The translations under genes and the position numbers were made by a program. A stretch of DNA of 44,646 bases from Bacteroidales bacterium (lineage in GTDB: Bacteria > Bacteroidota > Bacteroidia > Bacteroidales > FEN-979): NCBI GenBank assembly GCA_014860625.1, contig JACZJJ010000142.1:1-44646 (forward strand), written 5' to 3'. Below, piece after piece: positions 1 to 44,646 of this stretch (its first letter is position 1; each line of letters starts with the position of its first letter). The notes beneath the pieces were generated by a model, which saw only the letters and a list, made by a program, of their open reading frames with translations, ran no database searches and had not been told where the DNA came from.

Positions 1-288
1 GATCACCTCTGTTTTCTCTCCTCGGGAAATGTTCAGAACGACTGTTGATCCTTCCAGTGGCTGGTAATCATCATTCAAAATGGTGAAATGGGCCAGAAAA
101 CCGGCTTCCTCATTATTGACCAGCGGTCCATACTCCATGAAGAGTTCCAGACTGTCGGCAAAGAGGGTTACACGGGAAGAGGCAGCTTCGTGCCCACCTT
201 CCTCGGCTTCATGATCATGTGTGTCTGTTTGTTTCGGCTGGCATCCTGCCATCAGAAGTACAAGGCAAAAAATTATTCCGTATTTCAT
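1..288 (-). CDS. Efflux RND transporter periplasmic adaptor (CusB/CzcB-like) lipoprotein, N-terminal part
   Basis: The reading frame opens at 288 and runs off the left edge in frame, so only the first 96 residues are present. The N-terminus is a lipoprotein signal: a short charged start, a hydrophobic stretch and a lipobox ending MAGC, so the mature protein would be acylated at Cys16 and exported. A histidine/glutamate-rich stretch follows (THDHEAEEGGHE), then a segment reading VTLFADSLELFMEYGPL and FLAHFTILND, which I recognise from the N-terminal region of Bacteroidota heavy-metal efflux adaptor proteins. Such adaptors bridge an inner-membrane RND pump and a TolC-like channel and can bind Cu, Ag, Zn or Co. 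The preceding gene is a His-rich DUF6769-type protein, which fits a metal-efflux operon. The family call is inferred from the N-terminus only. Confidence 0.7.
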   Translation of the reverse strand, partial: MKYGIIFCLVLLMAGCQPKQTDTHDHEAEEGGHEAASSRVTLFADSLELFMEYGPLVNNEEAGFLAHFTILNDDYQPLEGSTVVLNISRGEKTEVI

Positions 289-354
289 AATCAATATTTT
301 CTCGCAAATTTTCGCTGATTATCCGCAGATCTCTTCTGCTTTAGTGATGATCGG

Positions 355-759
355 TTACGAAAGAGGAGGTGCCCGTGAGGCGGAGGAGAGAATTCCCGGA
401 GCGATGTAATCCCCGGGGAGATTATGGAGGAGTAATTTTAATGGGACGGATTCGGGAGCAAGTCTTACTTGCATAACAGCGGGTAACCCTGTCTGGGAAG
501 ATGTGTTGTTGCTGACGAGCAATACGCCGGGTGTTATTTCCCGTTGATTCGCCGGTGCCAGATAAAACTGCTTCAGCGAGCAGTTGAAATCCAATGGGTG
601 TGCGGGACAGGAGGAGGGGGATGCTTCCTGTGCATGGCTGGTCTCTTCGTCGTGATGGTAACAGGCTGCCCCGTCGTGATGGTGGTGGGGAATGGCCGCA
701 TGGGAAACCAGGATTGCGGTTCCGAAACTCAGGATCAATATGGCCAGCCAGTGATTCAT
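355..759 (-). CDS. Small exported histidine-rich protein (DUF6769-like)
   Basis: This 134-residue protein starts with a signal peptide or single membrane segment (roughly residues 3-22) followed at once by a metal-ligand-rich stretch with HHHH, CYHHDEE and further His/Cys residues up to about residue 60. The C-terminal half is unremarkable. Small proteins of this shape sit next to copper/zinc efflux genes in Bacteroidota and are annotated DUF6769. Here the gene lies 66 bp upstream of the efflux adaptor lipoprotein on the same strand. Its role is probably periplasmic metal binding or sensing (inference). No other in-frame ATG allows a signal peptide, so the start at 759 is well fixed. That start lies only 7 nt from a TATCTTTG -7 element, so the transcript may be almost leaderless. 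Confidence 0.7.
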   Translation of the reverse strand: MNHWLAILILSFGTAILVSHAAIPHHHHDGAACYHHDEETSHAQEASPSSCPAHPLDFNCSLKQFYLAPANQREITPGVLLVSNNTSSQTGLPAVMQVRLAPESVPLKLLLHNLPGDYIAPGILSSASRAPPLS

Positions 760-766
760 TCTGGGG

Positions 767-774
767 CAAAGATA
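767..774 (-). promoter_or_regulatory. Bacteroidota -7 element for the DUF6769-like gene
   Basis: Read on the minus strand the bases are TATCTTTG, a full match to the Bacteroidota -7 consensus TAnnTTTG. It ends 7 nt before the ATG at 759, so transcription would begin within a few bases of the start codon. No convincing TTTG -33 element is seen. Confidence 0.5.
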
Positions 775-785
775 AAAAAAACCTT

Positions 786-947
786 CTAGTGGTTTAATCT
801 GTTTTTGTATCGGGCAATTACCTCTTGCTCTTTTCTCTTGTCGTCGATAAAAATGATTGTTCTGCCGTTATCGAGAACAATGGGGTATTTGTCTTTGATT
901 GAGCCATTCTCTGTTGTTTCTTTTTGAGGAATGCGTTGATAGTTCAT
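786..947 (-). CDS. Small conserved-looking protein, 53 aa, function unknown
   Basis: This short frame fills most of the otherwise empty 760-1096 interval. It encodes 53 residues beginning MNYQRIPQK and containing KYPIVLDNGRTIIFIDDKRK, followed by a charged helix ending YKNRLNH. It has no signal peptide or membrane segment. The sequence looks like a real globular fragment: two predicted strands (YPIVLDN, TIIFIDD) then an amphipathic helix. It lies upstream of, and on the same strand as, the DUF6769-like gene. I do not recognise a named family. Homologues in other Bacteroidota would settle whether it is a gene. Confidence 0.5.
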   Translation of the reverse strand: MNYQRIPQKETTENGSIKDKYPIVLDNGRTIIFIDDKRKEQEVIARYKNRLNH

Positions 948-1066
948 AGTGCTTTGTCTGGGGTTAGATTAACCGTTTGGAGCGGTTTGGTGGATTATTG
1001 GCAAGGTACGGCTTTATTTTGACGAATCGGAATAATTATTGCAAAACTATCTGTCAATCCTTTTCC

Positions 1067-1074
1067 TACCTTTG
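1067..1074 (+). promoter_or_regulatory. -7 promoter element upstream of the DCC protein gene
   Basis: TACCTTTG is an exact match to TAnnTTTG and lies 22 nt before the ATG at 1097. The region is AT-rich. A clear -33 TTTG at the usual distance is not present. Confidence 0.5.
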
Positions 1075-1096
1075 ATACAAAGTAGAACAATCTGCC

Positions 1097-1495
1097 ATGA
1101 ATCCCGACCGATTAATCATCTTTGATGGTGTCTGCAATTTGTGCAACGGAACAGTTCGGTTTATCATCAGCCGCGACAGGAAGAAACGATTTAAATTTTT
1201 GCCGCTTCAATCAGAAGCTGGACACGAGATGCTATCAACTCTCAGTTTGACTCAACTAAACCAGTCAACTGTTGCATACATTAAAGATGGGATTCTTTAC
1301 CAAAAATCAGCAGCTGTATTGAACATTCTGAGAGACCTTGGGGGATGCTGGAAACTTTTTTACGGATTGGTTGTTGTTCCATCGTTTATCCGGGACGGCA
1401 TCTACGATATTGTCGCCAGGAAACGGAACAGGTGGTTCGGACGCAGGGATAGCTGCATGATCCCTTCGCCTGATATCAGGGAGAGATTTCTTTAA
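1097..1495 (+). CDS. Thiol-disulfide oxidoreductase, DCC family (DUF393)
   Basis: A 132-residue cytoplasmic protein with the family hallmark at the N-terminus: IIFDGVCNLCNG (residues 7-18), a CxxC active-site pair inside the DxxCxLC pattern that gives the DCC family its name. The length fits a complete single-domain member. It continues with VRFIISRD and FKFLPLQSE, also typical of the family. The in vivo substrate of these thioredoxin-fold proteins is generally unknown. The gene is monocistronic here, facing the 3' end of era, with a TACCTTTG promoter element just upstream. Family assignment is secure; the physiological role is not. Confidence 0.9.
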   Translation: MNPDRLIIFDGVCNLCNGTVRFIISRDRKKRFKFLPLQSEAGHEMLSTLSLTQLNQSTVAYIKDGILYQKSAAVLNILRDLGGCWKLFYGLVVVPSFIRDGIYDIVARKRNRWFGRRDSCMIPSPDIRERFL

Positions 1496-1511
1496 AAATG
1501 ACCATGTACTC

Positions 1512-2402
1512 TCACTCCTCTTTATCCGTCATGTACCCGAAGCGCTTCAGGAGGCGTTCATTCTCACGCCAGTTTTTTTCCACCTTAATGGTCAGTCCGA
1601 GGAAAATATGCTTATCCAGGAAGGCTTCAATCTCTTTCCGGGCATCCATACCCAGCTTTTTGATCGATTTCCCCTGCTTGCCAAGCAATATCGCTTTCTG
1701 CGATTCGCGCGAAACATAGATGGTGGCTTCGATCCGGTCGAGGTTCTCATCCTCCTTGAAGGAATCGATGATCACTTCACAGGAGTAGGGGACCTCTTCG
1801 CCGAACAGCAGGAAGATCTTCTCCCGGATGATCTCTGAAACAAAGAAACGTTCGGTGCGGTCGGAGAGTTCATCTTTGGGGTAATATTCGGGACCTTCGG
1901 GAAGCCGGTCGATGATCATGTCAAGAAGCCTTCCCAGGTTGAATACATGCAATGCCGAAACCGGGATGATCTCGGCGGAGGGGAACTGCTTGGCCCACTT
2001 CTCAATAGCTTGTTTTACAATCGGCTCGGAAGAGAGATCCACTTTGTTGATCACCACGATCAGGGGTGTTGCACTTTCCCGAAGCCGTTCAATGATCTGT
2101 TCGTTATCGAACGGGGTATCGATTTCCGTTACCAGCAGAACGACATCGGCATCAGAGAGAGAAGCCATTACTGCCGACATCATCGAACGGTGAAGCATAT
2201 AATGTGGTTTGATGATGCCGGGGGTGTCGGAATAGACGATCTGGAAATCCTCACCGCTGAGAATCCCCATGATGCGGTGACGGGTCGTTTGGGCTTTGGG
2301 AGTGATGATGGACAGACGCTCTCCTACGAGGGCATTCATCAGGGTTGATTTCCCCACGTTGGGATACCCGATGATCGATACAAATCCTGCTTTGTGTGCC
2401 AT
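1512..2402 (-). CDS. era: GTPase Era
   Basis: Era is the essential KH-domain GTPase that binds the 3' end of 16S rRNA during 30S maturation. This 296-residue protein has the expected order: P-loop GYPNVGKS near residue 12-19, switch I region with TTRHRIMG, DTPG for G3, NKVD for G4 and a SAL-type G5 around the middle. The C-terminal KH domain follows with the GKQGKSIKKLG loop that grips RNA. Length and motif order are normal. The gene converges on the DCC gene with about 16 bp between stop codons. Its start region faces the tRNA-Met promoter. Confidence 0.97.
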   Translation of the reverse strand: MAHKAGFVSIIGYPNVGKSTLMNALVGERLSIITPKAQTTRHRIMGILSGEDFQIVYSDTPGIIKPHYMLHRSMMSAVMASLSDADVVLLVTEIDTPFDNEQIIERLRESATPLIVVINKVDLSSEPIVKQAIEKWAKQFPSAEIIPVSALHVFNLGRLLDMIIDRLPEGPEYYPKDELSDRTERFFVSEIIREKIFLLFGEEVPYSCEVIIDSFKEDENLDRIEATIYVSRESQKAILLGKQGKSIKKLGMDARKEIEAFLDKHIFLGLTIKVEKNWRENERLLKRFGYMTDKEE

Positions 2403-2415
2403 ATTTTCATAGAAA

Positions 2416-2447
2416 TTTGCAGGGATTTGGAATCTTTGCTATATTTG
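2416..2447 (+). promoter_or_regulatory. Promoter of the initiator tRNA gene (-33 TTTG and -7 TATATTTG)
   Basis: TTTG at 2416-2419 and TATATTTG at 2440-2447 are separated by 20 bp, close to the spacing expected for the Bacteroidota housekeeping sigma factor. The -7 element ends 37 nt before the mature tRNA. This is the cleanest two-part promoter in the window. Confidence 0.7.
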
Positions 2448-2484
2448 CATCCCCATTTGAGGACAAAAGTACTTAAAAATATAT

Positions 2485-2556
<72 letters not shown>

Positions 2557-2565
2557 CACAGAAAA

Positions 2566-2591
2566 GCCGTGAGAATCACGGCTTTTTTTTT
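2566..2591 (+). terminator. Rho-independent terminator after the tRNA
   Basis: A perfect 7-bp stem GCCGTGA/TCACGGC with a GAA loop is followed by nine T residues. It is preceded by AAAA, which can extend the stem against the T-run. It begins 10 nt after the tRNA 3' end. Confidence 0.9.
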
Positions 2592-2615
2592 AATCGTTAA
2601 ACCCCTGATGTTTAT

Positions 2616-2623
2616 TACTTTTG
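2616..2623 (+). promoter_or_regulatory. -7 promoter element for the 125-aa protein gene
   Basis: TACTTTTG matches TAnnTTTG and lies 42 nt before the ATG at 2666, just beyond the tRNA terminator, so the next gene has its own promoter. Confidence 0.5.
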
Positions 2624-2665
2624 CAGCCTTGATACAATCCTGCATTAGTCACAATCGAACACAAC

Positions 2666-3043
2666 ATGGCAACAAAAATATTTTGGGAAGAACACGGCAT
2701 CCTTTTCAAGCATTCAGAAACAATTACCGATGAAGAGGTAATGAGGATGAATGATATCATGTACGGGGATGTGCGGTTTGAATCGATTGTTTATCAGATT
2801 GCTGATTATACCGATGTTACCTCAAACCTGATAACCGAAAAAGATGCGAAAGTAATTAGCACACTGGATAAGGTTTCTGCGCAATGGAGTTCCCAAAGAA
2901 TGCGGCTTGCTGTAGTGACCAGAGATGAGAAGTTTATTCCTGTCGTTGAAGGTTATTTCAAAGAGTTTGAGGGGACCTTCTGGGAAGGCATGATTTTCGA
3001 AAACCTATCTGATGCATATGCCTGGGTCAAACAGATAACGTAA
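2666..3043 (+). CDS. Hypothetical protein, possibly SpoIIAA/STAS-like fold
   Basis: A 125-residue soluble protein with no signal peptide or membrane segment. It contains a first strand KIFWEEHGILFKHSE, a helix with TDEEVMRMNDIMYG, a conserved-looking YQIADYTDV turn and a C-terminal aromatic helix FENLSDAYAWVKQIT. The alternation of short strands and helices and the D-Y-T-D-V segment remind me of small SpoIIAA/STAS-like proteins common in environmental Bacteroidota, but I cannot support that beyond resemblance. It stands alone between the tRNA terminator and der. No catalytic motif is evident. Confidence 0.7.
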   Translation: MATKIFWEEHGILFKHSETITDEEVMRMNDIMYGDVRFESIVYQIADYTDVTSNLITEKDAKVISTLDKVSAQWSSQRMRLAVVTRDEKFIPVVEGYFKEFEGTFWEGMIFENLSDAYAWVKQIT

Positions 3044-3205
3044 ACCAGAACCGGATTCCTTTTCATGATTGGTGCCAATGGTGATGAAGGTTGTTTCTCC
3101 CATAACTGGCTGTATCTTTTTCTCTGTTCCAGCAAGTGTGAAGTGAATCGGTTAGTGACCATTTAACCCCCTTTTTTAGTACCTTCGCAGATTATACCTG
3201 ATCTT

Positions 3206-4582
3206 ATGCCCATCTTAGCCATTGTAGGCCGCCCCAACGTTGGAAAATCCACCCTCTTCAACCGCCTTGTTGGGCGACGTGAAGCCATCACAGACATAAC
3301 CAGCGGAGTAACCCGCGACCGTCATTACGGCAAATCGGATTGGAACGGCGTAGAGTTCTCCGTGATCGATACGGGAGGATATGTCGACCAGTCGGGCGAT
3401 GTGTTTGAAAAGGAGATCAAGAAGCAAGTAACCCTGGCCGTTGAGGAGGCTGACTGCATCCTTTTTATGGTAGATGCACGCGAAGGTCTCACCGGGATGG
3501 ACCAGGATGTTGCCGTAGTGCTTCGACGGTCAAAAAAGCCCGTGTTCCTGGTTGTCAACAAGGTTGACACCAATAAGCAGATCCACGATATCTCTGAATT
3601 TTACAAATTAGGATTGGGAGAGATCTTCAGCATTTCCGCCATCAGCGGCAGCGGGACAGGTGAGATTCTGGATGCCGTAGTGGCATCATTTCCTGTCGTT
3701 GCTGGGCATGATACCTCTCTACAGGGGTATGATACCTCAACAGATAGGCACTCCCGTTCTCACCTTGACGACGAACCTGTCGATGAGATCCCGGAAATCC
3801 CACGTATCGCCATCGTCGGTCGCCCCAATGCGGGAAAATCGTCCCTGGTGAACCTTTTGCTGGGAAACGAACGCACGATTGTGACGCCAATCGCGGGAAC
3901 AACCCGCGATTCAATCCATTCGACCTACAATGCATTTGGTCTCGAATTTCAGCTGATCGATACTGCCGGCATCCGGAAGAAAGGAAAAGTAAAAGAAGAT
4001 ATCGAATTCTATTCGGTGATGCGGGCTATCGGGTCGATCGAGAACAGTGATGTCTGCATCCTGATGATCGATGCCGAAAGGGGGTTTGAATCACAGGATA
4101 TCAATATTTTCTCTCTCATTCAGAAAAACCACAAAGGGGTTGTGATCCTGGTTAACAAGTGGGACCTTGTTGAAAAAGAGACCAATACCCACAAAGAGTT
4201 TGATGAGATGATCAGGGAAAAGATTGCTCCGTTTAAGGATGTTCCAATCCTCTTTACTTCGGTCATCCAGAAACAGCGAATCCTGAAAGCGGTTGAGACA
4301 GCCATTGCTGTCTTTAAACGGAAGTCCAGGAAAATCCCGACCCGTGAGCTCAACGACATCATGCTGCCAATTATCGCTCAGTATCCTCCCCCCAGGGTGA
4401 AGGATAAACTCATCAAAATCAAATTTGTTACCCAGCTACAGAAACACTACCCGATCTTTGTCTTTTTTTGCAGTCACCCGCAATACGTTAGAGAGAGTTA
4501 TGAACGTTTTCTTGAAAACAAGCTTCGGGAAAAGTTCGACTTCAACGGGGTGCCGATCGAGATTTTCTTCAGGCAAAAGTAA
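3206..4582 (+). CDS. der: Ribosome biogenesis GTPase Der (EngA)
   Basis: Der carries two tandem G domains and a KH-like C-terminal domain and is needed for 50S subunit maturation. In this 458-residue protein the first G domain begins at the N-terminus with GRPNVGKS (residues 7-14), DTGG and NKVD. The second begins near residue 205 with GRPNAGKS, followed by DTAG and NKWD. A linker of acidic and His residues separates them. The C-terminal KH-like part includes the [14 protein letters not shown] segment. Length and architecture are complete. It is followed after 3 bp by the S4-domain protein and then the TonB-family gene, so the three probably form one transcript. A weak TACCTTCG element lies just upstream. 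Confidence 0.97.
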
Positions 4583-4585
4583 TGC

Positions 4586-4972
4586 ATGGAAGAGAGTAAG
4601 CGGATTGATAAATGGCTCTGGGAAGTGCGGGTGTTCAAAACCCGCAACCAGGCTTCAATCGCATGCAGGGCAGGGAAGGTAAGGATTGACAACCAGGTCG
4701 TAAAACCTTCACGTGAACTGAATCCGGGCGATCTGATAACCTATAACCAGACTCCCTTAACCAGAACGTTTCAGGTCATTGGGTTCCCAAAAAGCAGGGT
4801 GGGAGCTAAGTTTCTCGACACGTTTATGGAGGAACTAACCCCTGAAGAGGAATTTATGAAGCTGAAGATGATCTGGGAGGTCAATTTTGAATACCGCGAC
4901 AGGGGAATCGGACGTCCTACGAAGAGGCAGCGACGCGAGATTGAAGAGTTAAAAAAGCACTGGAAAGAGTAA
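4586..4972 (+). CDS. RNA-binding S4 domain protein (HslR/Hsp15-like)
   Basis: The 128-residue protein opens with RIDKWLWEVRVFKTRNQASIACRAGKVRID..., the S4 RNA-binding fold as arranged in Hsp15 (HslR), which recognises stalled 50S subunits carrying nascent peptidyl-tRNA. The Hsp15-type core is followed by a basic, mostly helical tail rich in Arg/Lys (GRPTKRQRREIEELKKHWKE), suited to RNA contact. The start at 4586 lies 3 bp after the der stop and agrees with the domain start. The association with der fits a ribosome-linked role. Its precise substrate is inferred from the family. Confidence 0.88.
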   Translation: MEESKRIDKWLWEVRVFKTRNQASIACRAGKVRIDNQVVKPSRELNPGDLITYNQTPLTRTFQVIGFPKSRVGAKFLDTFMEELTPEEEFMKLKMIWEVNFEYRDRGIGRPTKRQRREIEELKKHWKE

Positions 4973-4973
4973 C

Positions 4974-5759
4974 ATGCGCAGGGGTATCCGAACCGAATCA
5001 CTCACCGAGCTGGTTTTCCGAGACCGTAACAAGGATTATGGCTCTTACCAGTTGCAGAGACGGTACCTTCAAACGCTGCTTGTCTCGGGCTGCATCGGAA
5101 CAACTCTGTTCCTTTTGCTCGTGGGGATCCCCTTTTTAATTTATATGGTTCAGGATGTCAGGATGGATCTTGATATGGAATACATTTACGAGGTAGAGTA
5201 TATTCCTTTTGCCCCTCCCGAGGATGCGGCACTGGTGGAGATGGCAAAAGCCCATGCAACTCCTCCCTCAGAAAAACAACAGATCCCTGTCGTGACCGAT
5301 TCGGTGATTCCGGAGGAGAAACCGAAACCTGTACATGAGGAGGTTAACAAACAGGATGAGGAGCCGGAGGAGGTAGATACATCTTCATATGGGACAGGAG
5401 GTGAGGAAATCGGAAAGCAGGCGAATACCGACACGGCAATTGCTACAACCATCGATGTTTATCCCCGCTACCCCGGGGGTGACGAGGCACGTCTCTTCTA
5501 TCTGCGCAGGCATGTAACCTACCCGAAAGAAGCCGTGGACAAGGGAATTGAAGGGGTTGTCATGGTCGTCTTTGTGGTAGAAGTGGATGGCACGGTAACC
5601 AACGTAAAGCTGCTGCAGGGTATCGGTGGCGGCTGTGATGAGGAGGCAGTCCGGATAACCCGTGAGATGCCAAAATGGAGCCCGGGCAAGAGAAGCGGAC
5701 ACGCAGTGCGTGTATTGGTGAAGATGCCGATTGTATTTGGAATCCCCAAAAAAAAATAG
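4974..5759 (+). CDS. TonB-family energy transducer
   Basis: A 261-residue single-pass inner-membrane protein. Residues 1-30 are cytoplasmic and contain the LTELVFRDRNKDYGSYQLQRRY motif region typical of Bacteroidota TonB proteins. One membrane helix spans about 36-60. A Pro/Glu-rich periplasmic spacer follows (about 75-150, with EEKPKPVHEE). The C-terminal TonB domain (about 165-258) carries YPGGDEARLFYL, VTYPKEA, GVVMVVFVVEVDGTV and the final GHAVRVLVKMPIVF. TonB proteins transmit proton-motive force to outer-membrane receptors. No ExbB/ExbD or receptor genes lie nearby, so the partner complex is elsewhere. It starts 1 nt after the S4 gene stop. Confidence 0.93.
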   Translation: MRRGIRTESLTELVFRDRNKDYGSYQLQRRYLQTLLVSGCIGTTLFLLLVGIPFLIYMVQDVRMDLDMEYIYEVEYIPFAPPEDAALVEMAKAHATPPSEKQQIPVVTDSVIPEEKPKPVHEEVNKQDEEPEEVDTSSYGTGGEEIGKQANTDTAIATTIDVYPRYPGGDEARLFYLRRHVTYPKEAVDKGIEGVVMVVFVVEVDGTVTNVKLLQGIGGGCDEEAVRITREMPKWSPGKRSGHAVRVLVKMPIVFGIPKKK

Positions 5760-5785
5760 GGGCAGGTTTAAAACCCGCCCCTATT
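5748..5785 (-). terminator. Rho-independent terminator (mainly for the minus-strand gene)
   Basis: A hairpin with the 9-bp outer arms AATAGGGGC/GCCCCTATT (5755-5763 and 5777-5785), one internal mismatch and an inner GGT/ACC lies between two convergent genes. On the minus strand the stem is followed by a run of nine T. It ends transcription of the small Cys-rich gene and overlaps the last codons of the TonB-family gene. Confidence 0.8.
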
Positions 5786-5828
5786 GTTATCTGAATCGCC
5801 CTTACTCTTTATCAGTAAGATGGGAAAA

Positions 5829-6065
5829 TTATTTCTTACCTGGATCTTCCTTAGCTGGTTTTGCTGCCGGTTTGCCATGTGAACAGCAAGAGCTTGACGT
5901 CTTGGCTTTTGAACAATCGGTCTTCTTGGCGCAATCAGTTTTTGATTTATCAGTCTGTTCAGTCTTGGCAGGTTCTGTCTTCGTTACAGGTTTTTGTGGC
6001 TCCTGTGCGAATGACATGCCAACAATGAATAAAAATGTTGCGATTAAAATAGCTGTTTTTTTCAT
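5829..6065 (-). CDS. Small secreted Lys/Cys-rich protein, function unknown
   Basis: This 78-residue product has a clear signal peptide (MKKTAILIATFLFIVGMSFA, cleavage before QEPQ) and a short, low-complexity mature part of about 58 residues dominated by Lys, Pro, Thr and Ser. It has four or five cysteines arranged as DCAKKTDC and SSSCCSHG. No domain is recognisable. Low-complexity Lys-rich exported peptides with CC motifs may bind metal or anionic envelope polymers, but that is speculation. It has its own TATATTTG promoter element and its own terminator, so it is a separate transcription unit, which supports a real gene. Confidence 0.7.
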   Translation of the reverse strand: MKKTAILIATFLFIVGMSFAQEPQKPVTKTEPAKTEQTDKSKTDCAKKTDCSKAKTSSSCCSHGKPAAKPAKEDPGKK

Positions 6066-6113
6066 GTTAATTTCGAATTTATAGGTTTTACTTTAGACTC
6101 AATTTAGATAACG

Positions 6114-6121
6114 CAAATATA
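6114..6121 (-). promoter_or_regulatory. -7 element for the small Cys-rich protein gene
   Basis: On the minus strand the bases read TATATTTG, a full consensus match, 48 nt upstream of the ATG at 6065. Confidence 0.55.
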
Positions 6122-6164
6122 TAAATAAAAGTGCATACATGGATGAGAAAACAATTAAAAAATG

Positions 6165-8093
6165 TTAATCGCCATGTTTAATGCCAAAAATGGCCTCTTT
6201 TACGATGGCACGAAAGGCGGCTTTTTCGAAGGGTTTGGCAATGTAGTGTGTACACCCTTCGGCAAGCAGTTTTTCCCTGTCACCGAGCATGGTATAGCCT
6301 GTCACAGCAATGACAGGAGTCTCTTTATACCCTGGAATCTTTTTGATTTTTTTGGTAGCTTCAATGCCATCAATACCAGAACCCAGGTTGATGTCCATCA
6401 ATACGGCATCATACTTCTTCTCAGTCGCCATTTTTACGGCAGTTTTTCCGTCGTATGCGTGTTCCATCAGGTACCCGGGCTTCAGAAAGAGCTCAATCAG
6501 GTTTCTGTTGATCATGTTGTCCTCAACAAGCAAAAGCAATGGAGTTTCTCTCACATTTTCCGTCGATGCCGGCTCATGCGAGCGATCAGTCTCCGCCGTG
6601 TCGGGAACAATCTGTTTCTCTGTTTTCAAAGAAGGTAGCCATATCGTGAAGGTTGATCCTTTCCCCGGGATGCTGTCAACCGAAAGCTTTCCACTCATCA
6701 GATCACAAATCCTCCGGCTGATTGTCAGCCCCAGTCCACTGCCCTGAAACTTCCGGTCATAGCCTTCGCTCGCCTGGCGGAACTCCTGAAAGATCATGTC
6801 GAAAAATTTCGGCTCAATGCCTACCCCTGTATCTTCAATCTCAATTGTTTGCCACGGAATGTTGTCCTTCATCACTGTTTTGGCCCGAATCGTAATCCCA
6901 CCTTCCCGGGTGAATTTAATGGCATTGTCAACCAGTTGATAAAACAGCTGTTTGAACAGCGGAAGGTCGGTATAGACGACAAACTCTTCCGGAATTTCTC
7001 TCCGCAGTGTGAGTTTTTTTTCCTCTAAGTGATCTTCAAACTGTTTGCAGCTGGTTTCAATGACAGAGACCAAATCGAGGTGTTTGAACACCATCGTTAC
7101 CTTGCCTGCCTGAAGTTGTGAAAGGGTGATGATCGCGTTGAGTGTTGACATCAGCCTTCTTCCCGAAAGATAAATGTTTTCGATCATCGGAAGGTATTCC
7201 GTCTCTTTGAGATCCTCCTGAAGCAGTTCCGAAAACCCCAGGATGCCATTTAAGGGAGTTCGAAGTTCATGACTGATATTGGAAAGAATGGAGGTCTTGA
7301 GACGGTCCGATTCCTCAGCCTTTTCTTTCGCCAGGATGAGCTGCTGCTCGTAGGTCTTCTTCTCTGTTACATCGCGGGCTACCATGAAAAGGTATTGTTC
7401 GCCGAAAAGAGTTACAAACTTCCCGCTTACCCGGATCTGGATAATGGTGGTATCGTCTCTTTCCCAGGAGGTCTCAATATCATGAAATTCCTTTACCTCC
7501 ATGGTTTTCAGATCGTGTTTGCTGAGAGTTTCCTTTAAATCGATGCTCTGGATAAATCTCCTCCCTGAAGTTTGCAGGATCTCTTCCCTCGTGTGGCCCA
7601 GAAGATCAACGGCAGCCTGGTTTGCGTCGGCAATGGCAAAGTCGGAAAGCCGGATCAGCAGGATTGCGTCATGTGCTGTTTCGAACACTGCATGATATTT
7701 GATCTCGCTGCGCCGGATTGTTTCACGGGTCTTCTCCATCCGCTTTGTAATCCGCGCCAGCAGTTCATCGAAATCAATCGGTTTGGTGATGTAGTCATCC
7801 GCTCCCAGGGTCATCCCATACAAGATATCTTCCCGCTCGGCTTTTGCGGTTAGAAAGATAAACGGAATGAGAGAGGTGTTCACATCGCTTTTCAGCTTTT
7901 CGAATGTCTCATACCCATTCATTTTAGGCATGAAGATGTCGCAGAGGATCAGATCAGGCAACTCCCTGGATGCCAGTTCAACTCCCTGCTTACCATTCTC
8001 TGCCTCTATGACCTCCATGCCCTCCTCCTGGAGAAATTCCGCCAGGCTCTCCAATAGAATGGGGTCATCCTCAATAATCAGAATCTTGCTCAT
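6165..8093 (-). CDS. Hybrid sensor kinase: receiver - PAS - histidine kinase - receiver
   Basis: A soluble 642-residue two-component protein. The N-terminal receiver (residues 1-120) has the acidic pair E8/D9-D10, phospho-acceptor D52 and K104. A PAS domain (about 130-245) follows, then a HisKA domain with SHELRTP and H275. The HATPase_c domain has N-box VDNAIKF near 388-394, DTGVGI near 421 and GSGLGL near 451. The second receiver (about 518-640) has phospho-acceptor D567 and K-P near 621. With no membrane segment it must take its input from its first receiver or the PAS ligand. Its start overlaps the end of the upstream membrane kinase by 23 bp, so the two are translationally coupled and probably form a phosphorelay. 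No DNA-binding output domain is present. Confidence 0.95.
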   Translation of the reverse strand: MSKILIIEDDPILLESLAEFLQEEGMEVIEAENGKQGVELASRELPDLILCDIFMPKMNGYETFEKLKSDVNTSLIPFIFLTAKAEREDILYGMTLGADDYITKPIDFDELLARITKRMEKTRETIRRSEIKYHAVFETAHDAILLIRLSDFAIADANQAAVDLLGHTREEILQTSGRRFIQSIDLKETLSKHDLKTMEVKEFHDIETSWERDDTTIIQIRVSGKFVTLFGEQYLFMVARDVTEKKTYEQQLILAKEKAEESDRLKTSILSNISHELRTPLNGILGFSELLQEDLKETEYLPMIENIYLSGRRLMSTLNAIITLSQLQAGKVTMVFKHLDLVSVIETSCKQFEDHLEEKKLTLRREIPEEFVVYTDLPLFKQLFYQLVDNAIKFTREGGITIRAKTVMKDNIPWQTIEIEDTGVGIEPKFFDMIFQEFRQASEGYDRKFQGSGLGLTISRRICDLMSGKLSVDSIPGKGSTFTIWLPSLKTEKQIVPDTAETDRSHEPASTENVRETPLLLLVEDNMINRNLIELFLKPGYLMEHAYDGKTAVKMATEKKYDAVLMDINLGSGIDGIEATKKIKKIPGYKETPVIAVTGYTMLGDREKLLAEGCTHYIAKPFEKAAFRAIVKEAIFGIKHGD

Positions 8094-9546
8094 AATCTGT
8101 CGTTTTTGTTGTTCTTAGAGGAATCGATACACGGAATGTAGTTCCCTCGTTAACTTTACTGTCTAAACGGATAGATCCTTTCAGCAGATCAACACATCGT
8201 TTTACAATCGACATTCCCAGTCCGGTGCCCGGAAACCCTTCACTGTTGCTGCACCTGTGAAAAGGTTGAAACAGATGTTCCAGATCACGGTCAGGGATAC
8301 CAATGCCCTGATCGGATACGATCATTTCGATGTGGTTGTTATTCCGTGTAACAGTAACCCTGACAGGTTTTTCCTGCGGGCTGAATTTTCCGGCATTGGA
8401 GAGCAAGTGAGAGAGGATTTGCCGGAGAAGTTCTTTATCGCTGTAAATGTCATCCGCCCCCTGGTCGATCTGGAGCTCCAGCTGGACTGGCAACTCTGAA
8501 CTCTTTCGGAGATCAACGATAACATTGTTAACAAATTCATTGAGATGTATTTCTTCAGGATGCACCGTCAGGGCTCCTGTCTGATCTTTTGAGATCAGGG
8601 ATACCTCTTCAAGAAGTGTGATCATCTTGCTGATCGATTCCTTCATCCGCCTGAGCACTTCAGCCTTCTTGTCATGCGACCACTTCTCTTCATACCTGGC
8701 CAGGAGCTGGACGTTGCTGGAGATGGCTGAGATTGGCGTCCTGAATTCATGGGATACCAGAGATATGAAATGTGATTTTAACTGATTCAACTCCTTCTGC
8801 TTCAATAACATCCTGGAGATTTCTATTTCGGCTTCCTTCCGGATTGTTATATTCCTGATAATGATCAGGTAATCGCCTATTTCGGTGGCAGAGACCATGG
8901 CTTCATAAGCCCTTTGCGACCCGTCTGGCATATGAAGGGTATATTCAAAGAGTTGACTTTTATGCTCCTTTTCCAGATCGAGGATGGCTTTCCTGTAGGC
9001 TGTTGCAACCTGTGAAGGCATGATCTCTTCTACCTGCTTTCCCATAAATTTATCAGGAGGGAGAAGAAGTTCCGTAGGATCGGGAACGTGATAATCGGTG
9101 ATGTTTCCTGTGAGACTTATACGGAACATCAAATCCGGAATTGCATTGAGCAGTGAACGGGATTTAGCTTCGGAAAAAGCCACCGACTCAAGGGCTTTGC
9201 TATTCTCTTTCAGCACGGCATCGAGCTCCTTGCGCTGAGAGAAGAAATGCTGGAGCAAAATCCCTATTTTCCCAATCTCATCCTTGCGGTGAATCAGAGC
9301 ATCAACAGAATCGGGATCCTGTTGAGCCAGGGAATGGGCTATTTGATTCAATGGCTTGATGACCCAGAAATGAATGGCTAAAAAGAACAGGCCAATCAAT
9401 AGAACAAAACGGGCAATGGAGATGTAGGTCCAAAGATAAATAGGTAACCATTCAACGATTTCATTGTTCAGCAAAAAGAGGTTCGGAACAATGGTTATAA
9501 CGAAGGCTACAACAAATAATACCAGAAATTTATACTGGATTTTCAT
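8071..9546 (-). CDS. Membrane sensor histidine kinase (2 TM - HAMP-like - PAS - HisKA - HATPase)
   Basis: The 491-residue kinase has two membrane helices near residues 6-26 and 38-62 separated by only about a dozen residues. It therefore has almost no periplasmic sensor and probably senses in the membrane or through its PAS domain. A HAMP-like linker (about 60-115) precedes a PAS domain (about 128-235). HisKA carries SLVSHEFRTP with H266. The HATPase_c part contains SDQGIGIPDRD and GTGLGMSIVKR. It overlaps the following hybrid kinase gene by 23 bp. About 150 bp upstream separate it from dtd. The signal is unknown. Confidence 0.95.
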   Translation of the reverse strand: MKIQYKFLVLFVVAFVITIVPNLFLLNNEIVEWLPIYLWTYISIARFVLLIGLFFLAIHFWVIKPLNQIAHSLAQQDPDSVDALIHRKDEIGKIGILLQHFFSQRKELDAVLKENSKALESVAFSEAKSRSLLNAIPDLMFRISLTGNITDYHVPDPTELLLPPDKFMGKQVEEIMPSQVATAYRKAILDLEKEHKSQLFEYTLHMPDGSQRAYEAMVSATEIGDYLIIIRNITIRKEAEIEISRMLLKQKELNQLKSHFISLVSHEFRTPISAISSNVQLLARYEEKWSHDKKAEVLRRMKESISKMITLLEEVSLISKDQTGALTVHPEEIHLNEFVNNVIVDLRKSSELPVQLELQIDQGADDIYSDKELLRQILSHLLSNAGKFSPQEKPVRVTVTRNNNHIEMIVSDQGIGIPDRDLEHLFQPFHRCSNSEGFPGTGLGMSIVKRCVDLLKGSIRLDSKVNEGTTFRVSIPLRTTKTTDYEQDSDY

Positions 9547-9698
9547 GGATATAGTAACCCTAAAATTATATCCAAAAATATTCTATATCAAGACGATTTC
9601 CTAATGAATTGATGGTTTCTTAGTATGTGTAACCGTTAGCAGCATAGATATGCCTGTTTTACTAGTAACTGTGACGGAAAAAACAGGCTGAAATGCCC

Positions 9699-10151
9699 TT
9701 ACTCCCGGTTTTTCGAGTCGATGATGAGTGTTACTGGGCCATCATTTACCAAAAAGACCTCCATCATGGCCCCAAAATCACCTGTTTGAACAGGTTTCCC
9801 CAACATCTTTTCGAGGCTCCTGACAAATTCAGTATACAGGGGAATGGCGGTCTCGGGTCTTGCCGCCCGGATGTATGATGGGCGGTTCCCTTTTTTGATG
9901 CTTGCATGAAGCGTAAACTGGCTGACAACTAGGATTTCTCCATCTGCTTCGGTCACAGGCTTGTTCATCACCCCGTCATCATCCGGAAATACCCGCAGCC
10001 GAATCACCTTGCCTGTTAACCACTCGATATCATCCTGTGTGTCAGCCTCCTCGATCCCAACAAGAAGCAGAAGGCCGCTGCCGATGGAAGCAATAGAATT
10101 TCCGGCTATTGAAACGGACGCCTGGCTCACCCGTTGAAGGACAATACGCAT
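9699..10151 (-). CDS. dtd: D-aminoacyl-tRNA deacylase
   Basis: DTD removes D-amino acids, and glycine mischarged on tRNA-Ala, from tRNA. The 150-residue length is the family norm. Key family segments are present: [14 protein letters not shown] at the start, a VSQFTLHAS motif (SQxT, which lines the active site) around residues 76-84, and the C-terminal cross-subunit motif region containing ETGIPLYTEF-like and [21 protein letters not shown]. The strictly conserved Gly-Pro motif occurs in NDGPVT. The enzyme is cytoplasmic and dimeric. It is transcribed away from pdxJ, sharing a short AT-rich intergenic region of heptad-like sequence. Confidence 0.95.
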
Positions 10152-10170
10152 GTTGATCTTAGATTGATTC

Positions 10171-10191
10171 GATTTTCGATTTACGAATTTA
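10171..10191. repeat. Degenerate heptamer run GATTTTC-GATTTAC-GAATTTA
   Basis: Three adjacent 7-nt units with a GA-TTT core lie in the dtd/pdxJ intergenic region, directly before the pdxJ promoter element. The same GATTTAC unit occurs upstream of the dsrC-like gene at 35067-35094. Confidence 0.45.
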
Positions 10192-10201
10192 ACATTTTAG
10201 T

Positions 10202-10209
10202 TAGATTTG
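10202..10209 (+). promoter_or_regulatory. -7 promoter element for pdxJ
   Basis: TAGATTTG matches TAnnTTTG and lies 14 nt before the ATG at 10224, leaving a very short leader that still includes the AAAAAAGGA ribosome-binding stretch. Confidence 0.5.
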
Positions 10210-10223
10210 CAAAAAAGGAATCC

Positions 10224-10940
10224 ATGACAAAGCTCAGTGTCAACATAAATAAAATCGCCACATTGAGAAATGCCCGCGGCGGTAACCAACCGGATCTGAT
10301 GAAAGCGGCGATCGACTGCGAACGTTTTGGAGCCGAAGGAATAACCGTCCACCCGCGTCCTGATGAACGGCATATCCGCTACCAGGATGTGCTTGACCTG
10401 AAACCTCTCCTCACCACCGAATTCAATATTGAAGGCTATCCTTCCGAAGCCTTTATCAACCTGGTCAAAGGTGTTTGTCCGGCCCAGGTTACGCTGGTGC
10501 CTGACCCTCCCGAGGCATTGACTTCCAACGCAGGGTGGGATACCGTTACCCATCAGGGTTTTTTACGCGAGGTGATTGATGAATTCAAACGAAGCGGCAT
10601 CAGAACCTCCATTTTTATTGAAACTGACCTGAAAATGATTGAGCATGCCCCTTCCACAGGCGCCGATAGGGTAGAACTCTATACGGAGGCCTATGCATCG
10701 CAATACAACGCCGACCGAAACAAGGCCATCCGTCCCTTTGTTGATGCTGCAACCCTGGTTCAAGAACTGGGAATGGGCCTCAATGCAGGTCATGATCTCA
10801 GTCTTGAAAACCTGAAATTCTTCCACCGGCAAATTCCCGGTTTGCTGGAAGTTTCCATCGGCCATGCCCTCATCTGCGATGCCCTATACGTTGGGCTCGA
10901 GAATGCGATTCAGCTCTATCTGAGGCAGTTGAAGGAATAG
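10224..10940 (+). CDS. pdxJ: Pyridoxine 5'-phosphate synthase
   Basis: PdxJ condenses 1-deoxyxylulose 5-phosphate with 3-amino-2-oxopropyl phosphate to give pyridoxine 5'-phosphate, the last ring-forming step of the DXP-dependent vitamin B6 pathway. The 238-residue TIM-barrel protein shows [16 protein letters not shown] at the start (with the Asn and Arg phosphate ligands), [16 protein letters not shown], a TLVPDPPE segment, and [10 protein letters not shown] and SIGHALI near the end. The ATG at 10224, with AAAAAAGGA just upstream, gives the usual family start. An upstream in-frame ATG at 10134 would add 30 residues and overlap dtd and the promoter, so I reject it. Confidence 0.95.
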
Positions 10941-10975
10941 TTGGCAGTTGGCAGAAGGCAGTTGGCAGAAGGCAG
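10941..10975. repeat. Heptamer array, five copies of (TT/AA)GGCAG
   Basis: Five 7-nt units, TTGGCAG and AAGGCAG, begin on the base after the pdxJ stop codon. The same GGCAG core with a variable dinucleotide appears on the opposite strand in the 23401-23463 array, so the two belong to one family. Confidence 0.85.
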
Positions 10976-11012
10976 TTCACAGGTTCAGTAGTAATCATTG
11001 ATTTTTAATAGC

Positions 11013-12245
11013 ATGAAAAAGATAATCTTTTCAACGACGTTACTCATTTTTACTCTTAGTGTATTTGCTGGAAACAATGAAGCTGGTAAGATGGAGAAGA
11101 AAGCGAAGAAGATCCATAGCCAGGTTCTCACCATTGATTCGCACAACGACACCCCCATGAGGATAGTAAGGCCCGGTTTCGACTGGAATGATCGCCATGA
11201 TGCAAAGAGTGATCGTTCGCGTGTAGACCTGGTGCGGATGGAGGAGGGCGGGCTTGACGGTGCCTTTTTTGCCGTATTTGTCGGCCAGGGGCCACGTACA
11301 CCGGAAGGGAACGAAGAGGCCAAACAAAAGGCGTTGACGGTGTTTGACACCCTGTTGCATGCCATCAGCCGGAGTCATGAAAGGATTGGACTTGCCCTTA
11401 CACCAGCCGACGCATATCGCCTGGAGAAAGAGGGGAAACGAATCGCTTTTATCGGAGTGGAAAATGGATACCCGGTCGGTCGTGATCTTACCATGCTTCA
11501 AACGCTTTACGATCGGGGAGCCCGATACATCACACTTGTCCATACACGGAACAACGATATCTGCGATTCCTCTACCGACACGCTTGTTTTCGGCGGTCTG
11601 AGTAATTTTGGCAGTGAGGTAGTAACCGAGATGAACCGGTTGGGGATGATGATCGACGTGTCGCATGCTTCCGATTCCTCTTTCTATGATATTCTCCGGA
11701 TCAGCCGTTCTCCGATTCTGGCTTCGCACTCCTGCGCCCGTGCACTGTGCGACAATCCACGGAACCTGAATGATGATGAACTCCGTGCACTGGCCGCCAA
11801 TGGAGGGGTCATCCAGATGTGCATCCTGAGTGATTACGTCAAAACCCCTCAGCCCAATCCCGAACGCGACTCTGCCAGGGCAGCTTTGCGTGTCAAATTC
11901 CGAAACTTTGATAACCTCTCCGACGAAGAGATGAAGCAGGCCCGGAAAGAGTGGTATGGGCTGGAGGATAAGTTTCCCAGAGAACTTGCCACAGTGAGCG
12001 ATGTGGTGGATCACATCGATCACATCGTTGAGGTGGCTGGGATTGACCACGTTGGTATTGGAACTGATTTCGACGGAGGCGGAGGGGTGTCGGGATGCTA
12101 TGACGTATCGGAAATGGGAAACATCACACTCGAACTGGTCAGGCGGGGCTATAAAAAAGAGGATATCCGGAAGATATGGGGCGGCAACCTGATGCGGGTA
12201 ATGAATGAGAATATAAGAGTAGCAACAGGGTTAGCCCAAAATTGA
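11013..12245 (+). CDS. Secreted membrane-type dipeptidase (peptidase M19)
   Basis: M19 dipeptidases are binuclear-zinc enzymes related to renal dipeptidase that hydrolyse dipeptides. The protein has a signal peptide (MKKIIFSTTLLIFTLSVFAG), so it works in the periplasm or beyond. Metal ligands are visible in order: DSHNDTP near residue 50 (His and Asp), the Glu in FIGVENGYP near 150, MIDVSHASDSSF and ILASHSCARALC (two His), and the C-terminal GTDFDGG. The mature length of about 390 residues is normal. I chose the ATG at 11013, which begins directly with the signal peptide; an ATG at 10998 would add five residues. The gene is downstream of pdxJ and the heptamer array. Confidence 0.92.
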   Translation: MKKIIFSTTLLIFTLSVFAGNNEAGKMEKKAKKIHSQVLTIDSHNDTPMRIVRPGFDWNDRHDAKSDRSRVDLVRMEEGGLDGAFFAVFVGQGPRTPEGNEEAKQKALTVFDTLLHAISRSHERIGLALTPADAYRLEKEGKRIAFIGVENGYPVGRDLTMLQTLYDRGARYITLVHTRNNDICDSSTDTLVFGGLSNFGSEVVTEMNRLGMMIDVSHASDSSFYDILRISRSPILASHSCARALCDNPRNLNDDELRALAANGGVIQMCILSDYVKTPQPNPERDSARAALRVKFRNFDNLSDEEMKQARKEWYGLEDKFPRELATVSDVVDHIDHIVEVAGIDHVGIGTDFDGGGGVSGCYDVSEMGNITLELVRRGYKKEDIRKIWGGNLMRVMNENIRVATGLAQN

Positions 12246-12284
12246 TTAATTTCACTCCATCTAAGAATCATTGAATTTACTTCT

Positions 12285-12398
12285 ATGAAACGTAAACATA
12301 AAATCCTGATGGCCGTCGCAGCTGTGATCCTGGCCATTGTCTTTATTCTTTTCTTTATCAGTCCCGATACAGTGAGCATGTGGACGGGAGGTGAGTAA
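12285..12398 (+). CDS. Small single-pass membrane peptide, 37 aa
   Basis: This short frame was found by eye between the dipeptidase and the deaminase-like gene. It encodes MKRKHKILM followed by one hydrophobic helix of about 22 residues (AVAAVILAIVFILFFI) and a short C-terminal tail SPDTVSMWTGGE. The positive N-terminus and hydrophobic core suit a membrane peptide with the N-terminus in the cytoplasm. Its stop is only 3 nt before the next ATG, which suggests translational coupling and co-transcription with the deaminase-like gene. I do not recognise a family. Confidence 0.5.
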   Translation: MKRKHKILMAVAAVILAIVFILFFISPDTVSMWTGGE

Positions 12399-12401
12399 AT
12401 C

Positions 12402-13340
12402 ATGTCTGGGTTCATTTCAGCTTTGCTAGACGGAGATCTGACAGCACTTCGAACGATTCCGAAGGCTGACTTGCATAACCACCTGTTGCTGGGGATGCCG
12501 CGGGACCGGTTGAGCGCGATCTCCGGCAGGGAGATCGTCCCCTTTCAATACACCGGGCAGGGAATCCAGGACATCAACAACTGGATCAGAACCCAGTATG
12601 TTCCCCTTCTCCAACTTCCGGCGATCCTCCCGAAACTGGTTGAAGCCGCATTTCAACAAGCGCTGGATGATGGTGTCACGGTTCTGGAGGCGAGCATTGA
12701 TGCCGGATTCGGACATCTATACGGGATCCCGGCTTCAGAGCTGGTTGAGGCCCTGCGAAAGGCTCATCAGGAAATTGCCCCACACATCGACTTCAGCCCT
12801 TGTCTTGGTTTTTCCCGCAGCAAACCGGTAAGGCAACTGCTCCGTTATTTCGAGCCCTTTCTCGACCTGAACTACTTCACAGCCATTGATCTTTACGATG
12901 ATGAACTTTTCCAACCGATTCAGAATTTCAGGGAGATCTATCGGTTTGCCAGGCAGCAGGGACTTCGATGTACCGCTCATGCAGGTGAATTTGGAACGGC
13001 AGAAGAGGTACGGGAGGCTGTTGAGGTGTTGGGCCTGGATGCCGTGCAACACGGTATCGCTGCAGCTTCCTCCCCGGATGTCATGAGGTGGCTTTCCGAC
13101 CGCGGAACCACCCTGAACATTTGTCCCACCAGCAACCTTGTACTGAAACGGGTGCATTCCTATGCCACCCATCCGATCCGGATCCTTTTTGATCATGGAG
13201 TGAAGGTAACCATCAATACCGACGATGTTGCGCTGTTTAACCGGGGAGTATCTGAAGAATTTCTGAGCCTCTTTCAGGCAGGAGTGCTCTCGGCGGAAGA
13301 ACTGGAAAATATCAGGGGGTTGGGGGTTAACGCTTCCTGA
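12402..13340 (+). CDS. Adenosine deaminase-like amidohydrolase
   Basis: The 312-residue protein has the amidohydrolase motifs of adenosine/AMP deaminases in order: PKADLHNHL near residue 21 (zinc ligands HxH), CTAHAGEFG near 195 (zinc His plus catalytic Glu), DAVQHGIAA near 218 (His), ICPTSNLVL near 242 and VTINTDDVALF near 270 (zinc/catalytic Asp pair). It lacks the N-terminal extension of eukaryotic enzymes. The substrate may be adenosine or another purine (inference); the family also includes 6-aminodeoxyfutalosine and adenine deaminases. Its last 14 bp overlap the 3' end of the convergent ABC transporter gene. Confidence 0.88.
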   Translation: MSGFISALLDGDLTALRTIPKADLHNHLLLGMPRDRLSAISGREIVPFQYTGQGIQDINNWIRTQYVPLLQLPAILPKLVEAAFQQALDDGVTVLEASIDAGFGHLYGIPASELVEALRKAHQEIAPHIDFSPCLGFSRSKPVRQLLRYFEPFLDLNYFTAIDLYDDELFQPIQNFREIYRFARQQGLRCTAHAGEFGTAEEVREAVEVLGLDAVQHGIAAASSPDVMRWLSDRGTTLNICPTSNLVLKRVHSYATHPIRILFDHGVKVTINTDDVALFNRGVSEEFLSLFQAGVLSAEELENIRGLGVNAS

Positions 13341-16300
13341 ACCTTACCCGCTCCATTCCCTCCACAACCTTCCTGAGTGTATCATGCAGCAGGGTGAAGT
13401 AGAGGACGATTGACATCAGCCAGATCACACCAAAATTGAACCAGAGCGTGTCGATATGGAGTCCGAAGAGGTTTTTGTAGGGAGCGTAAAAATGGGCTCT
13501 CCCGAAGTGTGACCTGGGATCCATGAAGATGGGGTCTTTCTTACGGATCAACTTGCCATTGGCTTCAATGATTTTGTTGACAGAGTTCTGGTTCAGGGCA
13601 AAGTCGGCCAGGCTTTGGTTGTAATACTCCTGGCGCATTTTGTGAAGGGATTCCTGCCCTATGTCCCGAACCAGTTTCTCATAATAGGCATCCCGGTGGG
13701 AAGTAACGGAGGAGAGCCGGGAGGAGAAATACCGGGAGAGGGAGTCGAGGTATTGAGAGGTGGAAAGTTTAACCTCTGCCGTAAACCGTTCCGGTGTGAG
13801 ATCATTCAGCATGTTGAAAGGTCCGAATCCGGCTTCCTGGCTTAACCGGGGAATCTCATTGTTCAGGATGTCGAAATAATTTTCCGTTTTCTTTTCTTCC
13901 CGCCCCAGTTTCAGATTTCTCTGGCAGGCGTCGAGCTCGGCCTGCAGGGTGGGAATCTGATAAGCTGAGATGAAGGAATAATAGCTCATCTCCTTCTCGT
14001 AGCCGTAGAATAGCCGTTCATACCTGTTGTCCTTGAACTGATGCACTGCCATGGCTTCATAGGACCACCGTGATGTCATCAGGTCACCCACGAATGGGAC
14101 GTATATGCGTGAAGAGATCATCGGGTTGAGGTTGTCGAAGGGAACAATGGTTCCGCTCAGAAGGAGCTGTGGGACAAGGATGAATGGGATCAGAATGTAG
14201 ATGGCTACCACTGACTTCATCCCTGAAGAGATATTCAGGCCAACCATGTTGGCAAAGCAGGAGGTGGCAAAAAGGATGAGGAAATAGCTCAGGAGCATGC
14301 CCCGGATGTCGAGAATCAGGTTTCCAACCATCACAAACGAAAAGGCCTGAATGGCGGAGAGTGCAAAAAGCAGTGCGATCTTGGAGTTGAGGTAGCTCCA
14401 TCGGCTGAGGTGCAGGAATGCCTCCCGTTTGAGGATCTTCTGGTCGTGGATGATCTCTTCGGCGCTTACCATCATACCAAAAAACAGGGAGACGACCACA
14501 CTCATAAAGAGGTAGGCTACCAGGTTGGAATTCATTCCGAAAATATACGTATCGCTTGGATAATACCGTGTAAGGAAAGCCAGGAGGGCCGCCAGAACAG
14601 GGGCTTCCAGCAGGTTGATGAGAAGGTATTGCGTGTTTGTGATCTTGGAAAGCAGGTTTCGTGTCCCGAAAATGCGGAATTGCTTGAAGAGGTTCGGTAC
14701 CTGAAAGTGGTGTTTGGGAAGTTCATGTTTCCGGGTTTCCACTTTTAGCCCCGGCTGGATGTTTTTAGTAAAATGTTCATACCAGTCGCGGGGAGTGATT
14801 TTACGGTTGGTCCCCAGTTTGCCGTACTCATTGATGACTTTGGCTTCGGTGATCTGAAGGATCTGCTCGGGGTTTACATAGCCGCAGTTAAAGCATTCGC
14901 TTTCGTTGGGGTTTACGTGGCTGCTGAGGGTCTTGAAATATTTCAGCGCATCGATCGGGTTTCCGTAGTAGATGGGGTAGCCACCTTTGTCGAGGATCAG
15001 GAGTTTGTCGAAGAGCTTGAAAATGTCGGAAGAGGGCTGATGGATGTTGACCACCACAAGCCTCCCTTTGAGGGTTTGTTCCTTTAGCAGCAGCATCACC
15101 ATTTCGGAGTCCATGGATGAGAGTCCGGATGTAGGCTCATCGGCAAAGAGGACCGAAGGTTCACGGATCAGCTCAAGGGCAATGTTTAGTCGTTTCCGCT
15201 GTCCGCCCGAAATAAATTTATTCAGCGGATCTCCGACTTTGAGGTGTTTGATCCCGGCCAGGCCGATGTCGGAAAGGATTTTCATCACCGCTTTCAGCAG
15301 TTGTTTCCTGGAAAATCCACTGAAGCAGAGTTTCGCGTTGTAGTAGAGGTTCTGGAATACGGTAAGTTCTTCTATCAGAAGGTCATCCTGGGGAACGAAG
15401 CCGATGATCCCTCTCAGTTGCTCGCGGTCGGACTGCAGGTCGTATCCGTTGATCAGTATCCGTCCTTTGGTGAGTGGAATGTTCCCGTTCAGGAGATTCA
15501 GAAGGGTTGATTTTCCAACGCCACTGCCTCCCATCACTCCGATCAGTTCACCCGAACCGGCGGTAAAGCTGAAAGGTTGGATTCCGTTGGTGCTGTTTTT
15601 AAAATGGAACTCAATCTCTTCCCCGGTATATTCAATGGCGATGGTCTCCCTGGTATGAAGAAACCTGGCCGCCACATCGGTATAATAGACAGGACTTATT
15701 TTAAGGCTGGTGAGAATGGAGCCATGGGTGAGGATAACGGCTCTGAATGGGATCAGGTTGTTCCCGTTGAAGTTGATCTCGTCTTTTCCGGTATACCTGC
15801 AGATAAATGAATGGATCTGTGGCAGGTATTGAATCAGAATCTGTCCGTCAAGATTCTCTCTGAGCATATGTTTTTGATCCTCAGGATGACTGACAGCATC
15901 GATGAGCAGGAGATTCTGCCGGTCGGGAACCTGGCTCTCAGGATCAAGGATAAATGCACAGCAGTTACAGAAGAGAGGCTCGGGGAGGTTAAATGTTTCA
16001 CCGATGATCTTCAGGTACCTGTTTTCCTCTTCTGTCAAGGCAATGGACCCTTCCGGGCTCCTCCCATGCTCGTCTTCCAGGAATTCCAGGAACTTGATGA
16101 AAACGATCACCTTATCCTTCAACTGAAGCCCTTTGTTCACCCTCAGGCAGATCTCCGATATTTTTTCTGCCGTATCGGGAAGTTCATCACCCTCTTCAAA
16201 GGGCTGGTGGAAAAAGAGAAGCTCATCAAAGAGCTTGAGATACTCTTCCAGTTCCTGGCTGTTGAGATGGGATTTAAGGAAAGAGGAGATGATGGTACGG

Positions 16301-16383
16301 GTGCTCTCCCGGTTTGCCTGTTGCCCTGCTGCTGCCACAATGGCAAAGAGCTGGACAAGGGCCATTAAGATCGGTTCTGACAT
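13327..16383 (-). CDS. ABC transporter, fused ATPase and permease (ABCG-like) with N-terminal TerB-like domain
   Basis: A large 1018-residue protein. Residues 1-150 are a helical TerB-like domain (LMALVQLFAIVAAAG at the start). A second region of about 100 residues precedes the ABC ATPase, which has Walker A GGSGVGKSTLL near 290, Q-loop VPQDD, signature ISGGQRKRLNIALELIREP and Walker B VLFADEPTSGL. A zinc-ribbon-like CFNCGY follows. The C-terminal half is an ABC2-type permease with about six membrane helices and a large soluble loop (Tyr/Lys-rich, about 800-950). The layout ATPase-then-permease is that of ABCG half transporters. The ATG at 16383 is used; the frame extends only through a TTG. 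Its 3' end overlaps the deaminase-like gene. Substrate unknown. Confidence 0.88.
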   Translation of the reverse strand: MSEPILMALVQLFAIVAAAGQQANRESTRTIISSFLKSHLNSQELEEYLKLFDELLFFHQPFEEGDELPDTAEKISEICLRVNKGLQLKDKVIVFIKFLEFLEDEHGRSPEGSIALTEEENRYLKIIGETFNLPEPLFCNCCAFILDPESQVPDRQNLLLIDAVSHPEDQKHMLRENLDGQILIQYLPQIHSFICRYTGKDEINFNGNNLIPFRAVILTHGSILTSLKISPVYYTDVAARFLHTRETIAIEYTGEEIEFHFKNSTNGIQPFSFTAGSGELIGVMGGSGVGKSTLLNLLNGNIPLTKGRILINGYDLQSDREQLRGIIGFVPQDDLLIEELTVFQNLYYNAKLCFSGFSRKQLLKAVMKILSDIGLAGIKHLKVGDPLNKFISGGQRKRLNIALELIREPSVLFADEPTSGLSSMDSEMVMLLLKEQTLKGRLVVVNIHQPSSDIFKLFDKLLILDKGGYPIYYGNPIDALKYFKTLSSHVNPNESECFNCGYVNPEQILQITEAKVINEYGKLGTNRKITPRDWYEHFTKNIQPGLKVETRKHELPKHHFQVPNLFKQFRIFGTRNLLSKITNTQYLLINLLEAPVLAALLAFLTRYYPSDTYIFGMNSNLVAYLFMSVVVSLFFGMMVSAEEIIHDQKILKREAFLHLSRWSYLNSKIALLFALSAIQAFSFVMVGNLILDIRGMLLSYFLILFATSCFANMVGLNISSGMKSVVAIYILIPFILVPQLLLSGTIVPFDNLNPMISSRIYVPFVGDLMTSRWSYEAMAVHQFKDNRYERLFYGYEKEMSYYSFISAYQIPTLQAELDACQRNLKLGREEKKTENYFDILNNEIPRLSQEAGFGPFNMLNDLTPERFTAEVKLSTSQYLDSLSRYFSSRLSSVTSHRDAYYEKLVRDIGQESLHKMRQEYYNQSLADFALNQNSVNKIIEANGKLIRKKDPIFMDPRSHFGRAHFYAPYKNLFGLHIDTLWFNFGVIWLMSIVLYFTLLHDTLRKVVEGMERVRFRKR

Positions 16384-16396
16384 ATCAGGCAAATCT

Positions 16397-16424
16397 GTAG
16401 AGACGGGGCATGCCCCGTCTCTAC
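16397..16424. repeat. 28-nt perfect palindrome, likely dispersed repeat element
   Basis: The arms GTAGAGACGGGGCA and TGCCCCGTCTCTAC are exact reverse complements with no loop bases between them. A second partial copy GGCATGCCCCG follows at 16425-16435. The element sits between the lipoprotein gene and the ABC transporter gene, both on the minus strand. Similar GTAGAGACG palindromes occur as dispersed intergenic repeats in many environmental bacteria. It could form a strong hairpin in the transcript between the two genes. Confidence 0.85.
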
Positions 16425-16449
16425 GGCATGCCCCGCCCGTACCGGAACA

Positions 16450-17295
16450 TTATTGAATCAACGCATTCCGCACGCCTTCGATCACGTCATTGATGCCATT
16501 CGCCTGGGCCGCATCAAGTTGTTTTTCCGGTTCCAGGCCGAAATCGGTGAAAACAGGCTTCATCCTGAGCATTTCATCGTACAGTGATTTCATGGCTGCA
16601 TCGCTCTGGTATAGGTCCAGGATAGACATCAGCTGGTTGTAATTGTTCACCTGCTTATAGATGATCGTAGTAATTTCCTTGTTCTTTTCCGCCACAATAT
16701 TGAGGGAGCTTGCCAGGTAAAGACCTTCAACAAATGCTCCGGTAGCGATGTAAACAGCAACCTGGTTGCGGTTGTTCTTTGAAAGAAAATCGTTGGTAGC
16801 TAAAAAGATGCCGGATACCATGTTGACCAGGGAATCCTTGTTGTTGTCAAACTCTTTTACCTTCTCCACAATGTTGGGATGGTAAATCCCTGCAATCCCC
16901 AGTTCATCAGCCAGTTTGGCCGTACAACCCAGAAACTGGTTGGTATTGTCAATGTGGTTGTAGGTGGCAGAGTATGCCAGGTCGGCACTGTAAATACCCA
17001 GGTTGATGGCTTTGCTCTTTTCTGTCATGTATTTGCCAATATTGTCCACCGGATTTGTAATGTCAAAGATGTAACCGGCTTTGGCCTGCTCGAGAAGCAT
17101 CGTAACCTCAAAGGGGGTGGGCATTTTATAAAGGAGGTTAACAGCTTCAGGACTGAGGGATAATTCCATATTGATTGAATCGGCAGCCTCTTCGTTGGCT
17201 TTCTGATTTCCGGCCCCACCACATCCGGTGAGTAAGAAAATGGAAACGACCATTGCAGTTGCAAGGCTCAGTGATAAATTCCGCTTTGTGTTCAT
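16450..17295 (-). CDS. Lipoprotein of unknown function
   Basis: A 281-residue exported lipoprotein: hydrophobic N-terminus and lipobox LLTGC with the acylated Cys at position 25. The mature part is mostly helical, with an LSPEAVNLLYKMPTPFEVT segment after the linker, GIYSADLAYSATYN near 100 and further helices (DFLSKNNRNQVAVYIATGAFVEGLYLA). It resembles conserved helical lipoproteins of environmental Bacteroidota for which I know no function. It is upstream of the TerB-ABC transporter gene on the same strand with only the palindromic element between, so the two may be linked functionally. A TACTTTCG promoter-like element lies at 17335-17342. Confidence 0.8.
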   Translation of the reverse strand: MNTKRNLSLSLATAMVVSIFLLTGCGGAGNQKANEEAADSINMELSLSPEAVNLLYKMPTPFEVTMLLEQAKAGYIFDITNPVDNIGKYMTEKSKAINLGIYSADLAYSATYNHIDNTNQFLGCTAKLADELGIAGIYHPNIVEKVKEFDNNKDSLVNMVSGIFLATNDFLSKNNRNQVAVYIATGAFVEGLYLASSLNIVAEKNKEITTIIYKQVNNYNQLMSILDLYQSDAAMKSLYDEMLRMKPVFTDFGLEPEKQLDAAQANGINDVIEGVRNALIQ

Positions 17296-17382
17296 AATCT
17301 GGTATAATGAATGAATAGATGAGTATCTGCCATGCGAAAGTACAGGATTTTTTCAAAATAGGGAAATTTTTTATCCCTGTTA

Positions 17383-18330
17383 TCAATGCCTGATCAACAC
17401 TTTAATGCTTTCAGGCGTTGCCGCCAATTTGAACGCCTCTTCCAGCTTATCAAAAGGAAAGACTTTGGTAATCAAAGGTTCTACATCAATCAACTTCTGG
17501 CTGAGAAGGCTCAGTGCAGGTTCAAAGACCCCACAACGACTTCCAATGATGTTTAGCTCATTCACAACGATCTGGTTGAGATCGATTTTGGCCGGATCTG
17601 CCACCGTTGTTTTCAGAATCAGTTTTCCCCTGGGGCGCAGGTGGTTCATGGCTACACCGATACCATCAGGACTTCCGGTGCAGTCGACACAAATTTCGGC
17701 GCGTTCATCCGGTAGAAGCGTGCGAAGGTTTTTGGCCGGGAGCCCCAGTCCGCGGGCAAACTCCACCTTGAACGGGTTGATGTCGAAAACGGTGTACTCG
17801 CAGCCCGACAAACGGAATACCTGGGCAATCAGAAGCCCCAGTTTGCCTGCTCCAAAGATGAACACATTATCGGTAGGGTTTATTTTTGTCTGTTCGAAGA
17901 TCTCAAGAGCGGCTGCCAGTGGTTCGGTAAAGACAGCATTCGGCAATTCGACATTCGGCGGTACCACGTGCAGGTTCTTTTCGGGAAGAACCACATAGTC
18001 GGCAAAGGTTCCGGCATGCTCGAAAATACCTAAAACTGAACGGTTTGTGCAGTGGCTCCTTCGCCCGGTCTGACACATATAGCAATGGCCGCAGGAAATG
18101 TTGATCTCACCTACGACATCCTTGCCAACATAGCGACTTTTCTCGGTAACAACCTCTCCCACGAATTCGTGGCCCAGGATACCCTTGAACCCCATATATC
18201 CCTGAATGATCTCCAGGTCAGTGTTGCAAATGGATGAGTAACGCACTTTTATAAGGACTTCACCCTGGGCAGGGACCGGATCAGGAACTTGTTGAATGGA
18301 GAGTTTTCCGTCGTATACCAAAGCTTTCAT
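17383..18330 (-). CDS. Zinc-dependent medium-chain alcohol dehydrogenase
   Basis: An NAD(P)-dependent MDR-superfamily oxidoreductase of 315 residues. It shows a catalytic zinc site (SICNTDLEI with Cys, GHEFVGEV with His-Glu) and the structural zinc lobe CGHCYMCQTGRRSHC. The Rossmann-fold motif is VFIFGAGKLGLL near residue 165. The acidic residue after the second strand (VFDIN) suggests NAD preference. The MDR members closest by eye are sorbitol/threonine-type dehydrogenases. The substrate cannot be inferred. Start chosen at the ATG giving MKALVYDG; an in-frame TTG three codons upstream is less likely. The gene is transcribed divergently from the binding-protein operon. Confidence 0.9.
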   Translation of the reverse strand: MKALVYDGKLSIQQVPDPVPAQGEVLIKVRYSSICNTDLEIIQGYMGFKGILGHEFVGEVVTEKSRYVGKDVVGEINISCGHCYMCQTGRRSHCTNRSVLGIFEHAGTFADYVVLPEKNLHVVPPNVELPNAVFTEPLAAALEIFEQTKINPTDNVFIFGAGKLGLLIAQVFRLSGCEYTVFDINPFKVEFARGLGLPAKNLRTLLPDERAEICVDCTGSPDGIGVAMNHLRPRGKLILKTTVADPAKIDLNQIVVNELNIIGSRCGVFEPALSLLSQKLIDVEPLITKVFPFDKLEEAFKLAATPESIKVLIRH

Positions 18331-18429
18331 AGGAATCAATATTTTTCACAAAAAAACAATTTTTTCTCAGGTTATCACCGAATTTCGAGATAAATTTACA
18401 TCATCTTCTTCATTTAACCAATTAAAATT

Positions 18430-19509
18430 ATGAGTCGGTTGGGCAGGCCCCTTCTTCACGTCCTGGTTATATCTTCTTTGGTTTTGGTTTTCTGCGGATG
18501 CCGTCCGAATTCTTCCGATACCGATATCGCTGAAGGGTACAATCAGGAAGCTACCCATTCGGATTCCATTCCCCTTCAGAAAATCAGGCTGTTACCTTAC
18601 TGGAACACAACGGCCCAGTTTGCCGGTTACTATATCGGAATAGAAGAGGGGATCTTTCAGCAATACGGGATTGACCTGGAGATTATCCCCTATCTGCAAT
18701 CGAATCAGACCGACCAGATGATTCCCAACCGGGAGGCTGATTTTTCCCTTCTCTGGCTGGTCAATGCGATTGATCTGAAGGAGTCGGGACTGGATATTGT
18801 CAACATTGCTCAGCTTTCCTCCCGCTCTTCGCTGATGCTGATTACCAAGAAAAGCAGTGGCATTGAAACCATCGCCGACATGAACGGCAAGCGTGCAGCC
18901 ATCTGGAGTGATTATACCCTGCAGCCGAAAGCGTTATTCCGGAAAAATCACGTGGATGTGAAGATCGTTCCGATAGGGAGCAGCAATAACCTGTTTCTGA
19001 CAGATGGCGTGGAGATCATCAATGCGAGCTGGTTTGACGAATACCACACCATCCTCAATTGCGGTTATGATACCAATGAGCTTGAAACATTTTTCTTTTC
19101 TGATTACGGGCTGAACTTCCTGGAAGACGGCATTTATTGCCTCCGTTCCACGCTTGAAGAGGATCCGGAGTTGTGCAAACGGTTTGTTGAGGCGACCCTC
19201 GAGAGCTGGAAATACGCATTTGATCATCCCGAAGAGGCTATTCGTACTGTGCTCGATGAGCAGCGAAATCAGAAGATACCTGCCAACCTTTCGCATCAGC
19301 GATGGATGCTCAACCGATACCGCGATCTTTACTATCCGGATCCTGAAAAAGGCATCAATACCACACTGTCAGAAACAGAGTACCAAAACATTGCAAAGAT
19401 CCTTGTGGAGGCTGGATTGATTGGAACGATCCCGCCGTTTGCATCGTTCTATCAGCCGGTTCTTCCTGTCGAAAACAGTACCAGGGACATGCAAACCACC
19501 ACCCGATGA
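18430..19509 (+). CDS. NMT1/THI5-like substrate-binding lipoprotein (sensor-operon type)
   Basis: A 359-residue periplasmic binding protein with a lipoprotein signal ending in FCGC near residue 24. The NMT1/THI5-like fold is shown by LLPYWNTTAQFAGYYIGIEEGIFQQYGID near residues 55-83, the strong signature of ABC-type taurine/thiamine-precursor binding proteins, then DFSLLWLVNAI, KKSSGIETIADMNGKRAAIW and the C-terminal helices ending YQNIAKILVEAGLI. No ATPase or permease gene is nearby. Instead the stop overlaps the start of a Cache sensor kinase by 4 bp (ATGA), so it probably serves as ligand-binding partner of the kinase rather than a transporter (inference). The ligand is unknown. Confidence 0.88.
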   Translation: MSRLGRPLLHVLVISSLVLVFCGCRPNSSDTDIAEGYNQEATHSDSIPLQKIRLLPYWNTTAQFAGYYIGIEEGIFQQYGIDLEIIPYLQSNQTDQMIPNREADFSLLWLVNAIDLKESGLDIVNIAQLSSRSSLMLITKKSSGIETIADMNGKRAAIWSDYTLQPKALFRKNHVDVKIVPIGSSNNLFLTDGVEIINASWFDEYHTILNCGYDTNELETFFFSDYGLNFLEDGIYCLRSTLEEDPELCKRFVEATLESWKYAFDHPEEAIRTVLDEQRNQKIPANLSHQRWMLNRYRDLYYPDPEKGINTTLSETEYQNIAKILVEAGLIGTIPPFASFYQPVLPVENSTRDMQTTTR

Positions 19510-21638
19510 AAGAGGGAGTGAAACTTACCAGAGGCCTCTCATTCAAACTGATCCTGTCGGTCTTTTCCGCCATTGCAGGCATTTTTATCGTAATCTTTCT
19601 GTACAACTATGTTGTCACAAGACGAACCATGATTGACAACATGAATTCCGTTGCCACATACCTTACAGAGAGTACGGTGAATAAGGTTGACCGTATTCTC
19701 TTCGGAATGGCAAGAGTTCCGGAAAACATGGCTGCAGTGATCGAACATTCAAACTTCAGTGAAGAGGAGTTGAAACAGATGTTGAAACTGATCGTCGGGG
19801 TTAATCCTGAAATTTACGGATCGGCCATTGCATTTGAGCCTTACTTCGACGGACGGAAAGAGAAATACTATTCGTTCTATGCCTATCGCAAAAACGACAG
19901 TGTCATACTTACCACCCTTGGGAATGATTCCTACGACTACTTTTTGATGGATTGGTACCAGGTTCCCAGGGAGAAGAGGGAAGCATACTGGACGGAGCCA
20001 TACTTTGATGAGGGAGGAGGGAATATTTTCATGTCGACTTATTCCGTCCCTCTCTATTCCCTGAAAGGAGGAGAACGGCGATTTGTTGGGATCGTAACCA
20101 TCGATATCTCCATCAATTGGCTTCGTGAGATGGTTGACTCAATCCATGTTTTCGAAACGGGATTCGGATTCCTTGTCTCACAAAATGGTACCATCGTAAC
20201 CCATCCGGTCAAAGAACTGATCATGAATGCCTCGGTCTTCAGTCTGGCAGAAGAGCACAACATCCCTTTTTTCCGGGATCTTGGAAGGAAAATGATACAC
20301 AGGGAAAGTGATTTCAGCACTACAACCTACGAGAACATGGCTAACGGCAAGAAAAGCTGGGTAGCCTATGCCCCGGTTCCAAGCAATGGCTGGTCGTTGG
20401 CTGTTGTGTTTCCTGTTGATGAGCTGATGGCTGATGCCATCAGGTTAAATCTGGCAATCGTCATACTGGGGAGTGCCGGATTGGTGGTTATTTTTCTGGT
20501 GATCCTGTTGATCTCCCGTTCCGTTACCCGGCCCATGCGTAAACTGGCACAGGCAGCACAGAGTTTTGCTGAGGGTGATTTCGATGTGGTGCTTCCCGAT
20601 ATTGTTTCCCGGGATGAGATCGGACAACTGACCCACAGCTTCAGCTACATGCAAAAAACCCTCGCAGATACGATCGGGGACCTCAAAGAGACCACCGAAC
20701 AGCTCAGGATCTCGAATGATAAACTGGAAGACTACAGCAAAACACTCGAGTTGAAAGTGGAAGAGCGAACGGCTGAACTGGTTGCCAAAAATACAGAACT
20801 GGACAGTGCGCTACAAACCCTGCAAGCTGCTCAGACTCAGCTCGTGCAATCGGAGAAACTGGCATCCCTGGGGAAACTTACAGCCGGGATTGCACACGAG
20901 ATAAAGAACCCGCTCAACTTTGTAAATAACTTTGCAGAGCTCTCTTCCGACCTGGCGAAAGAATTGCAGGAGGAACTGGAGAAACTCAAAGGGCAGCTTG
21001 ATGAGAAAGATCTGGAGTACCTGCTGGAGATTGTTGGGGATCTTGAAAGCAACTCCCAGAAAATTCACAACCATGGCAAGCGTGCCGACAGCATCATTCG
21101 GGGGATGCTGCTTCACTCGCGTGGGAAAGCGGGGGAGATGCAGCCAACCGATCTGAATGCTCTCCTGGAAGAGTATGTGAATCTGGGATACCACGGCATG
21201 CGGGCCAGCGATCCGGGTTTCAACATCAAGATAGAATCTTCCTATGATCCGGCTGTAGGTATTGTGGATGTCATCCCCCAGGACCTTAGCAGGGTTTTCC
21301 TGAATATTATCAACAATGCCTGTCAGGCAACAGCCCAGAAGAAGAACGAGCAGAAAGATTCTTATTTCCCCCTGCTATCGGTCTCTACCAAACGGATCGA
21401 TGATCATGTTGAGGTCCGTATCCGGGATAATGGGAAAGGAATTCCCGAAGAGATCAGGGATAAAATATTCAATCCATTCTTTACCACAAAAGCGGCGGGC
21501 TCGGGGACTGGTCTGGGACTTTCGATCAGTTTCGATATTGTCGTACAGGGCCATGGCGGTCAGTTGATCGTGGAATCGGACCCCGGTGAATATACTGAAT
21601 TCATCATCCGGATCCCAGTTGGCATGAAGGTGGAATAA
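19506..21638 (+). CDS. Cache-HAMP sensor histidine kinase
   Basis: A 710-residue membrane kinase: TM1 at about 15-37, a large extracytoplasmic double-Cache region (40-310, with [19 protein letters not shown] and a [16 protein letters not shown] core), TM2 at about 312-338, HAMP (340-395) and a coiled coil (395-450). The kinase core follows, with H464 in [16 protein letters not shown]. The HATPase_c part has [16 protein letters not shown] and [12 protein letters not shown]. The phospho-acceptor region differs from classic HisKA by an insert of charged helix ([16 protein letters not shown]), a known variant. Its start overlaps the binding-protein gene and it is followed 6 bp later by the receiver-PP2C gene, so the three form one signal pathway. 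Confidence 0.95.
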
Positions 21639-21644
21639 ACGAAA

Positions 21645-22835
21645 ATGAGTGCAGTTATGGAGCATCTGAAAAAAAACATCAAGATACTTGTTGTGGATGA
21701 CGAAGTGGATCTTGAACCGTTGGTAAAACAACGGTTTCGGCGCCAGATCAGGGAGGGGGTCTATGACTTCCTGTTTGCACACAACGGACTTGAAGCCCTC
21801 GCTAAACTGATAGAGCATCCTGAGATCGGAATCATTCTTTCCGATATCAACATGCCTGAGATGGACGGACTGACGCTTCTGCTGAAGCTCAAGGAGCTGA
21901 AGAACCCATCGCTGAAAACGGTCATTGTATCTGCCTACGGCGATATGGAAAATATCCGCACCGCCATGAACCGTGGGGCCTTCGATTTTCTGACAAAACC
22001 GATCAACTTTGAAGACCTGGAGATCACGATCAACAAAACCCTGGATGAGATCCGTCTGGTACGAAAATCGCAGGAGGAGCATCACCAGCTACTTTTCATC
22101 CAGCATGACCTCCAAACCGCCCGGGAGATTCAACAGGCCATTTTACCAGCTGTGTTCCCACCGTTTCCTCACCGGAAGGACTTCGACATCTATGCTTCCA
22201 TGCAGGCTGCCAGAGAGGTTGGCGGCGATTTTTATGATTTTTTCATGATTGACAACGACCATATCGGATTTGTCATCGGCGATGTGTCGGGGAAAGGTGT
22301 GCCCGCTGCCATCTTTATGGCCGTGAGCAGAACGCTGATCCGTGCTACAGGACTCAAAGGGATTTCAGTGGAAGAGTGCATCGATTATGCCAACCATCTC
22401 CTCTGCAATGAAAGTACCTCCTGCATGTTCGTGACGGTATTTTATGGAATTCTTGACACAAAAACCGGTACGGTTACGTATGTGAACGGCGGACACAATC
22501 CTCCCTATCTTGTCAGGGCGGATGGGTCGCTCGAATCGGTCCCGTTGACAGGAGGCACCGTCCTCGGATTCCTGGAAGACGAACAGTATAAGTCGGGGAA
22601 ACTACAGCTTCAAGCAGGAGACACCCTCTTCCTTTATACCGACGGCATCACGGAAGCGTTCAATGAACGTGACGAGTCATATGGCGAGGAACGGTTGGAA
22701 GTACTTCTCCGGTCTCATTGCAAGAGCCCCATTAAAGAGATGTCACAGGCCACTGTGGCAGGAGTTCAGGAATTTTGCGGGAATGCGCCACAGTCGGACG
22801 ACATTACGCTGATGGCGGTCAGGTATTTTGGATAG
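21645..22835 (+). CDS. Response regulator with PP2C (RsbU/SpoIIE) phosphatase output
   Basis: The 396-residue protein has a receiver domain (12-130) with acidic residues D18-D19, phospho-acceptor D67 and the KPINF motif after the lysine near 118. A linker helix (QTAREIQQAILP) leads to a PP2C-type serine phosphatase domain (about 180-396). That domain contains VGGDFYDFF, GDVSGKGVPAAIFM, DGITEAFNE and SDDITLMAVR, which carry the metal-binding aspartates. Such proteins dephosphorylate anti-sigma-factor antagonists and so control alternative sigma factors by partner switching. No STAS or anti-sigma gene is adjacent. It is the output of the binding-protein/kinase operon. Confidence 0.95.
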   Translation: MSAVMEHLKKNIKILVVDDEVDLEPLVKQRFRRQIREGVYDFLFAHNGLEALAKLIEHPEIGIILSDINMPEMDGLTLLLKLKELKNPSLKTVIVSAYGDMENIRTAMNRGAFDFLTKPINFEDLEITINKTLDEIRLVRKSQEEHHQLLFIQHDLQTAREIQQAILPAVFPPFPHRKDFDIYASMQAAREVGGDFYDFFMIDNDHIGFVIGDVSGKGVPAAIFMAVSRTLIRATGLKGISVEECIDYANHLLCNESTSCMFVTVFYGILDTKTGTVTYVNGGHNPPYLVRADGSLESVPLTGGTVLGFLEDEQYKSGKLQLQAGDTLFLYTDGITEAFNERDESYGEERLEVLLRSHCKSPIKEMSQATVAGVQEFCGNAPQSDDITLMAVRYFG

Positions 22836-22866
22836 TGCCGTGGTGCCGTGGTGCCGTAGTGCCGTG
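22835..22866. repeat. Octamer array, four copies of GTGCCGTG
   Basis: Four 8-nt units (third reads GTGCCGTA) start on the last base of the phosphatase stop codon and end eight bases before the convergent GNAT stop codon. Confidence 0.85.
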
Positions 22867-22874
22867 GTGGGTTT

Positions 22875-23360
22875 TTAACGCAGTTTTTTAACGAATGTCA
22901 CTTTTCCGTCCTCTTCCTTGTAAAAATCAGGGATGAATCCGGCTTCGTGGTATCCCATTTTGTAGTAAAAATCGCGCGTTGGCTGGTACTTCTCAAGTGA
23001 AGAGGTCTCTGCTATTACATTCCGGCCTCCCTGTTCAAGAATCTGCCGGTGGGTCTCCTCCAGTAACAATTTGCCAACCCCTTCTCCCCGGAAGTCGTTG
23101 TGCGTGACGATCCAGTAGAGGTCGAAACTGCATTCGGTGCCGGCAATCAACCCAAAACAGCTATAGGCTATGATCTCAGCATCACGTTTGGCAAAGATGA
23201 ACTGGTAAGAGCTCTTGTCTCCGTCCCGAAGCTTCTCCTCTGCCAGTTCCACAGCTACCTCAACCTCTATATCATAAAAAAAACCTGTGGAGATGATCAT
23301 TTCCCTGATCCTCACTTCGTCGCCCGGAAGTATCTCCGTTCTGAATATAACTTTTGCCAT
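22875..23360 (-). CDS. GNAT N-acetyltransferase
   Basis: A 161-residue acetyl-CoA-dependent acetyltransferase. The GNAT core shows the long strand pair around [17 protein letters not shown], then [24 protein letters not shown] with the acetyl-CoA pyrophosphate loop RGEGVGK near residues 95-101, and the C-terminal [19 protein letters not shown]. It is the last gene of the kamA/ATP-grasp cluster, 44 bp after the second ligase, so the substrate may be beta-lysine or a derived dipeptide (inference). Methanogen AblB, which acetylates beta-lysine, is larger, so direct orthology is unlikely. Confidence 0.88.
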
Positions 23361-23400
23361 TTCCTATTTCCGTATTTCTTTATTTCTGTATTTTGTCTCA

Positions 23401-23463
23401 CTGCCTACTGCCTACTGCCTACTGCCAACTGCCTACTGCCTACTGCCCACTGCCCACTGCCTA
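23401..23463. repeat. Heptamer array, nine units CTGCC(TA/AA/CA)
   Basis: Nine 7-nt units with fixed CTGCC and a variable dinucleotide. Reverse-complemented they read (TA/TT/TG)GGCAG, the same family as the array after pdxJ. The array encodes the last residues and the TAG stop of the second ATP-grasp gene. Confidence 0.9.
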
Positions 23464-24427
23464 CTGCATCCGCCAGGATCCTCCTTATGGCTTCCGTGAA
23501 GGAGTATCCTGCCTGTTCTAAGGCGGCTGCAAATCCTCCGGAATGTGAGAGGCATGGATTTGCATTGATGTCAATGATGAGGGGTTCTCCCTCTTTGGTC
23601 ACCCTGAAATCTATCCGTACATACCCCTTTAACCCGAAACCTTTCCAGCACGCTTCACACAGTTCGATCAGCCTGAGATGGAGAACACGGTCCTGTTCCC
23701 CTGACTGGAAGGTTCTGGTGGTATGCGTATATTCGAACGACTCTTCCTCCCATTTACTGCGGTAACCCAGGATTTTCGGTTTGCCGGCCGGAAAATCGAG
23801 GAATTGCATCTCAGCCAGGGGAAGTACTTCAGGTCCGTCAAGTCCTCCCAGGATGGAGATGTTGAACTCCCTGCCTTCGATATACTCTTCAATGAAATAA
23901 TGTTCCCTGCTCTTACTCGCAGCCGTCTCCTTCATCCGTTCGTCAGTGCCGTAGAAAACACTTGATTCATCCAGATCCAGAGAGCCTTCTTCCCAGATTG
24001 GCTTAAGGATATAGCGTTTACGTGGATCGAGAAGTGCTGCCTCATCTGCTCCAAACCATTTCGGAGTTGGGAGACCGAGACGTACGAGCTCGCGTTTTGC
24101 CAGCACTTTGTTGGAAGCGAGGAACATAGGAATGACAGGCGTCCCGCTGTAGGGGATGCCGAGTGAACTAAACACCGATGCAGCAATAAAAGCAAATTCC
24201 CCTTTGTTGTCGAGCGACTCTACGAGGTTAAACAGCATTTCCGGGTGTTCTTCCCTGATACGGGAAATGGCCGACTGAAGATCCAGCCCCATCTCCATGC
24301 GAGCTACCTCATACCCCAGTTTTTCACAGGCATTTGCAACCATGTCAGCCTGTTCCAGTACATCTAACTCATCGGCACCGGCTCCTTCGGAAAGCTTGTT
24401 GGTGACAATCACAACTTTGCGTTTCAT
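23405..24427 (-). CDS. ATP-grasp ligase, D-Ala-D-Ala ligase-like (second of pair)
   Basis: A 340-residue carboxylate-amine ligase. The N-terminal segment has [17 protein letters not shown] and [18 protein letters not shown]; the central ATP-binding lid region has [34 protein letters not shown] and [19 protein letters not shown]. The C-terminal Mg/ATP site is [24 protein letters not shown], with the Asp and Asn metal ligands. The homologous part ends near IRRILADA. The last 20 or so residues (ending in two AVGSRQ-like repeats) are translated from the heptamer array and are not part of the fold. Start overlaps the previous ligase by 4 bp. Its amino-acid substrates are unknown; location after kamA suggests beta-lysine. 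Confidence 0.88.
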
Positions 24428-25413
24428 GATCCGGTAGTTGGTTTGATCCGGGCGAGAGCCGAATCCATGATTTCTCCGATGAGTTGCTCGTAGGTAAACC
24501 CGTTCCGGTAGGCGAGGATGGGCAAATCTGAATGAACCAGGTCAAGGCCGGCCAGTGGATTCACTTCAATAAAAGAAGGCTTTCCATACCTGTCGTAGCG
24601 GATATCAACCCTACCGCCATCGCGGCAGCCCAGGATATTCCAGGCCTTGACGGCCAGATCTGTACACGCTTCCCGTACACGGTCTTCAGGCACAGAGTAA
24701 GATACCAGCTCTTCGTAGTTGGCTTTTGTTTCCAGCGAATAAATGCCTGAAGCGCTATCCTGTTTATATTCAATTTCCATGATGCCAACAGCTTTGCTGT
24801 TTTTACCCGTTCCTGTAATTCCAACAGTGAACTCACGACCGGGAAGGAACTCCTCTACCAGGAGTCCGGCAGGGTATTCCACCAATAATTTCCGGCAGGT
24901 TTCCAAAAGTTCGAGAGCTGACCCTACCTTGGATTTTCCCGAGATCCCTTTTCCTGTTCCTTCCGCTACCGGTTTGATGAACAGGGGAAACTCCAGCGCA
25001 TCGATGCAGATATCGGCTTCAGAGTAAACCACAAAAAACCCGGGGGTATTCAAACCGGCATCACGGATCACCCGTTTGGTCATTCCCTTGTGGAGTGTAA
25101 GTGTGAGCACCAATGGGTCGGAAAAGGTGTAGGGAATCCGATATGCATCCAGCAGGCAGGGGACCTGTGCTTCCCTTCCGATGCCATGGATCCCTTCGCT
25201 GATGTTGAAAACCAGATCCCAGCGATCACCAGTTACAAGCCGGCTGGCAAGCTGCCTGACATGCCCGATCCGTTCAGTCTCAAATCCCAGACTCATCAGG
25301 GCATTTTCAAGTCCTTCAATCGTGGATTCGCGATCAAACTCGGCGGTCTCTTCGAGGCTATATCCTTCGTTGAGGTATTCTGACCTGAGGTCATAAGTTA
25401 GTCCTATTCTCAT
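24424..25413 (-). CDS. ATP-grasp ligase, D-Ala-D-Ala ligase-like (first of pair)
   Basis: This 329-residue protein has the same ATP-grasp architecture: MRIGLTYDLRSEYL, FNISEGIHGIGREAQVP, the ATP lid segment FPLFIKPVAEGTGKGIS near residue 150, LVEEFLPGREFTVGITG near 195, and the metal site VDIRYDRYGKPSFIEVNPLAGL near 285-306 (Glu and Asn ligands). It is not the peptidoglycan Ddl by context: it sits between kamA (3 bp gap) and a second ligase (4 bp overlap). The two share only family-level similarity, so they probably perform successive ligations. The amine or acid acceptors cannot be read from the sequence. Confidence 0.88.
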   Translation of the reverse strand: MRIGLTYDLRSEYLNEGYSLEETAEFDRESTIEGLENALMSLGFETERIGHVRQLASRLVTGDRWDLVFNISEGIHGIGREAQVPCLLDAYRIPYTFSDPLVLTLTLHKGMTKRVIRDAGLNTPGFFVVYSEADICIDALEFPLFIKPVAEGTGKGISGKSKVGSALELLETCRKLLVEYPAGLLVEEFLPGREFTVGITGTGKNSKAVGIMEIEYKQDSASGIYSLETKANYEELVSYSVPEDRVREACTDLAVKAWNILGCRDGGRVDIRYDRYGKPSFIEVNPLAGLDLVHSDLPILAYRNGFTYEQLIGEIMDSALARIKPTTGS

Positions 25414-25416
25414 GGC

Positions 25417-26691
25417 CTAACCTACATCATCAGGATAGAGAAACACCCGGCCTTCATAATTCATCAGCTTTGCGTAACCATCCTCATGTCCCAGGAAGTA
25501 TTCAGGCAACAAAGGGATCTTGCCTCCTCCCCCCGGGGCATCAATGACAAACTGAGGAACCGCATAACCCGACGTATGTCCGCGAAGCCCTTTGATGATC
25601 TCCAGCCCTTTGCTGATGGGTGTCCGGAAGTGACTGGAACCAGGTATCGGATCACACTGATAGAGATAATATGGTCGCACCCGGTTTTGAAGCAGTCCGT
25701 GCATCAGTTTTTTCATGACCTCCACGTTATCGTTGATCCCTTTCAGCAGCACTGTCTGGCTTCCCAGCGGGATTCCGGCATTGGCAAGCCTCTCACAAGC
25801 CTCTTTGACTTCAGGCGTGAGTTCATCGGGATGGGTGAAATGGATGCTCATGAAGAGAGGATGGTACTTCTTCAGGATATTTACCAGAGATTTTGTAATG
25901 CGTTGGGGAAGGACTACCGGAACTTTGGATCCGATCCGTATGATCTCAACATGAGGAATCTTCCTCAGTCGCGACAGGAGGTAATCGATATGAAAATCGG
26001 GCATCGTGAGGGGGTCTCCCCCCGAAACGATTACATCCCTCACTTCATGGTGCGTTTCAATATACCGGAGTCCGGCTTCCCAGGCTTTAAATCCCACATG
26101 GCATTTCTCCTTGGCAACCATGTGGGTACGGGTACAATACCTGCAATAAGCCGAGCAGAAGCCAGTAGCAAGAAACAGGACACGGTCGGGGTAACGGTGT
26201 ACAATGTTGGGCGCCGGACTGTGATGCTCTTCGGAAAGTGGGTCAAGGGTCTCTCCGGCCCCTGTTACCAGCTCTTCAAATACAGGGATAAATGCTTTTC
26301 GCAATGCATGATCCGGATCATTTTCATGGATCAGGCTCATATAGTAAGGCGTGATCCGGATGGGTAGTGTGTGGGATTTTTTCCCAACCACGCTGATTTC
26401 ATTTTCCGTGAGGTGGATGAATCGATCCAGCTGATCTGTTGTTCTGACACTGTTTTTGATCTGCCAGTGCCAATTGTTCCACTCCTTTTCCGGAAGCCCG
26501 GGATAGAAGCTATCCATAAACGCCTTCGACCGTTCAGAAATGACGGTTTTCTCTTTCTCGCTCCGCAGAGCGGTAGCTTCTGAATGAAGGTGACGGAAGG
26601 AAATGGATTGAACAGGTTTCGGTGGAGGTTCATCATCGTCCCGATTCATTAGATCGCGGACGATGCAGAGTTCATTCTCTTGTGTTTCCAT
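25417..26691 (-). CDS. kamA: Lysine 2,3-aminomutase (radical SAM, PLP)
   Basis: A 424-residue KamA-family radical SAM enzyme. The cluster-binding motif is C179-S-A-Y-C183-R-Y-C186, and the SGGDPL segment (223-228) contributes to SAM binding. The PLP-anchoring lysine is K391 in DAPGGGGK. The two aspartates that in Clostridium lysine 2,3-aminomutase hold the substrate epsilon-amine are present: D347 in YQCD and D384 in FVID. Glutamate 2,3-aminomutases replace both, so L-lysine is the likely substrate and L-beta-lysine the product. The enzyme opens the operon kamA, ATP-grasp, ATP-grasp, GNAT. Not EpmB: there is no EF-P or EpmA context and the protein is full length. Confidence 0.92.
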   Translation of the reverse strand: METQENELCIVRDLMNRDDDEPPPKPVQSISFRHLHSEATALRSEKEKTVISERSKAFMDSFYPGLPEKEWNNWHWQIKNSVRTTDQLDRFIHLTENEISVVGKKSHTLPIRITPYYMSLIHENDPDHALRKAFIPVFEELVTGAGETLDPLSEEHHSPAPNIVHRYPDRVLFLATGFCSAYCRYCTRTHMVAKEKCHVGFKAWEAGLRYIETHHEVRDVIVSGGDPLTMPDFHIDYLLSRLRKIPHVEIIRIGSKVPVVLPQRITKSLVNILKKYHPLFMSIHFTHPDELTPEVKEACERLANAGIPLGSQTVLLKGINDNVEVMKKLMHGLLQNRVRPYYLYQCDPIPGSSHFRTPISKGLEIIKGLRGHTSGYAVPQFVIDAPGGGGKIPLLPEYFLGHEDGYAKLMNYEGRVFLYPDDVG

Positions 26692-26773
26692 TTTGTGTGT
26701 TGCCCATGAAAATCATGGTGCAAATAGATGAAATTTTTAAGTACTTTCGATTCGTTATTTTAAAAAAAGTGCA

Positions 26774-26781
26774 CAAAGATA
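26774..26781 (-). promoter_or_regulatory. -7 promoter element for the kamA operon
   Basis: On the minus strand the bases read TATCTTTG, 83 nt upstream of the kamA ATG, leaving a leader of about 75-80 nt. The alpha/beta hydrolase gene diverges from the same intergenic region. Confidence 0.5.
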
Positions 26782-26800
26782 TGTTAATAAGTAATGCCCT

Positions 26801-27577
26801 ATGAAGCTTTTTTTTCGCACGTTTGGAATTGGTCATCCGCTGATCATTTTACATGGACTTTACGGCGTCTCTGACAACTGGATTACCCATGGGAAAAGAC
26901 TTGGGGAGAGCTTTCGCGTGATTATCCCCGACCTGCGCAATCATGGCCGGTCTCCTCACAACAGCAGGTTTGATTTTCCCTCTATGGAGCAGGATATCCT
27001 GGAGCTGATCGAGGAGGAGACCAACGGGGTTGTGATGCTGATGGGCCATTCACTGGGGGGCAGGATAGCGATTAACCTGGCTCTTCACCATCCGGAATTG
27101 ATAAGGAAACTGGTTGTTGTTGACATCAGTTTGAGGCAATACCCTCCGCAACGTGAACACCTGGATCTCATTGACGCCATGCGCTCCCTGGATCTCTCCT
27201 CTTCGATGAGCAGAAAGGATGCTGAAAAGCAGCTTCAGCAAAGGATCTCAAGTTTAAAATTAAGGCAATTCCTGATGAAGAACCTGTACTGGAGAGAACG
27301 GGGACTGCTTGGATGGCGATTGAACCTTCCGGTGATCAGCGAAAGTTTGCCAGCTCTTTTCGATGGGGGACCGGCGCCAGGGACGTACTCCGGTCCTGCG
27401 CTGTTTATCCGGGGAGGAGAGTCAGATTACATCCGTGAGGAAGATCTTCCAGCCATCTATGAGAAATTCCCCGGAGCTACCGTGAGAACCATTCTGGGGG
27501 CTACCCATTGGGTTCATGCCGATAATCCCGGGGAATTTTTTCAGGCTGTCTCCTCCTTCCTGGAGACAGATCAATAG
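26801..27577 (+). CDS. Alpha/beta hydrolase (YbfF-type esterase)
   Basis: A 258-residue cytoplasmic serine hydrolase. The oxyanion/His-Gly segment is LIILHGLYGVSDNW near residue 13-26; the nucleophile elbow GHSLGG is near 82-87 with Ser84; the acid is likely the Asp in IRGGESDYI near 203; the catalytic His is in ATHWVHADNP near 238. The set PDLRNHGRSPHN is typical of YbfF-like esterases. Substrate unknown. Its 3' end overlaps the convergent downstream gene by 7 bp. It diverges from kamA. Confidence 0.9.
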   Translation: MKLFFRTFGIGHPLIILHGLYGVSDNWITHGKRLGESFRVIIPDLRNHGRSPHNSRFDFPSMEQDILELIEEETNGVVMLMGHSLGGRIAINLALHHPELIRKLVVVDISLRQYPPQREHLDLIDAMRSLDLSSSMSRKDAEKQLQQRISSLKLRQFLMKNLYWRERGLLGWRLNLPVISESLPALFDGGPAPGTYSGPALFIRGGESDYIREEDLPAIYEKFPGATVRTILGATHWVHADNPGEFFQAVSSFLETDQ

Positions 27578-28512
27578 CGCTCCACCTTCAGACTGGATAC
27601 TGCCGATTCAATCTTCAGGATGATGGTGTTGGTTCCTTCCGGAAAATTGGCGGTCTGATAAACCCCATCTCCTTTGCTGACAAACCCTTCAAAATCACGA
27701 CTTACCAGAACCGATTCGGAGTGGATCTCGCAGGCTGATTGTTTGGGGATTCGTACTTCAAGGGATGCAGCACCAGCACTGTAAGTCATGTAAGTTAACG
27801 GCTGAAGCGACCCCAGCTTGATCTCCAATGAAGCCGCACCTGCTTCGATCCTGACTGTGTCAATTTTAAATTCACTCAGATCCATATTTACAGAGGCTGC
27901 CCCAATATCGAAGTCAAGGTCCCAAACCATGTCGCGGTTAAGGCTGATCTCCACATTGTTTTTCTTGACTCTCCTGACTTTCGGGTTTTTCTCAAGACTG
28001 ATATTGATATGGGTCTTTCCGTCAACCTTATTTGCTGTCATGGAATAATCGCCAATATCACCCTCTTTCCTGAACGAAAGCATCTCAGATGTTTCACCAT
28101 CTATCTTGAATTTTCCGGCAGCGGCATCCATCTTCAGGAGCGCTTTATGCGGGACGCTGTCCATATCAACGGTTAGAATCTGCGTACTGTATGAGAAGGT
28201 TCTCTTACTGTTCCTGTCATCTTCATCCCAGTCGTCAGACCATGTCCAGTCGTTGTCGTGAATCGAAAACGACCATCGGGGTTCAGTTATCTGGTTGAAG
28301 AATATAAAGGAGAGAGCAATGAAGGCGATTACGAGGACAAACTTCATGAAATCCTTGATTGGGAGAATGGAAATGCCCCAGAAGATAAAAATGAGTGGCC
28401 ACATACGCCAGATGCTTACCCAGTGGAAGTCGAGCCAGCCGAAATTGCTGAAGAGAAACATGAGCCCAATCGCAATGAGGATCAGTGCCCAGAATAGATT
28501 GCGGAATTTCAT
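27571..28512 (-). CDS. Membrane protein with LiaF-like TM region (DUF5668) and C-terminal toastrack/DUF4097-like domain
   Basis: The 313-residue protein has three or four short membrane helices in the first 85 residues (GLMFLFSNFGWL, WPLIFIFWGISIL, FVLVIAFIALSFIFF), the pattern of the DUF5668/LiaI-LiaF TM unit. A linker of Asp/Trp residues follows, then a repetitive all-beta domain (about 110-313) with GAASVNMDLSEF, GAASLEIKLG and GAASLEVRIP. These repeated GAAS-turns mark the LiaF/DUF4097 toastrack family, which senses or scaffolds envelope stress. It is co-transcribed with the PspC protein 11 bp upstream, a combination typical of envelope-stress modules. Confidence 0.85.
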   Translation of the reverse strand: MKFRNLFWALILIAIGLMFLFSNFGWLDFHWVSIWRMWPLIFIFWGISILPIKDFMKFVLVIAFIALSFIFFNQITEPRWSFSIHDNDWTWSDDWDEDDRNSKRTFSYSTQILTVDMDSVPHKALLKMDAAAGKFKIDGETSEMLSFRKEGDIGDYSMTANKVDGKTHINISLEKNPKVRRVKKNNVEISLNRDMVWDLDFDIGAASVNMDLSEFKIDTVRIEAGAASLEIKLGSLQPLTYMTYSAGAASLEVRIPKQSACEIHSESVLVSRDFEGFVSKGDGVYQTANFPEGTNTIILKIESAVSSLKVERY

Positions 28513-28523
28513 AACTGTTTGGT

Positions 28524-28961
28524 TTAATCTTGTTTCTTTGAAGGCTTGCCATATGCATTGAAAAGCAGGGCAACACCGATAACAATCAGGATAATGGGCC
28601 AGAGATCTCCGAAATCAAGTTGGGGAATAAACTGGTCGGCCAGGAAAATTGCTCCAAGTGTGATCAGGACTAACCCTCCGATGAGGTTCCCTTTTTGTTT
28701 GGATTCCTGAGTTGATTTTTTTGGTGTTTCTTGTGATTCCATGGTTGTTGTGTTTTGGGTTTGATTACTTTCTCTTGGACCTTCAGGTGTAACGATCCAG
28801 AGGATGATGTAAATGAGGACAGCACCACCTCCCACGATTGCGAAGATTACGAAAAGCAACCTTACAAGTAGTGGATCAAGCTTAAAATAATTGGCGAGCC
28901 CGGAAGCCACACCACCTATCACTCTGTCGGTAGTACTTCTGTAGAGACGTTTTGGTTCCAT
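28524..28961 (-). CDS. PspC domain protein with C-terminal LiaF-like TM segment
   Basis: A 145-residue inner-membrane protein. Residues 1-62 are a PspC domain: RLYRSTTDRVIGGVASGLANYF then a long hydrophobic helix ending in LWIVTPEGP. A Thr/Ser/Gln-rich linker (65-92) is followed by two more short membrane segments (GGLVLITLGAIFL and PIILIVIGVALLF) of the DUF5668 type. PspC proteins mediate responses to membrane stress. It is transcribed with the next gene on the minus strand, from a TACTTTTG -7 element at 28990-28997. Confidence 0.9.
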   Translation of the reverse strand: MEPKRLYRSTTDRVIGGVASGLANYFKLDPLLVRLLFVIFAIVGGGAVLIYIILWIVTPEGPRESNQTQNTTTMESQETPKKSTQESKQKGNLIGGLVLITLGAIFLADQFIPQLDFGDLWPIILIVIGVALLFNAYGKPSKKQD

Positions 28962-28989
28962 AATTGGAGCTGTTTTTTTGTTTGTGCAT

Positions 28990-28997
28990 CAAAAGTA
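28990..28997 (-). promoter_or_regulatory. -7 promoter element for the PspC operon
   Basis: On the minus strand TACTTTTG matches TAnnTTTG and lies 29 nt upstream of the ATG at 28961. Confidence 0.5.
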
Positions 28998-29080
28998 TTG
29001 TGGAATGGGCGGAGCCGCAACATATCTCCGTTTAGTGCCGGGATTATCCCGTTTAACAGGGGGAATTAATCGTTTAGAAG

Positions 29081-29908
29081 TCAGTCCTCCTCTTTCACTG
29101 CCAGCTGTTTCCTGTCGTGGATCCTGCCGGAGACGCCAACACTGAATTCGAACAGCAGGTAGAGTGGGATGGCTACGATCAGTTGTGAAAAGATATCAGG
29201 GCTGGGAGTAATAACCCCTGCGATGATCAGAATCGCAATCAGGGTGTGTTTCCTGTATTTTTTAAGGTATGCCGGCGTAATGATACCCGCTTTGGTGAGG
29301 AAGATCACCACGATAGGCAGCTCAAAGAGGAGCCCCATCAGCAGTGTCATCATCGTGACAGATCCGGTGTATGACGAGAGTGCGATCTGGTTTATGACCA
29401 TCTCACTTACCTGGTAACCTCCCAGAAAGTTAACCATCAGCGGAACGACAATAAAGTAAGAGAAGAGGATTCCTGTCAAAAAGAGGAGAGAGATCACGAA
29501 AACCCCTCCGCGGGCGCTTTGTACCTCGACAGCCGTAAGCCCCGGCTTGATGAATCTCCAGAATTGATAAACTACAAACGGCATGGCAACAATCAGCCCG
29601 GCAACAAAGGAGATCGTCATGTGCGACATGAACTGTCCGGCCAGACTGATATTGATGATTTGAAATGAGGATGGGTCGATGCAGAGGGATGTCATCGAAG
29701 TGACTTCGGCCAGTTTGCAAAGAAACCGGTAGGTGATAAAGGTTTTCTCCTTAGGTGCAAGTAAAATATGGTCGAACAAAATCTCTTTATAGACAAAGGC
29801 TACGATGCCGCATGCTGCAATCGCTACAACGCTCCATATCAGGGTGCTCCGGAGTTCATCCAGGTGCTCCCAGAAAGTCATTTCACGAACATCCTTCGTT
29901 TTACTCAT
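29081..29908 (-). CDS. tatC: Twin-arginine translocase subunit TatC
   Basis: TatC is the signal-recognition subunit of the Tat system for folded proteins. The 275-residue protein starts MSKTKDVREMTFWEHLDELR, the conserved cytoplasmic N-terminus with the FxEHLxELR motif and essential Glu. Six membrane helices follow. The conserved loop PFVVYQFWRFIKPGLTAVE near 125-143 is present, and so is the GIITPAYLKKYRKHTL loop. The larger periplasmic loop between TM1 and TM2 (about 40-90) is longer than in E. coli, as in other Bacteroidota. tatA lies 8 kb away on the same strand. Its start codon sits within a heptamer array, so the ribosome-binding region is made of repeat sequence. Confidence 0.95.
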   Translation of the reverse strand: MSKTKDVREMTFWEHLDELRSTLIWSVVAIAACGIVAFVYKEILFDHILLAPKEKTFITYRFLCKLAEVTSMTSLCIDPSSFQIINISLAGQFMSHMTISFVAGLIVAMPFVVYQFWRFIKPGLTAVEVQSARGGVFVISLLFLTGILFSYFIVVPLMVNFLGGYQVSEMVINQIALSSYTGSVTMMTLLMGLLFELPIVVIFLTKAGIITPAYLKKYRKHTLIAILIIAGVITPSPDIFSQLIVAIPLYLLFEFSVGVSGRIHDRKQLAVKEED

Positions 29909-29942
29909 TACTCATTAGTCACGGATCACGGGTCACGGGTCA
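29901..29942. repeat. Heptamer array of six NNNNTCA units across the tatC start
   Basis: Six 7-nt units end in TCA: TTACTCA twice, TTAGTCA, CGGATCA and CGGGTCA twice. The tatC start codon (29906-29908) and its first two codons lie inside the array; the rest forms the leader. Confidence 0.75.
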
Positions 29943-29978
29943 CCTCTTCAAAATTAATCATTTCGGGATATAAAACGC

Positions 29979-29986
29979 TAACTTTG
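29979..29986 (+). promoter_or_regulatory. -7 promoter element for the flavodoxin-like gene
   Basis: TAACTTTG matches TAnnTTTG and ends 18 nt before the ATG at 30005. Confidence 0.5.
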
Positions 29987-30004
29987 CACCAGCAAAAAAT
30001 TACG

Positions 30005-30481
30005 ATGGCCACACTGATCATCTACATGACCTCTCATGGTTGTGCTGAGAAAGCTGCTGGGATGATCCGGGAAATGCTGCCAGGAGAGGCAACCCTGATC
30101 AATCTGGAGAATTTCGAGCCTCCTCCCCTGGAAAAATTTGACAAGGTTATCATAGGTGGTTCGATACGAATTGGCAGTATCCAGAAGAAGATCAGGAAAT
30201 TCTGCGAGAAGAACTTGGAGCAGCTGCTAACGAAGAAGACAGGATTATACATTTGCTGCATGTTCGAAGGCGATACGGCGATTGAGCAGTTCAACAAAGC
30301 TTTCCCGGAGCCCTTACGCAAAAACTCAATCGTTACCGGCCTTTTTGGCGGCGAACTGGAGTTTGAGAAAATGAATGCCTTTGAGCGAATGATCATCAAG
30401 CAGGTAGCCAACATCTCCGTCGACGTCTCAAAATTCAACCAGCAAGCTGTGAAGGAGTTTGCACAGAGGATGACTGGATGA
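30005..30481 (+). CDS. Flavodoxin-fold protein (HemG-type)
   Basis: A 158-residue protein with the flavodoxin start TLIIYMTSHGCAEKAAGMI (FMN phosphate loop, residues 3-21), then FDKVIIGGSIRIGSIQKKIRKF near 45-66, the pattern seen in HemG-like protoporphyrinogen oxidases and related flavodoxin-domain proteins (the GGSIRIG loop). A pair of adjacent Cys occurs in LYICCMF. Protoporphyrinogen oxidation is possible but unproven. The start at 30005 follows a TAACTTTG element; the longer in-frame opening at 29768 overlaps tatC and is rejected. The last residues RMTG and the stop derive from the following octamer array. Confidence 0.85.
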   Translation: MATLIIYMTSHGCAEKAAGMIREMLPGEATLINLENFEPPPLEKFDKVIIGGSIRIGSIQKKIRKFCEKNLEQLLTKKTGLYICCMFEGDTAIEQFNKAFPEPLRKNSIVTGLFGGELEFEKMNAFERMIIKQVANISVDVSKFNQQAVKEFAQRMTG

Positions 30482-30526
30482 CTGGATGACTGGATGACTG
30501 GATGACTGGATCACTGGATCACTGGA
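30471..30526. repeat. Octamer array, seven copies of TGACTGGA
   Basis: Five perfect TGACTGGA units and two TCACTGGA variants in direct tandem. The first two units encode the C-terminus and TGA stop of the flavodoxin-like gene. Confidence 0.92.
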
Positions 30527-30544
30527 TATTTATCGCTATTTACG

Positions 30545-30691
30545 TCCTTCTTCCTTCTTCCTTATTCCTTCTTCCTTCGTCCTTCTTCCTTCGTCCTTCT
30601 TCCTTCTTCCTTCTTCCTTCTTCCTTCTTCCTTCTTCCTTCTTCCTTCTTCCTTCTTCCTTCTTCCCTCGTCCCTCGTCCCTCGTCCCTCA
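30545..30691. repeat. Heptamer array, 21 units of TCCTTCT and variants
   Basis: Exactly 147 bp and 21 consecutive 7-nt units: mostly TCCTTCT, with TCCTTAT and TCCTTCG interspersed, changing to TCCCTCG near the right end and TCCCTCA as the last unit. The final TCA is the stop codon (TGA on the minus strand) of the isochorismatase gene. It is strongly purine/pyrimidine asymmetric and could form triplex-like DNA. Confidence 0.95.
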
Positions 30692-31282
30692 CTGCGTATT
30701 CTCCAGCAGCAACTTGATCGCATCCCAGGAGATGGTACTGGTGAATTCCTGAACGGCTTTGGTCAGGTCGGCATCGTGGCTGAGCAGGGCGTTCTTCAGC
30801 ATGAACACCTCGTAATCGTGGTCGTTGGCGCCGATGTAGGTTGCCAGTACACAGCCTGTTGCACTCAGTCCGCACAGAAACAGTGTGTTGATTCCCCTGG
30901 CCTGCAGGAGGCTGTCGAGGTTGGTTTTGGTAAAGGCGTTTCCGTAGGTCTTGATCACCATGGGATCGCTCTCTTCAATCTTGAACACGGTGTCGAAGGC
31001 AAATCCCTCGCTTCCCGGTTCGGGGCCATAATCGGGATCGCTGTGATAAACACGGATCACGGGGAGCTTGAAATGACGGAAAAGCATCATGTACCAGTTG
31101 ATGTATTGAGGAGCATCTTTCACATCTTTTTCCGCCATCATCGGCATGAACTGATTCTGAACATCGATCAGGATCAGAGCCGGTTTCATTGGTGTTTTTT
31201 CGGGTTGATCCCCTTCACTCTCCTGGGCAAACACAGGGACAACAAGGAGGGTGATCATGAACAGGCAAAAGAATTTTTTCAT
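30689..31282 (-). CDS. Secreted isochorismatase-like cysteine hydrolase
   Basis: A 197-residue isochorismatase-superfamily hydrolase. The catalytic triad is visible: Asp in ALILIDVQNQF near residue 40, Lys in MVIKTYGNAF near 112 and the nucleophile Cys in LCGLSATGCVLAT near 145. The family includes nicotinamidases, isochorismatases and other amidases. Here the protein has a signal peptide (MKKFFCLFMITLLVVPVFAQ), which is uncommon for this mostly cytoplasmic family. The ATG at 31282 begins the signal peptide; the upstream TTG/ATG extension is not used. The stop codon is the last triplet of the 21-unit heptamer array. Substrate unknown. Confidence 0.88.
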   Translation of the reverse strand: MKKFFCLFMITLLVVPVFAQESEGDQPEKTPMKPALILIDVQNQFMPMMAEKDVKDAPQYINWYMMLFRHFKLPVIRVYHSDPDYGPEPGSEGFAFDTVFKIEESDPMVIKTYGNAFTKTNLDSLLQARGINTLFLCGLSATGCVLATYIGANDHDYEVFMLKNALLSHDADLTKAVQEFTSTISWDAIKLLLENTQ

Positions 31283-31404
31283 AATGCTATGGGTTTTGGC
31301 TGTGACAAGATTACATGATTCACGCAACAAGTGCAAACAGAATTGGCAAAGACCGAACATTCCTCTGCAACCGGATCAAACTTATCGGTAAACCAGCAAG
31401 CAAA

Positions 31405-33045
31405 TTATCTGGCAATGATCAGTTTTCGATTAACAGGACCTGTATCGGTTTGGATAGAGATAATATAGCTCCCGGATGCCATTGCTGGTAACCTGATCCG
31501 TTTGGTTCTTACCTCCTCAGACTTTTCGGAATACCGGATAACACCCAGCATATCGATAATCCGGACCTCAGAAAATGGTATCGATGATTCAACCTCAAAG
31601 AAGTCTGATGCAGGGTTGGGATTGATCGTTACATCTTGTCCACCCTGTTTTTCGGGAAGACCCGTCCAACATCCCATCCACTCGGTATGGTTGGAGGGTT
31701 GGGATTCACTAGAATCTGCAAATACCGCAGTTACATAATATACACCCATGCAAGGGACTGCGTCGGTGTAAAAGGTATCAATAACCGGTTCGGAATTCCT
31801 TTTAACAAACTGCCTTGCAGAGCTATCATTCCCAAATTCTGACCAATATATATTGTACCCAAGGAGGATTGTGCTATCTGGGTTCATGTATACGCCATCG
31901 AAGATTACTTCAGCATTGACTCTTATTAAAAACACACCAGGGACAGTCCCGGCAACCACACTCATATGTTCCCAATCAGTTCCATCATAATACCAGGCCA
32001 GGTTGGCGCTAGCATATGGCCCATTCTCATCGTACCCAAAGAAATTTGTGCCTACTGAAAGCATGTCAAATTTTACCATGGCATAAAACGGGCCATTGAA
32101 CGGTATGGGATCCAGTGGAATGTTCATCCAGTATTCAGAGGGAGTGGTAAAAGGGTCGGAAGAGCCCACGAGATTCCGGGCACCATCGAAAATATCTATT
32201 GTCAATCCGGGAGCGCCCCATCCCCATCCGAACCATACGTCTACACTCTGCAATACTCCCGAAATATTTTGATCTATGGGAAATTCATTCCCAAGCCAGG
32301 CAAGGTAGCCCGGATTTATCGCCCAGCCATTTTCAGCTGTACCATCATCAAAGCTGAATTCCATTACTTCCGAAGTCGGATTGCATCTTGGTGGGTCCCA
32401 GATCAGGTAGTGATAGCAGGTTGAAGCGGTCCAAGAACAATAACCCCAGATACTATAGTGTTCCAAATTAGCAGGTGTCTTGTGCTCACTGGTAATCTGT
32501 ATATTATCTATGTACCAGCCAGTAACTGACGGGGAATAACTCCCATAAGCGTAGAACCTTATTCTAAAAAGATCTCCCTCAACGAAAGAGAGATCAAGGG
32601 AAATTGGATCCCAGGAAAAACTATTGGAATTCACGCATGTGAATGCCGTACGAGTGTTAGAATCCTTGACAAGTTCCACCCTGAACTTCTCCAACCCTGT
32701 TGGGTTGGCACTCTCCAGCTTGAGGTCGAACTCCAGGAAGATCTCGTCGCAGGTGAGCTGGGTTGCGTCGAACCAGGGCGACTCCAGCATGTATAGGTAG
32801 GTAGAGTTGGAAGGATAACCAGGGAAAGCGGCACAGGGTTCCGGGTTGCCTTCATTGGTCAGGATGGTCCAGTTGCCCTGCATGTACGGGAAACTCCATC
32901 CGTTGGTATCGAAACTACCCGATTCCCAGGTTTCGATGAAAGGGATTTGTTTGATGGTATCGGGAAACTGTGCATATACAGCTGTTCTGGAGATGCCTGT
33001 AAAAGCTGAAATAATACAAGTCAGAAGGATATATAAAGGCTTCAT
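31405..33045 (-). CDS. T9SS-secreted protein with choice-of-anchor J/MAM-like domain
   Basis: A 546-residue exported protein: signal peptide (MKPLYILLTCIISAFTGISRTAVYAQ), an N-terminal beta-sandwich (residues 30-190) of the choice-of-anchor J/MAM type (IPFIETWESGSFDTNGW, then WYIDNIQI), a second beta region with an FSDDG-like FSFDDGTAENGWA motif (about 230-380), a fibronectin-like segment, and a C-terminal T9SS type A sorting domain starting VTINPNPASDFFEVESS and ending VNRKLIIAR. Such domains direct secretion across the outer membrane by the Por system and surface attachment. Function is probably extracellular binding or adhesion. Promoter element TATATTTG at 33068-33075. Confidence 0.9.
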   Translation of the reverse strand: MKPLYILLTCIISAFTGISRTAVYAQFPDTIKQIPFIETWESGSFDTNGWSFPYMQGNWTILTNEGNPEPCAAFPGYPSNSTYLYMLESPWFDATQLTCDEIFLEFDLKLESANPTGLEKFRVELVKDSNTRTAFTCVNSNSFSWDPISLDLSFVEGDLFRIRFYAYGSYSPSVTGWYIDNIQITSEHKTPANLEHYSIWGYCSWTASTCYHYLIWDPPRCNPTSEVMEFSFDDGTAENGWAINPGYLAWLGNEFPIDQNISGVLQSVDVWFGWGWGAPGLTIDIFDGARNLVGSSDPFTTPSEYWMNIPLDPIPFNGPFYAMVKFDMLSVGTNFFGYDENGPYASANLAWYYDGTDWEHMSVVAGTVPGVFLIRVNAEVIFDGVYMNPDSTILLGYNIYWSEFGNDSSARQFVKRNSEPVIDTFYTDAVPCMGVYYVTAVFADSSESQPSNHTEWMGCWTGLPEKQGGQDVTINPNPASDFFEVESSIPFSEVRIIDMLGVIRYSEKSEEVRTKRIRLPAMASGSYIISIQTDTGPVNRKLIIAR

Positions 33046-33067
33046 GTTAGTTGGAATATATTAGGTA

Positions 33068-33075
33068 CAAATATA
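33068..33075 (-). promoter_or_regulatory. -7 promoter element for the T9SS protein gene
   Basis: On the minus strand TATATTTG, full consensus, 22 nt upstream of the ATG at 33045. Confidence 0.55.
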
Positions 33076-33086
33076 CATTCGTTTAG

Positions 33087-34129
33087 AATGAATGTCAATA
33101 CCAGATTGGAATATTCAGCTCGGGCATGATGCCGCCGGCTGGATGGAGTATCAATGGCTTACCTGCTCAATGGTCAGTTAGTGCTACCAACGAAGCCAGT
33201 GGTGAGGTTCCTGAAGCAAAATTCACCTATGTTAGCGGTACTTCTGTGACCCGGCTGATCTCCTATGAAATCGATCTGACCATCAACAATTCTGATGTTG
33301 GTGAAGATGAATTCCAGATCTGTTTCTACCTGGATGGAAACATGTACAACATCGACTTCTGGTACCTGGATGACATCCTGCTGTTGAACCAGCTGAACCT
33401 GGATGCCAGTATGACCGGCATTTCAACTCCTACTTACATCAACGGACCTGAAGATGTTACCGGGCAGATCATGAATGTTGGCCTCACGACCATCACTTCA
33501 CTGGATATGGACTGGCAGGTGAACAACGGCCCGATTCAGAGCACCTTCATTGACGGCCTTTCCATCAACTCGCTGGATACATACAACTTTACATGCGATC
33601 AGCAGGTGGCCGTTCCTATAGGAACCTATACACTCAACGTGTGGATCAACAAGGTGAACGGAGTGAAGGATGATGACCAGTCGGGCGACTCCCTTTCGAA
33701 ACCGTTGATTCGTGTGAGCAATGTCATCCCGAAGAAGCCCTGTTACGAAGAATTTACCAGTTCCACCTGTGCACCGTGTGCCAGTTTCAACACAGGGTTT
33801 GTTTCATGGTGCTGCATGTCATTGTTTTTGAGTACCTGACAGCTCATAGTGTGTACGAGATTGATCTGATCTTTGCCGTTGGCCAACAAGAGAACAGCCT
33901 TGAAGCCATGCGTGTGTATCCCAATCCGACATCCGGGACCATTTATATCATGGGTGCACAGAACACGAGGGTATCTCTCTATTCGCCCAGTGGAACGCTG
34001 GTAAAATCGGTTGAGATCTTCAATGCCCCCTCATTCAACATTCCTGATGTTTCTAACGGGGTCTATATGCTGCGGGTTGAACGCACGAACGGAACTGTAA
34101 TTCAGAAGAAAATTGTGGTTGTAAAATGA
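33087..34129 (+). pseudogene. Decayed T9SS cargo gene (anchor J - CARDB-like - Omp28 remnant - sorting domain)
   Basis: The frame from 33087 has no start or signal peptide and enters mid-domain with MPPAGWSINGLPAQWS, the tail of a choice-of-anchor J domain (WYLDDILLL). A CARDB-like beta domain follows (NLDASMTGI to PLIRVSNV). Then comes EEFTSSTCAPCASFN, the diagnostic start of an Omp28-related thioredoxin-like domain, which breaks off after about 20 residues at a stop (33837-33839). In another frame, from about 33860, an intact T9SS type A sorting domain appears (MRVYPNPTSGTIYI to KKIVVVK, ending 34129). Thus the 5' end, most of the Omp28 domain and the frame are lost. Neither open part can make a secreted protein alone. 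Confidence 0.85.
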
Positions 34130-34149
34130 CCGGTTCTTTTTAAAATAGC

Positions 34150-34180
34150 GGGGTGTCTCTTATGTTGAGGCACCCCTTTC
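34150..34180 (+). terminator. Hairpin terminator between convergent genes
   Basis: A 10-bp stem GGGGTGTCTC/GAGGCACCCC (one G-T pair) with a TTATGTT loop is followed by TTTCT. It sits 20 nt after the sorting-domain stop codon and 18 nt before the end of the convergent DsrE-like gene. Confidence 0.65.
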
Positions 34181-34197
34181 TATATCATGGAGATCAA

Positions 34198-34698
34198 TCA
34201 GGTAAAGATGATCTGGGTCTGGAGGCCACCGCACATTTCATAAAACTCACCGATTGTAAGCACACCTTTTACACCATCCCACAAATCGGTTTTCTCCAGT
34301 TTGAACATGTCCATAGCCAGTTTGCAGGCATAGATCTCACCTCCGCCGGCTTCGATCATCTCGAGAAATTCGGAAACGGGAGGAATATCCAGCTTTTCCA
34401 TTTGGCTCCGCATCATGGCCGACACACCTGCTTCAACACCGGGAAGGGTTCCCAGCAGAGTGGGGAAGGGGAGTCCGCCGGGCATGCGCATGGCAGGATT
34501 GCCAATCGTCCCGGTCTTCAGGCTGTTCATGAATTTTTTCGTGATGCCATCCAGTCCGAAGAAGGTGAAAAAGACTTTGGTCTCTATTCCTTCCATCACG
34601 GCACCATTGCTCATCACAAGGGTTGCATATACATCCTCAATGGTGCCCTTGGCACAGATGATGCATACTTTTTTCAGGGGATGTTCTTCTTTTGTCAT
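34198..34698 (-). CDS. DsrE/DsrH-like sulfur-relay family protein
   Basis: A 166-residue DsrE-fold protein: KKVCIICAKGTIEDVYATLVMSNGAVMEGIETKVFFTFFGLDG (strand, helix, strand) at the N-terminus, an insertion with RMPGG and LPGVEAGVSAMMRSQM, and the conserved motif GGGEIYACKLAMDMF near residue 115 with the candidate persulfide-carrying Cys. The form with the helical insertion is the DsrE2/DrsH-like type found with sulfur-oxidation and sulfurtransfer genes. It is the last gene of the module with the TusE/DsrC-like gene 48 bp upstream, consistent with passing persulfide sulfur between the two. Confidence 0.88.
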   Translation of the reverse strand: MTKEEHPLKKVCIICAKGTIEDVYATLVMSNGAVMEGIETKVFFTFFGLDGITKKFMNSLKTGTIGNPAMRMPGGLPFPTLLGTLPGVEAGVSAMMRSQMEKLDIPPVSEFLEMIEAGGGEIYACKLAMDMFKLEKTDLWDGVKGVLTIGEFYEMCGGLQTQIIFT

Positions 34699-34746
34699 TT
34701 TTTTCTTTTTTATAAGAGAGCCGCAGTGAATTGCGGATCCTGATTG

Positions 34747-35058
34747 CTATACACACGACGCCGGCTTCGGAATCCCGGCGATTTTGGCGGCCTTTTTCAT
34801 TGGAGCACCGGGGAAAAGCTGGTAGAATCCTTTGATGTCAATGATTCCTGAGTTGCCGACTGAACGGATGGTAATGCTTTCCGAGTTGGCTTGTTTGTTG
34901 CGAATAAATTCACAAACAGCCAGGTGTTTGTCTGTGAGGTCGATGTTCTCCTCTTTGGCAATCTCCCTGGCAATTTCTTTGGTCCACTGAGAGGCATCAG
35001 TCATGTATCCCTCTTCATTTACGTCAACAGTGGTTCCTGCATAAACTTTTTGTGACAT
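34747..35058 (-). CDS. TusE/DsrC-family sulfur carrier protein
   Basis: The 103-residue protein has the TusE/DsrC fold and the C-terminal swinging arm IAGIPKPASCV with the penultimate Cys102 that carries persulfide. In true DsrC a second Cys lies 11 residues earlier in the arm (CRIAGLPKP); here that position is Ala, so the protein cannot form the trisulfide of dissimilatory sulfite reductase and is a single-Cys TusE-type carrier. Conserved elements include VDVNEEGYM, WTKEIAREIA and FYQLFPGAP. No dsrAB genes are visible. It starts under a promoter overlapped by a CRP/FNR-like palindrome. Confidence 0.9.
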   Translation of the reverse strand: MSQKVYAGTTVDVNEEGYMTDASQWTKEIAREIAKEENIDLTDKHLAVCEFIRNKQANSESITIRSVGNSGIIDIKGFYQLFPGAPMKKAAKIAGIPKPASCV

Positions 35059-35066
35059 AACAATTC

Positions 35067-35094
35067 AATTTTAGATTTACAATTTTAGATTTAC
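35067..35094. repeat. Two copies of AATTTTAGATTTAC (2 x 7 nt units)
   Basis: A 14-nt direct repeat in the leader of the dsrC-like gene, which can be read as alternating AATTTTA and GATTTAC heptamers. GATTTAC also occurs upstream of pdxJ. Confidence 0.7.
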
Positions 35095-35107
35095 GATATT
35101 TTGATCA

Positions 35108-35125
35108 TTGTGAATAGAATCACAA
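35108..35125. promoter_or_regulatory. Perfect TTGTGA-N6-TCACAA palindrome (CRP/FNR-like operator)
   Basis: The 18-bp site is a perfect inverted repeat with the classic CRP-family half-site TGTGA. It overlaps the -7 element of the dsrC-like gene (CAAATATA on the plus strand, 35123-35130). The position over the start region suggests repression rather than activation (inference). Confidence 0.6.
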
Positions 35126-35130
35126 ATATA
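35123..35130 (-). promoter_or_regulatory. -7 promoter element for the TusE/DsrE genes
   Basis: On the minus strand TATATTTG, full consensus, 64 nt upstream of the ATG at 35058. No TTTG -33 element is seen. Confidence 0.55.
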
Positions 35131-35166
35131 AAAAGATATTTTTAAGTATCTATATAATTACGTATA

Positions 35167-35748
35167 TTATTTTTTATTTATCTCTTCCAGAAGTCGCAAC
35201 GAATAACTCAGTGATTTACGAACCTCTTTGGACCGCATCTGTTTGAACAGCTGCCAGAAGGATTTGTCGTCCAGTTTGTCATCCATCCTGACATCCGCGA
35301 TGGCTTGAGACATCTTAACAAAGGCATCCACCGTATCTTTGTTGGTCAGGTTTTTGCCGATGGTTGTGAAGCTCTCCAGGTAGCCTTTTTCATCCAGCTC
35401 ATGCATTTTATTGATGACATCCAGTCCAACCTGACGGATGATAGGACTCAGATCCTGTGCAAGATCCTTGGCGCTCTCCATCAGTTCAACCATCTCTCCA
35501 AATGTGCTGAGATTCCGAACCAACTTGATCAAAAGGCATTGAATGCCGCACGGGTCCAGTTCGATACCGGCTTTATCAAGAGCGGATACGGTACTGTTGA
35601 AGGCATCTTTGGATATCAGGGAGACATCTTTTATAAGGTCATCCAACTCCTCCTGTTTCCGGTGCTGGGTCTCAACGAATTCGAGAACTCTGTCCAGTTT
35701 ATGGCTGAGTTCATCGATCTGTTCCTGTATGTTCTTTTCTTCCATCAT
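35167..35748 (-). CDS. DUF1641 domain protein
   Basis: A 193-residue mostly helical protein. The first 50 residues form an amphipathic coiled-coil stretch (IQEQIDELSHKLDRVLEFVETQ), followed by a helix bundle with LDPCGIQCLLIKLVRNLSTFGEMVELMESAKDLAQDL around 67-108, the part that places it in DUF1641. These proteins are frequently encoded beside SQR-like or formate dehydrogenase flavoproteins. Here it follows the SQR-like gene by 8 bp, so it may be an accessory or membrane-docking subunit of that flavoprotein. Function is not known. Confidence 0.85.
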   Translation of the reverse strand: MMEEKNIQEQIDELSHKLDRVLEFVETQHRKQEELDDLIKDVSLISKDAFNSTVSALDKAGIELDPCGIQCLLIKLVRNLSTFGEMVELMESAKDLAQDLSPIIRQVGLDVINKMHELDEKGYLESFTTIGKNLTNKDTVDAFVKMSQAIADVRMDDKLDDKSFWQLFKQMRSKEVRKSLSYSLRLLEEINKK

Positions 35749-35756
35749 CCAATGTG

Positions 35757-36986
35757 TTAGAGTTTCTTACCGGCCATGGTCATCTTGGAGTCAATTGGCA
35801 TCTCTTTTCCCTTGAGAAGTATGTGCCAGTAAATCCAACGGAAGAGCAGTTTGCCGTAGTGGTTCATGCGGGTCTCCTGCAGCAGTCCGAACGGCCCGAT
35901 GCCCGGAAGCGGAAATAATCCGGGCAGCGGCTCTGTATCGTAATTGAAATCGATCAGCGCTCCTTTCCCAAAGCCTGTCTCAATGTAACAGTTGGAATGC
36001 CCGTCGTAAGACGCCGTGAAAGGCCTGTTCTCGATAGCGCACAGAAGATTCTCCGTCAGGATATCGGCCTGGAAATGGACCACCGATCCGGCTTTCGAGG
36101 TGGGGAAGTTTCCGGCATCGCCAAGGACAAATACATTCGGGAAATCTACGGATTGGAGGGTGTGCTTGTCTGCCTTCACAAATCCCATGTCGTCGCCTAA
36201 TCCACTTGCTTCAATCACCTCATCTCCTTTGTGGACAGGGATCGAAATCAGTACGTCATATGGAACCTCACGCTCATCGTAGGAGATGAGTTTCTTCGCT
36301 TCGCTGTCAACCCGTTCCAGGTAGAAGTCGGGGATGATCTTGATGTTCTTATCCTCCAGCATGGCTCCCAGAACCTTTGCTGCACGCGGTTTGGTAAACG
36401 CACCCGACATCGGGGTTACATAAGAGATGTTGACCTTGTTGCGAAGTCCGCGTTCCACAAAAAAGGCATCCGCGAAGAAGACAAACTCCAGGGGGGCAAC
36501 CGGACATTTGATAGGCATATCGGCGATGTTCAGGACCAATTCGCCTCCCTGCCAGGTCTTGAAAAAGTTAGCCAGTGCGATCGCTCCGTCGGGGGTGTAA
36601 AAATCAAAAATGCTCTTTTTCCACTCAGGGCCAAGCAATCCCGGAGTCTCTTCGGGTACCACACGGGTTCCGGTGGCGATCACCAACAAATCATACTTCA
36701 GTACAATTCCGTCTGCCAGTACTACCAGGTTGTTTTCCGGATCGATCTTGTCAATCTTCTGGATGATCAGGTTAACTCCGAAAGGGATGAAGTTGTTCTT
36801 TGGCTTGACAACATCCTGTTTTTTGTAATGCCCAAAGGGAATAAACAGAAATCCGGGCTGGTAGAAATGGGTCTTTTCCCTGTCCACCACAGTGATTTCC
36901 CACTCATCCCTTTCCAGTTCATGCCGCATCTTGTTAGCCATGATGGTACCGCCTGTACCACCACCTAAAATCAAAAGTTTTTTCAT
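35757..36986 (-). CDS. Sulfide:quinone oxidoreductase-like flavoprotein
   Basis: A 409-residue FAD-dependent oxidoreductase. FAD binding is shown by LLILGGGTGGTIMANKM (GxGxxG near residues 8-13) and the second site ATGTRVVPEETPG near 104. The conserved cysteines C161 (IKCPVAPLEF) and C333 (SNCYIETGFG) are 172 residues apart, as is the redox-active pair of archaeal SQR, so sulfide oxidation to polysulfide is likely. The FAD/quinone tail has NVFVLGDAGNFPTSKAG. A C-terminal amphipathic stretch (WIYWHILLKG) could dock on the membrane. It leads an operon with DUF1641. Alternative: an SQR-like protein of other thiol substrate. Confidence 0.85.
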   Translation of the reverse strand: MKKLLILGGGTGGTIMANKMRHELERDEWEITVVDREKTHFYQPGFLFIPFGHYKKQDVVKPKNNFIPFGVNLIIQKIDKIDPENNLVVLADGIVLKYDLLVIATGTRVVPEETPGLLGPEWKKSIFDFYTPDGAIALANFFKTWQGGELVLNIADMPIKCPVAPLEFVFFADAFFVERGLRNKVNISYVTPMSGAFTKPRAAKVLGAMLEDKNIKIIPDFYLERVDSEAKKLISYDEREVPYDVLISIPVHKGDEVIEASGLGDDMGFVKADKHTLQSVDFPNVFVLGDAGNFPTSKAGSVVHFQADILTENLLCAIENRPFTASYDGHSNCYIETGFGKGALIDFNYDTEPLPGLFPLPGIGPFGLLQETRMNHYGKLLFRWIYWHILLKGKEMPIDSKMTMAGKKL

Positions 36987-37042
36987 GTGGTTAAGCTTTG
37001 ATATGATTTAATGGAAGATCGTGTCAGTGATTTAAACATCGA

Positions 37043-37050
37043 CAAAATTA
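37043..37050 (-). promoter_or_regulatory. -7 promoter element for the SQR-like operon
   Basis: On the minus strand TAATTTTG, a consensus match, 57 nt before the ATG at 36986. It overlaps the left arm of the palindrome at 37047-37066. A second candidate, TAAATTTG, lies at 37084-37091. Confidence 0.45.
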
Positions 37051-37066
37051 CATATAAATATGTAAT
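37047..37066. promoter_or_regulatory. Palindromic operator candidate for the SQR-like operon
   Basis: Perfect inverted repeat, arms ATTACATAT and ATATGTAAT separated by AA. It covers the end of the -7 element and the spacer of the promoter, the usual position of a repressor site. AT-rich palindromes of this size are bound by ArsR-type and similar dimeric repressors, including sulfide-sensing ones; the regulator is not encoded in this window. Confidence 0.55.
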
Positions 37067-37128
37067 GATGTATGTCTCTATAACAAATTTAGAATAATTT
37101 TATACAACCAGGAAAACTGGATGTTACA

Positions 37129-37151
37129 AATTTCACAGAAACCGTGAAATT
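37129..37151. promoter_or_regulatory. Inverted repeat AATTTCAC-N7-GTGAAATT
   Basis: Perfect 8-bp arms with a 7-nt spacer in the 195-bp gap between tatA and the SQR-like gene. No T-run follows, so a terminator is unlikely. It may be a second operator or a structured 3' end of the tatA transcript. Confidence 0.4.
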
Positions 37152-37181
37152 GCTGGGAATGAGGGCGATTAAAGCGATTGA

Positions 37182-37418
37182 TTATCCGGCCGGATCTGTG
37201 GGAGGAGTCTTTTTCTCAGAGGTAGGTTTATCCTTTGAGATATCTTTTATCTCATCATCCATTCCCTGAATGCCATCTTTGAAGCTTTTCACACCTTTTC
37301 CGACGCCTCTCATCAGCTCGGGAATTTTTTTACCGCCAAAAAGCAACAGCACGACAAGAACGATCAGGATGATCTCCGTAGTGCCAAGTCCGAATATTAG
37401 AAACATATCATTGAACAT
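37182..37418 (-). CDS. tatA: Sec-independent translocase protein TatA/E
   Basis: A 78-residue single-pass protein: short N-terminus with [39 protein letters not shown], i.e. the TatA transmembrane helix, the conserved FGGKKIPEL hinge and the amphipathic helix, then an acidic/Lys tail. TatA forms the pore complex with TatC (8 kb away). The ATG at 37418 is preceded by AAGGAGGAG, a strong Shine-Dalgarno sequence unusual in Bacteroidota, which decides the start against a longer frame reaching 37499. Its own TACCTTTG promoter element lies at 37444-37451, just after queA. Confidence 0.92.
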
Positions 37419-37443
37419 GGTCTCCTCCTTGTTTGATTCGATA

Positions 37444-37451
37444 CAAAGGTA
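37444..37451 (-). promoter_or_regulatory. -7 promoter element for tatA
   Basis: On the minus strand TACCTTTG, full consensus, between the queA stop at 37474 and the tatA ribosome-binding site. Confidence 0.55.
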
Positions 37452-37473
37452 ATAAAAAACATTTCTATGTTTG

Positions 37474-38694
37474 TTAGTGAAGAAACAAACAGCTGTCACC
37501 GTAACTCAGAAACCTGAATCCGTTTCTTATGGCCTGTTGATACACCTCTTTCCACTTCTCTCCCAGAAATGCGGCAATCAGCATCAGCAGGGTGCTTCGG
37601 GGTTGATGAAAATTGGTGACCATCCCTGTGATCATCCGGAACCGGTACCCGGGAATGATCATCAGCCGGGTGGAAGCTGTGATGTGAGTAACTCTTGTTC
37701 GTTCCATCCTCAGGAGCAACGCCTGAAGGGCAACCTCGACGGGAATAAGCGGGTTACCGGTTTCAATGTACGGATCCCACTGACCGATATCAGTCGGGGA
37801 TGATTCGGGATGATTGATTTGCCTGACTCCAAGCCAGTACAGACTTTCCAGTGTCCTGACGGAGGTTGTTCCAACGGCAATGACCGGATTCGGAATATGG
37901 GCAAGCAGATGCCTGATTGTTCCGGCCTCTACAATAATCTGCTCCTGATGCATCACATGTTCCGACAGGTTGGTGGTGGAAACCGGCCTGAATGTCCCCA
38001 ACCCGACATGCAATGTAACCTGTTCCTTCAGGATGTTTCTTTTGGAGAGACTCTCCATCACGTTGGAGGTGAAATGCAGTCCGGCGGTAGGAGCTGCCAC
38101 CGATCCCTCCTGATGGGCATAGATGGTCTGGTAACGCAGGATATCTTCTGCCTCATCTTCTCTGGAGATATAAGGTGGGAGTGGGATCCTGCCTGCCGCT
38201 TCAAGAACTTCCCCGAACCTGAGCCCGCCATCCCAGGAGAAGAGCACGGAGAAGGTCCCGTCGTCCATGTCGCCTGTTCTTTCAGCATGGAGGGTAACAT
38301 CAGCTCTGGAAACAGTTATTTCCATCGTCAGCATTCCGCTTTTCCATCGTTTGGCATTCCCGATCAGGCATTTCCATGTAACCGGACTGTCTTGCTGAAA
38401 CGCCTGATTGATCTCACGGGTAGGCTTGATGGGCTCCAGGCAGAAAACCTCGATATGTGTTCCGCTTGCTTTCTGAAAAATCAGCCGGGCCCGTATCACT
38501 CGGGTGTTGTTAAACACCATCATGCTCCCGGGTTCGAGGTAGTTTGCAATATTGTTGAACGTCTCTTCCCGGATTAAGCCTCCAACCGAACAAATCAACC
38601 GGGAGGCATCCCGCTCAGGTAACGGATGCTGGGCAATCCGGTCGGTGGGAAGATCGTAGGCGTAATCTTCTATATTTATCTCGGGAATCATCAT
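37474..38694 (-). CDS. queA: S-adenosylmethionine:tRNA ribosyltransferase-isomerase
   Basis: QueA transfers and isomerises the ribosyl group of SAM onto preQ1 in tRNA, the penultimate step of queuosine synthesis. The protein (406 residues) has [22 protein letters not shown] at the start, [14 protein letters not shown] near 60, the [18 protein letters not shown] segment near 196 and [12 protein letters not shown] near 227, all family hallmarks. It is longer than the E. coli enzyme by about 50 residues, as other Bacteroidota QueA are. Two adjacent ATGs (38694, 38691) are possible starts. It is divergent from pssA. Confidence 0.95.
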
Positions 38695-38770
38695 CGGGCA
38701 TGTAAAATTAGGGAAAATCGGGATGACGGTCTGAAATAGTCTGTATCTTTACAACAAGAACTTCAATGCT

Positions 38771-39520
38771 ATGACCTGGAAACAACACATCCCAAATACC
38801 CTTACTGCCTTTAACCTGATCGCCGGGTTGATAGCGATCACGCTGATTATGGAAGGGGAGCTGGCAATGGCTTCACTTTTCATCTTTATTGCCGCTCTGT
38901 TTGATTTTCTCGACGGTACGGCTGCACGGATTCTGGATGCCCGGTCGGAGCTTGGCAAACAGCTCGACTCTCTTGCCGACCTGGTCTCCTTTGGCGTAGC
39001 TCCCGGTCTTATTATGTTCCAACTCCTGTCGAAGGGTTGCGAGGGTAGTTGCAATATCCTCGAACAACATCACATCACTCCTTGGTTTGCTCTTCTGATT
39101 CCGGTTTGTGCCGCTTTCAGGCTGGCGAAATTCAACATCGATCTCACCCAGGAAGAACATTTCATCGGGATGCCTGTCCCTGCAACCGCCATCTTTTTCG
39201 CATCCATTCCATTGATCCTTTTTTACCAGTCTGCTCAGTTCTCTTTGGTACCCCTCGATTTCTTTACCGATTTCTTTTCAAACTCGCGGGTGTTGGCAGT
39301 TCTCACGGTACTATTTTCCTACCTGATGGTTTCAGATTTTCATCTCTTCGCCATGAAATTTAAAAAGATGGGGTGGAAAGGGAACGAAATGCGCTACATT
39401 TTTCTCATCCTGGCAGCAAGTTACCTGCTGCTGTTCTCCTTGTGTGCCATTCCGCTGATCATTCTGACTTACTTTGTGCTCTCGCTCTTTTTTCAGAAGC
39501 GAATAGCGAATAGTGATTAG
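38771..39520 (+). CDS. pssA: CDP-diacylglycerol-serine O-phosphatidyltransferase
   Basis: The enzyme makes phosphatidylserine, precursor of phosphatidylethanolamine. The 249-residue membrane protein has the CDP-alcohol phosphotransferase motif: D-G-T-A-A-R-I-L-D-A-R-S-E-L-G-K-Q-L-D-S-L-A-D near residues 49-71, i.e. DGxxAR(x8)GxxxDxxxD, with about eight hydrophobic helices around it. The last residues RIANSD and the stop codon are read from the start of a GAATAGC heptamer array, so the natural C-terminus was probably altered slightly by the repeat. A weak TATCTTTA element precedes it. Confidence 0.93.
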   Translation: MTWKQHIPNTLTAFNLIAGLIAITLIMEGELAMASLFIFIAALFDFLDGTAARILDARSELGKQLDSLADLVSFGVAPGLIMFQLLSKGCEGSCNILEQHHITPWFALLIPVCAAFRLAKFNIDLTQEEHFIGMPVPATAIFFASIPLILFYQSAQFSLVPLDFFTDFFSNSRVLAVLTVLFSYLMVSDFHLFAMKFKKMGWKGNEMRYIFLILAASYLLLFSLCAIPLIILTYFVLSLFFQKRIANSD

Positions 39521-39528
39521 CGATTAGG
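39501..39528. repeat. Heptamer array, four units GA(A/T)TAG(C/T/G)
   Basis: GAATAGC, GAATAGT, GATTAGC, GATTAGG in tandem. The array spans the 3' end of pssA, including its stop codon, and ends 25 bp before the lptB stop codon. Confidence 0.8.
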
Positions 39529-39553
39529 GTCTTTGAATTGCCGGGTTCATTCG

Positions 39554-40279
39554 CTATCTCCGAAGCTCAAAATTCTGTCCCAGGTATACTTTACGTACAT
39601 GTTCATCCTGTGCCAGCTCGTCGGATGAGCCGCTGCGGAGGATACTGCCTTCAAAGAGGAGGTAGGAGCGGTCGGTGATGGTGAGGGTTTCATGCACGTT
39701 GTGGTCGGTGATGAGCACCCCGATGTTTTTCTCTTTCAACTTGATAACGATCTGCTGGATATCTTCCACGGCAATCGGGTCGATACCGGCAAACGGTTCA
39801 TCCAGCAGGATAAACTTTGGATCCACGGCCAGGCACCTGGCAATCTCTGTTCTGCGGCGCTCCCCTCCCGAAAGGGTGATCCCAAAGCTCTTTCTGACAT
39901 GCTGCAGACCAAATTCGTCCAGCAGCTTCTCCAGCCTCTCCCTCTGCTGAACCTTTGTCAGCTTGGTAAATTCAAGAATGGCTTTGATGTTGTCTTCAAC
40001 GGTCATTTTCCTGAAAATGGATGCCTCCTGCGGGAGATAACTGATTCCACGCTGGGCTCTCCGGTACATCGGTTCGGCTGTGATGTCGAGGTCGTCAAGA
40101 AAAACGTTCCCGGCGAGGGGCTTGATCAATCCAACGATGATGTAAAACGACGTTGTTTTGCCGGCACCGTTCGGGCCCAGCAGCCCAACGATTTCACCCG
40201 GCTCCACCTGGATAGTCACTTCGTTGACGACAGTCCGTTTCCGGTATTTCTTGATAATTTTTTCTGTGCGAAGGATCAT
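39554..40279 (-). CDS. lptB: LPS export ABC transporter ATP-binding protein
   Basis: LptB is the cytoplasmic ATPase of the LptB2FGC complex that extracts lipopolysaccharide from the inner membrane. The 241-residue protein has Walker [10 protein letters not shown] near 35-43, Q-loop YLPQEASIF, signature LSGGERRR near 138, Walker [14 protein letters not shown] and switch His in TDHNVHETL. The [18 protein letters not shown] stretch is distinctive of LptB among ABC proteins. Neighbours are not lpt genes; kdsD-like isomerase lies downstream of the cluster on the same strand 3 kb away, so the two LPS genes are in the same neighbourhood. Confidence 0.94.
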
Positions 40280-40312
40280 GGTCTCAGATTATGGTACAAA
40301 AGTAACGAATCC

Positions 40313-42808
40313 TCAGAATGAAAAGTATAAGGATACGAAAAGGCCGAACCTTGCAGGGTTCACATTGGGCAGGTCGTGGAGGTGATTCAGACGCCAGATG
40401 GCATCGACGCGGATGATCCGGAAGATGTTTTCAATCCCCACTCCTGCTTCCCAGTAGGGGATATTCTCAAACGACCTCATCTGTCCCGGGAAGAGAGAAT
40501 ATTCCCGGTTTTTATCTTTGAGGGTTCCATAAAGACAGCGAACATGAACTACCTCTCTCCATTTCAGCTTCCGGATTAAGGGGAGATGGTTGAAAATCAA
40601 TCCGTCGAAATGATGGGCATACGTAATTGAAAAGTACTGGTCGCTGACAAACTCGTAATAATTCATCAGGTTTGAGGCGAACTCATCAAATAGAAATGTT
40701 TGGTTCCCCTCATGGATCTTCAGCAACGGATAGGGAAGGGTTCCCCAGATTTTGCCTGCCTCAATGGTGTATTTTGACCAGCCGATGGTAGAGAAGTTGA
40801 ACCACTGTTCGATGTTGGCCGTAAGCCGGTGGTATTCATAATCGCTGTGAAACAGATTGGGGATGCCATAGGCGTAGCGAATCAGGATGATGGGGTAACT
40901 GGAGCTTAAGGTGTAGCGGTAAAACTCTCCGGAGACAAACCTTTCGCGGAAAGCGATCCGTGTATCGAAAACCACCTCGGAGGTGAAAATATCGGGGATC
41001 AGAACGGGGGAACTCCGAACCTCCGGGAAGATAATAAAGGAGTTTATTCCCAGCGGAAACATCTGCCGGTGAATGAAATGTACCCGGTTGATCAGTCCGT
41101 TAAACCATTCGTGTTCATACATGATCTTAAACTCCTGAACCCGTGTGAGTTTGTCGTTTGGTCCCCGACGAAAAAGGGAACTCAGGATGTTGTCGGTCGA
41201 AAATGCATTGGGACTCAGGCCAAGTTGTTCGAGATCGTTTTTATAAGATGCCACAAGATCCCGGCGAGGATTCTTGTCGAACATGTACATCACTTCCCCT
41301 CCGTATTTGAACCGCTGGTCTTTGGTGCCGTAAGCGAGATATGCCTCCAGCTGGATTTTCTTGCTGAACGTGTTGCTTGTCCGCCCCCCGATCCTGAACC
41401 TGGCTCCCTCAATGCTGTTAAACGAAAAGAGTTTTGTATAGGGTCCCAGCTCGAACTTCCCCCATGGGAGGTACCCGTTTGCCACGGTGTATACAATGTC
41501 AACATACGTTTTAAACAGGGGGATCTTCTTCACGGAGTCTACCATTTCGTAGATTCCCTGTTCCGATTCCGACAGGCCTTCGTGCCTGGCCATGTCCCAG
41601 AATCCATCCTCTTTTTTGTTGGCTTCGGGTTCGATGAAGATGTTGGCAGGCAAGGAGAGGAACCGTTTATTTTCAGGCGGATCAAACTGGAAATCCCTGT
41701 AGTTGGAGGTTCGGTGTCCGAAGAATCCCACCACTTTGTCGGTATTCTCGATGATGTTGAAGTCGGCAATCATCTTATCACGGCTGAGCATCCAGAACCT
41801 TTCATCGGTCCATTCAAACTCCTGTTTTACGGCCAGGTCGTTGATGAAATTGATGTTGGCGTCGGAGGCGATCCGGAGGTCAATCTTCTTGATGGCAAAC
41901 GATGTATCGGCCACCCAGAAACTGCCTGTAAATGTCAGTTCCTGCTTCCTTTTGGGCTTGAACATCAGGTGGTAACACCAGTTGGATCCGATATAGGTGC
42001 TGTCAACCAGGTAGTATTTGTAATAGTCGGGTCCGAATTCAGCGATGGGACTGATAAAATTCTTGTCGAAAATCGGAATGTGGTCTTTGTATATCTCAAT
42101 CTGTTCAGAGAGGTTTCCCAGGAATTGAGCGACGCTCTCATTCTCCAGTCCCGACAGCCGTGATGCTTTGATGATCTCTTTCCGTGCTTTGGGCGATTTC
42201 CGGAAATAGACATCAGAAAGTGTTTCGGTGATAAAAACCGGAAGGTAGGATTTGCCGTTGATGGTTGAGGTATCGACGTAGGAGAAAATAAAGTCGAATG
42301 ATTTAAACAGCTTCCGGCGTTTCAGTTTGTCGCTGATGTTATTGGCATCCAGTTCAATTTTGGTGTATGCCTCATACTGATAGGAGGAGAATGATTGCAG
42401 GGAGTTCTTCTCCTTGTTTGCGATCACCCGTTCCAGAATCTTATCGGCCGGGTTTCCGGTATACCTGATCGTCACCTCCGCCAGCGTATAACTCTCCGGT
42501 TTCAGTTGCAGGTCGATGGTTTGAAACTGATGCAGCTGGATTTTCCGGTACTGAGGTGCGTATCCGATCAATGAGGCACGCAGCGAGTCAGCCTTTGCCA
42601 TGAATTCGATGGAAAACTTCCCGTCGAAATCGGTCAGGGTGCCCAGGGCAGACCCCCGGATTACAATATTGGCAAAGGGGATTGGTTCACCCGTAGATTC
42701 ATCGGTGATGGTGCCAATGATCTTTGTGACCTGAGCTGTGACCGACAGGCTGCAAAGGAGAAAAAGCATCCATGCTGCAATAGAGACGGATCGCCGGTAG
42801 GTTTTCAT
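40313..42808 (-). CDS. DUF5686 outer-membrane protein with carboxypeptidase-regulatory-like domain
   Basis: An 831-residue exported protein. The signal peptide ends near residue 25; a carboxypeptidase-regulatory-like/CarbD domain (about 26-110) has IIGTITDESTGEPIPFANIVIRGSALGTLTDFDGKFSI. The remaining 700 residues are the DUF5686 region, rich in aromatic-alternating strands (for example FRIGGRTSNTFSKKIQLEAYLAYGTKDQRF and FRYTLSSSYPIILIRYAYGIPN) and ending with FGLFVSLYFSF, whose terminal Phe fits an outer-membrane beta-barrel. Function is unknown. It is 33 bp upstream of lptB on the same strand. Confidence 0.9.
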   Translation of the reverse strand: MKTYRRSVSIAAWMLFLLCSLSVTAQVTKIIGTITDESTGEPIPFANIVIRGSALGTLTDFDGKFSIEFMAKADSLRASLIGYAPQYRKIQLHQFQTIDLQLKPESYTLAEVTIRYTGNPADKILERVIANKEKNSLQSFSSYQYEAYTKIELDANNISDKLKRRKLFKSFDFIFSYVDTSTINGKSYLPVFITETLSDVYFRKSPKARKEIIKASRLSGLENESVAQFLGNLSEQIEIYKDHIPIFDKNFISPIAEFGPDYYKYYLVDSTYIGSNWCYHLMFKPKRKQELTFTGSFWVADTSFAIKKIDLRIASDANINFINDLAVKQEFEWTDERFWMLSRDKMIADFNIIENTDKVVGFFGHRTSNYRDFQFDPPENKRFLSLPANIFIEPEANKKEDGFWDMARHEGLSESEQGIYEMVDSVKKIPLFKTYVDIVYTVANGYLPWGKFELGPYTKLFSFNSIEGARFRIGGRTSNTFSKKIQLEAYLAYGTKDQRFKYGGEVMYMFDKNPRRDLVASYKNDLEQLGLSPNAFSTDNILSSLFRRGPNDKLTRVQEFKIMYEHEWFNGLINRVHFIHRQMFPLGINSFIIFPEVRSSPVLIPDIFTSEVVFDTRIAFRERFVSGEFYRYTLSSSYPIILIRYAYGIPNLFHSDYEYHRLTANIEQWFNFSTIGWSKYTIEAGKIWGTLPYPLLKIHEGNQTFLFDEFASNLMNYYEFVSDQYFSITYAHHFDGLIFNHLPLIRKLKWREVVHVRCLYGTLKDKNREYSLFPGQMRSFENIPYWEAGVGIENIFRIIRVDAIWRLNHLHDLPNVNPARFGLFVSLYFSF

Positions 42809-42826
42809 TGGATCGGGATTCGGGGA

Positions 42827-43186
42827 TTACTCTCCGGCAGGTTGTGGGTAGTTCAGCGCATCCCAGAACTCGACGGCCCTTCTCAGGTGTGGGATCACAA
42901 TTGATCCGCCAACAAGCGTTGCAATGCCGAAGGTTTCATTGAGCTCTTCACTGGAAACACTGTTTTCGTGGCATTTTATCAGGTGGTATTTGACGCAATC
43001 GTCGCATCGAAGCACCATAGAGGCTACCAGTCCCAGGAGCTCTTTTGTCTTAACCGGCAAGGCTCCATCCATATATGCATTGGTATCGATGTTGAAGATC
43101 CGCTTGATCACCTTGTTGTCGCTCTCCAGGATGCGTTCGTTCATCCGTTGCCGGTACTCGTTGAAATCGTCAATGATCTGGTTCAT
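42827..43186 (-). CDS. Carboxymuconolactone decarboxylase-family (AhpD-like) protein
   Basis: A 119-residue protein of the CMD/AhpD helical fold. The motif CDDCVKYHLIKCHE near 62-75 supplies the CxxC pair and the histidine of AhpD-type peroxidase partners; LKTKELLGLVASMVLRCDDC is the preceding helix (ExLxLxAS-like). It ends with AVEFWDALNYP. The role is probably thiol-based reduction or a related redox activity. It lies between the DUF5686 gene and the kdsD-like gene on the same strand, with gaps of 18 and 10 bp, so they may be one transcript. Confidence 0.9.
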   Translation of the reverse strand: MNQIIDDFNEYRQRMNERILESDNKVIKRIFNIDTNAYMDGALPVKTKELLGLVASMVLRCDDCVKYHLIKCHENSVSSEELNETFGIATLVGGSIVIPHLRRAVEFWDALNYPQPAGE

Positions 43187-43196
43187 AGAACAGAAA

Positions 43197-44162
43197 TTAA
43201 ATGATTCCCTCTTTGAGGATGTCGTGGAGGTGAATAATGCCTAGATACACCCCATTTTTCAATACGATCAGTTGGGTGATATTGTTATTTCGCATCACCT
43301 GCAATGCTTCGATAACCAGCATTTCGGGTTCGATTGTTTTCGGGCTAGGAGTCATAATATCCTCAGCTGTAACAGTTTCCAGTCCGATATTTTTCTCAAG
43401 CATCCTGCGGAGGTCGCCATCGGTGATCATCCCAACGAGCAGATTGTGTTTCAAAACAGCTGTTGCCCCAAGACGTTTGGAAGAGATTTCCAGGATAACG
43501 TTTTTAATATTATCAGAATGTGTTACTTTTGGCACCGGATTGTTGACATATAGATCTGCGACGGATAGATAGAGCGATTTCCCCAGTACCCCTCCCGGGT
43601 GAAATTTTGCAAAATCACTGGCTGTAAAGCCACGGCTTTCGAGCAGGCATACAGCCAGGGCATCACCCATCACCAACTGAGCTGTTGTGCTGGAAGTAGG
43701 AGCGAGGTTGTTAGGGCAGGCTTCCTGGGGAACTGATGTGTTTATCCAGAAGGTTGCATGGGTTGCGAGGTAGGAAGAGGGGTTGCCAACCATGGCAAGC
43801 AGAGGGTTTCCGTTCTTTTTTATCAGGGGGACAAGGATTTTAATCTCAGGAGTGTCGCCACTTTTGGAGAGACAGAGGACTACATCATCTTTCTGGATGA
43901 TCCCTAAATCTCCATGAATGGCATCTGCGGCATGCATGAAAACAGCCGGCGTTCCTGTGGAGTTGAAGGTTGCAACGATTTTTTGTCCGATGATTGCGCT
44001 TTTGCCAATCCCTGTTACGATAACACGCCCACCTGCATGAAAGATGGTGTCAACACATCGAATGAAATTTTCGTCAACAGAAGAGAGAAGGCCTGTGATG
44101 GCTTCTGCTTCCTGGCGAATGGTTGTTAGGGCAGATTCTCGAATATCGGTTGTGCTTTTCAA
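43197..44162 (-). CDS. kdsD: Arabinose-5-phosphate isomerase (KdsD/KpsF/GutQ type)
   Basis: KdsD converts ribulose 5-phosphate to arabinose 5-phosphate, the entry step to KDO and so to LPS. The 321-residue protein has a SIS domain (about 35-180) with IVTGIGKSAIIGQKI, SKSGDTPEI and LAPTSSTTAQLVMGDALAV, then two CBS domains (about 205-320) ending in LIVLKNGVYLGIIHLHDILKEG. Length and order match the family. The likely start is a TTG at 44162, since no in-frame ATG precedes the SIS domain near the N-terminus. It lies divergent from recQ. Confidence 0.93.
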   Translation of the reverse strand: MKSTTDIRESALTTIRQEAEAITGLLSSVDENFIRCVDTIFHAGGRVIVTGIGKSAIIGQKIVATFNSTGTPAVFMHAADAIHGDLGIIQKDDVVLCLSKSGDTPEIKILVPLIKKNGNPLLAMVGNPSSYLATHATFWINTSVPQEACPNNLAPTSSTTAQLVMGDALAVCLLESRGFTASDFAKFHPGGVLGKSLYLSVADLYVNNPVPKVTHSDNIKNVILEISSKRLGATAVLKHNLLVGMITDGDLRRMLEKNIGLETVTAEDIMTPSPKTIEPEMLVIEALQVMRNNNITQLIVLKNGVYLGIIHLHDILKEGII

Positions 44163-44182
44163 AGTGCAAATTTTTTTAAAAA

Positions 44183-44216
44183 TTTGGTTGATTCGGAATA
44201 TTTGTCATTATATTTG
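44183..44216 (+). promoter_or_regulatory. Promoter of recQ (TTTG and TATATTTG)
   Basis: TATATTTG at 44209-44216 is a full -7 match; upstream TTTG at 44183-44186 gives a spacing of 22 bp. The leader to the ATG at 44287 is about 65-70 nt. Confidence 0.55.
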
Positions 44217-44286
44217 TATATACGGGGTTTAATTCTGCGTAAACCAGGCACCTCAACAAAAGTAAACAATTAACCAGATAATTACA

Positions 44287-44646
44287 ATGGCGGGTACCAA
44301 GGGCGATCTCAATCTGAATGATGCCTTGAAAAGAGTATTTGGATTTGATACCTTTAAAGGGAATCAGGAAGCGATTATTGATAATGTACTTGCTCAAAAA
44401 GATACATTTGTCATCATGCCTACGGGCGGGGGTAAGTCACTCTGTTATCAGCTTCCGGCGCTCATTCAGGAAGGAACAGCTATCATTGTTTCTCCCCTGA
44501 TAGCCCTGATGAAGAACCAGGTTGACTCAATGCGAAGTTTCGGCACTGAAGAGGAGGTGGCTCATTTTATGAACTCCTCCCTTTCGCGCCAGGAGATCCT
44601 TCAGGTGAAGAAAGACATCACCACAGGCAAAACAAAACTGTTATAC
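44287..44646 (+). CDS. recQ: ATP-dependent DNA helicase RecQ, N-terminal part
   Basis: The frame runs to the right edge, giving 120 residues. It shows the RecQ start: LKRVFGFDTFKGNQEAIIDNVL (motif 0, F-x-x-F-K-x-x-Q for ATP adenine recognition), motif I MPTGGGKSLCYQLPA (Walker A) and motif Ia IIVSPLIALMKNQVDSMRS. RecQ is a 3'-5' helicase in recombination repair. The ATG at 44287 is placed 16 residues ahead of motif 0, and a promoter lies about 70 nt upstream. The rest of the gene is outside the window. Confidence 0.95.
   Translation, partial: MAGTKGDLNLNDALKRVFGFDTFKGNQEAIIDNVLAQKDTFVIMPTGGGKSLCYQLPALIQEGTAIIVSPLIALMKNQVDSMRSFGTEEEVAHFMNSSLSRQEILQVKKDITTGKTKLLY

Follow-up and report, generated by a model that had tools for sequence, protein, structure and literature searches.

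Sulfide:quinone reductase, ForE-like, one-cysteine DsrC-like and DsrE-like genes form a recurrent candidate sulfide-oxidation operon in Bacteroidota

Type III sulfide:quinone reductases (SQRs) have been termed the least known SQRs (PMC10205796), and one of the closest described counterparts of the locus studied here is an operon of Methylacidiphilum fumariolicum SolV that encodes such an SQR with a TusA-like protein and DsrE2 and is reported to be upregulated about 1.7-fold in sulfide-adapted cells (PMC10205796). In the rDsr relay of Allochromatium vinosum, which involves TusA, DsrEFH and DsrC, sulfur transfer from DsrEFH to Cys111 of DsrC has been demonstrated (PMC3397948), and transfer from a type II DsrEFH to DsrC is described for cable bacteria (PMC13293266). 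According to a published rule, for which a few exceptions were already listed, the second cysteine of DsrC accompanies DsrAB (PMC3397948). A third point of comparison is the ForCE formate:menaquinone oxidoreductase of Bacillus subtilis, in which the gene of the DUF1641/ForE subunit adjoins a dehydrogenase gene and menaquinone reduction requires ForE (PMC8808070; PDB 8rqz).

The window analysed here is a stretch of 44,646 nucleotides from a Bacteroidales bacterium (GCA_014860625.1, contig JACZJJ010000142.1), and it carries four genes that, as a reading made from the sequence alone had claimed, all lie on one strand (Table 1). Like the SolV operon, it has a type III SQR gene followed by one gene for a sulfur carrier and one for a DsrE2-like protein, whereas its carrier is a one-cysteine DsrC instead of a TusA-like protein and a ForE-like DUF1641 protein is added. 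With the rDsr relay it shares a DsrE-family donor and a DsrC-family acceptor, and a second cluster of the same genome, on contig C19, contributes TusA and a two-cysteine DsrC; in contrast to that relay, DsrAB was not found and the operon has a single DsrE gene instead of DsrEFH, with no DsrFH partner seen next to it. The enzyme beside the ForE-like protein is an SQR flavoprotein, whereas that of ForCE is a molybdenum formate dehydrogenase. Gene order and strand were intact in 72 of 80 related loci, the other eight ending at a contig edge within or just past the module, so that the four-gene arrangement is far beyond chance. All four are also present on a contig of Maribellus sediminis Y2-1-60 (L063). 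A search mainly of open-access literature, in which some listings gave the best 15 of 54 or 12 of 47 entries, found no published description of this four-gene operon.

Table 1. Positions in the window of the four genes and of candidate regulatory sites
Feature	Position	Strand	Remarks
SQR gene	35757..36986	-	Type III sulfide:quinone reductase, 409 aa; NF049943 642.1 bits (cut-off 525)
DUF1641 / ForE-like gene	35167..35748	-	193 aa; Pfam DUF1641 13.6 bits (cut-off 21)
One-cysteine DsrC-family carrier gene	34747..35058	-	103 aa; PF04358 89.8 bits and TIGR03342 74.5 bits, both above cut-off
DsrE-family sulfurtransferase gene	34198..34698	-	166 aa; PF13686 89.8 bits, above cut-off
Palindrome TTGTGA-N6-TCACAA	35108..35125	.	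Upstream of DsrC gene, in DUF1641-DsrC gap
Palindrome TTACATAT-N2-ATATGTAA	37048..37065	.	Upstream of SQR gene
Terminator-like inverted repeat	34150..34176	. (reported on +)	Just beyond DsrE gene end; 10 pairs, 7 of them G-C

The SQR matches the type III family NF049943 over its full length (residues 2-408). Residue conservation was examined in alignments of 109 SQR, 85 DUF1641, 97 DsrC-like and 82 DsrE-like sequences, query included, which were restricted to matches starting by query residue 12 with the ORF end inside the locus. The paired cysteines C161 and C333 recognised in the sequence-only reading are present in the window copy and invariant in all 109 SQR sequences, and they align with Cys201 and Cys379 of human SQOR (numbers after +40 renumbering), which are described as the trisulfide pair of that enzyme (PMC12589024). 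The place of C333 corresponds to the HxxU position of the NF049943 (SQR_III_seleno) selenoproteins (PMC13188914), at which the window SQR has cysteine in place of selenocysteine. No internal stop was present among the 96 above-cut-off SQR matches listed, and no tRNA-Sec above the gathering score was found in the window's genome, where the best match scored 42.3 against 47 and the top three of 11 sub-threshold matches were called tRNA-Ser, tRNA-Ser and tRNA-Trp by ARAGORN. A selenoprotein reading of this SQR was rejected on the lack of internal stops in those matches and of a tRNA-Sec above the gathering score.

The window copy of the second gene product, taken as a DUF1641 protein from the start, falls below the Pfam cut-off, although four of five syntenic orthologues pass it (the one at locus L010 fails). 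A profile built from the DUF1641 orthologues (A1) matches the menaquinone-linking subunit ForE1 (PDB 8rqz, E 1.4e-5), and the ForE-like protein is therefore probably a menaquinone-linking quinone partner of SQR. Since the AlphaFold model of the protein is poor (mean pLDDT 68.2, pTM 0.25), the ForE link rests on sequence. We found no literature, mainly open-access, linking DUF1641 to sulfide quinone. In 28 of 38 sampled SQR genomes the SQR and DsrC genes are spaced by 33-110 bp with no DUF1641 gene between them; DUF1641 thus cannot be essential in all members.

Both small sulfur-carrier candidates keep the residues first noticed in the letters. Of the two C-terminal cysteines of Dsr-pathway DsrC, the DsrC-like protein has C102, invariant in 97 of 97 sequences, and alanine (A91) at the place of the second, a position occupied across the alignment by Thr (39), Ala (38) or Ser (20) and never by Cys. 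The YACK motif of the DsrE-like protein contains C125, which is likewise invariant (82 of 82). This protein did not reach the DsrE2 equivalog cut-off NF047629 (98.4 vs 210 bits) and passed PF13686.

The division of the operon into two promoter groups did not hold up, because sigma-70-like matches occur at chance level (5 vs a mean of 4.9) and the DUF1641-DsrC gap, 108 bp in the window, is typically shorter (median 32 bp in 80 loci). A Bacteroidota-type promoter pattern matched three times in the window and nowhere near the operon, and terminator-like sites are about as many as in shuffled sequence (4 vs a mean of 3.2). The palindrome in the DUF1641-DsrC gap is a candidate CRP/FNR-type operator and was present in 3 of 80 gaps, namely those of the window and its two nearest relatives (L003 and L004); the palindrome upstream of the SQR gene may also be an operator. 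At 44 of 74 loci a Crp/Fnr-family gene is divergent from and adjoins SQR, and a TGATN4ATCA box, which replaces the window-type palindrome, occurs in 30 of these 44 upstream regions (shuffle mean 0.74).

The sequence-only reading had named a complete dsr operon as evidence against its view, and none was seen. PF01077 (dsrAB) gave no matches in the window's draft genome, the search for soxB found no match, and dsrA (TIGR02064) was found neither in that genome (G000) nor in any of 12 relatives with a two-cysteine DsrC, all drafts, while genomes G357 and G063 were positive. A complete dsr or sox system was therefore rejected for this genome, in which dsrAB or soxB could have been missed because it is a 96.8% complete draft. 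Contig C19 carries the two-cysteine DsrC together with DsrMK/Hmc-like, TusA, DsrE and Hdr/Qmo-like (HdrA-, MvhD- and QmoC-like) genes. A lipoate-binding protein is among the marks of the sHdr pathway. The gene set of that pathway is described as hdrC1B1A-hyp-hdrC2B2 (PMC12345210). Among the genomes behind 50 of the 80 related loci, 12 have a two-cysteine DsrC, and in five of these 12 it and the SQR operon are contiguous. The statement that the module does not serve Dsr-type respiration was thus too strong.

We read the module as a variant of known sulfide-oxidation systems in which SQR feeds a protein-bound sulfur relay, and consider it somewhat better than even that it is a sulfide-oxidation operon of this kind. 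The type III SQR would oxidise sulfide at the membrane through the C161/C333 pair and FAD, and electrons would pass to menaquinone with the aid of the ForE-like protein. C333 of SQR would give up its sulfane sulfur to the DsrE-like protein (C125), from which the one-cysteine DsrC-like carrier would take it over at C102, and this protein-bound sulfur would then be used or disposed of. In the window's genome and some relatives the second cluster is a candidate acceptor; downstream sulfur use must differ in most genomes, because a two-cysteine DsrC is present in just 13 of the 51 SQR-module genomes examined, the window's included. Family, residue and synteny evidence thus sustains sulfide oxidation with delivery of sulfane sulfur to the two carriers, as proposed earlier; what the SQR catalyses, its connection to quinone, the sequence and direction in which sulfur is passed on and its delivery to the C19 cluster are what we infer. 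More speculatively, some Bacteroidota may possess a DsrAB-independent dissimilatory pathway in which sulfane sulfur from SQR passes through DsrE and the one-cysteine DsrC to the two-cysteine DsrC, whose disulfide or trisulfide would be turned over by the DsrMK/Hmc-like membrane complex together, in genomes that encode it, with an Hdr/Qmo-like complex that includes an NAD(P)H domain; we regard this as a tentative and rather doubtful proposal.

Another use of the same proteins would be a Tus-type relay for tRNA 2-thiouridine, in which the DsrC-like protein is TusE and SQR merely supplies sulfur. The protein is above the cut-off of TIGR03342, a family that also contains TusE, and a one-cysteine tail is the form expected in organisms without DsrAB (PMC3397948). 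However, it does not reach the TusE equivalog cut-off (NF008562, 59.2 vs 191 bits), and a PF02635 search of the window's genome returned two DsrE-family matches and no adjacent triple that could be TusBCD, a search insensitive enough to miss the window's own DsrE-like gene. Co-occurrence was counted in about 309 Bacteroidota genomes after the 86 listed genomes of family f19 had been set apart by hand; DsrC lies directly downstream of SQR in all 38 sampled genomes with a type III SQR and is present in just 3 of about 271 without SQR, the totals 309 and 271 being approximate as 21 match-less genomes are unlisted. Bacteroidota without SQR should likewise thiolate their tRNA. Within f19, DsrC was within 5 kb at 5 of 58 SQR loci, and f19 is probably Chlorobiaceae, since dsrA adjoins dsrC in G063, the one f19 genome checked for dsrA. 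The tight co-occurrence and the rarity of DsrC without SQR argue against a TusE role; on these counts and on the equivalog score tRNA thiolation, one of the two uses first suggested, was rejected as the main reading and is highly improbable.

The other, detoxification only, is a possible but unlikely account: polysulfide or elemental sulfur made by SQR would leave the cell, and the DsrC and DsrE proteins would sense or buffer sulfane sulfur, as with a regulatory one-cysteine DsrC, feeding no pathway. The lack of a detected two-cysteine DsrC in 38 of the 51 genomes (many of them drafts) and the frequent Crp/Fnr-family gene and box beside SQR are in its favour, whereas the invariance of C102 and C125 and the tight association with SQR fit a transfer role, and in subsets of relatives the module is next to NrfD/YedE/rhodanese genes or the two-cysteine DsrC cluster. 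Such neighbours could also point to a sulfur-reducing setting, an internal sulfur cycle in which sulfide from a polysulfide or thiosulfate reductase is re-oxidised; among 111 loci, rhodanese-like and YedE-like genes were near or beside the operon at 11, NrfD at 10 and a molybdopterin subunit at 7 (families checked on locus L035 only). The window's operon, however, adjoins no rhodanese, YedE, NrfD or molybdopterin gene, and the two NrfD genes of its genome are located elsewhere with no link to sulfur, making this setting improbable here. Import by YedE was rejected for this genome, which has no YedE match.

With f19 set aside, DsrC-family proteins of the sampled Bacteroidota are almost solely products of SQR operons, and because they are nearly confined to these operons, labelling them TusE or a marker of sulfate reduction is misleading. 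The cluster of two-cysteine DsrC and DsrMK-like genes without dsrAB is an exception to the rule that ties the second DsrC cysteine to DsrAB, and the DsrAB-independent route, if true, would be a further sulfane-sulfur system alongside rDsr and sHdr. Type III SQRs gain a candidate quinone partner in the ForE-like protein. The gene set recurs across Bacteroidota, in some relatives beside the second unusual sulfur cluster, and provides genes with which sulfur use can be tested in Bacteroidota of what appear to be lakes and marine sediments.

The module on the minus strand of the window is real and conserved. Its four ORFs lie in a draft genome of 3.77 Mb (171 contigs, of which the window is C36; 96.8% complete), and on the contigs of relatives all four genes recur in the same order and on one strand in 72 of 80 loci, the contig edge ending the stretch in the remaining eight. 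A phylum scan gave 30 further loci; DsrC and DsrE genes adjoin the SQR gene in 23, and every one of the other seven belongs to f19, a family that we infer to be Chlorobiaceae from one genome, G063, in which dsrA adjoins dsrC.

Features of the SQR operon, its surroundings and related clusters
Feature	Location	Strand	Assignment
SQR operon, four ORFs	window 36986-34198	minus	intergenic gaps 8, 108, 48 bp
Operon gene 1		minus	type III SQR; NF049943 642.1 bits, cut-off 525, full length
Operon gene 2		minus	weakly DUF1641; 13.6 bits, cut-off 21
Operon gene 3		minus	DsrC family; PF04358 89.8 bits, TIGR03342 74.5 bits
Operon gene 4		minus	DsrE family; PF13686 89.8 bits; under DsrE2 equivalog cut-off
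Directly upstream of SQR	window 37182-37499		TatA-like (by eye)
Other side of operon	window 29081-29908		TatC-like (by eye)
Two overlapping ORFs	window 33126-34129	plus	different frames
Stretch beside/near SQR operon of a relative	L035 121-5123		YedE-half and rhodanese-like proteins
Second sulfur cluster	C19 (L122) 3178-17534		without dsrAB
C19 gene 1			Crp/Fnr family
C19 gene 2			NifX-like; under its Pfam cut-off
C19 gene 3			class V aminotransferase
C19 gene 4	C19 5976-6293		two-cysteine DsrC (DsrC2); ...GACRVAGLPKPDGCV
C19 gene 5			membrane protein, weakly HmcE-like, named DsrM-like here; 29.9 bits, cut-off 275
C19 gene 6			DsrK/HmcF/TmcB-like; best 311.7 bits, under every equivalog cut-off
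C19 gene 7			cysteine desulfurase
C19 gene 8			DsrE family
C19 gene 9			TusA
C19 gene 10			MvhD-like
C19 gene 11			HdrA-like with GltD-like NAD(P)H domain
C19 gene 12			second HdrA-like
C19 gene 13			QmoC-like; 188.9 bits, cut-off 300
Cluster in genome G369	L156 (G369:C13) 5919-8788		two-cysteine DsrC, then DsrM-/DsrK-like genes

Among 395 sampled Bacteroidota genomes, SQR exceeded the cut-off in 95 and DsrC was matched in 100, the query being the two-cysteine DsrC of C19 (a second contig of the window's genome), with which very divergent DsrC may escape detection. f19 was set apart before co-occurrence was counted. Outside it, DsrC lies downstream of SQR on the same strand in 38 of 38 SQR genomes, which span 18 families by the family codes in the sample tables, and occurs in 3 of about 271 genomes lacking SQR (p 1.4e-45 by Fisher's test, without correction for phylogeny). 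Within f19, DsrC is found ≤5 kb from SQR in only 5 of 58 SQR loci. The Pfam DsrC model detected the protein in one of 14 control genomes (E. coli), and not in the Bacteroides control.

The residues expected to be active are invariant in alignments from which truncated hits were excluded. The paired SQR cysteines pointed out in the sequence-only reading, C161 and C333, are kept in 109/109 proteins and align by phmmer with positions 161 and 339 of the human SQOR chain; adding 40, our renumbering, gives Cys201 and Cys379, which form the SQOR trisulfide (PMC12589024). C333 is very likely a redox residue, because the Sec motif HxxU listed for NF049943 in a review (PMC13188914) falls on H330-x-x-C333. 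A selenoprotein form of the window SQR was ruled out: none of the 96 listed SQR matches over the cut-off in the Bacteroidota sample has an internal stop, and no tRNA-Sec reached the gathering score in the window's genome (the three best matches are tRNA-Ser, tRNA-Ser and tRNA-Trp), therefore the protein is the Cys form. C125 is kept in 82/82 DsrE-like proteins. The DsrC-like protein had been read as keeping the arm Cys102 with Ala for the second cysteine, and this holds: C102 is present in 97/97 sequences, and position 91 is Thr in 39, Ala in 38 and Ser in 20. According to PMC3397948, organisms without DsrAB almost always carry Ala, Ser or Thr there, exceptions being Methylococcaceae, Marinobacter and Lawsonia.

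Of five syntenic orthologues, four exceed the DUF1641 Pfam cut-off, under which the window copy falls. A profile built from the window copy and 33 of 65 usable orthologues (34 sequences) gave seven matches at E <= 1 among PDB sequences, the sole one at E <= 0.001 being ForE1 (8rqz, E 1.4e-5). In Bacillus ForCE, formate:menadione activity requires ForE, as menaquinone binding most likely does too (PMC8808070). By this resemblance, the DUF1641 protein probably helps SQR to reach menaquinone. Two results count against such a role: in 28 of the 38 genomes sampled, SQR and DsrC are separated by just 33-110 bp, therefore no DUF1641 gene lies between them there, and the AlphaFold model of the protein is poor. 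The gap between DUF1641 and DsrC in L009, L016 and L017 is filled with short repeats in tandem, for example CAGGATACAGGATG and CTGGATAA.

A divergent Crp/Fnr-family regulator (a family assignment made with Pfam for just L035 and L122) is the upstream gene in 44 of 74 loci having one. TGATN4ATCA, similar to the FNR site, occurs upstream of the operon in 30 of the 44 (shuffle mean 0.74); the corresponding counts are 5 of 33 for the other such loci (shuffle mean 0.24) and 2 of 30 for phylum-scan loci. CxxCx3-8C, the motif for a candidate iron-sulfur sensor, lies near the start of only 10 of 53 regulators. The window has no Crp/Fnr-family gene beside the operon, the homologue being on C19, and a promoter scan of the window gave hits at chance level.

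Rhodanese-like and YedE-like genes lie beside or near the operon in 11 of 111 loci and NrfD in 10, seven with a molybdopterin subunit, these assignments being verified on L035 only. The stretch of L035 and similar ones (L034, L038, L049, L053, L054, L056, L057, L062, L079, L080) mostly hold NrfD too, and seven of them all hold molybdopterin and FeS subunits. Neither YedE nor soxB, the latter a gene left to be sought by the sequence-only reading, has a match in the window's genome. TatC-like cluster ORFs occur in 23 of 111 loci. By eye, the overlapping plus-strand ORFs resemble a single secreted protein, with a tail of T9SS type, that a frameshift has split.

DsrC2 recurs at 69-87% identity in 12 of 50 SQR-module genomes searched, with both cysteines kept in all 12, and its cluster directly follows the SQR module in five (L184, L185, L187, L188, L190). 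Six of 13 loci, L122 included, extend via TusA and Hdr to QmoC; another six (L180, L182, L183, L184, L187, L189) continue past the cysteine desulfurase without these genes, and L191 is interrupted by the contig end. The shared core is therefore DsrC2-DsrM-DsrK-cysteine desulfurase, with the Hdr/Qmo genes as an optional addition. Dsr-type respiration had been doubted from the outset, and no dsrA was found in the window's draft genome or in the 12 DsrC2-bearing relatives (G357 and G063 were positive in the same search), nor any PF01077 match in the former. DsrC2 is therefore a further exception to the rule as stated in PMC3397948. G369 likewise gave no dsrA match; its genus-mate G357 has dsrA.

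The best reading of the module is that SQR would oxidise sulfide at the membrane with the ForE-like protein as its menaquinone partner, and that sulfane sulfur would go to the DsrE-like and then to the DsrC-like protein. This direction is modelled on A. vinosum (PMC3397948) and on cable bacteria, for which one-way DsrEFH to DsrC transfer in vitro is reported (PMC13293266). Among the described operons that we found, the nearest is that of Methylacidiphilum (SQR-TusA-DsrE2), which is upregulated about 1.7-fold when cells are adapted to sulfide (PMC10205796). Beyond DsrC, the sulfur may be exported or buffered in most members and, in the window's clade, is possibly passed to the DsrAB-less DsrC2 cluster.
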